A DNA stretch of 64,000 nucleotides from a virus (IMGVR_UViG_3300044630_005784:1-64000), one strand, 5' to 3'; counted from the first letter of the stretch, positions 1 through 64,000 are shown. Notes: generated by a model not told the origin, from the letters alone. Program-made: numbers and translations.

Positions 1-35
1 CGATGGCCCACTCCCCAGTCCCGCTGGGATCTGTC

Positions 36-62
36 TCTATTTATCCTACGGTGGCGATTTCG
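36..62 (-). promoter_or_regulatory. Conserved leftward promoter-like element, copy 1
   Basis: The -10-like hexamer is TAGGAT on the minus strand (43-48), preceded by the conserved CGAAATCGCCACCG. It faces a small inverted repeat, CCCAG/CTGGG, close to the window edge. Confidence 0.5.
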
Positions 63-125
63 CAATTTATTGGTCGAACAGATCAGTCCCGCCTTCGCCT
101 TTCGGCTCCGGGGCTGCTGCGAAAG

Positions 126-217
126 TTATCCACAAGCGGGTGGGGATAACTTTATCCACAAGTTCATCCACAGGGTGTGGAAAACTTATCCACAGGTTAT
201 CCACAGGCTGTGGACAA
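126..217. repeat. DnaA-box array 1
   Basis: Four perfect TTATCCACA boxes start at 126, 152, 186 and 197. Variants lie at 141-149 (reverse TTATCCCCA), 164-172, 176-184 (reverse TTTTCCACA) and 209-217 (reverse TTGTCCACA). TTATCCACA is the textbook DnaA box. About eight sites in 92 bp is the density of a replication origin or a DnaA-titrating locus. Whether host DnaA binds here is inference. Confidence 0.8.
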
Positions 218-222
218 CCGCT

Positions 223-288
223 CGAACACGCGTTCGGTGACCTCGGTCACACTGCGAATCGAACAAGTGTTCGTGTGACGCGCGTCAC
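223..288. promoter_or_regulatory. Two LexA-like/CRP-like composite palindromes
   Basis: LexA-like boxes of the form CGAAC-N4-GTTCG lie at 223-236 and 260-273. Each is followed at once by a GTGAC-N4-GTCAC palindrome (237-250 and 275-288). Both LexA-like boxes fit the Gram-positive SOS-box consensus CGAACRNRYGTTYG. The fixed pairing suggests either two regulators side by side or one regulator with a long composite site. Confidence 0.7.
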
Positions 289-306
289 GTTTGGGGCCGC
301 AACCCG

Positions 307-351
307 TGTGACGGAATTCACAGTGGAATTCGTCCTTGACCCCGGTAGGGT
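307..351 (+). promoter_or_regulatory. Promoter with CRP-like operator for the gene at 387
   Basis: A perfect CRP-type site, TGTGA-N6-TCACA, lies at 307-322. It abuts the -35 GTGGAA (323-328); a 17-bp spacer leads to the -10 TAGGGT (346-351). With a start point near 358 the operator is centred near -43, the class II activator position. The same layout recurs at 1060, 1769, 3928, 7391 and 8235. Confidence 0.75.
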
Positions 352-357
352 ACAACT

Positions 358-384
358 ATGAACGACAACGGCGGAGGGAGGTGA
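358..384 (+). CDS. Possible leaderless leader peptide
   Basis: An ATG lies seven nucleotides after the end of the -10 hexamer, close to the predicted transcript 5' end. It opens a nine-codon frame, stop included, encoding MNDNGGGR. The stop overlaps the SD (GGAGGTGA) of the 49-residue gene that begins two bases later. Ribosomes finishing the leader would sit on the downstream SD, so coupling is possible. No other left-arm promoter has this arrangement, so it may be chance. Confidence 0.25.
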   Translation: MNDNGGGR

Positions 385-386
385 AC

Positions 387-536
387 ATGGCAGGAACATG
401 GCAGGATCACGTCGACTGGGAATCAGTCGAACGGACCGGGCGCCTCGAAGAAGAGGACGTTTGGCAGGCGATCGCCGATTCCGAGGACCTCGACTACAAC
501 GAGATCGCGGACGGTGATCTCGCTGAATGGTTGTGA
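387..536 (+). CDS. Small acidic protein, 49 aa
   Basis: I do not recognise this protein. The start is set by a strong SD (GGAGGGAGGTGAAC). The product has 16 Asp/Glu against 2 Arg and no Lys, with four Trp spread along it, so it is strongly negative. It is the first gene downstream of module 1 and forms its own unit: promoter at 323-351, terminator hairpins at 608-640 and 648-677. A small acidic phage protein of this kind could bind a host DNA-binding protein, but nothing in the sequence proves that. The strand is supported by promoter, SD and terminator together. Confidence 0.7.
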   Translation: MAGTWQDHVDWESVERTGRLEEEDVWQAIADSEDLDYNEIADGDLAEWL

Positions 537-607
537 TCCATTCCACTACCGACTGAGCGTCGGCGTCGCCGGGAACGTGGCAACAGAATCCCGGCACCGC
601 CAAGTAC

Positions 608-677
608 GCGGCACCCGTTAGCGCCCGCCACGGGTGCCGCCCTAGCGAGGCCCCCTCGATCCGCCGCGAGGGGGCCT
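608..677. terminator. Double hairpin terminator
   Basis: Two perfect 11-bp hairpins follow the 49-residue gene: GCGGCACCCGT/ACGGGTGCCGC (608-640) and AGGCCCCCTCG/CGAGGGGGCCT (648-677), the latter followed by TTCGCTT. The stems are symmetrical, so they could also stop leftward transcripts started from the element at 734-760. Confidence 0.8.
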
Positions 678-733
678 TCGCTTCACCTTGTTCTTTCGGC
701 GATTGAGAAGGACAGCCCCGGCCCCGTTCTGGG

Positions 734-760
734 TCTATTTATCATACGGTGGCGATTTCG
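734..760 (-). promoter_or_regulatory. Conserved leftward promoter-like element, copy 2
   Basis: Read on the minus strand this is CGAAATCGCCACCG directly followed by the -10-like hexamer TATGAT (741-746) and AAATAGA. The six main copies keep CGAAATCG and ACCG, and keep TAnnnT while its middle bases vary. It points into the hairpins at 608-677, which would give a short RNA. It could instead be a protein-binding site. Confidence 0.5.
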
Positions 761-808
761 CGTTTGTTAGCCCCGCCCCAGTCTGTCGACTGCGGGGCTG
801 GTGGCGAG

Positions 809-900
809 TTATCCACAGGCGGTTGTGGATAAGGTTTTCCACAGGTTTGTCCCCATGCTGTGGATAAGTTGTCCACAGGTTTTCCACACCTTGTGGATAA
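809..900. repeat. DnaA-box array 2
   Basis: Perfect DnaA boxes lie at 809-817 (forward) and 824-832, 859-867 and 892-900 (reverse). Near matches are TTTTCCACA at 835 and 880 and TTGTCCACA at 869. Boxes in both orientations within 92 bp resemble a DnaA-dependent origin. Confidence 0.8.
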
Positions 901-906
901 CTACGT

Positions 907-1040
907 CGAACAGGTGTTCGGTGACGTCGGTCACAGGTCGAACAAGTGTTCGGTGACATTCGTCACAGGTGGATCGAACGTGTGTTCGTGTGACGTCGGT
1001 CACATTGTCCATCGAACAGGTGTTCTGTGACGGGCGTCAC
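907..1040. promoter_or_regulatory. Four LexA-like/CRP-like composite palindromes
   Basis: LexA-like boxes lie at 907-920, 939-952, 975-988 and 1013-1026. The first three match CGAACRNRYGTTYG; the last ends in T. Each is followed within 0-1 bp by GTGAC-N4-GTCAC (921-934, 953-966, 990-1003, 1027-1040). The unit repeats every 32-38 bp. The sequence between boxes differs, so the boxes themselves appear to be under selection. Confidence 0.7.
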
Positions 1041-1059
1041 ACTTTCGGGCCGCAACCGA

Positions 1060-1104
1060 TGTGACAAGAGTCACGGTGGAATTAGGTTGTGACCCCGGTA
1101 GGGT
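1060..1104 (+). promoter_or_regulatory. Promoter with CRP-like operator for the gene at 1139
   Basis: The operator TGTGACAAGAGTCACG lies at 1060-1075, the -35 GTGGAA at 1076-1081, and the -10 TAGGGT at 1099-1104 after a 17-bp spacer. Confidence 0.75.
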
Positions 1105-1138
1105 GTACCTAACAACGACAGGCGGAGAGGAGGGAACA

Positions 1139-1342
1139 ATGACTACAGCACTCTTTCACGGAGGGACGAAGTGGTCGGCACAGACCGAACGCGACGAAGA
1201 CCTTGCACTAGGTTTCGGCGTGGTTTGGACCGTGTTCGACGAGAACAACGTCCGGGTCGGCGGATTCGTCGGCAACGAAGAGGACGCCCTGAAGGTTCTT
1301 CGGACACAGAACTACGGGGAACCGCTTCGGATCACGGTTTGA
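1139..1342 (+). CDS. Hypothetical protein, 67 aa
   Basis: I do not recognise the family. The ATG follows a strong purine-rich SD (GGAGAGGAGGG). The protein reads like a small single-domain beta-alpha fold: a WxVFDENN-type turn, then GGFVGNEEDAL and a short C-terminal strand. It is a single-gene unit with a CRP-operator promoter (1060-1104) and a perfect hairpin terminator (1348-1372). In-frame starts farther upstream overlap the promoter and are unlikely to be used. Confidence 0.7.
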   Translation: MTTALFHGGTKWSAQTERDEDLALGFGVVWTVFDENNVRVGGFVGNEEDALKVLRTQNYGEPLRITV

Positions 1343-1347
1343 TCCAC

Positions 1348-1372
1348 GGCCCCCCGGTTCGTCCGGGGGGCC
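1348..1372. terminator. Hairpin terminator
   Basis: A GGCCCCCCGG / CCGGGGGGCC stem with a TTCG-containing loop lies six bases after the stop codon of the 67-residue gene. Confidence 0.85.
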
Positions 1373-1436
1373 ACCCTCGATCTTCTCCCCCGGGATTCCG
1401 CCCCCGGGGGGGCGCTCCCCGCAAGGGTTGAGCGAA

Positions 1437-1472
1437 CGATGACCCCCGGGATTCCGCCCCCGGGGGTCATCG
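1437..1472. terminator. Strong hairpin, probable terminator
   Basis: A perfect 13-bp stem (CGATGACCCCCGG / CCGGGGGTCATCG) lies downstream of the first terminator. It faces the leftward element at 1526-1552, so it may end a short leftward RNA. Confidence 0.65.
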
Positions 1473-1525
1473 CCCTTTCCGGGTGCGCGCCTCGCTTGAG
1501 GAGAACAGCGGGACTGTCGTGTTGT

Positions 1526-1552
1526 TCTATTTATTCTACGGTGGCGATTTCG
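1526..1552 (-). promoter_or_regulatory. Conserved leftward promoter-like element, copy 3
   Basis: The minus-strand -10-like hexamer is TAGAAT (1533-1538), preceded by CGAAATCGCCACCG. The hairpin at 1437-1472 lies about 60-90 bp ahead. Confidence 0.5.
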
Positions 1553-1598
1553 ACTGATTAGCCCCGCCGTCGCCTGACGGCTCCGGGGCTGGCGCGCG

Positions 1599-1721
1599 TT
1601 TTCCACAGGTTTATCCACAGGTTGGGGAAAAGTTATCCACAGGTGAGGTCGAGTCCTGTGGATAAAGTTATCCACACCTTTTTCCACAGGCTGTGGGTAA
1701 CTTGTCCACAGGTTTTCCACA
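1599..1721. repeat. DnaA-box array 3
   Basis: Perfect boxes lie at 1611, 1633 and 1668 (forward) and 1657-1665 (reverse). TTTTCCACA lies at 1599, 1680 and 1713, TTGTCCACA at 1702, and a reverse variant at 1692-1700. Confidence 0.8.
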
Positions 1722-1768
1722 GGCGGGGTCGAGTGTGACCGGCGTCACAGTTTGGGGCCGGTTCGGCG

Positions 1769-1813
1769 TGTGACAAGAGTCACGGTGGAACTAGGTTGTG
1801 TCCCCGGTAGCCT
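1769..1813 (+). promoter_or_regulatory. Promoter with CRP-like operator for the gene at 1851
   Basis: The operator TGTGACAAGAGTCACG (1769-1784) is identical to the one at 1060. The -35 GTGGAA is at 1785-1790 and the -10 TAGCCT at 1808-1813, 17 bp apart. A second CRP-like site lies upstream at 1734-1749. Confidence 0.75.
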
Positions 1814-1850
1814 GTAAGGCATAAGGAACTACGGCGGAAGGAGGTGCCAA

Positions 1851-2024
1851 ATGAAGCCCTACGAACACGACGAGTACTACGAAGAGGAAGAGATCGAAGA
1901 GGATCACGAATCCGGTAAGTACGAGATGGAGATGTACTACTGGGAGGATCACGACTACCGCGACCCGCGGACGGCCGCTAATGATCCCGACCAGTACGAA
2001 GATGATCCATTCGATGAATGGTGA
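1851..2024 (+). CDS. Very acidic small protein, 57 aa
   Basis: I do not recognise it. An SD (GGAAGGAGGTG) sets the ATG. The product has 24 Asp/Glu against 4 Lys/Arg and is rich in Tyr and Trp, including a run of six acidic residues interrupted once by Ile near residues 11-17. Such composition is typical of disordered or DNA-mimicking proteins, but no fold can be assigned by eye. It lies under a CRP-operator promoter and ends before a strong terminator (2036-2062). Confidence 0.7.
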   Translation: MKPYEHDEYYEEEEIEEDHESGKYEMEMYYWEDHDYRDPRTAANDPDQYEDDPFDEW

Positions 2025-2035
2025 CACCTAGCCCT

Positions 2036-2062
2036 AGCGCCCCCCCCACGGGGGGGGGCGCT
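2036..2062. terminator. Hairpin terminator
   Basis: An AGCGCCCCCCCC / GGGGGGGGCGCT stem with a three-base loop lies 11 bp after the acidic 57-residue gene. Confidence 0.85.
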
Positions 2063-2101
2063 TAGGCCCCCACCCGCTACACTCCCCGGAAAGGAGAAAC
2101 C

Positions 2102-2224
2102 GTGAACTCTCAAAGTGTCGAATCAATCCACAACTTGCTCTGCTACCAAGCCGAAATGAAGGCTAAGCGTGAGCAGGAAGAGCAAGAACAACAGGACGAC
2201 GAAAGTCAGCCCGACGACGAGTGA
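2102..2224 (+). CDS. Small Gln/Glu-rich protein, 40 aa
   Basis: I do not recognise this protein. A GTG start follows the SD AAAGGAG. The N-terminal half could form a helix (SVESIHNLLCYQAEMKAK); the second half is a run of Glu, Gln and Asp. It has no obvious promoter of its own, although the terminator at 2036-2062 lies just upstream. Its stop codon overlaps a GTGAC-N4-GTCAC palindrome (2221-2234). The terminator at 2247-2280 follows. Confidence 0.5.
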   Translation: MNSQSVESIHNLLCYQAEMKAKREQEEQEQQDDESQPDDE

Positions 2225-2234
2225 CGAAAGTCAC
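2221..2234. promoter_or_regulatory. CRP-like palindrome over a stop codon
   Basis: GTGAC-GAAA-GTCAC overlaps the stop of the 40-residue gene. No promoter follows directly, so it is an isolated site of the type seen at the left-arm promoters. Confidence 0.4.
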
Positions 2235-2246
2235 AGTCGCTCGACC

Positions 2247-2280
2247 TGAGGCTCCCCCGATCCGCCGCGGGGGAGCCTCA
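2247..2280. terminator. Hairpin terminator
   Basis: A TGAGGCTCCCCC / GGGGGAGCCTCA stem follows the 40-residue gene. It also faces the leftward element at 2310-2336. Confidence 0.85.
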
Positions 2281-2309
2281 CCCCACGGGGAACCCCACCC
2301 ACCCCTAGT

Positions 2310-2336
2310 TCTAATAAACCTACGGTGTCGATTTCG
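2310..2336 (-). promoter_or_regulatory. Conserved leftward promoter-like element, copy 4
   Basis: The minus-strand -10-like hexamer is TAGGTT (2317-2322), preceded by CGAAATCGACACCG. The terminator at 2247-2280 lies about 30 bp ahead, so any transcript would be only about 60 nt. Confidence 0.5.
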
Positions 2337-2438
2337 GCTCGACCGACGACAGCCCCGCTGCCGCTGCACTCCTACTTCCAGTTTCGCGAACAGTTCGATA
2401 GCCCCGCCGTCGCCTAACGGCTCCGGGGCTGACACGCG

Positions 2439-2501
2439 TTTTCCACAAAGAGGTGTGGGCGCCGGGGCTGTCCCAAGAGTTATCCACAGGGGTGTGGATA
2501 A
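2439..2501. repeat. DnaA boxes, inverted pair
   Basis: Two perfect boxes face each other (2480-2488 and 2493-2501) across four G residues, forming a 22-bp inverted repeat. A TTTTCCACA variant lies at 2439-2447. A GC hairpin (2400-2430) precedes them, as in the other modules. Confidence 0.75.
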
Positions 2502-2504
2502 GTA

Positions 2505-2526
2505 GGTCCCCGGCGAACCGGGGACC
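2505..2526. terminator. Hairpin terminator for the leftward gene
   Basis: A GGTCCCCGG / CCGGGGACC stem with a CGAA loop lies just beyond the stop of the leftward gene 2533-2766. Confidence 0.8.
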
Positions 2527-2532
2527 CTCTCC

Positions 2533-2766
2533 TTACGAGTAATACCCGAACGTGCCATTCACGACCGTTCGCAAGTCCTTCACGGTGTACCACTGGTTTT
2601 CGTTCATGAGAACGTAGTGGTCGTCCGCTGCACCTGCACCCCAGCCGGGGTATCGGGTGGCGAGTGAACTGGAGCGGTGGACGTATTCCGTGGCCGCTTC
2701 GATGAGCGAGTCGAAGTGTCGGGTGATCCACCCGTACTTTTCTCCGCCGTAGACGGTGTATCTCAT
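2533..2766 (-). CDS. Hypothetical protein, paralogue of 2918-3178, 77 aa
   Basis: The function is unknown, but it is clearly related to the divergent neighbour at 2918. Both begin with a YxVxGG motif and share a F-D-(S/T)-L-x-(E/D)-A-A-E-Y-V helix. Both then have a (P-x-W-G) turn, a DD-(H/Y)-Y-V strand and an L-x-x-(L/M)-x-x-x-(V/I) C-terminal helix. Transcription starts from a leftward promoter (2800-2828) with a CRP-like operator, and the leader contains CACCTACTACC before the SD GAAAGGG. The terminator is at 2505-2526. The divergent pair probably arose by duplication and inversion. Confidence 0.8.
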   Translation of the reverse strand: MRYTVYGGEKYGWITRHFDSLIEAATEYVHRSSSLATRYPGWGAGAADDHYVLMNENQWYTVKDLRTVVNGTFGYYS

Positions 2767-2799
2767 AGTGACCCTTTCGGGGTAGTAGGTGATGGTTAC

Positions 2800-2844
2800 A
2801 CCCTACAGGGGGCAGTCGCGTTTTCCACCGTGACATTTTTCACA
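2800..2844 (-). promoter_or_regulatory. Leftward promoter with CRP-like operator
   Basis: On the minus strand the operator is TGTGAAAAATGTCACG (2829-2844), the -35 GTGGAA (2823-2828), the spacer 17 bp and the -10 TAGGGT (2800-2805). It drives the gene 2533-2766. Confidence 0.75.
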
Positions 2845-2854
2845 CTCGGCGAGG

Positions 2855-2883
2855 TTGGTATTCACCCTTACCGCCTATAGGGT
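2855..2883 (+). promoter_or_regulatory. Rightward promoter for the gene at 2918
   Basis: The -35 is TTGGTA (2855-2860) and the -10 TAGGGT (2878-2883), with a 17-bp spacer. The CRP-like operator at 2829-2844 lies just upstream and may serve both divergent promoters. Confidence 0.7.
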
Positions 2884-2917
2884 GCAGTTATCCAATAGAG
2901 ATCGAAGGGAGGCAACA

Positions 2918-3178
2918 ATGACCGAATACAACGTATGGGGTGGATACTCCTACGCAGTAGGCACCGAAGAGTTCGACACTCTTCTCGACGCCGCTGAGCA
3001 GTATGTCCGCAGGTGCGCGCCCGCGCTTTACTTTTACCCGCTATGGGGCGAAGTGGGACCCGACGACTACGTCATCACGACGGAGCACGAAGGGTGGACA
3101 CTTTCCGACCTGCAGGCAATGATCGACCTCGCCAATAACGAGGTTCGCTCGATTAGCCCGCTAGGCGTCCGGTCCTAA
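2918..3178 (+). CDS. Hypothetical protein, paralogue of 2533-2766, 86 aa
   Basis: The function is unknown. The start is set by the SD GAAGGGAGG. The protein aligns along most of its length with the divergently transcribed 77-residue neighbour (YNVWGG, EEFDTLLDAAEQYV, PLWG, DDYVI, LSDLQAMI) and carries a short extra C-terminal tail. It is a single gene between its own promoter (2855-2883) and terminator (3187-3210). Confidence 0.8.
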   Translation: MTEYNVWGGYSYAVGTEEFDTLLDAAEQYVRRCAPALYFYPLWGEVGPDDYVITTEHEGWTLSDLQAMIDLANNEVRSISPLGVRS

Positions 3179-3186
3179 CCTAACCC

Positions 3187-3210
3187 GGCCCCCCGGTTCG
3201 CCGGGGGGCC
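3187..3210. terminator. Hairpin terminator
   Basis: A GGCCCCCCGG / CCGGGGGGCC stem with a TTCG loop lies between the genes at 2918 and 3230. The next gene has no clear promoter of its own, so it may depend on read-through. Confidence 0.8.
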
Positions 3211-3229
3211 ACTACCCGAAAGGCTCACA

Positions 3230-3628
3230 ATGAGCGACACGTTCGTAGTTATCGAACCAACCGGCTACGCGTTGGTCACCGACACCGGCACCGACACGCT
3301 AGCCACCCTGCAGTTACTCGTAGACGGACTTGTAGAGTGCGTCACCCCTAACCCTAAGGTTCTCGGCTTCACCGCCGACGTATGGGTGAACGAAGAGGGC
3401 CTCTACCGGTCGGACTTTTCGATCAATCTGCTGGCCAGTTATCTGACCGGCCGACAGTTGGTCGGCCCTGCAGTTCTCGCCCGCTCGACTAGCCACGGGC
3501 GAACCGTGGGGCTAACAGAACGGCACCTAGAACGACTCACGGCTGACAGTCTCTTTCTCGACTACAACGACGGGAAGAACTGGACCGCCGAAGAAGTAGT
3601 GGCACGGCGAGAGGAGGTGGAGGGCTGA
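3230..3628 (+). CDS. DUF3846-like protein, 132 aa
   Basis: The first 80 residues resemble the phage-associated DUF3846 domain: an N-terminal VVIEPTG strand, a helix containing LQLLVDGLVECV, then VNEEGL, and a C-terminal (S)YLTGRQLVGPAVL strand. The molecular function of this family is not known to me; it is common in phage and plasmid genomes. The last 50 residues are charged and helical and are not part of the domain. The SD is GAAAGG. It follows the terminator at 3187-3210 closely, which suggests read-through or an unseen promoter. Confidence 0.7.
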   Translation: MSDTFVVIEPTGYALVTDTGTDTLATLQLLVDGLVECVTPNPKVLGFTADVWVNEEGLYRSDFSINLLASYLTGRQLVGPAVLARSTSHGRTVGLTERHLERLTADSLFLDYNDGKNWTAEEVVARREEVEG

Positions 3629-3663
3629 CCGGCCCTTCACCCCTCGGGGACCCCCCCTATTGC

Positions 3664-3690
3664 TGTAATAACCTTACGGTATCGATTTCG
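3664..3690 (-). promoter_or_regulatory. Conserved leftward promoter-like element, copy 5
   Basis: The minus-strand -10-like hexamer is TAAGGT (3671-3676), preceded by CGAAATCGATACCG. It points at a weak CCCC/GGGG hairpin just after the gene ending at 3628. Confidence 0.5.
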
Positions 3691-3863
3691 CCCCCTCGCT
3701 CTGGTTGGGGAGGCAGTCCCGCAGCCTTTCGGCTGGTTAGTCCCGCCCCCAATCTTCCCCCTAACTTTTAGCCCCTTTCAGGTTGTTAGCCCCGGCCCCC
3801 AGTTTGCGCTGCGGGGCTGTTGGCGTTTGTGCGGGTCTGCGGGGCTGGCGCGCGCGCGCGAGG

Positions 3864-3922
3864 TTATCCACAGGTTTATCCACAGGCGGAATGGGGGTGA
3901 GTTATCCACAGGCTGGGGATAA
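3864..3922. repeat. DnaA-box array 5
   Basis: Perfect forward boxes lie at 3864, 3876 and 3902, and a reverse variant (TTATCCCCA) at 3914-3922. Confidence 0.75.
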
Positions 3923-3927
3923 GTGTG

Positions 3928-3972
3928 TGTGACAGATGTCACGGTGGAATCTGGCGCTGACCCCTGTACGCT
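3928..3972 (+). promoter_or_regulatory. Promoter with CRP-like operator for the gene at 4005
   Basis: The operator TGTGACAGATGTCACG lies at 3928-3943, the -35 GTGGAA at 3944-3949 and the -10 TACGCT at 3967-3972 (17-bp spacer). The leader carries ACCTACTACC. Confidence 0.75.
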
Positions 3973-4004
3973 GCAGTTACCTACTACCTAACCGGAGGAT
4001 TCCG

Positions 4005-4520
4005 ATGGTCACCCAAGCAACCGACAAACAGGTCGCGTATCTGCTATCCCTATGGGAAGCAATCGCTCACCCCGCCCACGAGGTCGAAGCGGTCCGCAAC
4101 GGCACCCTCACGCTCGGCAGGCGTGAAGCCTCAGACCTTATCGAAGAGGCCAAGACCCGCAAGACCCTCACCCGTCGCGCCACAGCGGCCCCCGCGGTCA
4201 CACAGGGTCTCTACATCACAGGCGACGCTCAGTCGGCGAAGGTCCACAAGGTCGTCCTGTCCGCCCGTGGCAACCTGTACGCCAAGACCCTCACCCCCGG
4301 TGGCGGTCGTGGACGCTGGGAATACGCGCCGGGTATCGTGAACACTCTCACCCCCGAAGATGCCCTGACCCCTGCAAAGGCTGCCGAGTACGGCAAGACC
4401 CAACGCGAAGGCTGGGACGGCTCGATCCTTGTGTACTGCGCCTGTTGTGGTGCCGAACTAGACAACGAGGAATCGCGAGATCGCGGCATCGGCCCGGTCT
4501 GTTTCCGCAAGTACTTCTGA
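4005..4520 (+). CDS. DUF6011-like zinc-ribbon protein, 171 aa
   Basis: The C-terminus (about residues 142-171) has a CACCG...ES-RDRGIGPVCFRKYF pattern, the signature of the DUF6011 zinc-binding motif found in phage proteins. The N-terminal 55 residues are helical (TDKQVAYLLSLWEAI), the middle is a positively charged Ala/Thr stretch, and a central beta-rich segment (VHKVVLSARGNLYAKTL) follows. Nucleic-acid binding is plausible but not shown. The start follows the SD CCGGAGG and a CACCTACTACC-like leader. A terminator with a T-rich tail follows at 4534-4566. Confidence 0.7.
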   Translation: MVTQATDKQVAYLLSLWEAIAHPAHEVEAVRNGTLTLGRREASDLIEEAKTRKTLTRRATAAPAVTQGLYITGDAQSAKVHKVVLSARGNLYAKTLTPGGGRGRWEYAPGIVNTLTPEDALTPAKAAEYGKTQREGWDGSILVYCACCGAELDNEESRDRGIGPVCFRKYF

Positions 4521-4533
4521 CCTTCGGCTAGAT

Positions 4534-4566
4534 CGAAACAGCCCCCCCTAGTGGGGGGTTGTTTTC
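4534..4566 (+). terminator. Hairpin terminator with T-rich tail
   Basis: A GAAACA-GCCCCCC / GGGGGGTTGTTTTC stem follows the zinc-ribbon gene and runs into a T-rich tract. Confidence 0.8.
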
Positions 4567-4604
4567 GTTGTGTCGCAAGTCACGAGAATAATCCACAGGC
4601 GAGG

Positions 4605-4633
4605 TTGTGTCCTGTGGAAAACCCCGGTAGCCT
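4605..4633 (+). promoter_or_regulatory. Promoter for the gene at 4670
   Basis: The -35 is TTGTGT (4605-4610) and the -10 TAGCCT (4628-4633), with a 17-bp spacer. A degenerate CRP-like half (AAGTCACG) lies upstream. The leader has CACCTACTAGCACC. Confidence 0.65.
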
Positions 4634-4669
4634 GCTACCTACACCTACTAGCACCTGAAAGGAGGAAAA

Positions 4670-4945
4670 GTGAAAACTGACCTCAGCATTTACAACGATC
4701 GAACCGGCAGCATGACCGTGGACACCCTAACGTTCACGGTTCGCGTACTGGAGGCTCGAAACCGATACGGCCACCTCGACTTCCGCGTCACCCCAATCTC
4801 AGGAGACGGTGAACGATGGGTCGAACAGCACCGGGTCGCCCTGCAACCGGAACTAACTACCACTACGGTAGAGATTTCGGACACTCTCATTCATGAGATC
4901 AAGGCTCCCGCGAACGCCCGCGTTATGTCATTGGATCATTTCTGA
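4670..4945 (+). CDS. Hypothetical protein, 91 aa
   Basis: I do not recognise it. The GTG start follows a very strong SD (AAAGGAGGAAAA). It looks mostly beta-stranded: LTFTVRVLEARN, LDFRVTPISG, HRVALQPE and TTVEISDTL alternate hydrophobic and polar residues. It has its own promoter (4605-4633) and a shared convergent terminator (4947-4974) with the leftward zinc-finger gene. Near its 3' end it contains a partial copy of the leftward element (about 4862-4880), probably chance. Confidence 0.7.
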   Translation: MKTDLSIYNDRTGSMTVDTLTFTVRVLEARNRYGHLDFRVTPISGDGERWVEQHRVALQPELTTTTVEISDTLIHEIKAPANARVMSLDHF

Positions 4946-4946
4946 C

Positions 4947-4974
4947 CTGATCCCCCGTACCAGCCGGGGGTCAG
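4947..4974. terminator. Bidirectional terminator
   Basis: A CTGATCCCCCG / CGGGGGTCAG stem lies between two convergent genes (4670-4945 and 4971-5207) and overlaps the end of the leftward one. Confidence 0.7.
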
Positions 4975-5207
4975 AACAGACTGTCCTGATCTAACGATGG
5001 ACGCAACTTTTTGTAATCCATGCAAGTGTTGCACAGAAGACCCGGCTCCGGTTCGGGGAACGCGATGTGGTTCGCTCCGCCGGACTTGCGGTTCTGCACC
5101 CAACCGTTCACGCGGCGCCAGACGCCCGGCTGATCGGGTCGCAACGCACAGCCACAGATGTCACAGACGTATAACGGCGGTAGCCCCGCCCGATTCGTTT
5201 CACTCAT
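4971..5207 (-). CDS. Zinc-ribbon phage protein, 78 aa
   Basis: Four cysteines in two CxxC pairs (CDICG near residue 15, CNTCM near 60) indicate a zinc ribbon. Between them lies GVWRRVNGWVQNRKSGGANHI, a motif I associate with small zinc proteins of actinobacteriophages. The function is not known. No clear leftward promoter is visible upstream; a GC-rich hairpin (5229-5260) lies there instead. It converges with the gene 4670-4945. Confidence 0.7.
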   Translation of the reverse strand: MSETNRAGLPPLYVCDICGCALRPDQPGVWRRVNGWVQNRKSGGANHIAFPEPEPGLLCNTCMDYKKLRPSLDQDSLF

Positions 5208-5340
5208 GCAGACACTTTACAGGCTGATAGTCCCGCCGCCTCACTTCGTTCGGCGGGGCTGCCGCGGCTGTGATGTCATGATGTCATGATGCGGGTGGAC
5301 GCGAAAGGCCCCCGCCGTAGCGGGGGCCGGTTCGTTCGGG
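5208..5340. other. Intergenic spacer with hairpins and a short direct repeat
   Basis: It holds an AGTCCCGCCG...CGGCGGGGCT hairpin of the module type (5229-5260), the direct repeat TGATGTCA (twice, near 5272-5288) and a terminator hairpin GGCCCCCGC / GCGGGGGCC (5307-5328) for the leftward operon 5341-5741. Confidence 0.7.
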
Positions 5341-5463
5341 TCAGGCTTCGCAGTCGTGACCGTAGGCGACTTCGCAGTCGCAAAGTTTCTGCTCGCATTC
5401 TTCGCATCGCTCAAAGTCAGCGAACCCGTCGCAATCTTCGTTAGTTGGGTGCTTAGATGCCAT
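5341..5463 (-). CDS. Small Cys-rich acidic protein, 40 aa
   Basis: I do not recognise it. It has six cysteines in 40 residues, including a CEEC-x4-CDC cluster, and many Glu and Asp, so it may bind a metal. Its start overlaps the stop of the upstream gene (TGATG), which supports translation coupling. The terminator at 5307-5328 follows. Confidence 0.6.
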   Translation of the reverse strand: MASKHPTNEDCDGFADFERCEECEQKLCDCEVAYGHDCEA

Positions 5464-5741
5464 CAGTCGTCCGCCTCGTTCCAACTGTCAATGATGGCGT
5501 GGAGTCGATAGTTTTCGACGATGGCCCACGCTGGGGCGCTTGTGTCGCCCTTGTACAGAACACCTTCGGGAAGGTCGATGTACTGATTGCCTTCTTCGCA
5601 GAATGCGTGGTCGATTGCTTGGACGCAGATGGGGATCATCACGTCGGGGACGGGTGGGTAACAGTTTGCTTTCAGATGCCACGAAACTGCTGTTTCGATG
5701 TTGGTCTCTGACGCAAGGTCGAAGAGGTTGTTGTATCCCAT
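5463..5741 (-). CDS. Hypothetical phage protein, 92 aa
   Basis: The function is unknown. The protein is predicted mainly helical and contains an internal LPEGVLYKGDTSAPAWAIVE segment. It is the first gene of a two-gene leftward operon with the Cys-rich 40-residue protein. The promoter is at 5778-5822; the leader carries CACCTACTACC and the SD GAAAGG. Confidence 0.75.
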   Translation of the reverse strand: MGYNNLFDLASETNIETAVSWHLKANCYPPVPDVMIPICVQAIDHAFCEEGNQYIDLPEGVLYKGDTSAPAWAIVENYRLHAIIDSWNEADD

Positions 5742-5777
5742 TCGGTTCCTTTCGGTAGTAGGTGACTTACAAGGTAC

Positions 5778-5822
5778 ACCTTACCGGGGTCAGGACCGTT
5801 TTCCACCGTGACACTTGTCACA
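5778..5822 (-). promoter_or_regulatory. Leftward promoter with CRP-like operator
   Basis: The operator TGTGACAAGTGTCACG (5807-5822, minus strand) abuts the -35 GTGGAA (5801-5806); the -10 is TAAGGT (5778-5783), 17-bp spacer. It drives 5463-5741. Confidence 0.75.
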
Positions 5823-5833
5823 AGGTGTGGAGG

Positions 5834-5862
5834 TTGGTATTCGCTGCTGTCCCCTATAGAGT
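5834..5862 (+). promoter_or_regulatory. Rightward promoter for the gene at 5897
   Basis: The -35 TTGGTA (5834-5839) and the -10 TAGAGT (5857-5862) are 17 bp apart. The divergent layout copies that at 2800-2883: one CRP-like site between a GTGGAA-type leftward and a TTGGTA-type rightward promoter. Confidence 0.7.
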
Positions 5863-5896
5863 GTTGGTCACTACCCCTACTACGGAAAGGTCGCTC

Positions 5897-6193
5897 ATGA
5901 ATGGCGACATCAGGATTGTGAAGATCACCCCTACAGGTGACATCTACAAGCACCCTGCCCGTTACTCGGCAGGAAACGAATGGACATTCCCCATCGAATA
6001 CACGTTGGAAGATGGCCGCGTATTCTCATCACGATCGACGCACAAGCGTCTGAAAGATGCGAAGGCTGAACTAGCAACACTTCCTTGCGAGCCACGGAAT
6101 CACACCACGGCAATCTTCCATGATGACAAGTTTGCTGGCGTGACGATCCACTACGGCATGATTACCGCGTGGCCCGTCGCAACGCTCGGCTGA
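5897..6193 (+). CDS. Hypothetical protein, 98 aa
   Basis: I do not recognise it. The ATG follows the SD GGAAAGG and a CTACTACGG leader. The protein alternates strands and one helix (RSTHKRLKDAKAEL), and a small alpha/beta fold is likely. It is a single gene; the inverted repeat at 6199-6233 follows and doubles as the next promoter. Confidence 0.7.
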   Translation: MNGDIRIVKITPTGDIYKHPARYSAGNEWTFPIEYTLEDGRVFSSRSTHKRLKDAKAELATLPCEPRNHTTAIFHDDKFAGVTIHYGMITAWPVATLG

Positions 6194-6198
6194 ATCTG

Positions 6199-6237
6199 TA
6201 CAGGGGGGTTGTGATTCTCGCGACCCCCCTGTATGCT
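6199..6237 (+). promoter_or_regulatory. Terminator hairpin containing a promoter
   Basis: A perfect 11-bp inverted repeat, TACAGGGGGGT / ACCCCCCTGTA (6199-6233), encloses the -35 TTGTGA (6209-6214). Its right arm runs into the -10 TATGCT (6232-6237), with a 17-bp spacer. The same DNA can therefore end the upstream transcript and start the one for 6273-6706. Confidence 0.7.
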
Positions 6238-6272
6238 GTCTCTATACACCTACTACCCGTAAGGAGATTCCC

Positions 6273-6476
6273 GTGACCGTACTTATCTGTCACCCCGGAA
6301 CCGGCACGATTATCGACGCAAGCGAATGCTACGTCCTGACTGTCTACGATGATGACATCGACACCGAAACCATCGAATCAGCGATGGACAGTTTCTATCA
6401 GATGGTCTCGCCCGAAGGTACTCACTTAGAGACCCTCGAAGGCGTTCTCGATCCATCACTCAGAAAGAGAATGTGA
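6273..6476 (+). CDS. Hypothetical protein, 67 aa
   Basis: I do not recognise it. The GTG start follows TAAGGAG. It begins with two strands (VLICHPGTGTII, CYVLTVYDDD) and continues with an amphipathic helix, so a small alpha/beta domain is likely. It overlaps the next gene by four bases if that gene starts at its GTG. Promoter at 6209-6237. Confidence 0.7.
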   Translation: MTVLICHPGTGTIIDASECYVLTVYDDDIDTETIESAMDSFYQMVSPEGTHLETLEGVLDPSLRKRM

Positions 6477-6706
6477 CTATGCACCCCGTCCAATACCACT
6501 ACATCGTGTGGGCAGAGGTCCATGACGGCAAAACCGTTTGGAACGTGGACATCGAAGGCGATGGCCTACTGTTCGATGGACCTGTCTACGACCCGAACGC
6601 CACGCTAGGCGACGAATGGCGCACCCTCAACGAAGACGAGCAAGGCCTCGACAATCGGCTCTACGCCGAACTACGGGATCGACTGAAGATCGGGGAGGGG
6701 GACTGA
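6473..6706 (+). CDS. Hypothetical acidic protein, 77 aa
   Basis: I do not recognise it. Either the GTG at 6473 or the ATG at 6479 could start it; a weak AGAAAGAG SD favours the ATG slightly. The N-terminal half reads as beta strands (YHYIVWAEV, TVWNVDIEG) and the C-terminal half as an acidic helix. It is translationally linked to the 67-residue gene. Its stop lies inside a GAGGGGG / CCCCCTC hairpin (6695-6713). Confidence 0.7.
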   Translation: MTMHPVQYHYIVWAEVHDGKTVWNVDIEGDGLLFDGPVYDPNATLGDEWRTLNEDEQGLDNRLYAELRDRLKIGEGD

Positions 6707-6713
6707 CCCCCTC
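6695..6713. terminator. Hairpin over the stop codon
   Basis: A GAGGGGG / CCCCCTC stem with an ACTGA loop contains the stop codon of the upstream gene. It also lies 30-45 bp ahead of the leftward element at 6740-6766. Confidence 0.6.
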
Positions 6714-6739
6714 AACCCGGCAGGAGAGCCTTGCCAGTC

Positions 6740-6766
6740 TCTAATAACCTTACGGTGTCGATTTCG
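6740..6766 (-). promoter_or_regulatory. Conserved leftward promoter-like element, copy 6
   Basis: The minus-strand -10-like hexamer is TAAGGT (6747-6752), preceded by CGAAATCGACACCG and followed by TATTAGA. Confidence 0.5.
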
Positions 6767-6838
6767 GCTGACTCTAACTACAGAAGAGAACAGTCCCGCT
6801 GCCGCTGGCAGCAAAGTCATTAGCGGTAAGAAGATGAA

Positions 6839-6902
6839 AGTCCCGCCGCTTCGCTTCGCTCAGCGGGGCTGGCGCCGCGCGTTATGCACAGGCTGTGGAT
6901 AA
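6839..6902. repeat. GC hairpin and DnaA-box pair (module 6)
   Basis: The hairpin AGTCCCGCCGC...GCGGGGCT (6839-6870) precedes a TTATGCACA box (6882-6890) and a perfect reverse DnaA box (6894-6902). This is the smallest module; no rightward gene follows, and two convergent units meet here instead. Confidence 0.65.
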
Positions 6903-6938
6903 CCGGTGCGGGGCCTCCCGCTCGCGTGGGGGTGGGTG

Positions 6939-6962
6939 GTGACCCGCCGTTAGGCGGGCCAC
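6939..6962. terminator. Hairpin terminator for the leftward operon
   Basis: A CCCGCC / GGCGGG stem extended by flanking GTG/CAC pairs overlaps the stop codon of the leftward gene 6950-7135. Confidence 0.6.
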
Positions 6963-7135
6963 GCTTCCCTCGGTCGGAGTCCGTCGCCGAACACTTGTTC
7001 GAGTGCTTCTTCTGTTCCGCAGTCGGAGCAAATCTCTGTCCGGTTGTCGGTGCGTGAGAGCGCGCCGGGGTAGTGGCCGGGGGTCCATGCGTTTGGAATG
7101 GGTCCGAGGCATCGGGGGCAGATTGGGGTGGTCAT
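6950..7135 (-). CDS. Zinc-finger phage protein, 61 aa
   Basis: Two cysteine pairs (CPRC near residue 6 and CSDC near 36) bracket PIPNAWTPGHYPGALSR, and a TEICSDCGTEEA motif follows. This layout recurs in small actinobacteriophage proteins of unknown function. The start overlaps the stop of the upstream gene (ATGA), with the SD GGAGGTG inside that gene. Confidence 0.75.
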   Translation of the reverse strand: MTTPICPRCLGPIPNAWTPGHYPGALSRTDNRTEICSDCGTEEALEQVFGDGLRPREAWPA

Positions 7136-7344
7136 TGTGTCACCTCCTGTGTGGTTCCGTTGGTGATTGCGGCGAGGTCGCCGCTGGCGATCATGTTGAG
7201 TAGGTCGCGTACGTCTCCGAGAGCCTCACCGTGGTAGGGCATTGCTCTGAGGTCTAGGACTGCGATTACGTCGTCCACCATTGAGGCTGCTATTAGTAGG
7301 GCTTCGTGGAGTTCGTCGGTGACTGTGATAGTTGTAGTAGGCAT
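7132..7344 (-). CDS. Hypothetical protein, 70 aa, probably leaderless
   Basis: I do not recognise it. It starts with a short strand (TTTITVTDEL) followed by helices, reminiscent of small DNA-binding or toxin-antitoxin folds, but no family is evident. I place the start at 7344 and not at the upstream 7398 because the leftward promoter (7352-7380) would begin transcription seven bases before this ATG, and 7398 lies upstream of that promoter. It is therefore likely translated from a leaderless mRNA and coupled to the 61-residue gene. Confidence 0.7.
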   Translation of the reverse strand: MPTTTITVTDELHEALLIAASMVDDVIAVLDLRAMPYHGEALGDVRDLLNMIASGDLAAITNGTTQEVTQ

Positions 7345-7351
7345 AGAAAGA

Positions 7352-7380
7352 ACGATACCGGGGTGGGGGGCAAATACCAA
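7352..7380 (-). promoter_or_regulatory. Leftward promoter giving a leaderless mRNA
   Basis: On the minus strand the -35 is TTGGTA (7375-7380) and the -10 TATCGT (7352-7357), 17 bp apart. The ATG of the gene lies seven bases beyond the -10. Confidence 0.65.
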
Positions 7381-7390
7381 CCTCGTTGCG

Positions 7391-7435
7391 TGTGACAAAT
7401 GACACGGTGGAAGTTGTAGTTGGCCCCTGTATAGT
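7391..7435 (+). promoter_or_regulatory. Promoter with CRP-like operator for the gene at 7474
   Basis: The operator TGTGACAAATGACACG (7391-7406, one mismatch in the second half) abuts the -35 GTGGAA (7407-7412). The -10 is TATAGT (7430-7435), 17-bp spacer. The leader carries CACCTACTACC. Confidence 0.75.
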
Positions 7436-7473
7436 GGTCCTTGTTAGTTACACCTACTACCGAAGGAGTCCAC

Positions 7474-7863
7474 ATGGACCCAGCAAAACTGTACGACGCA
7501 ACCGAGGCGGTGCTGGCAGCGAGAAAGGCTGCACAGGACGCTGACCTTGCCAAGAAGGCTGCCGAGGCCGAGTTTGTCGCTCTCATGGAAGATGCGAATC
7601 TCCCCTATGTCGAAACGTCTGATGGCGTTCGCATTGCTGTCGAGGTTCGACCGTCCAAGAAGTACGACGCGGCTCTCGCATCGGACCTGCTGGCCGTAGA
7701 GACGTTCGACCGTGTTGTGAAGGCTGTGATCGACGCTAAGGCGTGGAACGCTGCCTGTGAGGTCGGACTGATCGAAGATCAGATCGCCGAGAAGGTGATG
7801 ACCGTGACCTACAGCACACAGGTTCGTGTGTACGGTGACGGTGTGGCCGGTTCGCGGTCCTGA
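7474..7863 (+). CDS. Hypothetical helical protein, 129 aa
   Basis: I do not recognise it. The SD GAAGGAG sets the ATG. Residues 1-45 form an Ala/Lys/Glu-rich helix that could be a coiled coil (AVLAARKAAQDADLAKKAAEAE). A beta hairpin (YVETSDGVRIAVEVRPSK) and a further helix and strand follow. The layout, a coiled coil then a small beta domain, recurs in phage proteins of unknown role. It is a single gene between the promoters at 7391 and 7899. Confidence 0.65.
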   Translation: MDPAKLYDATEAVLAARKAAQDADLAKKAAEAEFVALMEDANLPYVETSDGVRIAVEVRPSKKYDAALASDLLAVETFDRVVKAVIDAKAWNAACEVGLIEDQIAEKVMTVTYSTQVRVYGDGVAGSRS

Positions 7864-7871
7864 CAGATCGG

Positions 7872-7927
7872 TGTGGCAACTGTCACGTTTCGCACAGGTT
7901 GTGATTCGTGGCAGTTGCCTGTAGCCT
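7872..7927 (+). promoter_or_regulatory. Promoter with upstream CRP-like site for the gene at 7961
   Basis: The CRP-like site TGTGGCAACTGTCACG (7872-7887) lies upstream of the -35 TTGTGA (7899-7904); the -10 is TAGCCT (7922-7927), 17-bp spacer. The operator is centred near -55, farther out than at the GTGGAA-type promoters. Confidence 0.7.
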
Positions 7928-7960
7928 GTTACTCACTACCCCTACTACCGAAGGATCACA

Positions 7961-8239
7961 ATGACCGACGACGAAATCTTTGCAAATCTCGCATGGGAAT
8001 GCAAGGAATCTCAAATCAACGAAATGGCCGATCACCTGCTTCGCCTCGTTATGTTCACGATGCAAGAGGATTACGAGCCGACCCCCGAAATGCAGGAGCA
8101 GTTCAATGGTCTAATGACCGACGCTGTTCTGTCCTTTGGGGCATTGACCGACTATGCCGTCGAAACAGACGCAGCGGTCGTGAGTGTTGGGGCGATGGGG
8201 CAAATCCTCATTGCAGCCCTTACAGCCCGCCAAGCGTGA
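7961..8239 (+). CDS. Hypothetical helical protein, 92 aa
   Basis: I do not recognise it. The protein is predicted nearly all-helical and acidic at its N-terminus, ending in an Ala-rich hydrophobic stretch (VSVGAMGQILIAALTA) that could be buried or membrane-associated. The SD GAAGGA and the CACTACCCCTACTACC leader match the other left-arm genes. Its stop codon lies inside the operator of the next promoter. Confidence 0.7.
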   Translation: MTDDEIFANLAWECKESQINEMADHLLRLVMFTMQEDYEPTPEMQEQFNGLMTDAVLSFGALTDYAVETDAAVVSVGAMGQILIAALTARQA

Positions 8240-8279
8240 CAAACGTCACGGTGGAACTATCGCCTACAGACGATAGAGT
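8235..8279 (+). promoter_or_regulatory. Promoter with CRP-like operator for the MoxR operon
   Basis: The operator CGTGACAAACGTCACG (8235-8250) overlaps the preceding stop codon. The -35 GTGGAA is at 8251-8256 and the -10 TAGAGT at 8274-8279, 17 bp apart. Confidence 0.75.
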
Positions 8280-8315
8280 ACTACCTACTACCCCCTACTA
8301 ACGGAAGTGAACACC

Positions 8316-9038
8316 ATGAATACCGACAACCTCCCCGAATGCTGGAAAGAGTTCTACGACGTACTCTCCGCTGGCATCGACCGCGTGATCCTGTTTGGAC
8401 CGCCCGGAACTGGCAAGACCTTCGCTGGCCTCACAGTCGGCGACACAACCGCAGGAGCGTACCGACTCGCCTGCACCGAAGAAATGACCACCGCAGACGT
8501 CACAGGCTGTTTCATGCCGACCGACACAGGCGTGTGGAAGTGGAACGACGGTGCTGCCATCAAAGCATGGCATGGTGACGGACTCACAGGCGGTCGCCTC
8601 GTCATCGACGAAATCGACCGAGCCAACGGCGACATCGAATCGCTACTACTCGCCATGACCGACACCGTGGAATCAACGGTGTGGGAACACCCCGAAACAG
8701 GCAAGCGAATCCGACCACGCGATGGGTTCTCCGTTGTGATGACCACAAACTTGGAGCAGATGACCGAACTGCCGACCGCTCTCAAAGATCGGTTCCCGGT
8801 GGCGATTAGGATCAACACCCCCCACCCGAACGCCCTCCTCGCCCTCCCCGAAGACCTCCGAGCAGCAGCAGCAGCAAGCGCTGACGCTGACCGTAGCCGA
8901 CGGTTCTCAATCCGAGCGTTTCAGTCCTACGCCAAGTTGCGTGGATCGATGGGATCGGAACGAGCAGCACGTCTGATCTTTGGAGAACGAGCCGAGGACA
9001 TTCTCGACGCCATTCGCATCAACGAGGTCGCACTATGA
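8316..9038 (+). CDS. MoxR-type AAA+ ATPase, 240 aa
   Basis: This is an AAA+ ATPase of the MoxR/CbbQ/NorQ type. Walker A (GPPGTGKT) lies at residues 28-35, Walker B (LVIDEID) at 95-101 and a sensor-1 Asn near 145. The small size fits the single-domain members of the family. MoxR ATPases work as chaperones or remodelling motors with a von Willebrand A protein, which here is the next gene, overlapping by four bases (ATGA). I prefer the ATG at 8316 to the GTG at 8307 because of its spacing from ACGGAAG. The pair is unusual in a phage; possible roles are remodelling a host complex or a metal-loading step. The ATPase call is firm, the role is not. Confidence 0.9.
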   Translation: MNTDNLPECWKEFYDVLSAGIDRVILFGPPGTGKTFAGLTVGDTTAGAYRLACTEEMTTADVTGCFMPTDTGVWKWNDGAAIKAWHGDGLTGGRLVIDEIDRANGDIESLLLAMTDTVESTVWEHPETGKRIRPRDGFSVVMTTNLEQMTELPTALKDRFPVAIRINTPHPNALLALPEDLRAAAAASADADRSRRFSIRAFQSYAKLRGSMGSERAARLIFGERAEDILDAIRINEVAL

Positions 9039-10456
9039 CCGCCCCCACGTCGCCTAGCGGTGTCGCCATGCCTGAATGGCTGGCGCGCCGCGACCGCGAA
9101 AACGGTGCATGGAACGTGGTCGCAGGACAGGCCGTCCGAGGTGACGCTTGGACCAACGCTACCGAACGCATCATGCGAGTCCCCATCGGTGGCGACGAAA
9201 CGAACCGAGTAATCCGCGCCCACGAAATGATGCACGCGAAGGTATCCCCCCTCGCAGCGAACATCGGCCAAGAGGAAGAGAATCTTCCTATCGAAGTTCT
9301 CCGAGCATCAGAAGAGATGCGCGTGAACTTGCTGGTGAAATCCGCAGGGTTCGACACCGACCTTTTAGTCGATGGCTCCGAGCGTGGCTGGGGCGAACGA
9401 GCAGCAGAGATGAAGGACTACACGTCCCTCGCTACCGCTGTCGTCGCAATGGCCGGAACGAAAGGTGCCACATCGTTTCTCCGAGGCGTCCGCAACATCG
9501 ACCCCGAACTGGCGAAGGCCGTTCGCGAGATCGAAAAAGTGGCCCTGTCACACTGGACGAAGCCTGCCCGTCGAACGAGCGACAAAGCAGTCGCAAAGAA
9601 GTTCGGGTCGACCACAAGTGTCCACTACTGCGACCAAGAGATTCCGCAGGGCTACAACGACTTCACCCTGCCGGTCGCACGTTTCCTGAACTCAGCAATC
9701 GAAGCCCTCACCCCACCGGAAGGTGAAAGTGAAAGTGACGGTGAAGATTCCACCGATGAGAAAGCAGCGGAACGCGTCAAAGACGCTGCCCGTGGCAGGC
9801 GTGGAAAGTTCGCCGACCTGATCCTCGATGAGTCGGTCGTTCTAGATCGAACAATGACTGGCCGACTTGGCCGGAAGCGAATCGCCACGAACGTGGGACG
9901 CAATCCTCGCCACATGAGCCGAATGCTCACCGATCCTCAACGTCGAATCTTCGACCGAACGGTCCGAGGCAAGGGTGGCATGGTTGTCATCGACCAGTCC
10001 GGTTCGATGTGTCTGTCGAACGGTGACATCGAAAAGATGATGGAAGCGTCCCCCGGTTGCACCATCATCGGCTACTCGCACCGACCCGGCAGCACGACCA
10101 CCCCGAACGCGTGGGTGATCGCCAAGAACGGTCGCCGAGCGTCCGAGGTTCCCTCAGGACACGGTGGCAACGGGGTCGATGGCCCTGTCCTCCGGTTCGC
10201 TATCTCGTCTGCCCGTAAGGGTGAGCCGATCGTGTGGGTCTGCGATGGTCTCGTCACAGATGGAAGAAACGATACTTCCTTCAGGAATCTAGATGAAGAG
10301 TGCGCTCGGCTGGTACGCAAAAACGGAATCCACATGGTGGCGTCCGTACAAGGCGTCGAAGCGGCTCTCCTGAAAGTTGCGAGTGGAAAGAAACTACCGA
10401 CGACGTATGTCGGTCAGGTTCGGGCCACAGCAATCGACCTCGGGTTCCTGTACTGA
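9035..10456 (+). CDS. VWA-domain protein with HExxH motif, MoxR partner, 473 aa
   Basis: The C-terminal part has a MIDAS-like DxSxS motif (DQSGS, about residues 320-324) after a VVI strand, typical of von Willebrand A domains that pair with MoxR ATPases. The N-terminal part contains HEMMH at residues 63-67, which fits the zinc-metallopeptidase HExxH pattern, with acidic residues some 30 positions later (RASEEMRVN) that could supply a third ligand. A charged linker (GESESDGEDSTDEKAAERVK, about residues 230-250) separates the two halves. It resembles in outline the predicted metal-dependent peptidases with a VWA-like domain (COG3864/DUF2201), but I cannot confirm homology. Start and stop overlap the ATPase gene, and the operon ends at the terminator 10464-10494. 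Confidence 0.8.
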   Translation: MTAPTSPSGVAMPEWLARRDRENGAWNVVAGQAVRGDAWTNATERIMRVPIGGDETNRVIRAHEMMHAKVSPLAANIGQEEENLPIEVLRASEEMRVNLLVKSAGFDTDLLVDGSERGWGERAAEMKDYTSLATAVVAMAGTKGATSFLRGVRNIDPELAKAVREIEKVALSHWTKPARRTSDKAVAKKFGSTTSVHYCDQEIPQGYNDFTLPVARFLNSAIEALTPPEGESESDGEDSTDEKAAERVKDAARGRRGKFADLILDESVVLDRTMTGRLGRKRIATNVGRNPRHMSRMLTDPQRRIFDRTVRGKGGMVVIDQSGSMCLSNGDIEKMMEASPGCTIIGYSHRPGSTTTPNAWVIAKNGRRASEVPSGHGGNGVDGPVLRFAISSARKGEPIVWVCDGLVTDGRNDTSFRNLDEECARLVRKNGIHMVASVQGVEAALLKVASGKKLPTTYVGQVRATAIDLGFLY

Positions 10457-10463
10457 CGAGTTG

Positions 10464-10494
10464 ACCGGGGGGCGTTGTCCCCCCGGTTTCTTTC
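10464..10494 (+). terminator. Hairpin terminator
   Basis: An ACCGGGGGG / CCCCCCGGT stem followed by TTCTTTC ends the MoxR-VWA operon. Confidence 0.85.
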
Positions 10495-10502
10495 TCCCGA
10501 GG

Positions 10503-10531
10503 TTGTTATTCGACCTAGCACCCTGTATCCT
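10503..10531 (+). promoter_or_regulatory. Promoter for the 10567-11147 operon
   Basis: The -35 TTGTTA (10503-10508) and the -10 TATCCT (10526-10531) are 17 bp apart. The leader has CTACTACCCCTACTACC. No CRP-like site is visible. Confidence 0.65.
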
Positions 10532-10566
10532 TACAACTACTACCCCTACTACCGACTGGACTAGAA

Positions 10567-10854
10567 ATGCCTTACACGACTCAACAAATACCCGCAGAGA
10601 TGTTCATGCGTCATAACGACGTAGGCGTCTACCACACCTACAAGAACGACGACATGGACATAAACCCTCCTCGCGACTACTGGTTCGTCACCGACCCCTT
10701 TCAGGGTGAGGACGATTCCTTCGACGTGCGCGACCTCCCCGGCTACGACGCTCCGGTTGGAAGCGAGTACCTCAGATGGTACCTGCAAGATTTCCTTGCC
10801 TCACTCATCGAGTCCGGCGTCATCACCGCCGACGGAGTGCAGGTGACAGCATGA
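10567..10854 (+). CDS. Hypothetical protein, 95 aa
   Basis: I do not recognise it. The SD is weak (ACTGGACTAG). The protein is aromatic- and Asp-rich in its first half and ends in a helix (LRWYLQDFLASLIESG). It is the first of two overlapping genes; the next starts inside its last codons (ATGA). Confidence 0.7.
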   Translation: MPYTTQQIPAEMFMRHNDVGVYHTYKNDDMDINPPRDYWFVTDPFQGEDDSFDVRDLPGYDAPVGSEYLRWYLQDFLASLIESGVITADGVQVTA

Positions 10855-11147
10855 CCGACGTCCGAATCTCAGACACACGCGACATCAAGGCCCTCAACTC
10901 GTTAGCCATCACCAACGGCTACAGCCGAGCCGCCTCCGACAACGCAATCGCAATGCTCGACCCCGACGGCATTCACCTTGTCAACTTCACAATGGTCCAC
11001 AACGACGACCACATGCGAATCGGGTTCCTGTGCAAGTTCCTAAACTGCGACGAACCTATCCACCTGTGGATCGACGCCTCGTTCGAAGACTACGACCTTC
11101 ACTGCCACGTCCTAGAGGGCTACAGCGAGATCGCGGCAGCGTCGTAA
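10851..11147 (+). CDS. Hypothetical protein, 98 aa
   Basis: I do not recognise it. It has an N-terminal helix with a TNGYSRAASDNAIAML segment, then strands (HLVNFTMVHNDDHMRIGFLCKFLN, PIHLWIDASF). It is coupled to the 95-residue gene upstream and followed by a leftward-element-like sequence (11164-11180) and a convergent terminator (11213-11242). Confidence 0.7.
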   Translation: MTDVRISDTRDIKALNSLAITNGYSRAASDNAIAMLDPDGIHLVNFTMVHNDDHMRIGFLCKFLNCDEPIHLWIDASFEDYDLHCHVLEGYSEIAAAS

Positions 11148-11157
11148 CCACTCAGCA

Positions 11158-11180
11158 TTTTAAAATCTACGGTGAAGATT
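11158..11180 (-). promoter_or_regulatory. Degenerate leftward element, possible copy 7
   Basis: On the minus strand GAAATCTTCACCG is followed by the -10-like TAGATT. The stretch GGTGAA-GAT-TTCACC is also a perfect palindrome. It would transcribe back over the end of the gene 10851-11147. CCGGTAGGGT, typical of a rightward -10, follows at about 11195-11204. Confidence 0.35.
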
Positions 11181-11212
11181 TCACCAACAAAATCCCCGGT
11201 AGGGTAGGTAGA

Positions 11213-11242
11213 AGAGGGCCATCGCAAGATGGCCCTCTTCGC
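11213..11242. terminator. Bidirectional terminator
   Basis: A GAAGAGGGCCATC / GATGGCCCTCTTC stem with a GCAA loop separates the rightward operon ending at 11147 from the leftward operon ending at 11248. Confidence 0.85.
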
Positions 11243-11247
11243 TGTCC

Positions 11248-11559
11248 CTACTTCCTTGTGAACGCAGCCTTGTCAAAGACTCGGATCAAGTTCACAGCCA
11301 AAGCGATCGAAACAAACGGACCCCACGGCAACCCTGTGTTGTCGATAAATCCAACCTGCTCGATCATTCTGAAGATTGCCCACACCAAGGAACCCTGAAT
11401 GAGACTCAAGACAATCAGCACAACCAGCCCAACGAAGAAACCTTTGGTTGCCTGCGACGAAGCGTCGTCCGTGGGACGGGGTGGCTGGAAGTCTCTGAAC
11501 TCCTTTGGCTCAAAGAAGTCCTTTGACTCAAACGACCAGAAGCCCTTTGGGTCGCTCAT
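11248..11559 (-). CDS. Membrane protein, 103 aa
   Basis: Two hydrophobic segments (about residues 40-62, GFFVGLVVLIVLSLI..., and 75-95) indicate an inner-membrane protein with two spans. The N-terminal 35 residues are soluble and rich in Phe, Pro and charged residues (KDFFEPKEFRDF). No family is evident. It overlaps the upstream regulator gene by four bases, so the two form one operon driven from 11944-11972. Confidence 0.75.
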   Translation of the reverse strand: MSDPKGFWSFESKDFFEPKEFRDFQPPRPTDDASSQATKGFFVGLVVLIVLSLIQGSLVWAIFRMIEQVGFIDNTGLPWGPFVSIALAVNLIRVFDKAAFTRK

Positions 11560-11936
11560 GCGACTGGCGCGTGGAGTCGAACGATCTGGTGGACTCGCTG
11601 ACGACTCAGTCCGAACTGATCGCCAATGCGTTGGAGTGAAATGCCCTGCGACCGGAGTGTCATGATTTCAAGGTTTCGTTCGATGTCCGCTGTTGGGCCG
11701 GGAGGGAGTGGACCCCACTGCCATCCGAGTGTTGCGGTGAGGATTTCGGTTCGCTCTGGTGAGAGGAGTCCCGCTCGCTGGCGCTGGCGGACGTACCCGA
11801 CCCATGTTCCGAGGTTCAGAACAGTCCCGTCGTCGAGAGTTTCGACGTGGGATGCCGGGACTCGCGCGTGTCCGTTTTTTTCGACGTAAGCGGTGAGTGC
11901 GGAAAGGTATAGATTCCATTTTTGTTGGTTTGTCAT
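11556..11936 (-). CDS. Helicase-associated-domain and HTH regulator, 126 aa
   Basis: Residues 5-75 match the helicase-associated domain pattern (WNLYLSALTAYVEKNGHARVP... LGTWVGYVRQRQRAGLLSPER... LGWQWG), a small DNA-binding fold (PF03457 type). Residues 90-122 form a sigma-region-4-like helix-turn-helix (SLQRIGDQFGLSRQRVHQIVR). It is therefore likely a DNA-binding regulator. I start it at the ATG 11936: the promoter would begin transcription one base before, giving a leaderless mRNA, and earlier in-frame codons lie inside the promoter. It is divergent from the gene at 12044 and may regulate either promoter. Confidence 0.8.
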   Translation of the reverse strand: MTNQQKWNLYLSALTAYVEKNGHARVPASHVETLDDGTVLNLGTWVGYVRQRQRAGLLSPERTEILTATLGWQWGPLPPGPTADIERNLEIMTLRSQGISLQRIGDQFGLSRQRVHQIVRLHAPVA

Positions 11937-11943
11937 GTGACGA

Positions 11944-11972
11944 ACCTTACATCTAGTTGATGTGGGGAACAA
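11944..11972 (-). promoter_or_regulatory. Leftward promoter giving a leaderless mRNA
   Basis: On the minus strand the -35 is TTGTTC (11967-11972) and the -10 TAAGGT (11944-11949), 17 bp apart. The ATG lies seven bases past the -10. Confidence 0.6.
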
Positions 11973-11982
11973 ATAGGGTAAG

Positions 11983-12011
11983 TTGTGATTTCTATTGACG
12001 CCCTGTATGCT
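11983..12011 (+). promoter_or_regulatory. Promoter for the gene at 12044
   Basis: The -35 TTGTGA (11983-11988) and the -10 TATGCT (12006-12011) are 17 bp apart. Confidence 0.7.
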
Positions 12012-12043
12012 GCTAGGCGTACCACTACCGGAAGGAAAGCAAC

Positions 12044-12541
12044 ATGCTCACAGTCAAAGAAATCGACCAAGAGTTCAAATCCTCGTATCGAGAACTTCTT
12101 GAAACCCACAAGTCGGCTTCGCTAATCCCGAAGGACGAACTAAATCAGATTGGTGAAATCTATCGAGCCAAAATGGTTATCCTTTCAAACGACGGAACCA
12201 AAGATGCCCGACTGCTTTCACAGTATTCAATTCCTTCAAAAGTAATTGAACTGATTTGTGGCGAAGCACCTGAGATTCAGCGCAAAGTCAAAAACGCTGA
12301 CCGTCGTCGCGCAATGGAAAACTTTATTCGCGATAACGCTGACTCAATCGTCACTCCTAGTGAACTCGCTGAAGCCGGAGAAGTTTCTTACGCAACAGCA
12401 ATGAAGTTCATCAACGAAAATCCTCTTGCGTTTATCAAGACGGAACGTGGCGCCTATTTGATTCGTGACGCCGAGGCGGAGCGGAAGGCTGCTCTGCAAG
12501 AGGGTTCCTCGTCGAAGAGGGTCGTTCGTCGAAAGAAGTGA
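12044..12541 (+). CDS. Putative HTH protein, 165 aa
   Basis: I do not recognise the family. The N-terminal half is helical and charged. Residues 105-145 (IVTPSELAEAGEVSYATAMKFINENP, then FIKTERGAYLI) read like a winged helix-turn-helix with a beta wing, so DNA binding is plausible. The C-terminus is a basic tail (SSSKRVVRRKK) suited to nucleic acid. It is divergent from the HTH gene at 11936. GGAAGG is the SD. Confidence 0.65.
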   Translation: MLTVKEIDQEFKSSYRELLETHKSASLIPKDELNQIGEIYRAKMVILSNDGTKDARLLSQYSIPSKVIELICGEAPEIQRKVKNADRRRAMENFIRDNADSIVTPSELAEAGEVSYATAMKFINENPLAFIKTERGAYLIRDAEAERKAALQEGSSSKRVVRRKK

Positions 12542-12591
12542 CGAAGATCACAAACCGAAGCGTTGTGATTTATCTGAACGCACGGTAGTCT
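12537..12591 (+). promoter_or_regulatory. Promoter with upstream CRP-like site for the gene at 12634
   Basis: The site GTGA-N6-TCACA (12537-12552) overlaps the preceding stop. The -35 TTGTGA is at 12563-12568 and the -10 TAGTCT at 12586-12591, 17 bp apart. The operator centre is near -54, as at 7872. Confidence 0.7.
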
Positions 12592-12633
12592 CCTACATAG
12601 CAACACATACCTACTACCACTAAGGAAATTCTC

Positions 12634-13173
12634 ATGGGACTCGATAACATTCCCCACAACTACCCCTGCAAAAGCGGCGGCACAGCCGTCCTAACCCCAC
12701 GCCTTGACCGAGAAGGCAAAGCGTTTGTCGAAGAGGACGGTTCGCCCGCACTCGTCATCGACTGTAAGGCTACGCAAGAAGCCGGTGGCTGTCCGTGGTA
12801 CAACGACGAGAGCCGCCCAACCGACGGTGGCGTTATCGGTATTTTCGGAACTGATTGCTGGTATCGAGGCAAACTCGGAAACGAGTTGCTAGAAAACGTG
12901 CTTGGCATTTCTTATGACGAGACGGAAGGCATCTCTTTCTACGGCTCAAACGCTGACGGCGACTACAAGTCGCCTCAAGAATGTCTGAAACTCGCCACCT
13001 TCATTGAGGACGCAATCGCCGACACCGAATGGGTTGCCGACCCGTCCACAATCGACTATTTAGAAACCGGAATCGAAGCGGCTGCCATCGAAGAAAAAGA
13101 CTACTGCGTGTACGCCGCATGGTGGCTTCGCTGGGTCGCAGAAAACGCTGACGGCACCGACTGCTGGTACTGA
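12634..13173 (+). CDS. Conserved phage protein, 179 aa
   Basis: The sequence has a recognisable actinobacteriophage layout: MGLDNIPHNYPC at the start, then a C..GGCPW motif (near residue 50), then GIFGTDCWYRGKLGN (about residues 70-85) and a helical C-terminus rich in Trp. The paired cysteines and conserved Trp/Gly suggest a compact metal-binding or enzyme-like domain, but I know no function. The SD CTAAGGAA and CCTACTACC leader support the start. Confidence 0.7.
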   Translation: MGLDNIPHNYPCKSGGTAVLTPRLDREGKAFVEEDGSPALVIDCKATQEAGGCPWYNDESRPTDGGVIGIFGTDCWYRGKLGNELLENVLGISYDETEGISFYGSNADGDYKSPQECLKLATFIEDAIADTEWVADPSTIDYLETGIEAAAIEEKDYCVYAAWWLRWVAENADGTDCWY

Positions 13174-13201
13174 ACTCCCCTACTACCCCTAAGGAATCAC
13201 A

Positions 13202-13495
13202 ATGGATTACACCTCAAACCTCAAGTACGATCAGAACCACCACTTCTACGAGTTCCTGATCGCCCTCTCAACCACAGAAGGGATCATCACGGTCCGTGAA
13301 AAACTTCACCACCACGATGACCTAGTAGACACATGGGCGTCACTAGATCAGTCGTACCGACGTGCGATCGACGAGATCACCGCGTTGTGTGAGAAGTGGC
13401 TCGTCGAAGACGAGGCCGTCGATCAGTATTCGATTGTCGCGATCAACGACGATCTGTGCTGGAAAGAGCGACTCGAACTCCCAGCAAGAACCTGA
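13202..13495 (+). CDS. Hypothetical protein, 97 aa
   Basis: I do not recognise it. It is predicted all-helical, with a HHHDDLVD cluster in the middle, and is acidic. The SD TAAGGAA and a CTACTACCCC leader precede the ATG. It lies only 28 bp after the previous gene, so it probably shares that transcript. Confidence 0.7.
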   Translation: MDYTSNLKYDQNHHFYEFLIALSTTEGIITVREKLHHHDDLVDTWASLDQSYRRAIDEITALCEKWLVEDEAVDQYSIVAINDDLCWKERLELPART

Positions 13496-13552
13496 CACGG
13501 GCTACTGCCCCCCCGATAAGATTACCTACACCTACTAACGAAAGAGGCAATC

Positions 13553-14101
13553 ATGCCCAACTGGTGCGATAACAACCTAACCATTACCGGCGACGCCGAC
13601 GAACTCAAACGATTCGTAGCGGCAATCACCAACTCCGACGAATCCATCACCATTCTCAAAAACCTTGTTCCGTTCCCAGCGGAACTCGAAGGAGAAGACA
13701 TTCTCGACAAGGACGGCAATGCGATTGCGCGCGCCTTTACCGACAGCGGCTACTCATGGTGCCTCCGAAACTGGGGGACCAAGTGGGCGGACTGCGATAC
13801 TGAAATCATTATCTACGCCGACTATCTCATGCTGAAGTACGCAACTGCGTGGTCACCAGCCATAGAGGGTTTGTCTCAAATCTCACGACTCTTCCCAACC
13901 CTCACCTTTCAGACCGACTGGACCGAAGAGGGCATGTGTTCTATCGGTGCAGCCTGCTTTCAGGATGGACAAGAGTCAATCTACGAAGTTCCCGAATCGG
14001 ACTGGCCTGAGTTGGGGCATGACGAAGATGGTGAAGAAGACTGGCAGTCGTGGCAGGATGCTGTCTGCGAACTTCGAGAGAAAGCGATTGAGAGCGTCTG
14101 A
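13553..14101 (+). CDS. Api92-like / DUF1281-like protein, 182 aa
   Basis: The MPNWCDNNLTITGD start is the hallmark of the Api92/DUF1281 family of phage proteins with a ferredoxin-like N-terminal domain. The middle has WCLRNWGTKWADCD, another family signature, and the C-terminus is acidic (LGHDEDGEEDW). The function is unknown. The SD AAAGAGG and the CACCTACTAAC leader match neighbouring genes. A possible -10 (TAAGAT, near 13520) lacks a clear -35. Confidence 0.8.
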   Translation: MPNWCDNNLTITGDADELKRFVAAITNSDESITILKNLVPFPAELEGEDILDKDGNAIARAFTDSGYSWCLRNWGTKWADCDTEIIIYADYLMLKYATAWSPAIEGLSQISRLFPTLTFQTDWTEEGMCSIGAACFQDGQESIYEVPESDWPELGHDEDGEEDWQSWQDAVCELREKAIESV

Positions 14102-14103
14102 TC

Positions 14104-14373
14104 ATGAGTACCTACACAAACATCGACGAAATCATTGCCGCATCAAACCGAAACGGGTTCATCACCGGCGAGGTCGTCATTCCCCTCATCGACATCGTTC
14201 ATTTAGATCTCGATAGTTTCTACGACCGACTTGCCGAACTGCTCGTCGATGACATTCGACTTTGCGAAATCGAATTCGATGTCATCGGCACCGCCGACAA
14301 CGACTGCATCGTGCTTCGTGTTAGCGGAGACACGTCTTCCATAATCGACGCAAACCTTGACGCTAAGGTCTAA
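14104..14373 (+). CDS. Hypothetical protein, 89 aa
   Basis: I do not recognise it. It is acidic, with an Ile/Val-rich strand (GEVVIPLIDIVHLDL) followed by a helix and strands. It begins three bases after the previous stop, so it is probably co-translated with the Api92-like gene. Confidence 0.65.
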   Translation: MSTYTNIDEIIAASNRNGFITGEVVIPLIDIVHLDLDSFYDRLAELLVDDIRLCEIEFDVIGTADNDCIVLRVSGDTSSIIDANLDAKV

Positions 14374-14375
14374 CC

Positions 14376-14600
14376 ATGGCCGAAACAATCCAAACCAGCA
14401 AAAAAACATTCATACTCCTCAACCCCGAGGAAACAGAAGCAATGCGAAAACTACTGGAACTCGGATTCATCAAACTTTGCGAAACCGAATCAACCACCAA
14501 AAACCACGAGAGCCGCGAAGAACTGAAAATAATCGCAGGAAACTCCTTCGATCTCCTCAAAAGCCTCAACGTCAAACCCTACGAAACAGAAAACACATGA
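14376..14600 (+). CDS. Hypothetical protein, 74 aa
   Basis: I do not recognise it. The first strand (KKTFILLNPEETEAMRKLLELGFIKL) leads into helices. It starts three bases after the previous stop, and its stop overlaps the next start (ATGA). Confidence 0.65.
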   Translation: MAETIQTSKKTFILLNPEETEAMRKLLELGFIKLCETESTTKNHESREELKIIAGNSFDLLKSLNVKPYETENT

Positions 14601-14938
14601 CCTACGAACCACACAGAATTCCTAAAGGCTGGGAAAACGACCCCAACCTGATCGGCTGTGCCGAAAACGAAAACCACCAATGGATTTTCCTGCTAGCAAC
14701 ACCCGGCAAAGCAATCGAGTGGGAACGAATGAAAATAATCTCAACACTCGATCCACAGCAACTCGTCGCCGCCACCCCAATCGAAACAATCAGGGGAATC
14801 GGTGACGGCCCAGCAACAGCCAAATACATCGACACACTTATCCAAGACGCATGCTTAGCCGCCGAAAAACACTTCGAAAGCGAAACTCCACTAGAGAGAC
14901 TCTTCTTAGATTCAGACAATGAGGAAAACGATGAATAA
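14597..14938 (+). CDS. Hypothetical protein, 113 aa
   Basis: I do not recognise it. It contains ETIRGIGDGPATAKYID near residue 65, which resembles a helix-hairpin-helix (GIGxxxA) used for non-specific DNA binding; this is a suggestion only. The C-terminus is acidic. I chose the ATG at 14597 because it overlaps the previous stop; the open frame extends upstream only through another gene. Confidence 0.6.
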   Translation: MTYEPHRIPKGWENDPNLIGCAENENHQWIFLLATPGKAIEWERMKIISTLDPQQLVAATPIETIRGIGDGPATAKYIDTLIQDACLAAEKHFESETPLERLFLDSDNEENDE

Positions 14939-15425
14939 CGAACCAACAAACTGGGACGACGCCGCTCGCCGCTCGCTTGAATCCATCTACGACCTAATCA
15001 TCGACGCAGACGGACCCGACGTAACACGAAACCTCGTAGACAAAGCAATCGACCAGTTCTACAACAGCGGAAACCAAAACTCCGAAGCCATGAAACTAGG
15101 CTGGGCAGTCATCGGATCAAGCGCCATCTCACTAAGCGTGGAATGGAAACACCCGCTAGAACTCGAACACGTCGCTGAAGTCCTCGTAAGGAAACAGCGA
15201 GACTACGGACACGAAAACATTCGCCGGTTCGGTCGCGACGGACTCCTCATGCGATGCCACGACAAAGTCGCACGATTGAAAAATCTTTACGGTAGCGATT
15301 TCGAACCAAACAACGAGTCAATTGAAGACACACTCCTCGACATCGTTGGCTATTCCGCAATCGGAATCATGTGGGAAAGCGGAACATTCCTGCTGCCCCT
15401 GAAGCCGTCCGAAAAAAAATCCTGA
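14931..15425 (+). CDS. DUF1599/Nmad1-like protein, 164 aa
   Basis: Residues 80-150 match the DUF1599 pattern: VLVRKQRDYGHENIRRFG, GLLMRCHDKVARLKNLY, ESIEDTLLDIVGYSAIG. This domain (nucleotide modification associated domain 1) is predicted to act on nucleotides and is found near phage base-modification genes; its exact reaction is not established to my knowledge. The start follows GAGGAAAA. The codons for LYGSDFE happen to reproduce most of the conserved leftward element (15285-15305). It ends the small-gene arm. Confidence 0.75.
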   Translation: MNNEPTNWDDAARRSLESIYDLIIDADGPDVTRNLVDKAIDQFYNSGNQNSEAMKLGWAVIGSSAISLSVEWKHPLELEHVAEVLVRKQRDYGHENIRRFGRDGLLMRCHDKVARLKNLYGSDFEPNNESIEDTLLDIVGYSAIGIMWESGTFLLPLKPSEKKS

Positions 15426-15795
15426 TCGCGTGTTGATTCTGATGCCCGCATGTTGTAGAAAGACATCCGCATCTCGTATCGAGCGACATGAGACGCCACA
15501 AATTTCCGGAACACAACTACGCTCAACTAGATTTTTCCAAAATACTTTTGGTCTAGTTCGACGCGTACCGACAGGTGTCAAGCGGTCCGGATTGGTTTCC
15601 CCCCGAACCCCCCTTCCAGTTGGGGGTTAGACCCCCAAACCCCCCGGTTAAGTACGACCTTCGGTCGAACTAAACCATCTGTTGGAAAAACTTTCTCGTT
15701 TTGAATTAGTTCAAACGTGGAATAACTACAAAACGTAAAAGCCCTACCAGCCTTATTCGTAAGACTGCGCGCGCGAGGGCGTTGAAAGGAACACC
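15426..15795. other. Structured intergenic region before the replication operon
   Basis: This 370-bp stretch has no convincing gene. It contains a long imperfect hairpin (15525-15558: AACTAGA...TCTAGTT with an inner CCAAAA/TTTTGG stem), a C-rich tract, a TTGGGGGT / ACCCCCAA hairpin (15620-15638) that may be a terminator, a CGACC/GGTCG hairpin near 15655, and a TTGAA-N4-TTCAA palindrome near 15700. Base composition becomes A+T-richer towards the replication genes. A promoter and operator for the replication operon are expected here, but I cannot fix one. Confidence 0.6.
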
Positions 15796-16146
15796 ATGAT
15801 TGAAAAACCTTCAACGGTGAATATTTCGAATAGTGGCGTTAAGGAAGTATTCGACTTTTGGGTCACCACGTTCAGATCGAGCGGCAAAGGCCCAACTCCA
15901 GTCTTGTCAGATAAGAGGCGGTCAAAAATTTCTAGGGCTATTAAGGACTACGGTGTTGAAACTTGTATGGACGCAATCTCCGGATGTGCAATGTCTGATT
16001 GGCACATGGGTGATAACCCACGAGGAAAAAAGTACGACGACATTGAACTCATCCTCAGGGACAGCGCGCACATTGAACGGTTTGCGACAATGTTTGCTGA
16101 AAATGGGGATTCTGCAAGTGCAGAGTTTTTGAATAGCGATGACTAA
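15796..16146 (+). CDS. Replisome-organiser-like protein, 116 aa
   Basis: The sequence VETCMDAISGCAMSDWHMGDNPRGKKYDDIELILRDSAHIERF (about residues 52-95) resembles the C-terminal segment seen in phage replication-initiation or helicase-loading proteins of the DnaD/O-protein type. The N-terminal DNA-binding part of larger relatives is missing, so this is a short version. GAAAGGAA is the SD. It overlaps the next gene by eight bases and heads the replication operon. Confidence 0.6.
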   Translation: MIEKPSTVNISNSGVKEVFDFWVTTFRSSGKGPTPVLSDKRRSKISRAIKDYGVETCMDAISGCAMSDWHMGDNPRGKKYDDIELILRDSAHIERFATMFAENGDSASAEFLNSDD

Positions 16147-16600
16147 GAACGAAGTGGTTCTCCTCGTCGATCGCATTCTTTCAACTTGGACCGTTGAGAT
16201 TTCGTTGAACCAGAGGAAGACAACGTACGAATCTTGGTATCGAGTCGTGAAAGATTTAGATTTCGAACAAACTTTAGAGGCCTTAGATTTAATCATCATT
16301 GAAGATAAGCCTTGGGCGCCTCGACCGGGAACATTGAGACGTCGAACAATCGACATGTTCTCCCCAGAACCCGCACCACCTGAAGGACCTGAAGCATGGG
16401 CTGGGTATCGTGCAAATGCTGTTGCAGCGAGCAACGGTGAAGATTTCACACCACTTCACCCTCTAGTTCAAGAAACTATTCGACGCAGCGGCGCCGGAAC
16501 TCAGGTCCTTCACACCAACGGTGATCGAGAAATGTTTTTAAAAATTTACGAAATCGTTCGTTCCGAAGCAGAACTTGATCGCTATAGGATCGCAAAATGA
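16139..16600 (+). CDS. Helicase-loader-like protein, 153 aa
   Basis: The N-terminal half has WYRVVKDLDFEQTLEALDLIIIEDKPWAPRPGTLRRRT, like the loader/inhibitor proteins of replicative helicases (the G39P type), in which a helical bundle ends in a basic GTLRRR turn. The middle is Pro/Ala-rich and linker-like, and the C-terminal helices may contact the helicase. Its place directly before the primase-helicase gene (ATGA overlap) agrees with such a role. Confidence 0.6.
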   Translation: MTKNEVVLLVDRILSTWTVEISLNQRKTTYESWYRVVKDLDFEQTLEALDLIIIEDKPWAPRPGTLRRRTIDMFSPEPAPPEGPEAWAGYRANAVAASNGEDFTPLHPLVQETIRRSGAGTQVLHTNGDREMFLKIYEIVRSEAELDRYRIAK

Positions 16601-18327
16601 GTAAGGCATCTTTAACTGTTCAAAACTTTCTGGCGAAATTGGAAGGTGTTCGAGCAGATGGATCTGGCTGGTCCGCTCGATGCCCATGTAGAAACGACGA
16701 TCACAATCCAAGTCTGCATGTTGGTGAAGGACGAGACGGACGAGTTCTTGTTACCTGTCATCGAGGTGACGGTTGCGATTTGGATGAGATCTGTTCAGCG
16801 ATGGATCTGGAGAAAACAGATTTGTTCCCAGAAACAAAAGAACCTGTTCGAGATCGACTGACAAAAATTGCGACTTACGATTACACAGATGAAAATGGAA
16901 ACCTCCTCTTCCAAAAAGAACGTTACATAAATCAGGACGGACGCAAAACTTTTCGACAACGACGCCCAGATGAAAACGGCGGATGGACATACTCCCTCGG
17001 CGACACACCAAAAGTTCTTTACCGACTCCCAGAAGTTTTAGCGGCAGCCCAAACCGGCGAAACAGTTTGGCTAGTTGAAGGCGAAAAAGACGCGAACACT
17101 CTCATTGAATGCGGAGAAGTCGCAACAACAATGCCCGGCGGTGCAGGCAAGTGGCTCGACATTCACACTGAAGCACTCAAAGGTGCCGATGTTTACATTC
17201 TTCGAGACAACGACACACCCGGCATCAAACATGCTTTAGATGTTCACACCGTACTGAGCGACGCTGGTATCAAAGTGACACTGTGCGCTCCACCAGAGGG
17301 ACACAAAGATGTCACCGATTATTTTGATGACGGTGGCGATTTCGAATCCCTCATCATCTGGAATCCCGACGATGTCAGGTACGACAGCCCCGCACCGGAT
17401 GAGGAGGGAAGCCCCGCAGCCCCTCATCTGCTAGACGAACTAATCGAACAGATCGAGAACCTTAAAACCCTCGACCTGTCCCCCGGCTCAATGACCGGCC
17501 GCATCCACTCCTTCGTTGACAGACTCGCCCCCGGGGCTGACCCGACGTTCGATCAAGGACGCCTCGTCGGCTGGCTCGACTTCATCGACGAAGAAGTCGA
17601 CGACTCCTACGACTGGCTAATCCCCGGGCTGCTGGAGCGTGAAGACCGTGTGATCATCGTCGCTGCTGAAGGTGTGGGTAAGACGATGCTTGCCCGACAG
17701 GTCGCCATCGCCTCCGCTGCAGGGATAAATCCATTCACATATCAGAAGATGGATCCAATTCGCACGCTAACCATCGATTTGGAGAACCCTCAGAGAATCA
17801 TCAGGAGAATGTCTACGTCGATTGTGGGGGCGTCTAGGCGCCTCTCAGGGGGCGCTGGACCAGTTCATGCCCATCTCCTAATCAAACCTGCAGGGATGAA
17901 TCTGCTGTCGGCCCCCGATCGAGTCATGATCGAAGAAGCGATCGAGAAAACCAAACCAGATCTCGTATGCCTCGGACCTTTGTATAAATCTTTCGTAGAC
18001 CCGGGGACTAAAACATCAGAAGCAGTAATCGTCGAAGTTGTAAAATACTTAGACTACCTGCGAACCACCTACGGCTTCGCCCTCTGGATGGAACACCACG
18101 CCCCCCTCGGCGGCAACAGCGGCAGAGAACTCCGCCCCTTCGGATCAGCAGTCTGGTCACGCTGGCCAGAGTTCGGCCTCACCCTCGAACCCGACCTGAC
18201 GGCAAACGAACCCCACGTCTACAAAGTCGGCAACTTCCGGGGGGACAGAGACGTCCGTCATAGGCCTACTAAGATTAAACGAGGCAAAGTTTTGCCTTTT
18301 GAGGTTGTGGAGTTTTTAACGTCATAG
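16597..18327 (+). CDS. Primase-helicase, 576 aa
   Basis: This protein combines primase and helicase parts. A CHC2-type zinc finger lies near residues 29-60 (C29, C31, H36, C54, C60). A TOPRIM domain follows (WLVEGEKD near 157, LRDND near 203). After an acidic linker (about 260-340), a RecA-like ATPase begins, with Walker A AAEGVGKT near 355 and a LTIDLENP motif near 390. The layout is that of phage bifunctional primase-helicases that prime and unwind at the fork. The first half is A+T-richer than the second, as if the two halves had different histories. It is third in the replication operon. Confidence 0.9.
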   Translation: MSKASLTVQNFLAKLEGVRADGSGWSARCPCRNDDHNPSLHVGEGRDGRVLVTCHRGDGCDLDEICSAMDLEKTDLFPETKEPVRDRLTKIATYDYTDENGNLLFQKERYINQDGRKTFRQRRPDENGGWTYSLGDTPKVLYRLPEVLAAAQTGETVWLVEGEKDANTLIECGEVATTMPGGAGKWLDIHTEALKGADVYILRDNDTPGIKHALDVHTVLSDAGIKVTLCAPPEGHKDVTDYFDDGGDFESLIIWNPDDVRYDSPAPDEEGSPAAPHLLDELIEQIENLKTLDLSPGSMTGRIHSFVDRLAPGADPTFDQGRLVGWLDFIDEEVDDSYDWLIPGLLEREDRVIIVAAEGVGKTMLARQVAIASAAGINPFTYQKMDPIRTLTIDLENPQRIIRRMSTSIVGASRRLSGGAGPVHAHLLIKPAGMNLLSAPDRVMIEEAIEKTKPDLVCLGPLYKSFVDPGTKTSEAVIVEVVKYLDYLRTTYGFALWMEHHAPLGGNSGRELRPFGSAVWSRWPEFGLTLEPDLTANEPHVYKVGNFRGDRDVRHRPTKIKRGKVLPFEVVEFLTS

Positions 18328-18336
18328 TATGTGGGT

Positions 18337-18921
18337 ATGGCTGAACAAAGTTTGACCCGAGAGTTTTTGGCTGAACGGGATCTACGGATTTTCAAGTTGC
18401 GTCAGTCTGGTGTGTCTTCAAGTGAAATCGCACGCAGATTCGGACTGTCAACATCTGCAGTGAACTCCGGAATCCGACGCCAACTCGAACGACTCAACCG
18501 AGAAGCCCTACTCGCATACCCCGAAGTACTCCGTCTAGAGTTAGAAAGACTCGACGCACTCCAACAAGCAGTCTGGCCCCTCACCCAACACCGCAAAGTC
18601 ACCCTCGACGACGGAACCGAAGTCACACTCGAACCCGACCTCCGCGCAGTCCAACAAGTCCTCTCCGTCATGGACAGACGCGCCCGCCTCCTCGGAATGG
18701 AACAAACCAACATCAACGTAATGGTCGAAAACAACGAACCACAACGAGCAGCACTCGCAGGCGCAGACACACCCGCACACATCGACGCCTTCAACCCCGA
18801 AACCGAAGCACGCCAACTCCTCGAACTCATGGGCGCCGCCGGAGTCCTCCCCCCAGAAACCGTCAACAAAATCCTCGACACACCCGACAACATCACCGAC
18901 GCAGAAATCATCGAAGAATGA
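18337..18921 (+). CDS. HTH protein, possible terminase small subunit, 194 aa
   Basis: Residues 8-45 form a helix-turn-helix (RIFKLRQSGVSSSEIARRFGLSTSAVNSGIRRQLERL). A helical region follows, with LRLELERLDALQQAVWPLTQ and VLSVMDRRARLLGM, which resembles small terminase subunits of actinobacteriophages: HTH, then an oligomerisation helix pair. TerL lies 40 kb away on the other strand, so the assignment is tentative; a DNA-binding regulator is the alternative. Start choice: ATG 18337, or the GTG two codons earlier. The SD is poor. Confidence 0.55.
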   Translation: MAEQSLTREFLAERDLRIFKLRQSGVSSSEIARRFGLSTSAVNSGIRRQLERLNREALLAYPEVLRLELERLDALQQAVWPLTQHRKVTLDDGTEVTLEPDLRAVQQVLSVMDRRARLLGMEQTNINVMVENNEPQRAALAGADTPAHIDAFNPETEARQLLELMGAAGVLPPETVNKILDTPDNITDAEIIEE

Positions 18922-19226
18922 ACGACAACATCGAAGCCGCCATCACACACGAAACCCAACACCTCAACCACACCATCCAACCCAACACCGGATCCACCCC
19001 CGGCAACCCAGCAACCGCCCAAATCCTCATCCGCTGCACCGAACACGACCGCAACCGCTGGAAACAAGCAGCCGACCAACACGGCATGAACCTCTCCGAA
19101 TACATCCGAGACACCCTCAACACCCGCACCCGCGAACTACTCGACTGCACCCACCCCACCGAACAACGCCGAACCTACCCATGGGCCGAATTCTGCCTCA
19201 AATGCGGCCACCGCCTCAGAGGCTAA
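18918..19226 (+). CDS. Ribbon-helix-helix protein with zinc-ribbon tail, 102 aa
   Basis: Residues 34-72 read as a ribbon-helix-helix unit (AQILIRCTEHDRNRWKQAADQHGMNLSEYIRDTLNTR). The C-terminus has Cys and His spaced as a zinc ribbon (CTHP... CLKCGHRL). Such proteins are usually dimeric DNA-binding repressors or antitoxins. It overlaps the upstream HTH gene (ATGA) and is the first of three ribbon-helix-helix genes in a row. Confidence 0.75.
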   Translation: MNDNIEAAITHETQHLNHTIQPNTGSTPGNPATAQILIRCTEHDRNRWKQAADQHGMNLSEYIRDTLNTRTRELLDCTHPTEQRRTYPWAEFCLKCGHRLRG

Positions 19227-19257
19227 ACCAAACCCCCAAACCCACTACACTCAAAAC

Positions 19258-19425
19258 ATGAACGCAAAACCCGGACGCCCCCCAAAAAAAGCCACCACCA
19301 CCACAACCCTCACCCTCCGCATCCCAGCCGACGAAAAAAACTATCTCATCGACTCCGCAGAAGCCTCCGACCTCACCATCACCGACTACCTACTCGCCCT
19401 CATCCGCCGAGACCGCGGTGCCTAG
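19258..19425 (+). CDS. Ribbon-helix-helix protein, 55 aa
   Basis: This short gene encodes a basic N-terminus (KPGRPPKKATTTTT) followed by a CopG-type ribbon-helix-helix (LTLRIPADEKNYLIDSAEASDLTITDYLLALIRR). No SD is evident in AAAACATG, so it may be leaderless or coupled. Its end overlaps the GTG start of the next gene. Confidence 0.65.
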   Translation: MNAKPGRPPKKATTTTTLTLRIPADEKNYLIDSAEASDLTITDYLLALIRRDRGA

Positions 19426-19774
19426 ACCCCCACAAAAATCAGCCACCACCGGACCCAACTACATTCAAGTACGCCTACCCGGCTGGCTTAAAAATCAACT
19501 TATCGAACATGCAGAGAAACTTGACTGCACTTTAAACGCATGGCTGGTCGAAGCAATTCAAACACAGTTGCGTGCTGACCTGTCGCTACCTGAGCCTCCA
19601 CCGGCTCGTGCACCGTTGCCTACGACTGCTGACATGATTCGTGTTTGGGCTGTTGGTGAGCGGATTATTACTCCGTGTGGGAAGGTGTCTTGTCCGGCGG
19701 TGCAGGAGGGTGATTACCGTTGGGAGCATGATGGTATGGGTTTTTGTAATGAGTGTGGGATTCGGGTGGTTTAG
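19418..19774 (+). CDS. Ribbon-helix-helix protein with zinc ribbon, 118 aa
   Basis: Residues 15-50 form a ribbon-helix-helix (YIQVRLPGWLKNQLIEHAEKLDCTLNAWLVEAIQTQL). After a Pro-rich linker, a zinc-ribbon-like region follows with Cys pairs (CGKVSC and CNECG). The layout matches the protein at 18918, so the two are probably paralogues. The GTG start lies within the end of the 55-residue gene. The stop overlaps the stop of the convergent WhiB gene (TTAG). Confidence 0.7.
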   Translation: MPRPPQKSATTGPNYIQVRLPGWLKNQLIEHAEKLDCTLNAWLVEAIQTQLRADLSLPEPPPARAPLPTTADMIRVWAVGERIITPCGKVSCPAVQEGDYRWEHDGMGFCNECGIRVV

Positions 19775-20130
19775 AGGCGGTTTGCCCACATTTGTGCGAG
19801 TGTGGGTCGTATGGGTTTGATTCCTCGTTTGCGTTGTTCTGCTGCGAGTTGTCGGGGGGTTAGTCCTGCCCATACTCCGTGTAGGTCTGCTGTGGGGAAT
19901 TGGAGTGCGTATTCGAGGCATTGGGTTTGGACTGTGCAGTTGCGGCATAGTGAGCGTGCGGCGGGTATGTAGGTGATGTCTTTGTAGGCTTTGGGGAACA
20001 TGAGTTCGCCTTTGCCTTTGCAGTTGGCGTTGTTTCGCCATTTGGGGTTTGGTTGGTTTGTTGTGTGTATTTCTTTTGGGTTGTTGTTGTTGGGTTGTTT
20101 TTGGTTGGGTGGGTTTTCGGGGTTGCTCAT
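19771..20130 (-). CDS. whiB-like: WhiB-family transcriptional regulator, 119 aa
   Basis: Four cysteines in the WhiB spacing (C37, C62, C65, C71) should bind a [4Fe-4S] cluster, and the G-V-W-A-G-L-T turn (85-91) followed by a basic stretch is the WhiB DNA-contact motif. WhiB proteins are found almost only in actinobacteria and their phages, where they partner the main sigma factor and can alter host transcription. The N-terminal 30 residues are Asn/Pro-rich and not conserved. It is the last gene of a leftward operon whose promoter carries a LexA box (22669-22680). Confidence 0.92.
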   Translation of the reverse strand: MSNPENPPNQKQPNNNNPKEIHTTNQPNPKWRNNANCKGKGELMFPKAYKDITYIPAARSLCRNCTVQTQCLEYALQFPTADLHGVWAGLTPRQLAAEQRKRGIKPIRPTLAQMWANRL

Positions 20131-20594
20131 CGGTGGAGTTGTTGGATTTTGAGGATCATTCCGCGGGGGATGGTGATTGAGTGTCCGCCTGTGGAGTCGT
20201 TCATTAGGGAGATGATGGTTACCCATTCGGGGTGGTCTGTGATGAGGTATCCGACTGAGAGTGTTTCGCAGGGTTGGATTTCTTGTAGGTCGTCGATGTC
20301 CATCCATTCGGTGATGGCGTTGGCTACTGCGTCGATCCAGAGGATTTCGATGATGACGTAGCGGTCCCATTCGGGGTGGAGGTCATAGGCTTTGTATTGG
20401 TTTCCGACTCCATAGGTGAGTTTGACTATTGGAGTGTTCTTTGCTTCCCCCGTGTTCTTCTCTCCCCTAGGGATGGATACGGGTTCTGGGGAGGACGTGG
20501 ATGTAGGTCGCGACGCTTTGTCGGTGGCGGGCTTGGGTTGTACTGGTTTGGTTGGTGCTTTCTTGACGCCCATTCGCTGCTGGTTGGTTTTCAC
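20127..20594 (-). CDS. Hypothetical protein, 155 aa
   Basis: I do not recognise it. The first 50 residues are basic, Pro/Thr/Ser-rich and likely disordered; the remainder is a compact beta-rich domain (IVKLTYGVGNQYKAYDL, RYVIIEILWIDAV, SITIPRGMILKIQQLH). I start it at the GTG 20594, which overlaps the upstream stop (GTGA); an ATG eight codons in is the alternative. It overlaps the WhiB gene (ATGA). Confidence 0.65.
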   Translation of the reverse strand: MKTNQQRMGVKKAPTKPVQPKPATDKASRPTSTSSPEPVSIPRGEKNTGEAKNTPIVKLTYGVGNQYKAYDLHPEWDRYVIIEILWIDAVANAITEWMDIDDLQEIQPCETLSVGYLITDHPEWVTIISLMNDSTGGHSITIPRGMILKIQQLHR

Positions 20595-20941
20595 GGTGCT
20601 TGTCCTTTTTTGCTCCAGTGGAGGGCGAGTGTGGCGAGGGCTATTACTGCTGCCCATTGGGCTAGTTGGTTGTTGATGATTACTGCGATTATGAGGAGGA
20701 TTGCGGTTGTTGCGAGTAGGAGTGCGCATAGTCCGATGATGGCGTATACGAGTGATGAGAATGCGATGTAAAGGAGTTGTTGGGCGAAGTTGAGTTCGTC
20801 TGGCTCTTGCTCGTAGTCGAACCGTTGTTCGTAGTACCGGGAGTCTTGATATAGCCCATCTCGGTCGAGGTCGTTTGGTGGTGTTGGAAGGTGTTCGTTG
20901 TGGTTTGGGCTGTTGAGCCATTCATCGAACCAGTCCTTCAT
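20591..20941 (-). CDS. Membrane protein, 116 aa
   Basis: An acidic N-terminal region of about 50 residues precedes a long hydrophobic stretch that can make two or three spans (LLYIAFSSLVYAIIGLCALLLATTAILLIIAVII, then LAQWAAVIALATLAL). It is probably an inner-membrane protein of unknown role. The start overlaps the phosphoesterase stop (ATGA). Confidence 0.7.
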   Translation of the reverse strand: MKDWFDEWLNSPNHNEHLPTPPNDLDRDGLYQDSRYYEQRFDYEQEPDELNFAQQLLYIAFSSLVYAIIGLCALLLATTAILLIIAVIINNQLAQWAAVIALATLALHWSKKGQAP

Positions 20942-22155
20942 AGGAGGGTCATTTCTCCCCATCCGTCTGGGGCGACGACCATTGAGAGGGTTCCGGCTCG
21001 GGTGCGGGTTCCTGTCATGTCGGACCAGTATTCGGATACTTGTGTGAGTGATGGGGTGATGAAGACTGCTCGGCCTTCTTGTTCTTTGACGTTCAGGTGG
21101 TGGTAGTGACCGGCGATGAGTAGTTGTGAGTCGGCTACTCCGGGGTATGCCCTGCCCATGGTTTGTGATTGCCACCATCCCCAGAGGGTTTCGGCTGCGT
21201 TGCCTTTGGGGCGTGCGACGTGTCCGTGTGTGAAAGCAACATTTGTGCCAGACAAATTTAAAGAGACTGCGATTTCGTCCCTACTTAGTCTCCACCCAAT
21301 GTGTCCATAGGCTGAAGGATTCGTGGAAAGTATCTCGGCCACTTGTTCGAAGACTGCGACGTCATCGTTGTCATGTACTGCAGTAAAGGCCTTCTTGCCT
21401 TGCCGGTTTTCGCCATGATTACCGGGAATCGCAACCCCGATTAATTTATCTGTATGTGGAGCGACGGCCATAAAGATGTCTCGTACGGCTCGACGTACAA
21501 ACTTGACCTGATCCCGTCGATCGAGTTCCACTCGGAACGGTTGGGCGCTATAGAAGCCTTGGCAGTTTTCAACAAGATCGCCAAGTCCGGCGATGCAAAC
21601 CTGTCCGATTCCTACGCGCGCGCGCCGAAGATCAGCAATGCGGTCTGGGATTGATTCAACTAAAGCGGCTGCTGCTTTTGCTTGCGCTTCGACTCCTCCG
21701 CCGTCACAGTTACCAATTTGCCAGTCCGACAGAGCAACGACAAAAGTGGCGTCACCGGTTGGGGGGCTTTTCTTGGTCTTTTTGGCCTTCCGAACCTCCT
21801 GATATACATCTTCAGGAAGTGCTTCAAGTTTTCGTCGCCGCCGAATCTCCGCTTTAAATGAATATTGGATGCAGGAAACCGCTTGTTCGCCTTGTTCGTC
21901 GCGCTTCCATCCGTCCCATGAACACCATCGCATGGTGTCGCCGACGACTTCGTATTCTTCAGGGTCGAGTCCTCGTGCTCGGAGTAGGTCGTCCCATTCA
22001 CCGGGGGGGCTGTCAAGAGTTCCGGTTGTGATAATTCCTTGAGTACCATCCCAGACAACTCCGGGTTCCCATCCAGAGGGAACGGTGCGTTCGCGACTTG
22101 CTTCGGGTTCTTCTTCGCGACCTTCTAAAGATGAGAGTCGATCGGACAGATTCAT
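20938..22155 (-). CDS. Calcineurin-like metallophosphoesterase, 405 aa
   Basis: The metal-binding motifs of the calcineurin-like phosphoesterase fold appear in order: SDWQIG (D-x-Q/H, about residue 143), GLGDLVEN (GD, about 190), GNHGE (about 248), THGHVARP (about 312) and AGHYHHL (about 347). The family includes Mre11/SbcD-type nucleases and other phosphatases; in actinobacteriophages related proteins are often labelled MRE11-like. The N-terminal 130 residues (with DGWKRDEQGEQ) are an extra domain, possibly for DNA binding. It is the largest gene of the LexA-box operon. Confidence 0.85.
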   Translation of the reverse strand: MNLSDRLSSLEGREEEPEASRERTVPSGWEPGVVWDGTQGIITTGTLDSPPGEWDDLLRARGLDPEEYEVVGDTMRWCSWDGWKRDEQGEQAVSCIQYSFKAEIRRRRKLEALPEDVYQEVRKAKKTKKSPPTGDATFVVALSDWQIGNCDGGGVEAQAKAAAALVESIPDRIADLRRARVGIGQVCIAGLGDLVENCQGFYSAQPFRVELDRRDQVKFVRRAVRDIFMAVAPHTDKLIGVAIPGNHGENRQGKKAFTAVHDNDDVAVFEQVAEILSTNPSAYGHIGWRLSRDEIAVSLNLSGTNVAFTHGHVARPKGNAAETLWGWWQSQTMGRAYPGVADSQLLIAGHYHHLNVKEQEGRAVFITPSLTQVSEYWSDMTGTRTRAGTLSMVVAPDGWGEMTLL

Positions 22156-22403
22156 GTTGTTCTCGTTTCTTTACACCCGCACCAGTTGTTGCGATGAACG
22201 CCTAATGCTTCGCGGGCTACACGGATACCTGATTCACGGAGTTCGGCATGAATGGCCCGAAGTGAAGTTTTACTGCCAGTCAAGAGGTTCTCAAGAATTT
22301 CAGCAGTGTCGCTATCGAGTTCTGTCTTAATCTCTCTGACTCGACAAGGCCGTTGGCCCTGAACTGTTTCAATCATCGAAAGCCGTTCTTTCAAAGACGT
22401 CAT
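22152..22403 (-). CDS. Hypothetical protein, 83 aa
   Basis: I do not recognise it. It is helical, with a RESGIRVAREALGVHRNNW segment near the C-terminus that could be a helix-turn-helix. I use the ATG at 22403 because it overlaps the upstream stop (ATGA); an in-frame TTG lies three codons earlier. The stop overlaps the phosphoesterase start. Confidence 0.65.
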   Translation of the reverse strand: MTSLKERLSMIETVQGQRPCRVREIKTELDSDTAEILENLLTGSKTSLRAIHAELRESGIRVAREALGVHRNNWCGCKETRTT

Positions 22404-22633
22404 TTCTTCCAACTCTCCCCATCATTGAGCAACCAATGAGCAACCAAACCGCCGATAACTCCACCGGCAATTTCGGCACCCATCCTTTGATTAGCAATCC
22501 AACGAACGCCCTGAGAAATACTCGGCCGACCCAAACCTCGCATAATCCCGTTATAAACAAGCGCAGCACAAAGAAGGAATAGCGGCCCGATCAAAAACTG
22601 CAGGGCGTTTGGGCGGTAGTTTGTCGTGTCCAT
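22400..22633 (-). CDS. Membrane protein, 77 aa
   Basis: Two hydrophobic spans (ALQFLIGPLFLLCAALVYNGIM, and AGGVIGGLVAHWLL) with a short loop suggest a small membrane protein, perhaps holin-like in size, but nothing else supports lysis. It is the first gene of the LexA-box operon. No SD is evident in the short leader. I place the start at 22633 because in-frame codons farther upstream lie within or beyond the promoter. Confidence 0.65.
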   Translation of the reverse strand: MDTTNYRPNALQFLIGPLFLLCAALVYNGIMRGLGRPSISQGVRWIANQRMGAEIAGGVIGGLVAHWLLNDGESWKK

Positions 22634-22658
22634 GGCAGTCGCATTGGCGCTGCCGATG

Positions 22659-22680
22659 AGTATACGCTGAACATATGTTC
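22659..22680 (-). promoter_or_regulatory. LexA box overlapping a leftward promoter
   Basis: GAACATATGTTC (22669-22680), with a flanking CGA on the right, matches the actinobacterial/Bacillus LexA box. On the minus strand it is followed by the -10-like TATACT (22659-22664), so a bound repressor would block RNA polymerase. The rightward gene at 22694 begins 14 bp away on the other side. Confidence 0.7.
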
Positions 22681-22693
22681 GAAAGCCAGCACC

Positions 22694-23128
22694 ATGAATG
22701 ATCACCCACTCAAAGCACCAGTACAAAACGCAATTAACCAAGCACTGGATACCGATAGCGATCTATCTGCAGAAGCAATTACCGAGCAAGTAATGCGGGC
22801 GCTCGATGAACGTGGAGTTATCCAGTACGCGCCAAAAGGAACACTGCCTCTGCTCTCCGCCGCAGGACGAGTCTTTGTATGCATCGCAGAAAACCCAAGA
22901 ATCACGTTGCGCGAGATTTCGGTAATGCTTGGGGTAACGGAATCCAACGTTGCTAGGTCTGTATCAAAACTTGTTGCTTCTGGAGTCATAGCAAGAACAA
23001 AAGTCAAGAACAGAAATGTGTACACAATTAAGATAAAAACGGCCAAAAAACACCCTGATATACATCGGTTTTACGAAGCGATCGATCCTCTTTGGCTTGA
23101 AGATGGAGAAAACGCACCACTTTTCTAA
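22694..23128 (+). CDS. Winged-helix (MarR-like) regulator, 144 aa
   Basis: Residues 50-115 form a winged helix-turn-helix: AAGRVFVCIAENPRITLREISVMLGVTESNVARSVSKLVASGVIARTKVKNRNVYTIKI, with the typical recognition helix and wing. An N-terminal helix may serve dimerisation, and the C-terminus is acidic. It is divergent from the LexA-box operon and 14 bp from the box, so it is probably regulated with it and may regulate it. No strong SD is visible. Confidence 0.8.
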   Translation: MNDHPLKAPVQNAINQALDTDSDLSAEAITEQVMRALDERGVIQYAPKGTLPLLSAAGRVFVCIAENPRITLREISVMLGVTESNVARSVSKLVASGVIARTKVKNRNVYTIKIKTAKKHPDIHRFYEAIDPLWLEDGENAPLF

Positions 23129-23170
23129 CAATGGCCGTTAAGATCTATCCATACTATTTTTGGAGGATCA

Positions 23171-23401
23171 ATGGGTTTTCTGACCGGACTTCTTTTAGTC
23201 GGATGGCTAAACAATCGAGCACTAGCCGATGACTATGAAGACTTGCTAGATGAATACGAACAACAAATCGATCATATGCACAGTTCCTACGAACTAGCGC
23301 TCGCCGAAGTGTTCTGCGGACCCTGTTGTAATTTCTGTGGATCTTGTGGCCCGCATCAGTTTTGTCGCCACTGTTTCGATAGCAGGATAGTTACTGAATA
23401 A
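23171..23401 (+). CDS. Membrane-anchored Cys-rich protein, 76 aa
   Basis: The N-terminus is hydrophobic (MGFLTGLLLVGWL) and could be an anchor or signal. A coiled, acidic stretch follows, then a cysteine cluster CGPCCNFCGSCGPHQFCRHC (about residues 49-68) that probably binds zinc. SD GGAGG. The 3' end overlaps the convergent gene 23391-23711 by 11 bp. Function unknown. Confidence 0.7.
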   Translation: MGFLTGLLLVGWLNNRALADDYEDLLDEYEQQIDHMHSSYELALAEVFCGPCCNFCGSCGPHQFCRHCFDSRIVTE

Positions 23402-23711
23402 TGGCCCACGCCGAAAATGCTTCGTCCTCGGATGGAATGATCCAAACTTGGCAGGCATCGATATCGTGAGTGTCCCCGTTGACGGTCCACGCTATTTGAA
23501 GTGTTGGCTGTGGCTCGATTACGCCAACATTGCATTCAAGACCATAAGTGTTAATGAAATAACGGACAATGCAGCCAACACGGTGGTGCTGGCATTCTTC
23601 GGCGCCCGGGCAGTCGACTGAAGTGATGATTAGTTGGGCTTTATTGAGCAGAAGGTGAATTTGGTGATTGTCGTTGTGCCAGACTGAGACGGCATCGAGT
23701 TCAGTCGACAT
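23391..23711 (-). CDS. Hypothetical protein, 106 aa
   Basis: I do not recognise it. It is a compact protein of alternating strands with paired cysteines in the middle (DCPGAEECQHHRVGC), possibly metal-binding. It is the last gene of the long leftward structural block and converges with 23171-23401. Confidence 0.65.
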   Translation of the reverse strand: MSTELDAVSVWHNDNHQIHLLLNKAQLIITSVDCPGAEECQHHRVGCIVRYFINTYGLECNVGVIEPQPTLQIAWTVNGDTHDIDACQVWIIPSEDEAFSAWAIIQ

Positions 23712-23883
23712 CTGTCGGGTCCAGTTGTTCGGTTACTTTTGATTGCAACGCTTTTTCCATGTCAAAAATTAACCGTTGTGCTTTTTCCAATGCAGCGTCT
23801 TTTGTTTCTACTTCAACGGTCAGGCGACCGATTGTTGCTGTAAGACGTTCGATCAGTTCTGAAGCGTCAATAGAAATCGTCAT
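23701..23883 (-). CDS. Short coiled-coil protein, 60 aa
   Basis: An almost continuous heptad-like helix (LIERLTATIGRLTVEVETKDAALEKAQRLIFDMEKALQ) predicts a coiled coil. SD GGAGT. It overlaps the following gene by 11 bp. Function unknown. Confidence 0.65.
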   Translation of the reverse strand: MTISIDASELIERLTATIGRLTVEVETKDAALEKAQRLIFDMEKALQSKVTEQLDPTDVD

Positions 23884-23890
23884 TTTGTTT

Positions 23891-25096
23891 TTACTCCAAT
23901 GTCAAGTTTGCTTCGTGATTGTCGCTTGGTTCCAAAGACCAGTCATTACCCGCAACGGTCCAAATGTAATCGTCCACTTCAAGTTCCTCAAACCGCTCAT
24001 GGATTTCCGTGTCGTACTGGTAAGCGAAATATCTTACGAGCCGTTGGATCTCTTTATTGCGAACCCTCTGGGTATTTGAACCAGACGTGCTGATGTGCTG
24101 GATGTACCCCAACCTCTTGACGTGAACCATTCGAGTTGTCAGGAAAGTCCTGATGCAAAGTTCATAGTCATCAGCCACATGAATCTCGGGGTTGTGTCCA
24201 CCGGCTGCGTAGTACGCCTCGCGAGTCCAAGCCCGAGCATGGTTCGGCATCCCCACTATATGACGCACAGTCTTAGCGTTTACGGACGGGTAGTTCGCCA
24301 CAGCGTATGTATGGCCCCTGTAGTCCTCGTAGCGGTACGAGCCGAAGCCAAATGCGTATCCGTCCGGATAGGTGGCATTTTCGCCTGTATCGAGAATCTC
24401 GGCGCAGTCGGTGTAGGCGAAGCCTGCTTCGGGGAATGTCTGGAAGGCTTCAACGATGTCGCCTAGACAGTTGACGGTGAGTTCATCGTCGTGGTCAAGT
24501 TCTACAAAGATTGCTCCGCTGGCCAGTCCGCAGCATCGACGCTTGACTTCACCGATGCGCCCGCATGGGGTTGCTGCTTTGAAGACTTTGATTCGACGGT
24601 CATGGGCGGCAAGGCTTTTGGCGATTTCAAATGTCTTGTCGTTAGGGGAGTCGTCGTAGATGACCCATTCCCAGTTGTCATAGTTTTGTTCGCAGAGAGA
24701 TTTATACGGTCGGAGTAGGCCGGTACCGGTGTTGTAGGTAGGAGTAAACACCGAAACGAGGGGTGTCTCAGGGAAACGCTTCTGAGTCGCCGTACTCATG
24801 TATGCGCCCATCACATCGTGGGCTACATCAGACAGAGATACTTCAGAGTCGTAGTGCAGCCAACGCTTCCGAACCTCAATAGATTGCCTATTCAGATTCG
24901 GATAGTCCTCAGCGTCACCGAACGTGCAGATCACGCTGTAGTGATGAGACGCTAGAACGAAGGCAATGTCGGTGTCTTCCGGAATGTCAGATACGGAGAA
25001 TCCGTCAGCCTCATACTCTGCGGTGTTGTTGAGTACGAGTTCTTCAACGGGTGACTTGTTGCCAATAAGCAATACGGAAATAAGGCCAGAGTCCAT
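23891..25096 (-). CDS. Glycosyltransferase family 2, 401 aa
   Basis: The GT2 core begins near residue 115: PLVSVFTPTYNTG, then EQNYDNWEWVIYDDSPND, and ELDHDDEL as the DxD metal site near residue 195, followed by GFAYTDCAEI. These are the nucleotide-sugar binding features of GT-A inverting enzymes. The N-terminal 110 residues (ALDSGLISVLLIGNKSP-like Rossmann strand and helices) are unusual and may bind a partner. Next to the collar-domain fibre genes, it may glycosylate tail fibres or modify the host surface; this is inference. Confidence 0.85.
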   Translation of the reverse strand: MDSGLISVLLIGNKSPVEELVLNNTAEYEADGFSVSDIPEDTDIAFVLASHHYSVICTFGDAEDYPNLNRQSIEVRKRWLHYDSEVSLSDVAHDVMGAYMSTATQKRFPETPLVSVFTPTYNTGTGLLRPYKSLCEQNYDNWEWVIYDDSPNDKTFEIAKSLAAHDRRIKVFKAATPCGRIGEVKRRCCGLASGAIFVELDHDDELTVNCLGDIVEAFQTFPEAGFAYTDCAEILDTGENATYPDGYAFGFGSYRYEDYRGHTYAVANYPSVNAKTVRHIVGMPNHARAWTREAYYAAGGHNPEIHVADDYELCIRTFLTTRMVHVKRLGYIQHISTSGSNTQRVRNKEIQRLVRYFAYQYDTEIHERFEELEVDDYIWTVAGNDWSLEPSDNHEANLTLE

Positions 25097-25120
25097 GTGG
25101 TGACTCTAGATCAGTACCGC

Positions 25121-25471
25121 CTACTTATCAATAGATTCAATACCGATTCGAGCCTCAAGAGCGCGAATGCGTGCAGCCTGCTCAGAGGTTCGTAGTTCCA
25201 GAACGTCAAGACGAGCATCCAAGTCAACAACGGCCTGCGCCGTCTTCATGTGGTTTTCAAGCCAGTCAGTGATCTGGTCATTGTTTTCTTGCCACGTTTC
25301 AGCATGAAGCCGAAGGCGTTCTCTGTCTCGTTCTGTGCCATTTTCAAGAAGGTCTGCTTCGCTTTCAAAGCCACATGAACGTGCGCCCATGTCCCTGTCA
25401 AATACTTGCCTTGGTTTGAATCCGAAGATTTCAGCGGGTCGTGTGCTGTCTGGAAGATTTTCGAGTCCCAT
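25121..25471 (-). CDS. Hypothetical protein with coiled coil, 116 aa
   Basis: I do not recognise it. The first 60 residues contain FGFKPRQVFDRDMGARSCGF and a charged helix; the last 40 (VVDLDARLDVLELRTSEQAARIRALEARI) form a coiled coil. It lies between the collar-domain proteins and the glycosyltransferase and may be a fibre-associated trimeriser or chaperone. Confidence 0.6.
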   Translation of the reverse strand: MGLENLPDSTRPAEIFGFKPRQVFDRDMGARSCGFESEADLLENGTERDRERLRLHAETWQENNDQITDWLENHMKTAQAVVDLDARLDVLELRTSEQAARIRALEARIGIESIDK

Positions 25472-25478
25472 GATGCTC

Positions 25479-26000
25479 CTACGTTTTTATAATGAAGTTG
25501 ATTAGAAGGTATGGCTGAAGGTTTGTATGCGCCGCAGAGGCTCCAACACCCGCATCATAACCAGTAACTCCGATTACGAGTTCGGTTGATGTTTCCGTGG
25601 CGCTAGCGGCGTTTCGGATGCCGGAAACTCCGCTGCCACTGTCGGTGACGTTTGTGTATTGACTGTTGTGATAAAAATCTACATAGGTGTGGGCGTGACT
25701 AACCAGTCCGGATTGGGCAGCCGTAAGGGTTTCGGTACTTGTACCGCCCGTGGCATTCAATGTTCCAGTGTAATAAGGCACAAATGTCCTCATGTCAGGA
25801 ACTGAAAAGGTGGGCGATGCGCTTCCATAGGTGTTTCCGATAGCAGCATAAAGAGCCGGATATGTTGCTATGTCATACGCACTCCCATTACACAACAACC
25901 AACCCGGTGGAATGGTGCTTGAGGGCCAAATGCTTACGAGTCCGGCAGGTATCTTTCGGGTTTGTTGAGACACGGGCCGTGATGCTTGGTTTCTTTTCAT
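25479..26000 (-). CDS. Tail-collar-domain protein A, 173 aa
   Basis: The central motif IPPGWLLCNGSAYDIATYPALYAAIGNTYG, then SVPDMRTFVPYY, is the phage tail collar domain seen at fibre tips. The C-terminus ends in LQPYLLINFIIKT, as in its paralogues. It is one of three tandem collar-domain genes (25479-27054), with a fourth copy inside the fibre gene 36071-37435. The tail-facing N-terminus is short. These proteins are likely fibre tips or receptor-contact parts. Confidence 0.8.
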   Translation of the reverse strand: MKRNQASRPVSQQTRKIPAGLVSIWPSSTIPPGWLLCNGSAYDIATYPALYAAIGNTYGSASPTFSVPDMRTFVPYYTGTLNATGGTSTETLTAAQSGLVSHAHTYVDFYHNSQYTNVTDSGSGVSGIRNAASATETSTELVIGVTGYDAGVGASAAHTNLQPYLLINFIIKT

Positions 26001-26491
26001 CCGAAAGCCTTAATGATGAAACTCAATGATCTGTATGGCTGAAGGTTGTTATGAGAAGAAGCAGCATTTGCCGCAGCAGCCGTACTTGTGGACCCACCCA
26101 CATCGACCCTGTTGAAAGCAGCCGATGCACTACTTCCGGTGTCGGCAAGGCTAAAGCCTTCAGTGCTGAAGTCAAATGTATTGTGGAAGTGATTTTTAAA
26201 ACCCGTTTGAGCGCCGGTGAGAGTAACGGTAGCCACACCATCAGTTGCGCCGACGAAGGCATCAGTGCCATATGGCGTTCTTGATGAGAAGTTTGGTACT
26301 TGAAAACCGCCAGATGAGCCGAAACTGGTTCCAATCGCTGCATAAAGTTCCGGATACGTCGCTATCGCATAGCCGGTACCATCACAAAGAAGCCACCCCT
26401 TTGGGACTGTTGTTGTCGTCCAGTTCAAAATAGTTCCAACTGGAAACAGGAAACGATCAAGAGATACTGGGCTAGAAACGTACTCGTCCAT
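25997..26491 (-). CDS. Tail-collar-domain protein B, 164 aa
   Basis: It shares VPKGWLLCDGTGYAIATYPELYAAIGTSFG, FQVPNFSSRTPYG and LQPYRSLSFIIKAF with its neighbours, so it is a diverged duplicate. The segment between the collar motif and the C-terminus (about residues 85-145) is the variable part. The start overlaps the previous stop (TAATG); the stop overlaps the next start. Confidence 0.8.
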   Translation of the reverse strand: MDEYVSSPVSLDRFLFPVGTILNWTTTTVPKGWLLCDGTGYAIATYPELYAAIGTSFGSSGGFQVPNFSSRTPYGTDAFVGATDGVATVTLTGAQTGFKNHFHNTFDFSTEGFSLADTGSSASAAFNRVDVGGSTSTAAAANAASSHNNLQPYRSLSFIIKAFG

Positions 26492-27054
26492 TATGTCGCC
26501 TTAATAATAAAGGCAATAGTCAAACCGGGCATAAGGTTGGTATGACTTGATACTGCACTTGCGTCAGCGGGATTACTTGTTGTGGCTCGTGTGACTTCCG
26601 ATTGAGAGTTTGAAGCAATACCTGTAGATCCGCTTGAAACGATGATTCCCGTAGATCGATAGAAATCAGTGTAAGTATGTCTATGGCCGGGCATTCCGGA
26701 CTGGGTAGTAGTAAGTTGCACCGACGCATGACCGCCAGTTGAACCGATAGCCCGACCCAAGCCCGCTTCGGTAATGCCAAGGCCTGCGCCGTTTGTCCCC
26801 GTGAGAGCGCCAGTTGCTGTTCCACCCGCCCCAACGGGAATGCGATCTGTAAAGTTTGGGACTTGAAAACCGCCACTTGAACCGTAGGTTGTTCCGATCA
26901 CAGCAAAAAGTGCAGGATAAGTAGTAGTTGCGTAGCCCGTACCATTACACAACAACCAACCCTTTGGAATGTTGGTTACTGACCCATACATAACAATCAT
27001 GCCGACAGGCACTTGCAATGTAGGTTCAGAAACGTACTGGCTGACTTCTCTCAT
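26491..27054 (-). CDS. Tail-collar-domain protein C, 187 aa
   Basis: It has IPKGWLLCNGTGYATTTYPALFAVIGTTYG, FQVPNFTDRIPVG, HRHTYTDFY and LMPGLTIAFIIKAT. The start is placed at the ATG 27054, just after the stop of the 120-residue gene; the frame extends upstream only through that gene. This is the largest of the three tandem copies. Confidence 0.8.
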   Translation of the reverse strand: MREVSQYVSEPTLQVPVGMIVMYGSVTNIPKGWLLCNGTGYATTTYPALFAVIGTTYGSSGGFQVPNFTDRIPVGAGGTATGALTGTNGAGLGITEAGLGRAIGSTGGHASVQLTTTQSGMPGHRHTYTDFYRSTGIIVSSGSTGIASNSQSEVTRATTSNPADASAVSSHTNLMPGLTIAFIIKAT

Positions 27055-27056
27055 GA

Positions 27057-27419
27057 TCAGGTAATGGTGTTGACGTAACCGTGGATTGTAATGACGTTCG
27101 TGGTACCGGCGAAGGCACGCACGACAAGCGGAGTTGCATTGCCCTTGATCAAAAGACCGGGGGCCACAAGAACAAGGCCTGACTCGGGCTGAATCGTAAG
27201 TTCGATGTGATCGTCGGGAGCAGAAACCCCACCCCACTCAATAGTCAGTTTCACGGCGGCACTCGCTGAGGAGTTGACGGCGTAAAGCCAAATCTCGTGA
27301 AGGGTCGAGGCGGTTGACGATCCGGTGTGGATTGTCGTTCCAGCCGTTGCCGTAGCAGCCACTTTGATGGCACGCCCATCAGTAGAACCGCTCAAGATTG
27401 TTTTAGCGTAAGTAGCCAT
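27057..27419 (-). CDS. Structural protein next to the giant fibre, 120 aa
   Basis: This is a Thr/Ala/Gly-rich, mostly beta protein (HEIWLYAVNSSASAAVKLTIEWGG, IELTIQPESGLVLVAPGL) of the kind found beside tail-fibre genes. I know no specific family. It sits two bases from the 2346-residue fibre gene and probably belongs to the same adsorption apparatus. Confidence 0.6.
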   Translation of the reverse strand: MATYAKTILSGSTDGRAIKVAATATAGTTIHTGSSTASTLHEIWLYAVNSSASAAVKLTIEWGGVSAPDDHIELTIQPESGLVLVAPGLLIKGNATPLVVRAFAGTTNVITIHGYVNTIT

Positions 27420-27421
27420 TA

Positions 27422-30400
27422 TTACCTTCCGAAGATTTGCGAAGCGAGAATCAACTGATCGTCATCAGCGATGAGATTGGGGTTGAGTGTTGAAATCACT
27501 GTACCTGAAACTGGCATAGTGACTGAGGTTGTCCCAGTAAGCGTAAAGGTTACGGCGTAAGCACCTGATGTCGTTACGTTGCCACCAAGAGTAATCGTCT
27601 TGCCCGTGTTGGCGACACCAGTACCACCGTAGGCACCAGCAATCGTTGTGCCTTGCCACGTTCCGGTACCGATCGTTGCGACGGTATTGAGATTTGATGA
27701 TGTTACTCCAGCACCAAGACTCGTAGCACCGATAACGGTGGTTCCGTTGATCTTGTAGGCCTTGTCTGAGGCGAGATCGACGTCTTGATTGAATGTCCAA
27801 CAATCCGTTGCATCTACCCAGATGATGGTTTTGTCGGTTGCGCCCTTGAGGGTGATGCCACCGCCATCGGCAGTCACATCCGTGGGGCTTGCTACGGCAC
27901 CGAGTTCGATGTTCTTGTCGTCTACTGAAACGGTAGTTGTATTGACCGTTGTGGTAGTTCCGTTGACCGTAAGATCGCCGGTTACGACTAGAGCATTATT
28001 TACAGTCGTTGTACCTGACCCCGCACCGATACTTACTGTTGTTGCAGCGCCACCAAGGTTGAGCGTAGTGGCATTGGTGTTGAAGACAGTCGCAGTTCCT
28101 GTGCTAGTTGTGGTGATATCCCCACCATTTACCGCTATGTCGCTTGCTGTGGTTATAAGGCCAGCAGGTGATACTGATGCCAAAACTCCAGATACCAATC
28201 CCCATTCTTGAAGATTCGCAGTTTGTGTGTTTTGCCCTGTAACAACAATACCTTTTGTGGTATTTGCTGAAGTTATAAAATAACCAACTTCAGCGGCACT
28301 TGATCCGCCTTCAACTCGAATGGATTCAAGTGAAACGATTTTGCCGTTGAAATCTACATAAGCAAGATTTTGACTAGAACTATTGGTCCAAGCCTGAAGT
28401 GGGCCAGATTGAAGGGACGCACCCTTTACAGTTAGAGGCGTAGTAGCGGCGTTAGTTGTTGTTACATTCAGATTGTTAAGAATGCCAACACTGGTAAGAC
28501 TTGAGGCGGTGACACCAGAACTCAGCGTTGCCCCAGTAAGCGTTCCGGCAGCAGCCGTGACAGTGCCAGAACCACCCAATGAAATAGATGTTCCATTGAC
28601 CGTCACTGAACTGTTCGTCAAAGCGATTGCTGCGCTTGAACCTTCACCCGGCGTGTGAGTGACAGTTATACCCGTACCAGACGTAACGTCAGATACATAG
28701 TTGCCCGTCGTGTCGGTTCCGAGAGCAACTGAGTTCGCAGCGATAGTGGCCGTAAGAGTTCCGGATGCCAAGTCAGTAAGAGTCACCGAACCGGTGAGGT
28801 CACCACCAAGCGTGATCGTCGGATCAGGCTTATTGGTTGTGTTCGTCCAGTCCAAGTAATGCGAACCATGCTGGCCGTCCAACTGATCGGCATTGAGGTT
28901 CGTAACTACAGTCGTGGATGTAACGGCAATAGCGTTGGCATCAAGTGTGCCTACGACATAGACGGTGCCGTCAGAAGCGACACGCAGTCGAACGGCGGAT
29001 GCGTCAGCGTCATAAATGGCAAGTGATCCAGCGGTGATTGCCGAGCCGGTACCTGTTGAAATGATTCGGTACTCACGTCCACTTGTGGCCGTGTTGTCCA
29101 GCGAGATTCGAGAGTTGGGATGCGAGTTGGTGAGAGCAAGAAGGTTTACATCGTCCCCGTCACCATTGACTGTTGGTGAATGGAATGTCGGGTCCTCATT
29201 GACGCCAACCGAAATCGTGTCGGTTCCAGCGGTTGTGGTGATTTGGATGTTTGAGATTCCGGCAAGCGTGAGCGTGTCGTTTAGGTTGTCAGCAACGACA
29301 TCAGATTGACCTGAAACCGCAAAGGTGGTGAAGCCTTCCGATGGTGCGCCTTGAAAGCCTTGTGAACCTTGAGCGCCTGTAGCGCCTTGATTTCCTTGGA
29401 ATCCTTGGTTGCCTTGGAACCCCTGAGAGCCTTGCGCGCCAGTAGAACCCTGTGCGCCTTGTGAACCAGTTACACCTTGAAAGCCTTGTGCGCCTACAGA
29501 ACCTTGCGCACCTGTCGCACCTTGAGTGCCGGTGTCGCCTTGTGGTCCTTCAGCACCTTGAGCGCCGGTAGCGCCCTGACTTCCCGTTGCCCCTTGCGCA
29601 CCGGTTGCCCCTTGCGCTCCGGTTGCTCCTTGATCACCTTGAGCGCCTTGCGCACCAGTAGCGCCCTGTGAGCCAGTTGCACCTTGTGAACCGGTTGAGC
29701 CTTGTGCGCCAGTGTCGCCTTGGAATCCTTGATGACCCTGTGCGCCCTGACTTCCAGTTGCACCCTGTGAACCAGTTGTTCCTTGAGCGCCGGTTGCACC
29801 CTGAACACCCTGACTACCTTGCGCTCCGGTAGCGCCTTGGTCGCCTTGGGGACCTTCGACGCCCTGATGTCCTTGCACACCTTGTGCGCCAGTGTTCCCC
29901 TGTGGGCCTTGACTTCCTTGCGCTCCAGTTGCGCCCTGTGCGCCTACGTCCCCTTGGAAACCCTGATGTCCTTGAACACCCTGATTGCCTTGGCTTCCCT
30001 GAGCGCCAGTAACACCTTGGAAACCTTGAACACCCTGCGCACCCTGCGCGCCAGTCGCACCTTGATCGCCTTGCGGACCCTGAAAGCCTTGGAAACCGCG
30101 CGCACCTTGAACGCCCTGATTTCCCTGTGCGCCATCGTCACCTTGATGACCTTGCGCTCCTTGCGAACCTGTAGAGCCTTGAACGCCAGCGTTTCCTTGT
30201 GGCCCCTGTGCGCCGGTCACACCTTGCGGACCCTCGTCGCCAGTTACTCCGGTTACGCCTTGCGAACCTTGAGAACCGGTTGCACCTTGGAAACCCTGAT
30301 GCCCTTGAACACCCTGCGCGCCAGTCGTGCCCTGAACGCCCTGATTGCCTTGAGTTCCAGTTGCACCTTGAAAGCCTTGGTTGCCTTGTGGACCCTGAGC

Positions 30401-33400
30401 GCCCTTATCGGCAAGCAGCGTCCAGAACGTCCCCGGACTTGGAGTATCACCGACGTTGCCGCCATTGGAATCGATTCGATACCAAGTCTTCCCGTCATAG
30501 GTCGCAACATCACCAATGGCGTAAGAGGTTCCTCCGCTGTATGCGCCAGTGAAGTTCCAAAGAGCGGCAGTGCCTTGATAACCCTGAGTTCCTTGGACGC
30601 CTTGATTGCCTTGATGACCTTGTACGCCTTGTGCGCCAGTCGATCCTTGTGTTCCCTGTGAACCGGTAGCACCCTGAGGGCCTTGCGCACCAGTGACACC
30701 TTGATCACCTTGAGTTCCTTGCGCGCCGGTAGAACCCTGAGATCCGGTCGAACCCTGAGCACCAGTGGATCCTTGTGCTCCAGTAGCGCCTTGTGAACCG
30801 GTAGATCCCTGAACACCCTGCGTTCCTTGATTCCCTTGGAAACCTTGAACACCCTGAGTTCCTTGCGGACCGACAGCACCGTCTAGGTTCACCGTCCACG
30901 AGGAATAGGTTCCGCTGCCGACCTTGTGTGTAATGTCAACGGAAAGCGCACCCGTACCAGAGTTATACGAAATGATTTCGCCATTCATATGGTTGCTCTC
31001 GTCATTTGCGATGACGATTGTTTGAGCAGCCGAATAAGCAAGACCAGTGCCGACGGTGAGGTTCAGCGTTCCGTTGTTGGTAATGGTGAGTGACGTTGAA
31101 GACGTGGTGGAGTATTTGTCGCCAGTTACGCCTTGATAGCCCTGCGGACCTTGAGCGCCGGTCGCTCCTTGATTTCCTTGGGTGCCTTGATTGCCCTGCG
31201 CTCCAGTTGAACCTTGATCACCTTGGCTACCTTGTGAACCGGTAAGACCCTGAACACCTTGGAAACCTTGCGCCCCAGTTGTGCCTTGTGCTCCAGTGGA
31301 ACCCTGCGCCCCTTGCGAACCAGTTGTACCCTGTGACCCCTGTGAACCGGTCGTTCCTTGTGCGCCTTCGTCACCTTGAGAGCCAGTCGCTCCTTGCGAT
31401 CCTTGAACACCTTGATTGCCCTGTGCGCCGGTAGTTCCTTGCGCTCCGGTTGCGCCTTGAACACCCTGAAAACCTTGGTTGCCCTGCGCACCCGTAGACC
31501 CTTGGAAGCCTTGGTTTCCTTGAAAACCTTGATCGCCTTGTGCGCCTTCGATGCCCTGAGGTCCGGTTTGACCTTGCGAACCTTGTGCGCCGGTTGTGCC
31601 CTGATGACCCTGCACGCCTTGAGCGCCAGTCGCACCTTGTGAGCCTTGATTACCGGTTTGACCTTGTGGGCCTTGATCGCCTTGATGTCCCTGATGTCCT
31701 TGAACACCTTGAACGCCTTGATTCCCTTGGAACCCTTGCGCTCCAGTAGAACCTTGTGCGCCAGTTGAACCCGTTGCCCCTTGGTCACCTTGAACGCCCT
31801 GTGCGCCAGTTACACCTTGATTTCCCTGCGAACCGGTTTGGCCTTGGAATCCTTGGTGTCCTTGGTTGCCTTGCGCTCCAGTTGATCCTTGATTTCCTTG
31901 CGGACCAGTTTCACCCTGCGACCCTTGGAAACCTTGTGCGCCGGTCGTGCCTTGAACGCCTTGATCGCCCGTTACACCCTGATGTCCTTGCGGACCTTGA
32001 GTTCCCGTTGCACCCTGAACACCCTGTGTTCCTTGTGCGCCAGTGTTTCCGATGACACCCTGAAAACCTTGCGCTCCTTGCACGCCCTGATAACCCTGCG
32101 GGCCAACTTGGGTGTACATGACCTGCGCAATGGAAACGATTACGGATGGACGAACCGGTGTCGTTGGCGAAACATGGGCAGCGTCGTGCTGAAGACTTAC
32201 GGTCGCAGCCGTAGTACTCCAATAAATCTGAACGTAATCATTGACGGAAGTTGAGGTCCCAGTAAACGTCAACGTCACCATCTGCGAACTTGGTTCACCC
32301 GCAGATTTACGCGGAGCAAGTCCTGCTTCGACGGAGGAGTTCGGGTAAATGGTGCCGTTGAGTTTCAACCAGAAGGTTGCGTACTCGTATGAGTTTTCTG
32401 GATTTTCAAGTTGGAACGTCGCTACTAGCGTGTAAGTGCCGGGGTTGGCCAAAGTGATCTTGCTGCCATCGACAATGGAAATGCCGTTTGACCCGTAAGA
32501 GTTTCCAATAGCAACGGCTTGCTCGGTATTTGCGACAGAGATGGTTTGGTCGGTTGCGTCGTAGAACGACCCGTAGTAGCCGAGTGCGCCGCCTGCACCT
32601 TGCGTTCCGGTTGTTCCTTGGTAACCCTGATACCCCTGATGACCTTGCGTACCTTGCGTACCTTGACTGCCGGTATTCCCCTGCGAACCTTGCGCGCCAG
32701 TCAGGCCTTGCGAACCTTGCGAACCTTGAACGCCTTGGCTACCGGTCGCACCTTGAACGCCTTGGCTACCGGTCGCACCTTGGAAACCTTGATGACCTTG
32801 AAAGCCTTGATCGCCTTGGACCCCGGCGACACCTTGAGCGCCAACGGAACCCTGTGACCCGGTGCTGCCCTGTGCGCCAGCGACGCCTTGAGAACCCTGC
32901 GAACCCGTAGCGCCGGTTTCACCCTGTGAACCTTGCGAACCGGTTTGACCTTGAACGCCTTGTGAACCTTGAACGCCCTGTGAACCGGTTGAGCCTTGTG
33001 CGCCAGTTACACCTTGATTTCCCTGAAAGCCTTGCGCCCCAGTGTCACCTTGAGCGCCAGTAGAACCCTGCGCTCCGGTAGCACCTTGATTACCTTGAGC
33101 GCCCTGTGAGCCAGTCGCACCCTGAGCGCCTTGTGCGCCAGCAGTGCCTTGCGTTCCCTGAACACCCTGAGGACCCGTTGCACCCTGTACGCCTTGTGAA
33201 CCCTGTACGCCCTGCGAACCCTGAATACCTTGAGTGCCTTGTGGTCCGACAGCACCGTCAAGGTTCACCGCCCATGAGGAGAATGTTCCGCTGCCGACCT
33301 TTGATTGCACATTGATGGAAAGCGCACCCGTACTGGAGTTGTACGAAATGATCTCGCCATTCATGTTGTTGCTGTCGTTGAAAGCGACGACGATTGTTTG

Positions 33401-34462
33401 AGCGGCGGAATAAGCGAGACCAGTTCCAACTGTAAGATTGAGCGTTCCGCTATTCGTGATGGTGAGTGACGTTGAAGACGTGGTTGAGTACTTGTCGCCA
33501 GTTACGCCCTGAACACCCTGCGAACCTTGAGGTCCAGTCGCGCCTTGATTGCCCTGCGCTCCAGTTGCACCTTTTTCTACAAATACATCCCAAGATATTA
33601 ATGAATCTGGTTGGTAACCAGTAGTGTTGTTGCCTAGGCAAATATAAGAAGTGCCATTGAATGTAACTACATCATTAAAGTTGTAAACAATCTCTGGTCC
33701 ACCGTAAGGACCTCTAAAGTAAAAACCTTCACCTGTTAAACCTTGAGGACCTTCAACGCCCTGATGTCCTTGAAATCCTTGAACGCCTTGGGTGCCCTGA
33801 ACGCCTTGAGTGCCCTGCGCGCCAGTATTGCCAGTAAGGCCCTGTGTCCCTTGGCTTCCCGTCGCACCTTGAACACCCTGATTGCCTTGAGCGCCAACAA
33901 CGCCTTGAAAGCCTTGACTGCCCTGAGAACCCTGCGTTCCCTGCGAACCAGTTGTTCCTTGTGCGCCGGTCGTTCCTTGAGAACCAGTTGCGCCTTGGTT
34001 GCCTTGAGAACCTTGCGCTCCTTGTGAACCGGTAACGCCTTGATTTCCTTGTGCTCCAGAGGAACCCTGATTGCCTTGGTTGCCCTGCGCGCCTTGAGAG
34101 CCAGTTGCGCCTTGTGTTCCCTGTGATCCGGTCGCGCCAAGAACGCCCTGAGGTCCCTGATTGCCTTGGGAACCCGTAGATCCTTGTGTTCCCTGCGAGC
34201 CGGTTGTTCCTTGTGAACCCTGAGCGCCGGTTGTGCCTTGGTTACCCTGTGATCCAGTCGCACCTTGAGTGCCGGTCGGTCCCTGAATGCCTTGAGCGCC
34301 AATCGGACCTTGTGGTCCTTGTGCTCCGCTGGTGCCGGGAACATAAATTGTTACTTCGTTGGGAGCGTCTTGATTTACCTCAACCCGGTTGGGTGAGTCC
34401 GTTACATTGACATTTGTGACGCTTTCAGCGATTTGAATGCTGATGGGTTCTTCAATGGTCAT
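27422..34462 (-). CDS. Giant collagen-like tail fibre, 2346 aa
   Basis: About half of this protein is Gly-X-Y collagen repeat, unusually rich in Gln and Thr. Residues 1-45 are non-collagenous. Six collagen blocks are split by globular inserts: two carbohydrate-binding-like modules (about 243-300 and 1300-1352, with W, Y and G-x-V-x-Y patterns), a duplicated 83-residue beta insert (about 322-406 and 1112-1194, starting [14 protein letters not shown]), and a TNF/C1q-like domain (about 629-786, starting [16 protein letters not shown]). Residues 1711-2346 are a beta-rich fibre tail with [14 protein letters not shown] repeats like those of other phage fibres. It is likely a long trimeric adhesin fibre. 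It overlaps the upstream adaptor gene (ATGA). Confidence 0.9.
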
Positions 34463-34806
34463 CTAGTGACCTCAAGATTCACCACGAACCGGCCTCGCAG
34501 TACGCGATGCACTGCACCAGCGGCAGAGATGATCTCAAGGTCGTAAAAGCCATCGCTGTCTATGGTTGCCGTAGTGGCTGGACTGAGACTCATCGCAATT
34601 GTTCCGGCGGCGCCGCCAAGAACCAAACGACCATTGGCCGTGGTGAGTTCAACTAGAACGTCACTTGATTCGATTTCTGGGCGAACCTGCATCCGAGCGG
34701 TGTATCCGGTTAAATTCATCGGATTGCCGTTGGCTTGTTCAATGGTAAGAAGGCGCTCAAAAGTAGCACCTTGATCACAAACTATTTTGTAAACCCCAGC
34801 GAGCAT
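34459..34806 (-). CDS. Fibre-adaptor-like protein, 115 aa
   Basis: This beta-sandwich-like protein begins [22 protein letters not shown] and contains [25 protein letters not shown] and [28 protein letters not shown]. The pattern recurs in small phage proteins encoded just upstream of tail fibres. It probably links the fibre to the baseplate. SD GGAGGATG. Confidence 0.65.
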
Positions 34807-34881
34807 TGCATCCTCCTAGCACCCAATTGTAGGACAACAGGAGTAGTCGCTGCCCCACCGATAAGCAATACTCGCTGTTAT

Positions 34882-35091
34882 CTAGGCTTTTGGCCCAAGG
34901 AAAGATGCCGTTCCCTTGTCAGCACCAATCTTTGAAGAGACCCATGCAAGCCCAATAGCAACCAAAGCAAGTGCTGGAACCGTAATCTCTGCAGGAACTT
35001 CATACTTGGTAGCCACCCAAGTCAGAACACCGATCACAAGACCCTTAATCATTTGATCCATTGTTTGCTGAGTGGTTGTGGTCGAGTTCAT
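34882..35091 (-). CDS. Holin-like membrane protein, 69 aa
   Basis: Two hydrophobic spans (MIKGLVIGVLTWVATKY, VPALALVAIGLAWVSSKIG) with a short turn and charged ends give a class II holin-like topology. Its place among small membrane genes after the baseplate fits a lysis cassette, although no free endolysin gene is seen. The start overlaps the previous stop (ATGA). Confidence 0.55.
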   Translation of the reverse strand: MNSTTTTQQTMDQMIKGLVIGVLTWVATKYEVPAEITVPALALVAIGLAWVSSKIGADKGTASFLGPKA

Positions 35092-35327
35092 TCTTCATCC
35101 TCGTCGTAAAGTCCAAAAAACAGTTCGTTTTCTGGGTCCTGCAACATGTTCTGTGCAGATTGTAACATGCCAGTACCAAGCCAAGGGGTAATGGATTCAG
35201 ATGTTGAAAGCGAAAGTTCAGCCCCTTCTTCCGTCAACACTTCACAAACCAAAATAAAGTTTGTGATAACCCTTCCGGGCATCGCATTACGAATCAATTC
35301 ATGAAAAAAGTCTTCTTCTTCGTTCAT
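35088..35327 (-). CDS. Hypothetical acidic protein, 79 aa
   Basis: I do not recognise it. It is acidic at both ends (MNEEEDFF, LYDEDEE), soluble and probably helical. It lies between two membrane-protein genes with ATGA overlaps on both sides. Confidence 0.65.
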   Translation of the reverse strand: MNEEEDFFHELIRNAMPGRVITNFILVCEVLTEEGAELSLSTSESITPWLGTGMLQSAQNMLQDPENELFFGLYDEDEE

Positions 35328-35665
35328 CGCCCACTCTCCATTTCCAGATTAGCCAAACGACGCTGAAGATCGAGAACAATCGACCCGAGAGCATCATTGC
35401 GCTTTTCGCACTCTTCTTGCTCTAGGCGAAGATCATTGATAACCGTGTTCAAACGGCGCACTTCTTCTCGAAGATCGTCCACGATGCTTGAATACCCCTG
35501 AAGTAAAGTTTGCGTGTGTTCGTCCCCCTGTCGATCGCGCTCAATGCCCAGATCGACTTTTTGATGTTTTGATTCTTGATTCTTGGTGTATCGAGCCGCC
35601 CACCACGAAAGAATCCCAGTGATGATTGTGGCGAAAGCGATTATTGCATTGTCGAGAACACTCAT
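35324..35665 (-). CDS. Membrane-anchored coiled-coil protein, 113 aa
   Basis: An N-terminal span (NAIIAFATIITGILSWWAA) is followed by a long charged coiled coil (LREEVRRLNTVINDLRLEQEECEKRNDALGSIVLDLQRRLANLEME). This topology is shared by i-spanin-like proteins. I start it at the ATG 35665, which has a good SD (GGAGG) and overlaps the previous stop. Confidence 0.65.
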   Translation of the reverse strand: MSVLDNAIIAFATIITGILSWWAARYTKNQESKHQKVDLGIERDRQGDEHTQTLLQGYSSIVDDLREEVRRLNTVINDLRLEQEECEKRNDALGSIVLDLQRRLANLEMESGR

Positions 35666-36012
35666 AGCCAAGACCTCCGCCACGTTGAAGCAAATGTGGA
35701 TCCATCAATAATCGCTAGACTGATTCCGAATGCAATTGCTAGTGGATCTTGATCTGTGATTATGAGGGCTGTCGATACCCCAGCCCAGATAGCGCTAGTA
35801 ACTAAAAAGCAGTATGGGAGGCGACAAATAAGGTCGGCTTTAACAAACCATGCTGAAACAACAGAAATTAGCAGCAAGGCAGCGACAAAAATGGGTAGAT
35901 CAAAATTGTAGGTAAAGATGCCGATGCACGCGATCACAAGCGATCGAACAGCAAGAAAAATTCCTTGAATCCGAAGAAAACTTTTGTGGCTTGAGTCCGT
36001 TGTGATGGTCAC
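35662..36012 (-). CDS. Multi-span membrane protein, 116 aa
   Basis: About three hydrophobic segments (VRSLVIACIGIFTYNF, PIFVAALLLISVVSAWFV, LVTSAIWAGVSTALII) predict a membrane protein. The GTG start is the least certain point: the SD is poor and a promoter-like A+T-rich stretch lies just upstream. Function unknown; it may be part of the lysis set. Confidence 0.6.
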   Translation of the reverse strand: MTITTDSSHKSFLRIQGIFLAVRSLVIACIGIFTYNFDLPIFVAALLLISVVSAWFVKADLICRLPYCFLVTSAIWAGVSTALIITDQDPLAIAFGISLAIIDGSTFASTWRRSWL

Positions 36013-36070
36013 CTATAAAGAGTAGACGAATGTCACACTCCAGAAACGGTAAGACTCACCATAAAGATTT

Positions 36071-37435
36071 TTACAGTTTGATGATGTAGTTGACTGTCTG
36101 CGTTTTGGGAAGAACTGTCATGTCTTGACCGACGGTTCCTGTAGGATTTCCTGTTGTTCCACCAACCGTATGGGACAAAGTTGCACTCGGGTTACCTGTG
36201 TTGCCTACAAGGGCGTGTGAGTGTTCTGCATTGTTATTTGAAGCCCCATCAGTATTTCGGGCGGGATTCGAAGTGGTTACAGCGTTGTTTCTCAATCTGG
36301 CGTAGGAGTTGGCAACTGGCTGCTCATATCCACCACCACTAAAATAGTTTGGCTTCAAAGTGCCGCCAGCATCATTGCTTGGATGAGCGACTGTCGATGG
36401 AACATAGAAAAGTCCGAAACCAGCCCCAGAAGTAGAAATAACGATGTTGTCATCTACTTGTCCGACTGTATTTTGGGCGGGGATGAAGTGAACGTGAGCA
36501 GCGCCATTTGTTGTGGTTCCGGCACCAAACTGATTAAGATTATGCGTGTGTGATGGGTGGTTGTCAACCGAGAGTGAGCCAGCGCCATGTGTGTGATTTG
36601 GAAGATTGTTCGCAGCAATCGTTACGGCGTTTGAACCAGCGATAGCACCGAGCGTATCTGTGGGATTAGCGGCACCACGAGGCATACGATCACGCAAATC
36701 CGGAACAAAGAATGTTCCCGAACTGCCACCATAAGAGTAGCCAATCACATTAAAAAGGTCTGGGTGAACACTTGTGGAGTATGACGCGCCATTACAAAAA
36801 AGCCATCCCGTCGGCGGAGTCGTGGTTCCACCGAACGCCCAGATAACGCCACTCGGAATTTGCTGATCAGTAGCAATCTTCGCTTTTGTAACAGCGCCAG
36901 TTCCAATGGCCTGCTGCGAAACTACGTTATTAGCAAAAGCCGCTGAACTATCTATAGCACCGCTTGCAATCTTTCCTGCGGTAACCGAGTTGTTGGCCAA
37001 AACGTGAACGTGATTAATTCGCGCAAACTTGTCATTATCGCCCTGCGCCGCAGTAGTCCCAATTTGGGCTAGTTCACCGGTAGAACCCCAACTTGGCATT
37101 GCGTGACGATGATCAGACCGGGCCGCATTGTCATTCGCACCTTCAAACGCAGTATTACCCGGCGTGTTGGCAGAAATGGCACCTAAACCTCCAAACTCGG
37201 TGAGGTTTTGCCACTCAGTACCATCGGAGTAATAAAGAATGCCATCGTCAGTGTCATAAAAAAAACTACGAACATAAACAACGGGATCGTAAGCGCCACG
37301 GTTTGTTCCGGAAAGAAACACCGCAGCCCTTGCTTCAAGGTTGCCATGAGACGTGTCTAGTTGGGAACGGGTCAACGGATCGCTATCAGCGCTCCATCGA
37401 GTTAGTTCAAATCTTCCTGCGGTTGTTACGCCCAT
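36071..37435 (-). CDS. Tail fibre with collar domain, 454 aa
   Basis: An N-terminal baseplate-binding part (about 1-170: RWSADSDPLTRSQLDTSHGNLEARAA) leads to a tail collar domain near residues 195-240 (VIWAFGGTTTPPTGWLFCNGASY, FFVPDLRDRMPRGA). A His-rich variable C-terminal region follows (HTHGAGSLSVDNHPSHTHNL) ending in VNYIIKL. His-x-His motifs in such fibres often bind metal ions in trimeric needles. The ATG at 37435 has a strong SD (GGAGG); a TTG four codons upstream is less likely. Confidence 0.85.
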   Translation of the reverse strand: MGVTTAGRFELTRWSADSDPLTRSQLDTSHGNLEARAAVFLSGTNRGAYDPVVYVRSFFYDTDDGILYYSDGTEWQNLTEFGGLGAISANTPGNTAFEGANDNAARSDHRHAMPSWGSTGELAQIGTTAAQGDNDKFARINHVHVLANNSVTAGKIASGAIDSSAAFANNVVSQQAIGTGAVTKAKIATDQQIPSGVIWAFGGTTTPPTGWLFCNGASYSTSVHPDLFNVIGYSYGGSSGTFFVPDLRDRMPRGAANPTDTLGAIAGSNAVTIAANNLPNHTHGAGSLSVDNHPSHTHNLNQFGAGTTTNGAAHVHFIPAQNTVGQVDDNIVISTSGAGFGLFYVPSTVAHPSNDAGGTLKPNYFSGGGYEQPVANSYARLRNNAVTTSNPARNTDGASNNNAEHSHALVGNTGNPSATLSHTVGGTTGNPTGTVGQDMTVLPKTQTVNYIIKL

Positions 37436-37466
37436 TTTGGCCTCCAAGCCATTTTATCTCAACTGG

Positions 37467-38660
37467 TCAGGTTCCAAAAACTGTTAGTTGGAATCCTGCG
37501 GGCATCGCTGGCGCTACGGTTTGCTCGACATCTCCAATGTCCCCTTCAACTAAAAGAATTTGTACGCCGATATGCCAAGGATCATCTAAGTAGTGGCTTA
37601 AAAATGTGACGCTTTGGGTTCCGCCTAACGCCTGTTTTGCGGCAGCAATAATGGATTCTTTAGTTCCAGCCCTGAATCCGAAAGCAGCGCTTTCGACTTG
37701 CCATCGCAAAAATGGATCTAGGTCTGTTACGGCAACGTCATAAGACTGAATTTCAGTCCAAGTGACGACTCCGTCGGTAGGTGCGATGTCAAGTGGCGAC
37801 CCTGAGTTAAATGCGAGCCAAGTGAGGTCATTAGTTAATGGATTGTTATCGAAGTCAAGGTTTTCCCATGGAGTTAAACCCGTAGAGGGATCAAATAACT
37901 TTGCACCAACAATCTGAACCAGCCAACGCAAAACCTCATTGGTATCAACAGGAACTGCAGCAGGAGTTACAAGTTCGGAAAGTTTGTATTCGCGGTTGTT
38001 GTCTTCAGGTGGAATCCACCGATAGTTTTCCCAAGTTTCGTACACCTCTCCGGCGGTTGACATGAGAACGTCCATGAATCGCAAAAGTGGACGGTCAAGG
38101 TCAGTGCTTTCAACGTCTGCTTGACGAATGTATTCGGGTAGCCGAATCCAAGTTTCGCGAGCCATGAAGTTGTAGATAACTGACCATGGGGAAATTATTG
38201 AAGGATGCGCAATGTAGACGGGGGCTGAACTTGAAGTATTGGTAACGTATATTCCGTATTCAATGAGACTGGTGTTAAGTGAAATTGCTGGAGTTTCAAC
38301 ATTAACAAGCGTCCACTCGTCAGCAATCGCTGTTGCTGAAGCAGAGACAGTAGTACTTGCGCTTCCCTCAACGGTTGTCAAATAAACGACCACGGTTGAA
38401 TTTGCTGCTGGTTTAATTCGGGAGATACCTCGGAGCGGCCAAGGAACATTTTCACCGTATAGAAAACCGAAACTTGTGGTTTGGAATTTTACATAAGCGG
38501 TTCCGCCAGCAGTGGCGTATGCGGAAAGTGTTGGGTTTTCGGAGTTTGGATCAACGGTATCGGTGGATCGTGAAATGGTCGATCCGACCCCGACCCAGTC
38601 GCCCGTGTCATTGACAAATCGTGAAGAGGCGTCTGGGATCAGACTAATAGTTGCCCCCAT
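37467..38660 (-). CDS. Tail protein, gpI-like region, 397 aa
   Basis: The C-terminal two-thirds resembles P2 gpI-type baseplate wedge proteins (PEYIRQADVESTDLDRPLLRFMDVLMSTAGEVYETWENYRW, then VLRWLVQIVGAKLF). The first 180 residues are beta-rich and extra, perhaps a fibre-binding or carbohydrate module. It lies between gpJ and the fibre gene, the standard gpJ-gpI-gpH order. Confidence 0.75.
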   Translation of the reverse strand: MGATISLIPDASSRFVNDTGDWVGVGSTISRSTDTVDPNSENPTLSAYATAGGTAYVKFQTTSFGFLYGENVPWPLRGISRIKPAANSTVVVYLTTVEGSASTTVSASATAIADEWTLVNVETPAISLNTSLIEYGIYVTNTSSSAPVYIAHPSIISPWSVIYNFMARETWIRLPEYIRQADVESTDLDRPLLRFMDVLMSTAGEVYETWENYRWIPPEDNNREYKLSELVTPAAVPVDTNEVLRWLVQIVGAKLFDPSTGLTPWENLDFDNNPLTNDLTWLAFNSGSPLDIAPTDGVVTWTEIQSYDVAVTDLDPFLRWQVESAAFGFRAGTKESIIAAAKQALGGTQSVTFLSHYLDDPWHIGVQILLVEGDIGDVEQTVAPAMPAGFQLTVFGT

Positions 38661-38661
38661 A

Positions 38662-40038
38662 TCAAGCGACCGTTACGGTTGCCGTTGCAACTGGCAGCAC
38701 CCCAACATAGGTAAATGCGAAATCGCCGGTTGTTCCGTTGACCGATCCTTCGCCGTCAACATCTGTGATGTTCACACTTACTACTCGTTCAACTCCGGCC
38801 ACACGGTCCACGAGTGCAATAACTTCGTTGCGATAAATGGTTTGACCCCACTCCCAGTTGTTGGCCGAAATGTAACTTTCAACGGCGGCTTTCACGGCGA
38901 GTGAAACAGTTGAAGCCAAGTTGCCTGCACGAAGAGTGTATGAGACGGCAACGGCAATATTTGCTAGTTTAGCGTTATCGACGCGAAGCGTTAGACCGCC
39001 AATTGACTTGTTTGTAATCGTTTCTTCAATCTCAGTCAACGTGGACGCTGACACTGATGCGCCATCAAGGTCAGATATGTACAGGGCGGCATACCCGTTG
39101 GTTGAGGGTTCCTGAAGCGAGTGTGATGTCACTATCGCGGATGCTGCTGCTGAAGCGTGTGAGGCGGTTTGGCTCCAGTAAATATGAGTTGCGTCAACAC
39201 TGTTGACCCGAAAATAACCGTCATATGTTGAATCTGACGATTCGAGTACGCGAACGAAATCCCCAGCAGTTACTCCATGCCCAGCAGCGATTTCAGCAGT
39301 GACGCTTGCTCCTGAATAGGTGAGGCTTGTGATTGTGTCTTGGATTTTGAGTCGAGAAAAAGCCTTAGCGCGGTAAACGGAGGCATAGTTGGTGAGCGCG
39401 TATGAAGCGAACTGGTCTGCAGTTGCTAAGGACTCGGAAAGAGCAGCGAATTTTGCAACAGCCCGATTAATGAACTCTGTTTGCGTTTCTGGGTTAGATC
39501 CAACTGAAAGATTTAATGACAGGGTGACACTTTGAATGGACGACACCGCTGACAAAAGTTGTAGTTGAGTTCCACTGGGAATTGAAGGGTATTCAACAAG
39601 ATTTACACCTTCGATTTCCGTCTGAATGCTTGCCGCCGAAGTTGTGACGTCTTCAATGGTTTCAAAAACATAAAAGATCGGTTCACTTCCGGTGCTGTCA
39701 AGATATCCAAAGCGGGTGCCTGCAGGGATCGTCCGATTTGAAGCATCGATAAAAACGATGTTGACCTCTCCAGTTGGAGCCGTACCGCTATTCCGCTCAA
39801 CTCCAAACAGTCGTACGAGGCCTTCAATGTTTCCGGCTGGCAAGCGATTGATGGCAGCGGTCAAAGATGCTGTCATTTCCGAAGTTGCTTGAAGAATTGC
39901 GTCCTCAATGCTTCCAGCGGTTGGCGTCCATTCGGGAAGCGCTGTTTGAGCGTACTCAATTGCAGCGTCGTAGACGTCAGAGGGCTGCATGTCGTAGATT
40001 GTGAGATCGATGTATTTGCTGACGTCGGGAGATGGCAT
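38662..40038 (-). CDS. Baseplate J-like protein, 458 aa
   Basis: It has the baseplate_J layout: N-terminal helices (YAQTALPEWTPTAGSIEDAILQATSEMTASLTAAINRLP), then a central beta region (TAPTGEVNIVFIDASNRTIPAGTRFGY), and a C-terminal segment with NWEWGQTIYRNEVIALVDRVAGVERV. gpJ links the wedge around the hub of contractile tails. It follows the gp25-like gene, as in other myoviruses. Confidence 0.9.
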   Translation of the reverse strand: MPSPDVSKYIDLTIYDMQPSDVYDAAIEYAQTALPEWTPTAGSIEDAILQATSEMTASLTAAINRLPAGNIEGLVRLFGVERNSGTAPTGEVNIVFIDASNRTIPAGTRFGYLDSTGSEPIFYVFETIEDVTTSAASIQTEIEGVNLVEYPSIPSGTQLQLLSAVSSIQSVTLSLNLSVGSNPETQTEFINRAVAKFAALSESLATADQFASYALTNYASVYRAKAFSRLKIQDTITSLTYSGASVTAEIAAGHGVTAGDFVRVLESSDSTYDGYFRVNSVDATHIYWSQTASHASAAASAIVTSHSLQEPSTNGYAALYISDLDGASVSASTLTEIEETITNKSIGGLTLRVDNAKLANIAVAVSYTLRAGNLASTVSLAVKAAVESYISANNWEWGQTIYRNEVIALVDRVAGVERVVSVNITDVDGEGSVNGTTGDFAFTYVGVLPVATATVTVA

Positions 40039-40045
40039 GTTGTTC

Positions 40046-40336
40046 CTAGTTTCTGAAAGCGACTTCGACTAGCAATTCTCCGGAATTGCTGTTCAATAGC
40101 CTGATTCCGCCTATTTGGATTTCGGGAAAATATAGGGCGGCGGTGTAGTAGAGGCCAGAAACGTCAAATTCTGAGAATTCTGGATCTCTGGTCCCAAAAA
40201 AAGGTTTTAGTGATAATTCTTCGGTTCGGGTGGAAATTATTGATGCAACTTTTTGTGCCGCATACTGCTCGCTCGCGTCGTCAAGGGTTACCGCACGACC
40301 TGCGGAAAATCTAAACGGAAAAGAGAACGCATCCAT
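40046..40336 (-). CDS. gp25-like baseplate wedge protein, 96 aa
   Basis: It matches the GPW/gp25 family in size and pattern: FSFPFRFSAGRAVTL, QYAAQKVASIISTRTEELSLKPFFGTRDPEFSEF, and a C-terminal RLLNSNSGELLVEVAF strand. The protein is the lysozyme-like wedge core of contractile baseplates. It sits between gpV and gpJ, as expected. Confidence 0.88.
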   Translation of the reverse strand: MDAFSFPFRFSAGRAVTLDDASEQYAAQKVASIISTRTEELSLKPFFGTRDPEFSEFDVSGLYYTAALYFPEIQIGGIRLLNSNSGELLVEVAFRN

Positions 40337-40399
40337 GGCCCTAGTTTACGTCAGGCAGCACAGCCGTAGTGGCGATATCCGTCAAGTTTCAGCAAAGAC

Positions 40400-41770
40400 T
40401 TAAACGGAAGGAGGTGTTGTGGAGGCAGGACCAATGTCTTCGCAGAACAGCAGCCCCAGACGATTAGAATCTGCATAGAAGGCTACAGTGCTGCTAGTAC
40501 CGTCGCCCCTACTAATTCTTACACGTCTAGAAAGGGCTGCGGCGGTCGTGGTTTCCAAATAGTTGAAATAAACAGGATAAGCCCAGATACTTGGACCGGC
40601 ATTAGTAGAACTAGCAAGCACTGCTCCACCTGAGGTGCCTGACCAAAGAGCCACAGCGGCGGTATCAGCCGTACTTCCGTTCTGAATATGCCCCTGAATA
40701 GTCCACTTAAGGACTCGTCCAGCCACCTGTGTAGGAGTGGTAATTACCAGCCCGGAAACATTAGTGACAGTAGTTACGCCTGTGGTGGCAGATGAGGTGG
40801 TTTCGCTGTCGATGTACCCCCAAGGCTGATTCCAAGGAAGTTGCCATCCCGTTGTCGCCCCATAGTAAACAAGTAGTCTGCCCAAGTCGGTGTCGTAAAC
40901 CGTCATACCTTTTGTTGGGGTAAGTGCGTTTCGCTGAGTGGTCGTTAGGTATTGATATTGATTTTCATAGTAAGCGCCATGCTGTCCGTCAAGGCGATCG
41001 GCATTTAGGTTCGTTACTAAAGTGGTTGAAGTGACTGTTAACGGCGCTGTACCTGTATCAACGGTGCTAGTGATTGTGCTGAAACTGGGTGTTGCTGTGG
41101 TCGCTACACTTTGACCAATTGCAAGTGTTGGAGTTGATCCCTCTCCAGTTCCCGCTCCAGCGCTGATTGAAACACCAGTTCCTGCGGTAACGGTCGCAAC
41201 ATAGTTGCCCGTCGTATCGTCACCCAATACAACCGAGTTGTCGGCAACGCTTGAGGCAATAGTGGCAGAAGCCGCAGTTGAAGCGAAAGTGGCAGACGCC
41301 GCAGTTGAAGCGAAAGTCGCAGAAGCAGCCGTACCCTGCAAATCCGCATAAATTGTTACAGGAAGATTCACCTCAAAAAAACTTAACCAAGCAGTTCCGC
41401 TCCAAACATAAATACCCTCAGTATCAGTCTCATAAACAATCGCCCCAACCCTCGGTGAGACAGGACGAGTAGTCGACGTAGCAACCACTGGAGTTACCGA
41501 AACATCAGAATCAGAATCCTTAATGACCCCAATGACCATAATGTCATTCTGACTATTCTCTAAAAACGAACAAGCAACCTTCTCGCCAACAACAGGTAAA
41601 TCAGAACAAGCAACATTCAAGGGGCCAAACTCAAACCCAGCCACAAAACGAGGAATCTCAACATAAACCTGCTGCGCCACATTATCAACACGCGTAACAA
41701 CACCAATATAAACACCATTAGAAACAAACGAACGAGAAACACTTTTATCTGGCTGACGAAAATTAGGCAT
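40400..41770 (-). CDS. Baseplate spike (gpV-like) protein, 456 aa
   Basis: Residues 1-100 look like the gpV/gp5 OB fold (GVYIGVVTRVDNVAQQVYVEIPRF... VGEKVACSFLENSQNDIMVIGVI). A central Ala/Ser/Thr-rich stretch contains near-perfect repeats of ASTAASATF (DNA at about 41255-41330). The C-terminal 200 residues include a DGQHGAYYENQYQYLTTTQRN segment like those in phage fibres and a beta-rich domain. The spike punctures the envelope. ATG 41770 is preferred to a TTG two codons earlier. Confidence 0.8.
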   Translation of the reverse strand: MPNFRQPDKSVSRSFVSNGVYIGVVTRVDNVAQQVYVEIPRFVAGFEFGPLNVACSDLPVVGEKVACSFLENSQNDIMVIGVIKDSDSDVSVTPVVATSTTRPVSPRVGAIVYETDTEGIYVWSGTAWLSFFEVNLPVTIYADLQGTAASATFASTAASATFASTAASATIASSVADNSVVLGDDTTGNYVATVTAGTGVSISAGAGTGEGSTPTLAIGQSVATTATPSFSTITSTVDTGTAPLTVTSTTLVTNLNADRLDGQHGAYYENQYQYLTTTQRNALTPTKGMTVYDTDLGRLLVYYGATTGWQLPWNQPWGYIDSETTSSATTGVTTVTNVSGLVITTPTQVAGRVLKWTIQGHIQNGSTADTAAVALWSGTSGGAVLASSTNAGPSIWAYPVYFNYLETTTAAALSRRVRISRGDGTSSTVAFYADSNRLGLLFCEDIGPASTTPPSV

Positions 41771-41772
41771 AA

Positions 41773-42624
41773 TCAATCAGTCGCTTCTTTTGTTTCTTTC
41801 GGCTTCTTCGGTGTGCGACCAGAAACAGAAACCGGATTACGATTCCCAATCTCATACGCGACCTCAGTAACAAGATACTGCCCGTTAAAAGACGTAATAC
41901 CCTGCAAGTTCACTGTCATACCCGGCCGGAGACCCTCTCCACCACCACGCTCAACAACCGCCTTAAACGAAGCAGCATTCACATCATCATCAGAACGACC
42001 ACACGCCGGAATCTGGTACAACGCGAAAGGACTTTCCCGCAAAGCCCCAAAACCGTATTTCAAATCAATGTTTCCCCATTTACCCAGAAGCCATTCTTCG
42101 GAACCAAAATAAAGAGTGTTGTTGACTTCGAATACAACAAAGTTCGCGTCTCCAGCAGACTTTGTCAAAACCGTCCATACGGACTCGTCAGCATTTTCCG
42201 ACGAAGACTTTGCAATCACTTTTTGTTTTTCTGTATCTTGACCTACGAAAGCAAGACCGAACCGACCCGCAACAATCCGAGCATAATCGGTAGCGGAAAT
42301 GCCTCCGTACGCTTCAGGTTCTTTGTCGCGTTTCATCATTTGGGAAGCCTTGGAACGACACTCCAAAACAATTTTTGGAGAAGACGCCTCCCCCGGGCCA
42401 ACCCCGACACGCGCAATTTCGAAAAGTTGGCCCTGATAGAAAACGTCGCGACGAATAAGAAAATAGTTATTGTCAAGCATTCTGAGACCCGGATCGATAA
42501 GTTCAACTGTCATCTGCGAAACCGCATCGAGAGTCCATGACAACTTGATGGACGTTGCCGCGTTTTTGACGTTTGTGCCTGCAAGGGTCGACAGGTCACC
42601 TATAACCAGTTCATCAGAAATCAT
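41773..42624 (-). CDS. Baseplate hub protein, gpD-like, 283 aa
   Basis: The pattern (SIKLSWTLDAVSQMTVELIDPG, FFLIRRDVFYQGQLFEIARV, KIVLECRSKASQMMK, ISATDYARIVAGRFGL, WTVLTKSAGDANFVVFEVNNTLYFG) matches hub proteins of the gpD/XkdQ type, which cap the tail tube. Its start region is duplicated: a 26-bp repeat (42603-42655) supplies a second ATG and the codons for MISDELV immediately upstream. Confidence 0.8.
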   Translation of the reverse strand: MISDELVIGDLSTLAGTNVKNAATSIKLSWTLDAVSQMTVELIDPGLRMLDNNYFLIRRDVFYQGQLFEIARVGVGPGEASSPKIVLECRSKASQMMKRDKEPEAYGGISATDYARIVAGRFGLAFVGQDTEKQKVIAKSSSENADESVWTVLTKSAGDANFVVFEVNNTLYFGSEEWLLGKWGNIDLKYGFGALRESPFALYQIPACGRSDDDVNAASFKAVVERGGGEGLRPGMTVNLQGITSFNGQYLVTEVAYEIGNRNPVSVSGRTPKKPKETKEATD

Positions 42625-42655
42625 TATTTAACCAGTTCATCAGAAATCATTATTT
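42603..42655. repeat. 26-bp tandem duplication over a gene junction
   Basis: The unit AACCAGTTCATCAGAAATCA with its flanking bases occurs twice, 26 bp apart. It covers the hub gene's start. The second copy creates a nine-codon frame, stop included (MISDELVK), whose TAA overlaps the true ATG (TAATG), and whose own ATG overlaps the preceding gene's TAA. Confidence 0.8.
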
Positions 42656-43333
42656 TTTTAGGAAGATTTGACTAATTCCGCCGCCGCCCCCGCCGCCCGG
42701 GCCACCCGGGTTCGGAGTTCCCGCCTGCCGTTGAGGCGAATCAGAAAAATCAATAAACGGAAGACGAACAACTTCAACATCCGGATTTCGGTTTTCAATC
42801 AACGTCATTGACACATCAGCCTGAGTCGCCTGACCAATATTGTTACGACGCATAACATTAATGCTTAAATCAAGAATATTCCAGAAAGTAAATCGCCCAT
42901 AATTACTGACTTTAGCCGGTAACCCCGGACGAGAAATAATAGAGTCAAGACCAAGAAATAGGCACGGAATAGCCCAAAGCCCAATCAAACGCAATTTTTC
43001 AATCTGATCCTCACACGGAAGATATCCATATGAAACTCGATCAGAAATTCGAAACTGCATTTGAGCCTGAATCAAAGACGGTCCAAGATCGTCAATAATG
43101 GCAAAGTCGCCGGGCCGTTTAATCTCCAAAAATTGACGGGCAATGTTGCTGTACGAAACTTCAACAGGAGCAAATGGTAAAACATATTCGTTCAGACCAT
43201 AAGGCGTTTGCTGTCTGATAATCACCGGAGCGGTCTGTTGCCGCGCAGCGCTCACGTCCTCAAAATTTGGGCGACCAAACGTATAAGGAGTTCGAGCGCG
43301 AACCAATTTCCAATTGTAAGGGGGATCTGGCAT
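42650..43333 (-). CDS. Baseplate/tail protein, 227 aa
   Basis: This is likely a tail protein between the tape measure and the hub, by position a gp53/LysM-type hub adaptor, though I see no LysM motif. It has NILDLSINVMRRNN and a C-terminal tail of Pro and Gly (PNPGGPGGGGGGG) that is probably flexible. The start overlaps the tape measure stop or start region (TAATG). Confidence 0.6.
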   Translation of the reverse strand: MPDPPYNWKLVRARTPYTFGRPNFEDVSAARQQTAPVIIRQQTPYGLNEYVLPFAPVEVSYSNIARQFLEIKRPGDFAIIDDLGPSLIQAQMQFRISDRVSYGYLPCEDQIEKLRLIGLWAIPCLFLGLDSIISRPGLPAKVSNYGRFTFWNILDLSINVMRRNNIGQATQADVSMTLIENRNPDVEVVRLPFIDFSDSPQRQAGTPNPGGPGGGGGGGISQIFLKK

Positions 43334-46300
43334 TACGAACGCTCCATCATCTGTCGTTCCTTATCGTCAATTCTATTCATAACTTCATTGGCGATAGCGG
43401 AAACGTCTTGATTTGGCGAAGCATTAACAACAATTGAATAGTTGCTGTTGTACGAGGCGCCACTAGACGCTCCGTTTGAAGGCATCGGACTTACGGCATC
43501 GCCATAAGGAGCAGTGCCCGCAGCGCCCGGAACGACGTGCAAGTGACGATCTCCGCCAGATCCGTGGAACTCAGCAAAGCCGCCGCTTGAGTTCACGAGG
43601 GCCGAGTACCCAACAAGGTTCTGACCGACAAGGTCGTATGCGTTTCCTGTTATATGGTCGGAGTTGAGGGACCCGAGGTTCGTGCTGCGCCACGCAGAAG
43701 TGATCGAGCGTTTGCCGGGCAGTTGGCTATTTATTTGGGAATGACTCATCATTGTCCGGGCGAGACGGCTGGAAGTCGTATCATTCGGGTCGTCAGTTAC
43801 GGTGATTCCGTATCGTTGAGGTGTTCCTCCCGGGTATTGATAGGTTTTACCCGGTCCTGTTCCCGAACCTCCGGATGGCCCGGAAGGGAACAGAATATTT
43901 TTTGGATTGGAAGTATCGCCGTTGGGTGGGTTCCACCAAGGAGGGAGACCCCACCATTCCGGTTTCATGGTTGCAAACGCGTCCATAACACCCGTACCAA
44001 CGGCAGTACGCATGGTCGACGTTTGGTCGGCAATTCTTTGAGCGGCACGATCAAAACTTCCGGCCAAAGGCCCAAGAGTGCTTACAACAGTGCCGATACC
44101 CGGAATTTCCACGGGAGTATCAAGAATATTTGGATCAACTAGCCCTGCGAAGGGTCCGTCCGGACCCGTCAATCCCTTTAGGACGTCTTGCACTGCTTTG
44201 GTGGTCGCTGCAGTTCGCTCTTCTGGTGTTTTCAAATTCGCAAAACCGGTTCGAAACTCTTCGCTACCAACTTCCGCCAAAAGATTTTCAGAAAATTGAC
44301 CGGCGAATTTTGTTCCAAGACCGGTAGGTAACTTCTCAGCAATACCCGTAAAGAAACCTTCAAAATCGGAAGCGGCAAACTGAAAGTTGTTTCCGGGCAA
44401 ACCGGTAAGACCGGTTGCTAAACGGCCGCTTAAATTGCCGAAAATGTCGCCCTGCGAGTTGCCCAACGCCTTTTGAACCATGGCCTGAAACTCTGGGCCG
44501 AGTTGATCGAACATTCCGAACAAAGAAGAACCCGGAGTTGTGTATGCGAGGCCTTCACGGCCCAAAAACCCTTGTTCAAGGTTAACAAGAGCATCAATAG
44601 GGTTTTCCATTGCGGCAAGAGTTCCGGTGGCTACCGTATTCAAAAATTCAGCCATTTGAACTCGTCCGCCACTAAATCCACCGGACCCACGAATTTCTTC
44701 AGCCGCTTGGTCCATTGCGAGAATTGCTTTTTCTGTCTCAATGATTGGCCTAGTAACTTCGCTTATCGCATTAAGGGCAAGCCGTTTAATTGATGTTCTG
44801 ATTTGTTCTGTTGTTTCAGGAATTGCTAATCCAAGTTTTGCTACAGCCGTTGCCATCTGCAGTGTGTTGTCGGTTAGGTCAAGACCCATTTCCGATGAAA
44901 GTTTTATTAAGGCCTCTTCAGACATTCCTGTAGTTTCGGACAATTTCCGCAAATTGTCGTCGATGTTAGCAAAAGCCTTAAGCCCTTGGTTTTCGAGTTC
45001 TTCAGAGTTCTTTTTGAGTTGAGTGATACCCGTGTCCATGTTCCGCAATGTCAAAACGTCATATTCGGCCTGAGTGATGTCTCCTCTGAGGATCGCGGCG
45101 TTAGCCATGTCCTTACGTTCTTGAAGAGTTTTCTCTCGGTAACTGCCCGCAATTTCGTCTATTTTTTTTGTTGCGTCACCAATGGTTGTAAGGCTTTTTT
45201 TGACTCCCGGGAGGCCTTCGCGGAGATAGTCGCCAGCAAGAGCCTTTCCCTGCTCCAAGCCAACTTTTTCAAAACCTTTGCGAATAGCGTCACGGTGTTC
45301 GCGGTCTTGCTGAATGCCACTGACGAGACCCGTAATTGCGCCAACGACTGTACCGACTGCTGCTCCTATTAATGCACCGGGGACCGCGCCGATTCCACCA
45401 GCAAAAGCGCCGATGCCAGCGCCAATACCAGCACCTGCAACCAAACCTGCACCAGCACCAACCCCAGCACTCGCTTGAGGGGAAAGATCAAATTGGTTTA
45501 CAGCCCCACGGATGCCTCCAAGAGCAGTACCGGCTGTTGCTCCAATTCCGGCGCCAAGCCCGGGTCCAACAGCCGGAATCATAGATCCAATGGATGCACC
45601 TAGCGCAGCGCCACCCACAGCCCCCGTAGTCAAGCCACCCAAAAGGGTTTCAGATTGAATCGCCGTGGCCAAATACGGAATAGATGTTGCAATACCAGCG
45701 ATACGAAGAGCATTTTTCTGATTATTTGCAAACATTGCCCCCATGTTTCCCATGGCACCAGCAGTCATTGCCAGTTCTGGGGCTTGTCCTGCAAGTGGAA
45801 GTGTTGCCAACAATCCGGCCCCACCCATGACTCTGGAGTTATTTAATTTTCCAGCGGCAACACTAGCGTTGTAGCGAGCATTGAAACCCGCTCCGGCTCC
45901 GCGCGCATATCCAAATCCGGCACCACCTCCGCCGCCTCCTCCGCCACCGCCCATAAAGAAGCCCCCCATGCTGCTCAAAATGTTTCCTTTTGGAGCCTTA
46001 CCTCCCGCCCGGAGTTTCATGTTTCGTCCGCCCTGCAAAGCACCGATCAATCCAATCCCAAGACCAGCAGACAATATGGCGCCAAGCGGACCTAAACTTT
46101 TTCCGACCTTCTGAAGCCCTTTAAACACGCCGAGGATTGCTTCCGCTACCGTCAACAAAACGTTCATTCCAGCGGTAATTGTGTCGAGGTTGTCGGTAAA
46201 AACTTCTTTCAGCAGATCAAATGCGCTGGAAATAAAGTTGACTGTACGTTCAAGCATTTGACCGAAATCTCGAAACGAGTCCGCATTTTCTATAGCAAGT

Positions 46301-47715
46301 CTATTCAATTGTTTGAACGCGTCTACAAAGTGCATTACGACAGCCATAATCGGAGGACCGAAAGTCTCGTTGATTATTTTTGACCCTTCTTGGAAGGGAC
46401 GGAAAATGTCGTCTAGGGAAGTTAAAAATTTCCAAGTACGTTGTATAAACTTGTAAATATCTTCAAACGTTTGTTTTGCTTTCGGCAAATTGTCTTCAAA
46501 GAGACGAGTAAGAACTTCAATTAGACGACTTGTCCCCTTGCCTAAGCCGTCGATCATGCCTCCGCCAAGCGAAGGACCGATAGCAGCCCTAATTCGAGCA
46601 AAACTGGTGTTCAACTCGTGACTAAGACCTTTAAAAGTGGCTTTGAGTTGCGGCAAAAACTGTTGACCATAATCAGCAAATTCGCTTTTTGCCAAAGTCA
46701 TAAAACTTTTTAACTGGCCAATCAAAGTGTTGTTCACGGCGCCAAGTGCGCCCCCAATGCCCGAGTCCTCAGCAAGTTTGCCTGAAGACAAAGCAGCCAA
46801 TAACTGGGGAGCGCCAGAAATGCCCGCCTTTTGAGCATCTTTAACTGCTTTTTCAAACTGCGGCCCCACTTTGCCAGCGGCAGAAAGAACATTGTCGGTA
46901 AGTTTTCCTTCTTTTTGCAAGAGACCTATGAAATCGCCAGCAGCAGCAAAGTTTTTGCCCATATCGCCGCCAGCCGCAACAGCAAAATCACCGATACCGA
47001 CCAAAGCGTTTTTCAAAGGCGCAGTCATTTCGGTATTTTTAGATACGGCCGCAAATGCTTGCTGAAGGCTTTCCATGCCAAACACGGCAACACGCGAATC
47101 ACTTGTCAACATTCGCAACGCACTCATAGCCTGCTGAGTGCCACTACCAAGGTTTGGCAGTGACTTATATGTAGTAGCGAACATTGCTGCTTGCCACTCT
47201 CGTTGAGCAGCAGCCGCGCCCGCAAGGGCAACTGTGAGACCTGCTGCTGCGCCTGCAGCAAGCGCCAAACTGCCTTGATACATCTTGGCGCCAAAATTCC
47301 CAATAGCAAAGCCAGCGTTCACCAAGGAAAGCGATGCAGCAACAATGGCAAATTCGACACCGACGCCAATAACCGCATACATCAGGTACCGCATGGATCT
47401 GCGGCTTCGGTTAGCGTTGTTGCCCATATTGCGCATTTGGCGATTAGTGCGACCCATACCTCCGCCGCCGCTACCACCGGATAACGCATTATTCTTCGTA
47501 AGGAAGTCGTCAAACCTGTCCGTCAATCGATCCATAGTGCCGGACAGTTTTTTGCCAGAACCATCGAGATCACCCAAAGACTTACTCGATCTTTGAGACG
47601 ACCTATCGACGTCATTAGAACTAGCCGAAAGCGCAGCAAGTTGCGCCTGAGTCCGAGAGATATCTCCCGTATCAGCGTCTACGTCAATTCGGATTACAAC
47701 GCGTTCGTCAGCCAT
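43333..47715 (-). CDS. Tape measure protein with M15-like peptidase domain, 1460 aa
   Basis: This is the longest gene of the tail operon after the fibre gene and has the tape-measure layout: hydrophobic Ala/Gly spans (about 115-170, 680-800), helical stretches (780-1250) and a Gly-rich region (GGGGGGGGGAGFG near 600). Residues about 1340-1395 carry SAWRST..., SDHITGNAYD (H1354, D1361) and DRHLHV (H1391, H1393), the metal-binding spacing of M15 D,D-peptidases that cut peptidoglycan. It probably sets tail length and helps the tail cross the cell wall. SD AAAGGACG. Confidence 0.9.
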   Translation of the reverse strand: MADERVVIRIDVDADTGDISRTQAQLAALSASSNDVDRSSQRSSKSLGDLDGSGKKLSGTMDRLTDRFDDFLTKNNALSGGSGGGGMGRTNRQMRNMGNNANRSRRSMRYLMYAVIGVGVEFAIVAASLSLVNAGFAIGNFGAKMYQGSLALAAGAAAGLTVALAGAAAAQREWQAAMFATTYKSLPNLGSGTQQAMSALRMLTSDSRVAVFGMESLQQAFAAVSKNTEMTAPLKNALVGIGDFAVAAGGDMGKNFAAAGDFIGLLQKEGKLTDNVLSAAGKVGPQFEKAVKDAQKAGISGAPQLLAALSSGKLAEDSGIGGALGAVNNTLIGQLKSFMTLAKSEFADYGQQFLPQLKATFKGLSHELNTSFARIRAAIGPSLGGGMIDGLGKGTSRLIEVLTRLFEDNLPKAKQTFEDIYKFIQRTWKFLTSLDDIFRPFQEGSKIINETFGPPIMAVVMHFVDAFKQLNRLAIENADSFRDFGQMLERTVNFISSAFDLLKEVFTDNLDTITAGMNVLLTVAEAILGVFKGLQKVGKSLGPLGAILSAGLGIGLIGALQGGRNMKLRAGGKAPKGNILSSMGGFFMGGGGGGGGGGAGFGYARGAGAGFNARYNASVAAGKLNNSRVMGGAGLLATLPLAGQAPELAMTAGAMGNMGAMFANNQKNALRIAGIATSIPYLATAIQSETLLGGLTTGAVGGAALGASIGSMIPAVGPGLGAGIGATAGTALGGIRGAVNQFDLSPQASAGVGAGAGLVAGAGIGAGIGAFAGGIGAVPGALIGAAVGTVVGAITGLVSGIQQDREHRDAIRKGFEKVGLEQGKALAGDYLREGLPGVKKSLTTIGDATKKIDEIAGSYREKTLQERKDMANAAILRGDITQAEYDVLTLRNMDTGITQLKKNSEELENQGLKAFANIDDNLRKLSETTGMSEEALIKLSSEMGLDLTDNTLQMATAVAKLGLAIPETTEQIRTSIKRLALNAISEVTRPIIETEKAILAMDQAAEEIRGSGGFSGGRVQMAEFLNTVATGTLAAMENPIDALVNLEQGFLGREGLAYTTPGSSLFGMFDQLGPEFQAMVQKALGNSQGDIFGNLSGRLATGLTGLPGNNFQFAASDFEGFFTGIAEKLPTGLGTKFAGQFSENLLAEVGSEEFRTGFANLKTPEERTAATTKAVQDVLKGLTGPDGPFAGLVDPNILDTPVEIPGIGTVVSTLGPLAGSFDRAAQRIADQTSTMRTAVGTGVMDAFATMKPEWWGLPPWWNPPNGDTSNPKNILFPSGPSGGSGTGPGKTYQYPGGTPQRYGITVTDDPNDTTSSRLARTMMSHSQINSQLPGKRSITSAWRSTNLGSLNSDHITGNAYDLVGQNLVGYSALVNSSGGFAEFHGSGGDRHLHVVPGAAGTAPYGDAVSPMPSNGASSGASYNSNYSIVVNASPNQDVSAIANEVMNRIDDKERQMMERS

Positions 47716-47768
47716 CGTCCTTTAATGGTGCCACTGAAATTGGCTCCAGACAGAAGGAAATGAAACTC

Positions 47769-47972
47769 TTACGAATTACGCTTTCGTTCCATCTCTTCAC
47801 GCTCCCTAGCGCGATCACGCTCGATCACCTTTGCACAGGCATAACGAATTAGCCAGTCGTGGTCATCACAGTCGAGAAGTACAAGCGGGTCAGTGCCCCA
47901 AATCTCCCCCAGCCTCGCGGCTGTCTGAATTCGGGCATCGTCCGAGAAGTCTTCTACGACTCCCTCGTAGGG
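47769..47972 (-). CDS. Tail assembly chaperone extension, -1 frame, 67 codons
   Basis: This open frame has no start codon and continues from the end of the gene 47954-48481 in the -1 frame: PYEGVVEDFSDDARIQTAA, ... LVLLDCDDHDWLIRYACAK, then a basic tail. It would be made by a programmed -1 frameshift near 47960-47985, giving a G-GT-type long form as in other tail assembly chaperones. A candidate slip site is GGACCCT at the codons GAC CCT; it is not an ideal heptamer. Confidence 0.75.
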   Translation of the reverse strand, partial: PYEGVVEDFSDDARIQTAARLGEIWGTDPLVLLDCDDHDWLIRYACAKVIERDRAREREEMERKRNS

Positions 47973-48481
47973 TCCACCTGCTCAACCTCGTCGCCATACC
48001 CAGCGGCGTCCATAATTACGAGAGCAGCGGATTCAACGTGTGGGTCGATTCCAAAGAATTCTTGTACGCATTCTGGGATTGGGCGAGTTGTATTCGTCAT
48101 GTCCAGAATTTCTGGTGAGGCGAACGACAGGGGTGCGCCGTTTTCGTTGAGCGCTTCTTCGCCGTCAACGTAAATGCCGGTACAGGTGTGGCCGATGACA
48201 TAACAAGCAAACTTGGTCGGATCAAAGCCATTTTTGGTGTTTTCGCCGCTTTGACGGCGCCAAGCACGCAATTGGTGCTGGTTAATGTTTGGCGAGATTT
48301 GGATTGCCACGCCCGGACGTTCAGGAACCTCAATGAGAATTTCCGAACGTTCAATCTTCTTGGACAGTTCAGTTCGAAGGCGATCAAGAATGGTCGGTTC
48401 TCCAGAGCGCGAAGCCGAAGATGCCGATTCTTTGCTGCTTTCGGATGGGTTGTTGGTGGTGAAGTCGTAGGTTTCGCTCAT
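47954..48481 (-). CDS. Tail assembly chaperone, short form, 175 aa
   Basis: Its place between the tail tube and the tape measure, and the overlapping -1 frame extension (47769-47972), identify it as the lambda-gpG-like chaperone that binds the tape measure. The first 50 residues are Ser/Glu-rich and likely disordered; the rest is helical. The upstream terminator-like hairpin (48511-48531) would lower its expression relative to tube and sheath. Confidence 0.8.
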   Translation of the reverse strand: MSETYDFTTNNPSESSKESASSASRSGEPTILDRLRTELSKKIERSEILIEVPERPGVAIQISPNINQHQLRAWRRQSGENTKNGFDPTKFACYVIGHTCTGIYVDGEEALNENGAPLSFASPEILDMTNTTRPIPECVQEFFGIDPHVESAALVIMDAAGYGDEVEQVDPTRES

Positions 48482-48510
48482 AGTCGAAAACTTAGCACTA
48501 TTTATGAAGA

Positions 48511-48531
48511 GAGGGGCGCAAGGCGCCCCTC
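48511..48531. terminator. Hairpin between tube and chaperone genes
   Basis: A perfect 9-bp stem (GAGGGGCGC / GCGCCCCTC, three-base loop) lies just after the tail tube gene in the leftward direction. It may partly end transcription and so set the ratio of tube and sheath to chaperone and tape measure. Confidence 0.6.
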
Positions 48532-48565
48532 ATAACTTCATTTTTATTTGTCAATCTTTAGAAGA

Positions 48566-49027
48566 TTAACGACCGACAGTTTGACCTGACACCTGCGAGA
48601 TCGAGAACGTCATCGAGAAGGTGGTGGGCGCTCCAGAAGAGGCGTCACCTTCAGGCTCTGAGAGTCCGACAAGAAGAGCGCGAGCATAAATGCGTTCCGA
48701 GCCGAGAACCTTGAGATCGCAGTTAAGGTCGACAACAAAAACGTTGTAATGAACGCGCCCAACGAGTTGACGGACGACTTTGATCGAGGCTCCGTCACGA
48801 TCTGGATCGTAATGACGAGTGATGGTGATGTCACCAATTTCGGCCGGTGCAGTCAAAACTTCTGGGAACTGTTGACCACCGTCATATACTTTTTCGACAG
48901 ATGCGGTGATTTCGCCACCCGACACCTGCGCAAAGTAGCCAATGAACTCCGGCCCAAGCGGGCAGTCGGGGATCGAAATAGGCTTGATCTCCGCGACTAC
49001 CTGCCGCTGTGAAATTTTGTTACTCAT
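48566..49027 (-). CDS. Tail tube protein, 153 aa
   Basis: Length, beta-rich sequence and position directly after the sheath identify the inner tail tube of a contractile phage (YFAQVSGGEITASVEKVYDGGQQFPEVLTAPAEIGDITITRHYDPDRD). SD GGAGGAA. This protein forms hexamer rings stacked along the tail, templated by the tape measure. Confidence 0.82.
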   Translation of the reverse strand: MSNKISQRQVVAEIKPISIPDCPLGPEFIGYFAQVSGGEITASVEKVYDGGQQFPEVLTAPAEIGDITITRHYDPDRDGASIKVVRQLVGRVHYNVFVVDLNCDLKVLGSERIYARALLVGLSEPEGDASSGAPTTFSMTFSISQVSGQTVGR

Positions 49028-49039
49028 TTATTCCTCCAC

Positions 49040-50503
49040 TTAAACGACGGAAGTCGTGAGGTTGGACTTGATGACTTCGACTTCAATGCGATCGGCGATG
49101 CTCGAAATCCGAACACCAACCTTCGCCTTGACTACACCAGTCGCCAATTGGGTGATTGGGTTAAGGTCGTCGTTGACTTCGACCGAGTAGCCAGCATCGA
49201 TTTGGTTCCCATCGACATCAAATGCCTCGAAGAGACCACCAGCGGTGCGGATCGGGTCAAGTAGACCGATAAGGCGAGCCTCAACTCGACCGAAGACCGT
49301 ACGACGGCCATCAATCGGAGAGAACACCAGATCCTCAAGTTCACGCTCAGCCTCAACCACGATGTAGTTGAGAGTGTCACGAGCAGTGATGTACCGGAAA
49401 TTGGTTGTATCGGTTGAAGCGGAACGCGCTCCGTAGATTCGAACGCTGTTCTGAATCACACGAATGGCATTGATGTTAGCCTCGTCGAGACTGTCGCCAT
49501 CGGTCTTGTCAATCGAAACTGCAGTACCGCTGATGAAACGAGCCTTTGACTGAATTCCGGCGGCTGCGCTCCATGAACCAATCTCATTGTGAGCGAGTGA
49601 GCGCTTAGCGGCGACATACCCCTCTGGTGAGATGGTCAGTGAAGTCTGAGCCGATCCTGTCATGGTGACGCTTGGGTAATAAAACGCAGCGTACTCAGGG
49701 TCAGTTGCCTCGCCCGTAATCCACGAGTCTGCAGCAGTAGTTGCTGCTGCGGCTGTATTGGCGGGATTAAACGCCAGAAGGGCAATGCGGCTGTTTGCTA
49801 CACAGTGGGTCTCAATGGCGCTCCACACTGTGTTGCCATACTTGCCGGGGATTGCAACCGCTCCAGCACCGTACTGGTTGAGGAAGAGGTCGAGTCCGTC
49901 GACGTATTCGCCTTCATCGGCTGCATCCTCAACACCACCACTGAACGGTTGGACCGTAGCGGAAGCGCCAAGAGTGGCAGATTGATTGATTCCGGTAGCC
50001 GTTGCATAGACTGAAGCGATGCTTGAGTCATTGATCGCAGAGATGACGGCACCTGCGTTGGCTTGTGAGCCTGTTGAATAAACAAACTCTTCGTTCAAAT
50101 AAAGTTTGAGGGCAATACCACTTCCAGACACTTCAGTGATAATGCTGAGACCAGCAAGACCGTTCGCCCATGTGCCGGGGTTAGCGGCTGTAAGGGTGAA
50201 GGCTGGCGAGCCTGCGTTGTCATCAACTTCGAGTGTGGCAGCGGTTGCGCTTGAGCCGACCACACGACTGATGTAGGCGCGAGAGCCGCCCTCTTCAAAG
50301 AATGTTTGGACCTGCTGATGAAGGGATCCGGTGGCATAGTAACCACCGTAACGGACTTCAAATTCAGCAAGACTGGTTACGAGGCGTGCCTCGTCGACCG
50401 GTCCACGCTTTGATTCGCCCACCACAAAAAAGGTGCTTGCTGGAGCGACATTGACTGACGTGGGGCCAGTTCGCACTGCGGTTGTAACGACTACGCCGGG
50501 CAT
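49040..50503 (-). CDS. Tail sheath protein, 487 aa
   Basis: The N-terminal PGVVVTTAVRTGPTSVNVAPASTFFVVGESKRGPVDEARLVTSLAEFEVRYGGYYATGSL pattern and the C-terminal SVEVNDDLNPITQLATGVVKAKVGVRISSIADRIEVEVIKS are typical of contractile tail sheaths. The middle is variable and beta-rich. It has a strong SD (GGAGGAAAG). This gene sets the window's phage apart as a myovirus. A structured stretch (50540-50584) precedes it. Confidence 0.93.
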   Translation of the reverse strand: MPGVVVTTAVRTGPTSVNVAPASTFFVVGESKRGPVDEARLVTSLAEFEVRYGGYYATGSLHQQVQTFFEEGGSRAYISRVVGSSATAATLEVDDNAGSPAFTLTAANPGTWANGLAGLSIITEVSGSGIALKLYLNEEFVYSTGSQANAGAVISAINDSSIASVYATATGINQSATLGASATVQPFSGGVEDAADEGEYVDGLDLFLNQYGAGAVAIPGKYGNTVWSAIETHCVANSRIALLAFNPANTAAAATTAADSWITGEATDPEYAAFYYPSVTMTGSAQTSLTISPEGYVAAKRSLAHNEIGSWSAAAGIQSKARFISGTAVSIDKTDGDSLDEANINAIRVIQNSVRIYGARSASTDTTNFRYITARDTLNYIVVEAERELEDLVFSPIDGRRTVFGRVEARLIGLLDPIRTAGGLFEAFDVDGNQIDAGYSVEVNDDLNPITQLATGVVKAKVGVRISSIADRIEVEVIKSNLTTSVV

Positions 50504-50600
50504 CGGCTTTCCTCCAAACCTCGGTTGTATTGATCGAGGTAGGGCCAGATTACTACACGGTGCTGCTGTGTCGTGTAAGCCCTACGACAATAACTTGCTT
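50504..50600 (-). promoter_or_regulatory. Structured spacer before the sheath gene
   Basis: It contains two inverted repeats (CCTCG/CGAGG near 50519-50539 and GTAGGGC/GCCCTAC at 50540-50584). On the minus strand TTACAC-N17-TAGTAA is a weak promoter match. A local late promoter for the sheath and tube genes is possible but unproven. Confidence 0.3.
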
Positions 50601-50807
50601 CTATGATCTTACTGCGAATAGGCCCTCGTCGATTGCACGTTGGACATATTCATTTAATTCCACCACTTGCGTTGACTGTGGTGGGACTGTTCTTTGTTCT
50701 GCATCAAACTGAACTGGGAACCTTGCAGTATTAAAAACAAGAACTAAATTGGGTTTTTTTTGAGTTTTTGCTTCAGTTTTCGGTTTTCTGGGTTTGGCTG
50801 AACTCAT
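50601..50807 (-). CDS. Small tail protein, 68 aa
   Basis: A basic, disordered N-terminus (SSAKPRKPKTEAKTQKK) precedes a small beta domain (NLVLVFNTARFPVQFDAEQRTVPPQSTQVVELNEY). I do not recognise a family. I start it at the ATG that overlaps the previous stop (ATGA), not at an upstream in-frame codon. By position it belongs to the neck or tail. Confidence 0.6.
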   Translation of the reverse strand: MSSAKPRKPKTEAKTQKKPNLVLVFNTARFPVQFDAEQRTVPPQSTQVVELNEYVQRAIDEGLFAVRS

Positions 50808-51436
50808 AGTTCGATTCCTTTCCATTTGTATTCGGCAGAGGCGGATGCTCCAAGGGTGGATGTCAATCCTGCTCCGGCACTGTAGATTTTGATCTGATCA
50901 AGAGAGTCAGAAACGTTTTGTCGAGTAATTGTCTCATCTAAATTGATGTCATAGGCAATGTAGGCGCCCGCCAGCACTCGCTCGCCCTTAACCAAAGTTA
51001 AATCAGAGAACTCTTCACGCATGGTTCCCTCATCTACCAAAACGGAGTGACACCCGTCGTCGTAAGCGTTAAGCATCGGGTGGTCAAGGAGGGCTGAGCG
51101 GACGACCATTGTGAGGTTGTCACGCATTTCCGTGCATTCCATAGAACCGTCTGTTTTTACCCACACATAAGTCCGCATGTTGTATTTAACTCGGTACTCA
51201 GGGTTTAGGGAAGCGTCGTACTCCATTCTCGTAATGGAGGCTGTTGACAGCGCAATCGTAATGATTGTCGGCCAATGATCTAGAGCGACTGGTTCGTAAT
51301 TCAGGTAAAGCAAAGGTTCGGGGAGCGAATCTTCGTCAAGATTCATTGCATTCCTATAGGAAAGCAAGCGTGACGGAAGATCTTGAGCCAAGTAATTAGT
51401 TACAAAAGATTTAACGACTGCTGGGCCTTGCATCAT
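50804..51436 (-). CDS. Tail completion/terminator-like protein, 210 aa
   Basis: Its position between the neck protein and the sheath, its size and a helical N-terminus followed by beta strands (TIITIALSTASITRMEYDASLNPEYRVKYNMRTYVWVKTDG) fit a tail terminator that caps the tube. The family cannot be fixed by eye. The start overlaps the previous stop (ATGA). Confidence 0.6.
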   Translation of the reverse strand: MMQGPAVVKSFVTNYLAQDLPSRLLSYRNAMNLDEDSLPEPLLYLNYEPVALDHWPTIITIALSTASITRMEYDASLNPEYRVKYNMRTYVWVKTDGSMECTEMRDNLTMVVRSALLDHPMLNAYDDGCHSVLVDEGTMREEFSDLTLVKGERVLAGAYIAYDINLDETITRQNVSDSLDQIKIYSAGAGLTSTLGASASAEYKWKGIEL

Positions 51437-51873
51437 GGCAACAAATCACCCCGAAGCCCAACAATATGCTTTGCTGCTTCCTCTCCAACCTTTTTGGAAA
51501 ATCCCACAGGCTCAAAAACAACTTGGCGTTTCGGCATGTCTCGGGTCCCATATTGATGAAACTTTGCGTATTCGACCTTGGTGCCGAAGATGGCATAGAC
51601 CGGCGTTACCTCATTGGGAGAACCGCGCAAGGATGTCAGGGACCTAAAAAGTTCCCCGGTTTCGATTAGTGGGGTCCACGCTCGTTCTTCTTCGGGGGTG
51701 GACCAACCGCCTGATGGAAGGCCGCTTGCTCCAAAGTTTTCTCGATTGGCTTTACGAAGTTCGTCGCGAGCAAAATTGAATACAGAAACAAAATTTTTTG
51801 CTCGGACCTGCATTTTTGTTAAAAGTTGTTGAGCGCCTTTGTCGTCAATCCGAATCCGAATATTAGTTGACAT
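51433..51873 (-). CDS. Neck/head-tail joining protein (gpG/HK97 gp10-like), 146 aa
   Basis: The C-terminal EYAKFHQYGTRDMPKRQVVFEP is the signature of the gpG/gp10-type virion morphogenesis proteins: xxHQxGxxxMPxR. They form the head-tail neck. The N-terminal half (IRIDDKGAQQLLTKMQVRAKNF) is helical, as in the family. Overlaps on both sides indicate coupling. Confidence 0.85.
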   Translation of the reverse strand: MSTNIRIRIDDKGAQQLLTKMQVRAKNFVSVFNFARDELRKANRENFGASGLPSGGWSTPEEERAWTPLIETGELFRSLTSLRGSPNEVTPVYAIFGTKVEYAKFHQYGTRDMPKRQVVFEPVGFSKKVGEEAAKHIVGLRGDLLP

Positions 51874-52493
51874 CAGATTCTCACTCGCCGATAGCGTCTT
51901 ACTGACTGCAACTCTTCTGGCGTGAAGCCAGTGGTGAGGGGAGCCACGTTACGAGTTTCCAAATCCTTTAAACCAACTACATCATCATGCATGTTTTGCA
52001 TTTCCCGGCTAGCGGCACGCAAAATCAAAAGACGAAATACGGGAATTTCCGAACCATCCAGACCCGCAGAATAAGTGAAGGTAACCGTATCGTTCGGACC
52101 CGCCCGATACAGGTCAACCCCGTACCTCTGAACGACGTAATCAAGACCTTCTGTGACGCTCACAGACGCCCCAGTAGGTGAAGTGACGGAAATACTCGAT
52201 AACGAGTTAATTGGAGACTGGCGGGCATATACGGTCACAGCGGGAACCGAATGATACGGAGGTCCATCCGTCGTACCAATTGTCCTGTCGTAGAGATAAG
52301 AGGAACCGGCAATAGCCACAAATTCCGTTGGGACGATGTGGGTCTCTGTAAACGTACCGAGTTCAATCGGGCGACGAAGGTAGGACTCCAGTTCGGACTG
52401 CAGACCCTCAAGAACGTAACCAGCCGCACGCGTTTGGCGATTGCTGAACTTAATGTCCATGTAAGCGGTAAGTTCATCAATCGTTACAAGCAT
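51873..52493 (-). CDS. Head-tail connector (gp6-like), 206 aa
   Basis: The N-terminal TIDELTAYMDIKFSNRQTRAAGYVLEGLQSELESYLRRPIE segment matches head-tail connector proteins of the gp6 type. A beta-rich middle (VDYVVQRYGVDLYRAGPNDTVTFTYSAG) follows, then helices. It shares one base with the next start (TGATG). Confidence 0.8.
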   Translation of the reverse strand: MLVTIDELTAYMDIKFSNRQTRAAGYVLEGLQSELESYLRRPIELGTFTETHIVPTEFVAIAGSSYLYDRTIGTTDGPPYHSVPAVTVYARQSPINSLSSISVTSPTGASVSVTEGLDYVVQRYGVDLYRAGPNDTVTFTYSAGLDGSEIPVFRLLILRAASREMQNMHDDVVGLKDLETRNVAPLTTGFTPEELQSVRRYRRVRI

Positions 52494-52517
52494 TTTTGTG
52501 CCTCAGGTCAATTGTTG

Positions 52518-52694
52518 CTAGTTGTTAGACCGACCTCGCGCCCCAGTAAGGGCACGACGGACACCTTGAACCCCACGCGCGCCTAACCTAAGTCCTGTCG
52601 CAAGGAATCGACGCCACCAAGACGGACGATCAAGCATCTCGTCTCGTTCTTCTTCGCTAAGTTCTCGATCCGGCAATCCAGATGGGGTGGGCAT
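52518..52694 (-). CDS. Small basic protein, 58 aa
   Basis: I do not recognise it. A strong SD (GGAGG) precedes the ATG. The N-terminus is acidic (DRELSEEERDEMLDR) and the C-terminus strongly basic (WWRRFLATGLRLGARGVQGVRRALTGARGR). By position it is probably a minor head or neck protein. Confidence 0.6.
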   Translation of the reverse strand: MPTPSGLPDRELSEEERDEMLDRPSWWRRFLATGLRLGARGVQGVRRALTGARGRSNN

Positions 52695-52762
52695 TAGTTA
52701 GACCTCCATGGATCGGGAATGCCATTCATCACCACCATACCCCACCAAACAGTCTTGCGGGA

Positions 52763-53323
52763 TCAACGATCGGCGTTTGGTGGGCGCTCAATAGTGACCG
52801 CAGGTGCGCCTTTTGCGGTTTTGGTAGATGGGGCCTCAACCGGGATCCATGCGCGAGAATAAACATGATCCTTAAGTTTTCGAGTTTTGATCAAGCCCCC
52901 ATCGAAGAGCAAGTCAATTTCGTCAGAGGTCATGGAAAGCAGGCGCTTGAGGTCTTGCTTACCGTACTTCCCCGATCGGACAATTTTTTTGAATGTGGAG
53001 GACAGGGGTTTGGCATAAAGCACGCCACGGCCCCTGTTCATTTGAAGATGGAGCAACATGGCGTCGATGTCATCGCAATCAATGAAAGTCACCGGCACTT
53101 TTCCCCGATAACGCTTCACTAATGATTCTAAATTACCGGCAATCATCCAACGTTCATGACCATCAATAATTGTTGATGACTTTTTTTGAACGACAATTGG
53201 CGACAGGAACCCGTGAAGCAGCATTGATTCAGCCAACACCCGTTGATCGGGTTTTAAAATAAACGTTGACTTGAATGGTGCAGCCTTAAGCGAACCACCC
53301 TCAACCATTTCAATTTCAATCAT
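52763..53323 (-). CDS. ParB-like (IbrB-type) protein, 186 aa
   Basis: The ParB/Srx core has STIIDGHERWMIAGNLESL with the G-x-x-R motif (DGHERW, residues 54-59), preceded by the usual VLAESMLLHGFLSPIVVQ helix and strand. The C-terminal half is unrelated to plasmid ParB. It overlaps the PAPS-reductase-like gene (ATGA), an arrangement like the IbrA-IbrB pairs of other genomes. The biochemical role of the pair is not established. Confidence 0.75.
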   Translation of the reverse strand: MIEIEMVEGGSLKAAPFKSTFILKPDQRVLAESMLLHGFLSPIVVQKKSSTIIDGHERWMIAGNLESLVKRYRGKVPVTFIDCDDIDAMLLHLQMNRGRGVLYAKPLSSTFKKIVRSGKYGKQDLKRLLSMTSDEIDLLFDGGLIKTRKLKDHVYSRAWIPVEAPSTKTAKGAPAVTIERPPNADR

Positions 53324-54483
53324 CGTAAATCATCCTGTAAGTCGAGTGAGTCGGCTTCAGCCTCTGCCTGAGCAGCCGCAAGCCGAACAGAGTGAGCGCG
53401 GGTTTTAGGGCCAACGGGATTAACCGAACTGATATTAAATTCGTTCAGTAAAAGATTGCGAATAAGCCAACTAATTGGATATGAATATGGATCGGTTGCA
53501 TGTTTCTTCCGGAACTCCGAAGCGAAAGCCATTGCCCTTCGCTTTATTCCCTCAGTCATCATATTTTGATCGATACACGAGCGAACTCCTTTCCAGTCCT
53601 GAGACGCATAAAACTCAATCAGAGTTTCAATATCAAAATCAGACCAGTACCTGCGTTGTGCATCGATTTGAGGGAAACATTCATAAAGCCGATTATAAAA
53701 ATCAGGCTCCGTGGCAACAACGTCACCAATCCGTCGAATTGCTACTGCATGCAGTGGAATTCCAACGCGCGTGTTCGAACCAGTCATAGACGCCAAGTCG
53801 TAGTACTCGCAGAAAGAAGCACCGTGTTCTTCCGCTACGAACTTAAACACATCATCTGTTGTCCAGTCATAAATGACCTTCGCAAATCTTAGTGGTATAG
53901 ATTTTTTCATCCGAAATGGGACAACAATGTAATTTTCGTGCAGTTTCTGAACGCAGGACCGGTATCGAATCATTGATTCATTTGCACGAACCCCAGTGAT
54001 GAATGCAACTCGGCCAGACTTTCCCTGCATGGTGTAGTAGTCAATGGACTGCGGAATAACTTGGTCTGCCGTCAAACCGAAATGTTCGGCTCGGATCGCC
54101 CAAGGAGGAATTTGCCTAATAAGGCGACCTTCATTTTCTCGCTTCTTTGACCACAAGAGAACATATTCGCGACGACCAAGCACCCACACTTCCTGCCCTT
54201 GGGGCAAGCAGTACCACTCCATGTCAATCCAGTCGTACTGACGGACTTCTTCCACAAATTTGATTACAGACGGAGAAACCATTTCCTCGTCGCGAAAAAT
54301 AACTTTGACTGGACCAAGTCCACGCTCTTCATGAATCTCCTTTGCAAGATAAAGAACAGCAGTGGAATCTTTGCCTCCAGAAAACTGGACGCACACGGTG
54401 TCAAAAGTGTCGTAGACATGCCGCATTCGCTCACGAGCAGCGTCTACACAAGAAGTGTCAAGGAACATGCGTTGACGAGTCAT
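53320..54483 (-). CDS. PAPS-reductase-like (IbrA-type) PP-loop protein, 387 aa
   Basis: The PP-loop SGGKDS at residues 35-40 defines the PAPS-reductase/ATP pyrophosphatase fold. Further motifs are RANES and RSCVQ (about 165-175) and VIYDWTTDDVFKFVAEEHG (about 195-215), which fits the DUF3440/IbrA branch of the family; DndC, the phosphorothioation enzyme, is another branch. It lies between two ParB-like genes with ATGA overlaps on both sides, so the three are one unit. A DNA- or nucleotide-modifying role is inference; sulfur assimilation is less likely in this context. Confidence 0.82.
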   Translation of the reverse strand: MTRQRMFLDTSCVDAARERMRHVYDTFDTVCVQFSGGKDSTAVLYLAKEIHEERGLGPVKVIFRDEEMVSPSVIKFVEEVRQYDWIDMEWYCLPQGQEVWVLGRREYVLLWSKKRENEGRLIRQIPPWAIRAEHFGLTADQVIPQSIDYYTMQGKSGRVAFITGVRANESMIRYRSCVQKLHENYIVVPFRMKKSIPLRFAKVIYDWTTDDVFKFVAEEHGASFCEYYDLASMTGSNTRVGIPLHAVAIRRIGDVVATEPDFYNRLYECFPQIDAQRRYWSDFDIETLIEFYASQDWKGVRSCIDQNMMTEGIKRRAMAFASEFRKKHATDPYSYPISWLIRNLLLNEFNISSVNPVGPKTRAHSVRLAAAQAEAEADSLDLQDDLR

Positions 54484-55268
54484 CAGAAGTCCGCGTGAGA
54501 GTCAAGGAAGCAGAGAAGGCGTTCCGCATTAGTTTCACCGTCGGTCCCAACGTCAGTTCGAAGCCAACGCATAAAGTCGTACCATCGTCGCTGCTGCTCA
54601 GCATTATCAAAGACGAGCATGTACTGAACTACAGCCTTTGCGCCAGCAGCACCGACCGCAGAGGACCCCCGAGTTACAGCATCAAGAGTATTCATTCCTG
54701 AAGGTGCATTAATTTGCTCATTTTCGCCATTATCCGACGACACAACATCTGCTGGATTTGAGTTCAGTTCATCTCCCGGGTTGGAAATCAATACCGGAGC
54801 GATGTACCCAGATGGCATGTGATCAGAAGCATTCAAATACTCCACCTGCTCTTCCATTGCCGCCATTTGGAAATCGTCCCAGCCTAAGGAATCAAACATT
54901 TCGGGGTATTCGTCCATGACGGAAACGATGGCGTCCTGCAACAACACGGGGTCATCGGTGCCGAGTTGTGTGGTTCGATTGTCAGCAAGAGCAAAAGCGA
55001 TGGCCTCTTTCATGGAGCCTTTAAACTTCGTAACAGCGATGTGGGTCCATCCAAGTCGCTTAGCCGCTTCGGCTTGATGATTGCCAGCGACAATCGTGAA
55101 AGTTCCGTCCTCATTGTCGCGAGCGACAATTGCTTTCATCTGTCCAAACTGGCGATAAGAGGCCATAATCGCTGGAACGTCACCCTTGTGGGGGTTCGCG
55201 TTCCATGGGGTCAGATCGTCAAGGGGCATGGCCTGCGTGGCAAGGTCTTCGTGGATGTTGTGTTTCAT
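54483..55268 (-). CDS. ParB-like nuclease-domain protein, 261 aa
   Basis: The N-terminal 140 residues match the ParB-like domain (MPLDDLTPWNANPHKGD, YRQFGQMKAIVARD, FTIVAGNHQAEAAKRLGW, AFALADNRTTQLGTDD). The G-x-x-R motif reads GNHQ (62-65), so the usual Arg is replaced, which may alter nucleotide hydrolysis. The C-terminal half is acidic and then Ala-rich. It is first in the ParB / PAPS-like / ParB unit. Confidence 0.8.
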   Translation of the reverse strand: MKHNIHEDLATQAMPLDDLTPWNANPHKGDVPAIMASYRQFGQMKAIVARDNEDGTFTIVAGNHQAEAAKRLGWTHIAVTKFKGSMKEAIAFALADNRTTQLGTDDPVLLQDAIVSVMDEYPEMFDSLGWDDFQMAAMEEQVEYLNASDHMPSGYIAPVLISNPGDELNSNPADVVSSDNGENEQINAPSGMNTLDAVTRGSSAVGAAGAKAVVQYMLVFDNAEQQRRWYDFMRWLRTDVGTDGETNAERLLCFLDSHADF

Positions 55269-55618
55269 GACATCACCTGAGCGCGGACGTTAGCATTCAA
55301 AGTTCTAAGTGCATCAATTGACGTGCGGAGTGAAGAAAGTCGCTCCCGTTTGGCCTTGACGAGAGCCTCTGCAATTTTGTAGTCGTAAGCGATATCAGCC
55401 ATTTTGTAGTCGGCCCACGCCTCACGCTCTTTGATTGATCCCTTTGCTGAAAGGTATTCCTTTGCCCAATTCGATTTATGTTGGGCTTCCTTCTTGGCTG
55501 CATCTAGAGCAAGGTCTTCAAAACGTTCGGTTTCTTCTTCGAGCATGTCAGTAAGCCTGAGCAACTCGTACTCTATTTCCACTTGGCTAATTGGCTGGCT
55601 ACGTCGTTTAGCGTTCAT
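55265..55618 (-). CDS. Coiled-coil phage protein, 117 aa
   Basis: Long helices with heptad-like spacing (YELLRLTDMLEEETERFEDLALDAAKKEAQHKSN, LVKAKRERLSSLRTSIDALRTLNANVRAQ) indicate a coiled coil. Proteins with the same C-terminal ending occur in other actinobacteriophages; function unknown. SD GAGGAAG; its stop overlaps the next start. Confidence 0.7.
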   Translation of the reverse strand: MNAKRRSQPISQVEIEYELLRLTDMLEEETERFEDLALDAAKKEAQHKSNWAKEYLSAKGSIKEREAWADYKMADIAYDYKIAEALVKAKRERLSSLRTSIDALRTLNANVRAQVMS

Positions 55619-55624
55619 ACTTCC

Positions 55625-56167
55625 TCACACCATCTCGTTTGTAGGGTTATCTGAAAAAGGGGTCCAATCAATCTTTTCAAGTGCGCTCAAATTGATTTGA
55701 GGCCATTCGAATCGAGCCAACCCAAAATGGGCAAGACCCATTTCCTCCAAAATCCATGCGTCGCACATATCGTCTGCACCTTTGCCTGTCCAGACAATTC
55801 CAGTTCGTGCAGAGATTGAAGAAACAACTTCATTTTTACTGGCATTGCCTTTACCGGTAGCAAACTTTGCCCGACATGTTGGCGGAATATCAACCCACGG
55901 AATTTGATTTTCCCAAAGAGCGACCCTGATTACTCCACCCAACTCGCCGATTGCATGGGCTTGCGAGTTTCTAGATCCAAAAGAATAACCCTCGATGCAA
56001 ACCGCCGGTCGAGGAACCTCGCGCACACGGTCAATAATCACCGTCCGCATCCACGCCAACCGAGAAGCACCCTTTTGAGCAGTCGAAATCGCTTCAGGGT
56101 TACCCCTTGCGCATATCCCAGTCGACGTTAAAGACAAATCTAAACCAACAACAGAATATGGAATCAT
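55625..56167 (-). CDS. RuvC-like Holliday junction resolvase, 180 aa
   Basis: It has an RNase H-like fold with the acidic residues expected of RuvC: D10 in VVGLDLSLTSTG, E59 in VCIEGYSFG, and D133/D136 in GADDMCDAW. RuvC-like enzymes cut four-way junctions during recombination and packaging. I start it at ATG 56167, which overlaps the HNH gene's stop (ATGA), and not at an ATG three codons earlier. Confidence 0.85.
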   Translation of the reverse strand: MIPYSVVGLDLSLTSTGICARGNPEAISTAQKGASRLAWMRTVIIDRVREVPRPAVCIEGYSFGSRNSQAHAIGELGGVIRVALWENQIPWVDIPPTCRAKFATGKGNASKNEVVSSISARTGIVWTGKGADDMCDAWILEEMGLAHFGLARFEWPQINLSALEKIDWTPFSDNPTNEMV

Positions 56168-56466
56168 TGCTCCCACCCATGTTTAGCAAGACCAAGATCA
56201 AACGCCAGTTGAGGGTAATTACCAATCCGTTGATGGCAAGGACGACAAACAGCAAGCAGATTCGACTCATCCAAAATGGACCCGCCCTGCGAGCGACGGA
56301 CAAGTTCGTGAATATCTTGAGACGGTCGCCTGCCATAGACAACCAACTCGTCATATTCAGCAAACACTGGACACGCCTCACAAAAAGGACGCTCCCCCAA
56401 AAGCCGCTCAACGAGTGGGCGCCTTTCACGGTATTCCCGTTCTTTTTTCTTAGACCTATAACGCAC
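56164..56466 (-). CDS. HNH endonuclease, 100 aa
   Basis: The zinc and active-site residues are in place: C29-x2-C32, DIHELVRRSQGG (H53), N69, then C74-x2-C77-H78. The N-terminus is basic. Free HNH nucleases of this size often work with terminase in phages, but this gene lies 3.5 kb from terL. A GTG at 56466 after GCAGG is preferred over a TTG five codons upstream. Confidence 0.85.
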   Translation of the reverse strand: MRYRSKKKEREYRERRPLVERLLGERPFCEACPVFAEYDELVVYGRRPSQDIHELVRRSQGGSILDESNLLAVCRPCHQRIGNYPQLAFDLGLAKHGWEQ

Positions 56467-57532
56467 TATGCACCTGCCCAAAAAATCGTGTCAGCAATGC
56501 TGCACCCATAGAGACGTCATACTTTTCTTGAACAATCCGACGATATTCGCGACCCAATTCAATCCGAAGATCCGGATCTCGAAGTTTATTAATATTCGCA
56601 ATCCACTCCTTTGGCTTAGAAGCAACAAGGCCAACACCTTCTTCTGCCAAAGAAACGTATGCCTGACTATTTGCCGCAATAAAGGGAATGCCAGCAGAGG
56701 AGTATTCCAAGCCCTTGATGGCGCTTTTAGCATTGTTGAATGGCGCTGAACTTAGCGGAACAAGACCAACATCAAATTGAAACAAGTTTTGATAATCACT
56801 AGGTGCAGCCATCGGCAATGTGGACACTTTTTCCACATCTACCCCAATACCTTCGGCAAACGATTTTCTGCCCTGAATATGGCCGGAGTGGTGCAGTCGA
56901 ATCTTTCCAGCATCAGCCATTGGCCCAAGGATCCCTCGCATTGTCTCCAAGTCCCCAGAGCGATGACCAGTAGATCCGACCCACCCGACAATTGGGGATT
57001 CAGCATCAGATTGTTCACGAAGCGAAAACTTGTTTGTATCAACAAAGTTGGGAATCAACACAATCGGCCTAGAAACCCATTTTGAGATGCGCTCTGCAAG
57101 GTAAGGGGTCGAAACCGTAACTACAGTGGAAGCAGCAAGGCATCGTTTGTAGTGATTGATATTTTCACTCGGATTGTTTTTGGGGTGACTTGCAGCCCAC
57201 GCTCCGTTAGATGGCGAAAGACCCCAGTACCAGTCATCTAAGTCGTTGATGATGATTTGCCCGTTTGCTCTTGCTTCCATAATGCGTTCTGGCACATCTT
57301 CAAACATGACTCGTTGCATATAAATTATGTCGCAATTAAAGTGATTTTGTTTGTCCCAATCAGATACACCAAAGATTCCCTTATGGAAAGCCAAGGGACC
57401 GACAACTACGTCGAAGGGCAGTAGATCCTCGTACTGGCCAAGACGCGCCCAGCCTGCACCTCCCCACACCGGATGACCACGGTCATCTTTTACGGTATGA
57501 GACCAGTCGGTAGATGCAAATCCGATTTTCAC
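56456..57532 (-). CDS. Glycosyltransferase, GT4-like, 358 aa
   Basis: The two-domain GT-B layout is seen in MKIGFASTDWSH... GGAGWARLGQYEDLLPFDVVVG (N-terminal), and in IVGWVGSTGHRSGDLETMRGIL, VGLVPLSSAPFNNAKSAIKGLEYSSAGIPFIA (C-terminal), where the late Glu of the E-x7-E motif (KGLEYSSAG) is present. It transfers a sugar from a nucleotide donor; the acceptor could be phage DNA, a virion protein or the host surface. It lies inside the recombination group. GTG start with GTGA overlap. Confidence 0.85.
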   Translation of the reverse strand: MKIGFASTDWSHTVKDDRGHPVWGGAGWARLGQYEDLLPFDVVVGPLAFHKGIFGVSDWDKQNHFNCDIIYMQRVMFEDVPERIMEARANGQIIINDLDDWYWGLSPSNGAWAASHPKNNPSENINHYKRCLAASTVVTVSTPYLAERISKWVSRPIVLIPNFVDTNKFSLREQSDAESPIVGWVGSTGHRSGDLETMRGILGPMADAGKIRLHHSGHIQGRKSFAEGIGVDVEKVSTLPMAAPSDYQNLFQFDVGLVPLSSAPFNNAKSAIKGLEYSSAGIPFIAANSQAYVSLAEEGVGLVASKPKEWIANINKLRDPDLRIELGREYRRIVQEKYDVSMGAALLTRFFGQVHSAL

Positions 57533-58041
57533 GAGACGTAGAGGTCGTCGTAGTTGAGGGAATCAAAATCCCATTTGCCATCAAGTGCAGACCAAAGCGC
57601 AACATCAACTTGAGTCGGCTCCAAATCCAGTTCTTCCATCAGGCTTTTGTGTCGCTCAATGGCTTTACGAAGAAATTCCACTGCAGCAAAACGATCGTCG
57701 TTGCTGTCATCGCCGAGCGCAATCATTTTTGTGACTTCATCTAGCCGTGACAAAACGTGAAACTGAAATCGAGAAATCTTTTTTTGTCTACCTTCGATGT
57801 CAGCCAAAGATTCGGCTAAAAAAGTAAGACCTTCCGGACCCATGTCCTTGTAACGGTCTTCGTCTTCGGAATGATTCTTAGCAAGGGCCTCAAGTTGTGC
57901 ATCAAGGTTGCCATTTAAGACTATTAATGCACGCTTCCACCGATCCCAATTTTCAGGCAACCGCAAATAGTCGGTTTGTGACGCCGTCACACGGTTTTTT
58001 ACTTCTTCAGCAACAAGACGAGCAAAAGTATCATCGTTCAT
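57529..58041 (-). CDS. Hypothetical helical protein, 170 aa
   Basis: I do not recognise it. It is predicted all-helical, with an ENWDRWKRALIVLNGNLDAQLEALAK segment and an acidic C-terminus. It overlaps the nuclease upstream (ATGA) and the glycosyltransferase downstream (GTGA), so it is part of the operon. Confidence 0.65.
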   Translation of the reverse strand: MNDDTFARLVAEEVKNRVTASQTDYLRLPENWDRWKRALIVLNGNLDAQLEALAKNHSEDEDRYKDMGPEGLTFLAESLADIEGRQKKISRFQFHVLSRLDEVTKMIALGDDSNDDRFAAVEFLRKAIERHKSLMEELDLEPTQVDVALWSALDGKWDFDSLNYDDLYVS

Positions 58042-58814
58042 TTAGAATTACCTTTTGTCCAAATCGGGCACATTTTTTTGTATGAACACCAGTCGCAAAG
58101 TTTGTTTTTTTTCGCAGGGAATTCTCCAGCCTCGCAATAAGCAGCCACTGAGTCATAAACGGATTCGACTTCTTCGGTCACCTCGGCAAGATTTTCCTCG
58201 GTTACGGGTCGGCTTAATACGGTCCCATCCTTCAAATAGAGCAGACTGACCTGTGAAACTTCAATGCTGGTTTCAGCGCGCAGTAGAACCGCATAAATAA
58301 ACAACTGCTGAAATTTATCACCAGCCCATTGCGGTCTTGGAGTCTTTCCTGTCTTGTAGTCGGAAATCGTAATTTGCAAGTTGCTATCGACTTCCCACCT
58401 ATCAATAAAACCTTTGACTCGCGCTCGACCGACATGACCATCAAGGCCAGTTTCGATTCCGGCGGGATCAAACGCCGTGGGGTCTTCTAGTTTGAAATAG
58501 TTCTCGATGCACCACCACGCCTTCCAGCGGAATGTGCGTATTGCTTCTCGGTCCCTGTTCAACACAAGAACTGCCTGCTCTCCCCACTCTTGTTCCCAAA
58601 CCTCGCGCATAACGGTTCGAGCAGACGCAAGAGTTCGATCTTCTGCAGGTAAAGCAAAAAGACCTTCAAGCGCTGTGTGAACAAAATTGCCCAGCACCGT
58701 CGCTTCGGTTGGGGGGTCAATAATTCTGTCGATACGGCTGAACTTGAACTTCAACGGGCAGGTTTGAAAAGTACCAATTGAAGATGGCGATAGATAGTCG
58801 GGGGCTTGGATCAT
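58038..58814 (-). CDS. Cas4/RecB-like PD-(D/E)XK nuclease, 258 aa
   Basis: It has the Cas4/AddB pattern: YLSPSSIGTFQTCPLKFKFSRID with C19, GNFVHTALEG (the early His), QITISDYKTGKTP (D and K of the nuclease core), and three closing cysteines (LCDWCSYKKMCPIW) that with C19 can hold an [4Fe-4S] cluster. Such nucleases resect DNA ends as partners of annealing proteins. It is translationally coupled to the Rad52-like gene (ATGA). Confidence 0.88.
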   Translation of the reverse strand: MIQAPDYLSPSSIGTFQTCPLKFKFSRIDRIIDPPTEATVLGNFVHTALEGLFALPAEDRTLASARTVMREVWEQEWGEQAVLVLNRDREAIRTFRWKAWWCIENYFKLEDPTAFDPAGIETGLDGHVGRARVKGFIDRWEVDSNLQITISDYKTGKTPRPQWAGDKFQQLFIYAVLLRAETSIEVSQVSLLYLKDGTVLSRPVTEENLAEVTEEVESVYDSVAAYCEAGEFPAKKNKLCDWCSYKKMCPIWTKGNSK

Positions 58815-59509
58815 GACTTCTTGGCCGGAGTCCTGCGCTTAGGCGCAACTTCAGGTTCTTCCTGTTCGACAAATGAACCGCCAACTGTCAAACGGATGCA
58901 CTCCCCAATGATGGACTCAAGATCTGCCATTTGCGCAGTTGTCTTAGTTGGTTTTGGGCGACCTCCCGAGTATTCAACCCAGAATGCTTCCAAAGCGATG
59001 GCATGTTCCTCGCTCATTGTTGAACGCAGTTCTTTGATCGTGTTGAATGCTTCTTCGATCGCTGGATTAATTGGATCTGGTGTTGGCGCAGACATTGCTT
59101 CTTCAATTTCCAAAGCCTCAACGTCGCGCGCAAGATAAAGTCCAACGCCCAGTTGCTGCACAGCCTTCTTGAGCGCATCAGACATGGCACCCTTGAATTC
59201 GTCTCCGAGGTCAAGGATTTGACCCGCCTTAGTCATTTTGACTTGCTGTCCACCGATCCCGTCCTTAGAGATAACTTCGTCGCCGATTCGTGCCGTAACG
59301 CGGACATGGGCAATTACCCAATGTGGGTCATGCTGATCGCGACCACATGAAACAATTTCTGATGACCAGTTTTCAACGCCAAGAACTTTATTGAGTCGAG
59401 CGATGACTTCCGAAATGGGGATGTAAGTAAGGGCGCGACCTCCCTTGGACACGCTCCTTTCCATTTCCTGTGGAAACGGCTCTGAAAGTTGCTGATACAT
59501 CGATGTCAC
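58811..59509 (-). CDS. Rad52-family single-strand annealing protein, 232 aa
   Basis: The core (GRALTYIPISEVIARLNKVLGVENWSSEIVSCGRDQHDPHWVIAHVRVTARIGDE... KDGIGGQQV... GDEFKGAMSDALKKAVQQLGVGLYLARD) is the Rad52/Rad22 signature. Such proteins form rings and anneal ssDNA during phage recombination. The C-terminal 90 residues are a helical and then basic tail. With the nuclease downstream it forms a two-part recombinase. GTG 59509 overlaps the previous stop; ATG 59500 is the alternative start. Confidence 0.9.
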   Translation of the reverse strand: MTSMYQQLSEPFPQEMERSVSKGGRALTYIPISEVIARLNKVLGVENWSSEIVSCGRDQHDPHWVIAHVRVTARIGDEVISKDGIGGQQVKMTKAGQILDLGDEFKGAMSDALKKAVQQLGVGLYLARDVEALEIEEAMSAPTPDPINPAIEEAFNTIKELRSTMSEEHAIALEAFWVEYSGGRPKPTKTTAQMADLESIIGECIRLTVGGSFVEQEEPEVAPKRRTPAKKS

Positions 59510-60012
59510 TTGCTTTGCGCCTTCCTGACGATGATTGAAGTTTTGGTTTCTCCGACTTGGCAGTAATTGTCGGGATTGATTCCAATGTTTTGAAGTTCTT
59601 TAATACGCCAATACGACGGCTGTACATAGTTGAGGACGTTTTCGATCATTTCTTGTTGGGACATGACGACTTCGCCAGTGTCCATATCCACTGCCATGTT
59701 CATAATCTTTTGCGCCACTACTGACGCAAGGTCCTTGTGTTGCCAGCCAGTGCGCTGGTTCGACCAGCGTTTCTCGACTTTTGCGCCGTCGTCTAGCAAG
59801 ATTTCACTTTCACTTGCCATGATTTCTGAAACAATGCTCGATAAGCCGTCATAGATGAGACCAAAGTCCGCTTTGCATCGGTTTAGTTCTAGGAGTAACG
59901 AACAGGCTTCTTCTGGAGTCAGATTTGCCTTTGAGCATTCAGTCACTTTTTCGTCAAGATCAAGCAACGCTTGCTGAAAAGCCCCAACCCAATCGGGTGG
60001 TTGATAACTCAT
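59506..60012 (-). CDS. Hypothetical phage protein upstream of Rad52, 168 aa
   Basis: I do not recognise a named family. Helical N-terminus (DWVGAFQQALLDLDEKVTECSK), then AEILLDDGAKVEKRWSNQRTGWQHKDLASVVAQKI, then PSYWRIKELQNIGINPDNYCQV. Similar proteins lie beside recombination genes in other actinobacteriophages, so a role in that pathway is likely. SD GGAGAA. Confidence 0.65.
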   Translation of the reverse strand: MSYQPPDWVGAFQQALLDLDEKVTECSKANLTPEEACSLLLELNRCKADFGLIYDGLSSIVSEIMASESEILLDDGAKVEKRWSNQRTGWQHKDLASVVAQKIMNMAVDMDTGEVVMSQQEMIENVLNYVQPSYWRIKELQNIGINPDNYCQVGETKTSIIVRKAQSK

Positions 60013-60036
60013 ATTTTCTCCTTACGGTAACAGTAC

Positions 60037-61341
60037 TTATACGATGATAGAGGCTCGTTTGCGCTGAGGCAACCCCAGTCCGGTGAGAAATGTAAATGCT
60101 CCTACAGTCGCGTCAACTTGATCGTCATGATTGCAGGCTTCTGGAAATGATGAGAATTCATCCAAAAAATCTGATAGCCAAGGTGTACGCAAGAGCCGAA
60201 CGTTTCCATTAGCCACGGCTGCAGCAAACGGTTGTGCCCTCATGGCCTTATCGCCGGTCGCTCGGATTCCGGAAAAGTTATATCCCGGCACAACATACCG
60301 TGCATACTGATCAAGGATTGCTTTCCCAGCAGAACCGGGTTCCTGTTCCATGCGAATTGCAACTTCGTGGCCATCTTCAACAGCAGTTTGGGCAATCAAT
60401 TGTTCAACTTTGTCGGATTTGACTCTTGCTTTTTTGATGTCCAAAACATAAGCGATGCCTTGGTCAAATAGCATGAGTGTGCCTACGGTCCAGTCGGGGT
60501 CGGGGTTTCCGTGGTGAGGCTCGGTTGCGGCCATATCCCAGAACCGAACTGCGCGAGCGGAAGATGTGACTTCTGGCACATCCATGGGGTCAATGATGAC
60601 AAATGACTCCCGATTAAACATTGACCCAAGGGTTGTAGCCCACCAGTCGCCGGATTCAAGCCGACGTCGTTCCACGGGGTCTAGGGCTGAAAGGGCTTGA
60701 CGGTAGGAGTCTGCGTCGATCCCCGGATTGTCGGTCAACTTGGAAGGAACGAAAACTCGATTTTGTTCATGTCCTTCAACAATGAACCTCTGCCGGACCC
60801 AATTGGGTGCCGGGTTTGATGCTGCTCGCATGCGCAGGGGAACTTGAGCCAATGGACCCGATGCCGGGCGTCGGAGACGGGAGAACAAATAGCGATAGTC
60901 GTTTTCGCGAATTTCAGTGACCTCGTCCATTCCGATGAACTGGAATTCAGCACCCTTGTACCTCAAATAATCATTTGAGTTGTTCAAATAACCGAAAGAC
61001 AACCGCGCTCCTGAGGGAAATGTAAACACATACGAGTTGGCGTTCCAATGAATCTCGTCATTTGGTCCAAGCCAGTCCTTGGCTCTGTCCATTAGGGCGC
61101 CGGGGAGGGAGAGGTCAGCGAAGGTTTTACGGAAAAGAATCGCCGAATATCCGGGGACATCGACATACTGAAGCGCTGACATGAGAAGTGCGCTAGATTT
61201 TCCTCCACCCGCAGCACCGCCAAAGAGGGCTTCAATCGAGTATGTGCGCAAAAACACTTTCTGAGTTAAAGATGGGGCTTCTGGACAATACGGAGGTTCT
61301 TTGGGCTGCAGATATTCAAGTACCTTGGTCCAGTCAGTCAT
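60037..61341 (-). CDS. terL: Terminase large subunit, 434 aa
   Basis: The ATPase has Walker A FGGAAGGGKSS (about 40-50) and Walker B FIGMDE (about 134-139). The nuclease has the Asp in RFWDMAA (268), an acidic stretch near DWTVG, and DDQVDATVGAF close to the C-terminus. TerL packages DNA through the portal. It is the first gene of the 38-kb leftward block and is divergent from the portal, which is unusual because the two normally lie on one strand. No small subunit lies next to it. Confidence 0.93.
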   Translation of the reverse strand: MTDWTKVLEYLQPKEPPYCPEAPSLTQKVFLRTYSIEALFGGAAGGGKSSALLMSALQYVDVPGYSAILFRKTFADLSLPGALMDRAKDWLGPNDEIHWNANSYVFTFPSGARLSFGYLNNSNDYLRYKGAEFQFIGMDEVTEIRENDYRYLFSRLRRPASGPLAQVPLRMRAASNPAPNWVRQRFIVEGHEQNRVFVPSKLTDNPGIDADSYRQALSALDPVERRRLESGDWWATTLGSMFNRESFVIIDPMDVPEVTSSARAVRFWDMAATEPHHGNPDPDWTVGTLMLFDQGIAYVLDIKKARVKSDKVEQLIAQTAVEDGHEVAIRMEQEPGSAGKAILDQYARYVVPGYNFSGIRATGDKAMRAQPFAAAVANGNVRLLRTPWLSDFLDEFSSFPEACNHDDQVDATVGAFTFLTGLGLPQRKRASIIV

Positions 61342-61409
61342 TTTTGTCGCTCAATTTCGTTTCGATTTCGCTGTAATATCAATATACGACGAAAGAATAG
61401 GTTGTTATT
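61342..61409. promoter_or_regulatory. A+T-rich divergent spacer between terL and the portal operon
   Basis: The 68 bp contain TAATATCAATATAC and TTTCGATTTCG. Divergent promoters must lie here or close by, but no hexamer pair matches the left-arm promoters. Confidence 0.4.
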
Positions 61410-61604
61410 GTGCCTGAAGGTGAAGAAAAGCAAAGATTCTCGTTGCCTCCAAGGTACAGGACGCGGGAATTTGCTGCATATGCGTTTATGCTGTTGTTTG
61501 TAGTATGTAATACAGTTGGTGCTTTCTTAATTTTTCCACCTGCTGGCTTCATTACACTTGGAGTGACCAGTGGACTCTACGCGTTACTGTTGGGATCTGA
61601 CTAA
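61410..61604 (+). CDS. Small membrane protein, 64 aa
   Basis: The N-terminal part is charged (PEGEEKQRFSLPPRYRTREF), followed by two hydrophobic spans (AAYAFMLLFVVCNTVGAFLIF, AGFITLGVTSGLYALLLG). The GTG start has a weak SD. The TAA overlaps the portal ATG (TAATG). A similar small membrane gene begins right after the portal (63879). Function unknown. Confidence 0.7.
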   Translation: MPEGEEKQRFSLPPRYRTREFAAYAFMLLFVVCNTVGAFLIFPPAGFITLGVTSGLYALLLGSD

Positions 61605-63862
61605 TGGCTTGGAATAAAACCGAGATTAAGGCAATACAACAGGAATCTCAAAAGAGCGCTCTTGGGCTGGGAGCGCCAGTTTCTTTGAATCCGGCAGTTG
61701 CTGGCAAGGGTTACAGTGACTCTTGGGATATTGAGCGGGCGTATCGAGAAGGTGTACAAAAAGTAACATGGGTTTTTCGCTGCATCGACGCCATTGCTGG
61801 CAATCAAGCGCGACTTCCCATGATTCTCCGCAAAGACAACTCGCCAAGCGGCGAAGTCATTAGCGGCAAAGACGAATTGCTGAATATCCTTAACAGCAAG
61901 TCAAATGATGGCGAAAATTCTTTTGTATTTCGATTTCGCCTCTCTTCGCAACTCCTGATGTCGACCCGTGGCGTTTTTATCGAAAAGGTTCGTAGCCGTA
62001 ACGGGGATATCGCGGCACTACACCTACTGCCACCGCAGCACACTCGCCCGATCCCAGATGCCCGTAAATTCGTGTCTGGCTATGAAGTATTGATGCCAAC
62101 TGGATTGAAAAAAATCGTTCGTCCGGAGGACGTTATCTGGGTAAGGCGCCCCCATCCTCTGGATCCCTATCTCTCGCTTACCCCCATGGAAACTGCGGGG
62201 GTTGCTATTGAAATTGAAAACCTTGCAAAGATTTACAATAGAAATTTCCTATTGAATGACGGCCGACCCGGTGGTTTGCTTGTTATTCGGGGAGAAATGG
62301 ACGAGGACGACAAGGAAGAATTGCGTTCACGGTTCCGAGGAAACCTCAACAGGACTGGACAAACTTCAGTTATTGCTTCAGACGACGGTGTTGACTTTGT
62401 TGACACTTCGGCGAATCCACGAGATGCCGCTTATGTCGAGATGCGCAAGATCACCAAAGAAGAGATCCTTGCTGCTTTTGGTGTTCCGGAGTCGGTAATT
62501 GGAAATGCGTCTGGCAGGACTTTTTCGAACGCTGCTGAAGAGTTGCGGGTTTTCTGGATGGAAACCATGCAACCTCATTTGGAAGTTTTGGCTAGGTCTT
62601 TAGATGAGTTGGACGCTGATCGTTACGTTGATTTTGATACTTCTTCAGTTCCCATTCTTATCGTTGCAAAACAAGAACGAGAGCGATATCTCCTTGACGA
62701 GTTTGGATCAGGCCTGATTTCTGGAAACGAGTATCGAGCCGGTACGGGCCGAAAGACTGTCGAGTCTGAACTTATGGACTCGATGCTTGCCAATCCAAAC
62801 CTAACCCCGATTGGCAATACGGAAAAACCATTTAATACTCAGCCAACCCCCGTTGACATGATTAACGCAGGTCCACCTCAGCCGCCTCCCGGCCTTGATG
62901 CCGGAACCGAGCCTGCGGTTCCTGCCGAACCTCCTGTCCCCGGAGTTCCTCCCGTTGAAGGCTTGCCCCAGCAGGCTCCCGTGGCTGGAGGGGTCGAAGT
63001 TCCGTCAGAACCAACCCCAGCACAGCAAGCGGCGTTAGCCACGAATCCGATGGAATTTAAGTCTCTTCAAGATAAATCCGAGCCGGACGAGTGGGAAGTT
63101 AAATCTGCTCAAACTGTTGAGCGTTGGACAGCAATTTTAGATAGATCCCTCGAACGCTTGTTCGAGCGACAGCAGCGAGTTGTTCTTGAAAAGGCTTCAG
63201 GGGCTAAAGCCCGACGTTCGCTTGAATCTGGCGATTTGCCTGTGGATTCGGTTTTCGATTTGGCGGTTTGGAACAAGCAGATGGACGAAGATTTGCGTCC
63301 TGTTCTTGCTGCTGTTGTTGGTGAAGCCGCTGAATATGCTGGCCCGAATGACGGTAGTCAGGAACTCGAAAAACAAGAATTCTCCAAATATCTTGACGAG
63401 CAGATGCAGCGAATGCACAAAATCAACGACACAACAAAAGAAGAAATTCTTGCCGCAATCCTTGTCGTTTCAATCATGCCCACTCTTTCACCCGAAGAAA
63501 AAGCCTCCATTCTTCGAACGGCTCTTGGCGCAATCTTTGCTGAACTTCTCGGACGCCGCCGCCGAGTTATTGCCGACATGGAAGCAGGTACGGCATTTAA
63601 TGCTGGAAACTACCTAGCAGCGGTGTCTGCCCAGCGTCAGTCACAGGACCAACCCGACCGGCCATCAGTCATGACCTTCCGCAAGCAATGGGTCGCAAAA
63701 AATGATGACAAGGTCAGAATCGATCATCGAATCCTTGACGGCCAGACCAAAACTCTTGGTGAACCCTTTGAGGTCGAGGGCTTTTCCCTCCGGTTCCCCG
63801 GAGACCCACTTGCCCCACCACACCTCACAATTAACTGTCGTTGCAAGATGCGCTGGCTCTGA
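61604..63862 (+). CDS. Portal-MuF fusion protein, 752 aa
   Basis: Residues 1-400 are a phage portal domain (VTWVFRCIDAIAGNQARLPMIL, ... VRPEDVIWVRRPHPLDPY, ... GVPESVIGNASGRTFSNAAEELRVFWMETMQPHLEVL). A Pro-rich linker (about 410-480) joins a MuF-like head-morphogenesis domain (about 530-752) ending in PFEVEGFSLRFPGDPLAPPHLTINCRCKMRW, with the NCRC-type motif of that family. The fusion puts portal and internal head protein in one chain; this is known in other actinobacteriophages. The rightward orientation, against terL, stands out. Confidence 0.9.
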   Translation: MAWNKTEIKAIQQESQKSALGLGAPVSLNPAVAGKGYSDSWDIERAYREGVQKVTWVFRCIDAIAGNQARLPMILRKDNSPSGEVISGKDELLNILNSKSNDGENSFVFRFRLSSQLLMSTRGVFIEKVRSRNGDIAALHLLPPQHTRPIPDARKFVSGYEVLMPTGLKKIVRPEDVIWVRRPHPLDPYLSLTPMETAGVAIEIENLAKIYNRNFLLNDGRPGGLLVIRGEMDEDDKEELRSRFRGNLNRTGQTSVIASDDGVDFVDTSANPRDAAYVEMRKITKEEILAAFGVPESVIGNASGRTFSNAAEELRVFWMETMQPHLEVLARSLDELDADRYVDFDTSSVPILIVAKQERERYLLDEFGSGLISGNEYRAGTGRKTVESELMDSMLANPNLTPIGNTEKPFNTQPTPVDMINAGPPQPPPGLDAGTEPAVPAEPPVPGVPPVEGLPQQAPVAGGVEVPSEPTPAQQAALATNPMEFKSLQDKSEPDEWEVKSAQTVERWTAILDRSLERLFERQQRVVLEKASGAKARRSLESGDLPVDSVFDLAVWNKQMDEDLRPVLAAVVGEAAEYAGPNDGSQELEKQEFSKYLDEQMQRMHKINDTTKEEILAAILVVSIMPTLSPEEKASILRTALGAIFAELLGRRRRVIADMEAGTAFNAGNYLAAVSAQRQSQDQPDRPSVMTFRKQWVAKNDDKVRIDHRILDGQTKTLGEPFEVEGFSLRFPGDPLAPPHLTINCRCKMRWL

Positions 63863-63878
63863 CAACTAATGTTAAAAT

Positions 63879-64000
63879 GTGAGTGCAGAAACCATTTGGA
63901 CGTGGGTCCTTTTCGTCTTTGAGGTTGCCGGAATCACTGGAATGTGGTTCATTGGTAAAAAGATTTGGTGGGGATGGGGGATCGTCCTCCTGCATTCGAT
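63879..64000 (+). CDS. Membrane protein, partial (cut by the window end)
   Basis: The GTG opens a frame with two hydrophobic stretches (IWTWVLFVFEVAGITGMWFIG, IWWGWGIVLL) that runs off the right edge. It starts 17 bp after the portal stop. Gene identity unknown. Confidence 0.5.
   Translation, partial: MSAETIWTWVLFVFEVAGITGMWFIGKKIWWGWGIVLLHS

Follow-up and report, generated by a model that had tools for sequence, protein, structure and literature searches.

A conserved operon for a predicted nuclease and a WhiB-like protein in tailed phages of Actinomycetota, with a possible LexA-type site at its promoter in one of them

Genes and promoter elements at the divergent locus

The window analysed here, 64,000 nucleotides long, comprises bases 1-64000 of a 69,534-base (69.5-kb) phage fragment, and the terminase-like protein and tail-type proteins that it encodes place it among the tailed phages. 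No Rfam families or tRNAs were found in the window. Six ORFs run leftward, downstream of a palindrome, from a 60-bp gap (22634-22693) that separates the first start codon of this operon (22633) from the ATG (22694) of a rightward gene for a winged-helix, HTH_24/MarR-like regulator of 144 aa (22694-23128, plus strand). On the minus strand, gene 1 (22400-22633) encodes a small hydrophobic (membrane) protein of 77 aa that is seen in the nearest relatives only, gene 2 (22152-22412) a small HTH-like protein of 86 aa with no confident Pfam match, and gene 3 (20938-22155) a metallophosphoesterase (MPE) of 405 aa. These are followed by gene 4 (20591-20941), encoding a membrane protein of 116 aa, gene 5 (20127-20594), encoding a protein of unknown function of 155 aa with a weak match to PHROG 25889, and gene 6 (19771-20130), encoding a WhiB-like protein of 119 aa. 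At each of the last four junctions, stop and start overlap by 4 bases (22155/22152, 20941/20938, 20594/20591 and 20130/20127), and the six overlapping leftward genes described in the original prediction were thus confirmed.

The WhiB that had been placed in this operon is also borne out. Gene 6 matches the Pfam family Whib (5e-13; 49.8 bits against a cut-off of 23.6) and the WhiB PHROG (4e-17), and when aligned to solved WhiB1 structures it keeps the four conserved cysteines and the G-V-W-x-G motif, here in the form GVWAG.

The metallophosphoesterase, for which a possible nuclease function had been suggested, is indeed encoded by gene 3. It matches PHROG 284, annotated as "exonuclease", at 1.7e-50; the Pfam family Metallophos_2 scored 16.8 bits, under its cut-off of 27, and a sequence search for solved relatives returned weak VPS29 matches only. 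In structure comparison (Foldseek was run too), the predicted model of the MPE (mean pLDDT 74.5) had its best match in DP1 of PolD, with a Z score of 18.4 and an rmsd of 3.5 over 248 residues, and its next match in Mre11 (Z 14.6, about 14). DP1 is the exonuclease subunit of archaeal PolD. The metal-binding motifs D144-W-Q, GD193, GNH246-247, H310-G-H312 and GHYHH are kept across 14 MPE homologues, the first motif being DWQ instead of DxH. Since the predicted fold is nearest to DP1 and Mre11 and the metal-binding motifs are conserved, the MPE is likely to be a nuclease.

The gap itself carries a 12-bp perfect palindrome, GAACATATGTTC. Read as a LexA/DinR-type palindrome, TGAACATATGTTCG (22668-22681; CGAACATATGTTCA on the minus strand), it departs from CGAAC-N4-GTTCG at one position. 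This consensus is that of LexA in Bacillus (PMC4551915), and it is close to the Streptomyces LexA motif tCGAAC-N4-GNNCGa (PMC9380542). Adjoining the palindrome is a -10-like TATACT of a leftward promoter (22659-22664, minus strand), and TATACT or TAGACT recurs in about 10 relatives. We could not find a -35-like hexamer that pairs with TATACT, nor any sigma-70-type promoter in the divergent region. The original prediction had placed a near-ideal LexA box between the -35 and the -10; the palindrome and its adjoining -10 are there, but since no -35 was found this placement was only half right.

Conservation in a lineage of tailed phages

A search of IMG/VR with the MPE recovered 25 relatives, and a search with an MPE alignment found many more. 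The divergent winged-helix gene, followed across the gap by the HTH gene and the MPE gene, is kept in this order in 26 distinct related contigs, and the winged-helix gene that the original prediction had suspected of sharing the control is therefore part of the same conserved arrangement. In 23 of these contigs a WhiB gene follows downstream on the strand of the MPE gene, at a distance of 1.3 to 6.2 kb from the start of that gene, and in most of the wider relative set an HTH gene stands directly before the MPE gene. It was synteny that revealed the winged-helix relatives; a search with the single protein returned none. Judged from gene order and sequence similarity, the operon is a conserved module of a tailed-phage lineage of Actinomycetota.

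WhiB-like proteins are exclusive to Actinobacteria (PMC8612146). Given that Wbl proteins are found in Actinobacteria and their phages, the presence of a whiB gene here suggests that the phage infects an actinobacterium. Relatives of the MPE (L041, L042 and L043) also occur in MAGs that carry the labels Planctomycetaceae, Phycisphaerae and Acidimicrobiia; these are probably mis-binned phage contigs, as L041 and L042 also encode WhiB. The operon pairs a DP1/Mre11-type MPE, a predicted nuclease, with WhiB across many uncultured actinophages, which makes it well suited to studying the role of phage WhiB proteins, a question still largely open (PMC8612146).

Among the phages examined, the LexA-type palindrome over the leftward promoter was found in this one only. 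None of the 26 relatives, which include one with an MPE 85% identical, has a LexA-type site with at most one mismatch in the divergent region, and a two-mismatch site occurs in a single one of them. We searched IMG/VR with flanking-sequence and exact-site patterns for near-identical strains spanning the promoter and found none, in a collection from which records very close to the window may have been withheld; the sole near-identical contig, L129, begins inside gene 4.

An S24 (LexA/CI-type) domain was found in none of the 11 larger lineage records searched, the window's own record included, and an integrase in one of the 11 (G031) and not in the window's record, all of these records being fragments. 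Nothing found in these fragments therefore indicates an SOS-induced prophage.

Left-end arrays and the frequency of LexA-type sites

The left arm of the window (1-12000) has a G+C content of 56-60%, against mostly 48-57% elsewhere, and carries mainly small genes without known function. An AAA ATPase gene (AAA_5) and, overlapping it by 4 bases, a gene of 473 aa with no match in Pfam lie at 8316-10453. Elsewhere in the window (58041-59509), a PD-(D/E)XK nuclease gene adjoins a Rad52/22-family gene, forming a recombination pair.

Within 223-1040 we found six modules in which a LexA-type palindrome is followed by a CRP-type GTGAC-N4-GTCAC, with centres 14-15 bp apart. Array A (223-288, plus strand) consists of two modules, each built from CGAAC-N4-GTTCG and GTGAC-N4-GTCAC, and array B (907-1040, plus strand) of four modules of the same build; five of the six have a perfect LexA-type site and the last (1013) has a single mismatch. 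Composite modules of this kind did not appear in any of 200 Markov simulations. A second phage, L029, which shares a protein segment with the window's record, has five modules of the same build (12958-14437). Clusters of the DnaA box TTATCCACA lie beside arrays A and B (126-900), and 18 DnaA boxes occur in 1-8300 against 0.27 expected. The names "LexA-type", "CRP-type" and DnaA reflect motif resemblance. We were not able to find a phage-coded protein that might bind the arrays: S24 domains are absent from the records searched, and the record's sole match to a CRP-type HTH, under the cut-off, comes from the winged-helix protein.

Dense DnaA-box clusters between small genes were seen in the window (126-3902) and also in G011 (144623-155035), G029 (82299-103913) and G030, three larger relatives that have the operon and from which the LexA/CRP modules are absent. 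At 1060-8249 in the window, GTGAC-N4-GTCACG stands just before GTGGAA-N17-TANNNT, a layout that is repeated ahead of several small genes of the left arm and resembles an activator site abutting a -35.

Perfect CGAAC-N4-GTTCG sites number 8 in the window against 0.17 expected, with five of them clustered at 223-988. The other three lie inside a small leftward gene (6988-7001), in the coding sequence of operon gene 4 (20818-20831), and inside a large rightward ORF that adjoins the terminase gene, in a portal-like position (63151-63164). The phage thus has a strong excess of LexA-type sites, most of it at the left end, a pattern stronger than that at the operon and one that the original prediction did not mention. 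The composite arrays there are more surprising than the operon with its candidate site. Outside the left end, that is, beyond the first 1100 bases of the window, sites with at most one mismatch number 8, against 3.4 +/- 2.0 in dinucleotide shuffles; the operon site alone among them is intergenic, the other 7 being inside genes. A rough gene call leaves about 12% of this part of the window between genes, where chance alone would place about 0.4 such sites; one was seen, and by this count the operon site is unremarkable. The pattern TCGAACRNNYGTTC, derived from the left-end arrays and picked after the fact, has 3 distinct occurrences beyond the left end, the operon site included, against 0.05 expected; the other two places are intragenic.

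In 21 related records (~0.92 Mb) we found 11 perfect sites, mostly intragenic in the stretches read, and coding sequence alone therefore yields some perfect sites. Perfect LexA-type sites in relatives also lie in a gap 16 bases past the stop of another whiB gene (G003, 21232-21245) and in a gap about 0.5 kb upstream of yet another (G013, 57025-57038). A link between LexA-type sites and other whiB genes was considered on this ground and dropped, as most perfect sites in the relatives are intragenic.

Control of the operon and comparison with known systems

On balance we lean, if slightly, towards a reading in which the divergent region of the conserved operon drives the HTH protein, the predicted nuclease and WhiB in one direction and the winged-helix regulator in the other, with the winged-helix protein as the main regulator. 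From this one control region, leftward transcription would supply the small HTH protein, the DP1/Mre11-type MPE and, further along, the WhiB-like protein. The MPE would most likely act as a DNA exonuclease in phage replication or recombination, and the WhiB-like protein would retune host transcription. Rightward, the region would express the winged-helix protein, which resembles HTH_24/MarR domains (HTH_24 match 2.6e-9) and whose position, the evidence for this role, suggests that it is the most likely main regulator. Host LexA may use the palindrome as an extra brake on the leftward promoter.

The palindrome could itself be the operator through which the winged-helix protein represses both directions. 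It ends 12 bases before the start codon of the winged-helix gene, a usual place for the operator of an autoregulator, and that gene keeps its position opposite the operon in the relatives. Yet the winged-helix proteins of the nearest relatives (L004, L006 and L007) carry almost the same recognition helix, and none of the 26 relatives has the palindrome; for this reason the palindrome is probably not the winged-helix operator, and we consider that explanation unlikely. We looked for a conserved operator of the winged-helix protein among the relatives and found none, as their intergenic regions do not align usefully.

In a model built on the original prediction, host LexA would repress the operon at the palindrome until DNA damage, whether caused by the surroundings of the host or by the entry and replication of the phage, removes LexA and so turns on WhiB and the nuclease. 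The single mismatch to the consensus, the abutting -10, the excess of perfect sites in the window and that of TCGAACRNNYGTTC outside the left end all speak for such a switch. Against it are the absence of the site from all 26 relatives, the missing -35, the near-chance number of sites with at most one mismatch outside the left end, the intragenic position of the other two TCGAACRNNYGTTC places and the absence of an S24 domain from the records searched. The proposed SOS switch therefore found little support at the locus; on its side, the perfect-site arrays elsewhere in the same genome raise the prior for a real LexA site here and make a lineage-specific one plausible. We regard the switch as doubtful though conceivable; SOS control of the operon is possible, through a predicted site that conservation does not support. 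Considerable weight, if short of acceptance, goes to the palindrome being a functionless chance sequence, as is consistent with the 0.4 intergenic sites expected where one was seen and with its lack of conservation; its exact position over the promoter and its 12 bp of perfect symmetry argue the other way, as does the excess of perfect LexA-type sites across the genome. The operon site may belong to the left-end LexA-type set, as an outlier specific to this lineage, or it may be chance.

A wider reading, in which the phage runs a regulon on three host regulators through its LexA/CRP-type arrays and DnaA boxes, and in which the WhiB/nuclease operon belongs to that regulon as a LexA-type outlier, seems improbable to us. 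If true, it would mean that the virus reads the damage, nutrient and replication state of its host together, or that it titrates these regulators from the host. Should the LexA-type sites prove real, the program of the phage would be tied to the host damage response with no repressor or integrase that can be recognised. The composite arrays of the left end offer a compact DNA target for asking how one phage exploits several host regulators simultaneously.

A site of the CGAAC-N4-GTTCG type at a phage promoter is also found in Bacillus phage GIL01 (PMC4551915). LexA binding has been demonstrated for GIL01, a temperate phage that does not itself integrate, whereas the window's record shows neither an integrase nor an S24 repressor and its site is a predicted one. 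WhiB-like genes are carried by actinobacteriophages such as TM4 (PMC8612146), and the protein encoded here is likewise a phage-borne WhiB-like protein, with the four cysteines and G-V-W-x-G. What sets it apart is the place of its gene at the end of an operon that also encodes an HTH protein and a predicted DP1/Mre11-type MPE, in uncultured phages.

With the calcineurin-like nucleases PolD DP1 and Mre11, the MPE shares the predicted fold over most of its C-terminal 270 residues as well as the metal motifs, but identity is about 10-16% and Q replaces H in the first motif (DWQ). Over 89-94% of its length the MPE is homologous, at ~31% identity, to the PHROG 284 exonucleases of the Streptomyces phages Endor1 and Joe and to the Gilgamesh metallophosphoesterase, which are much more diverged from it.
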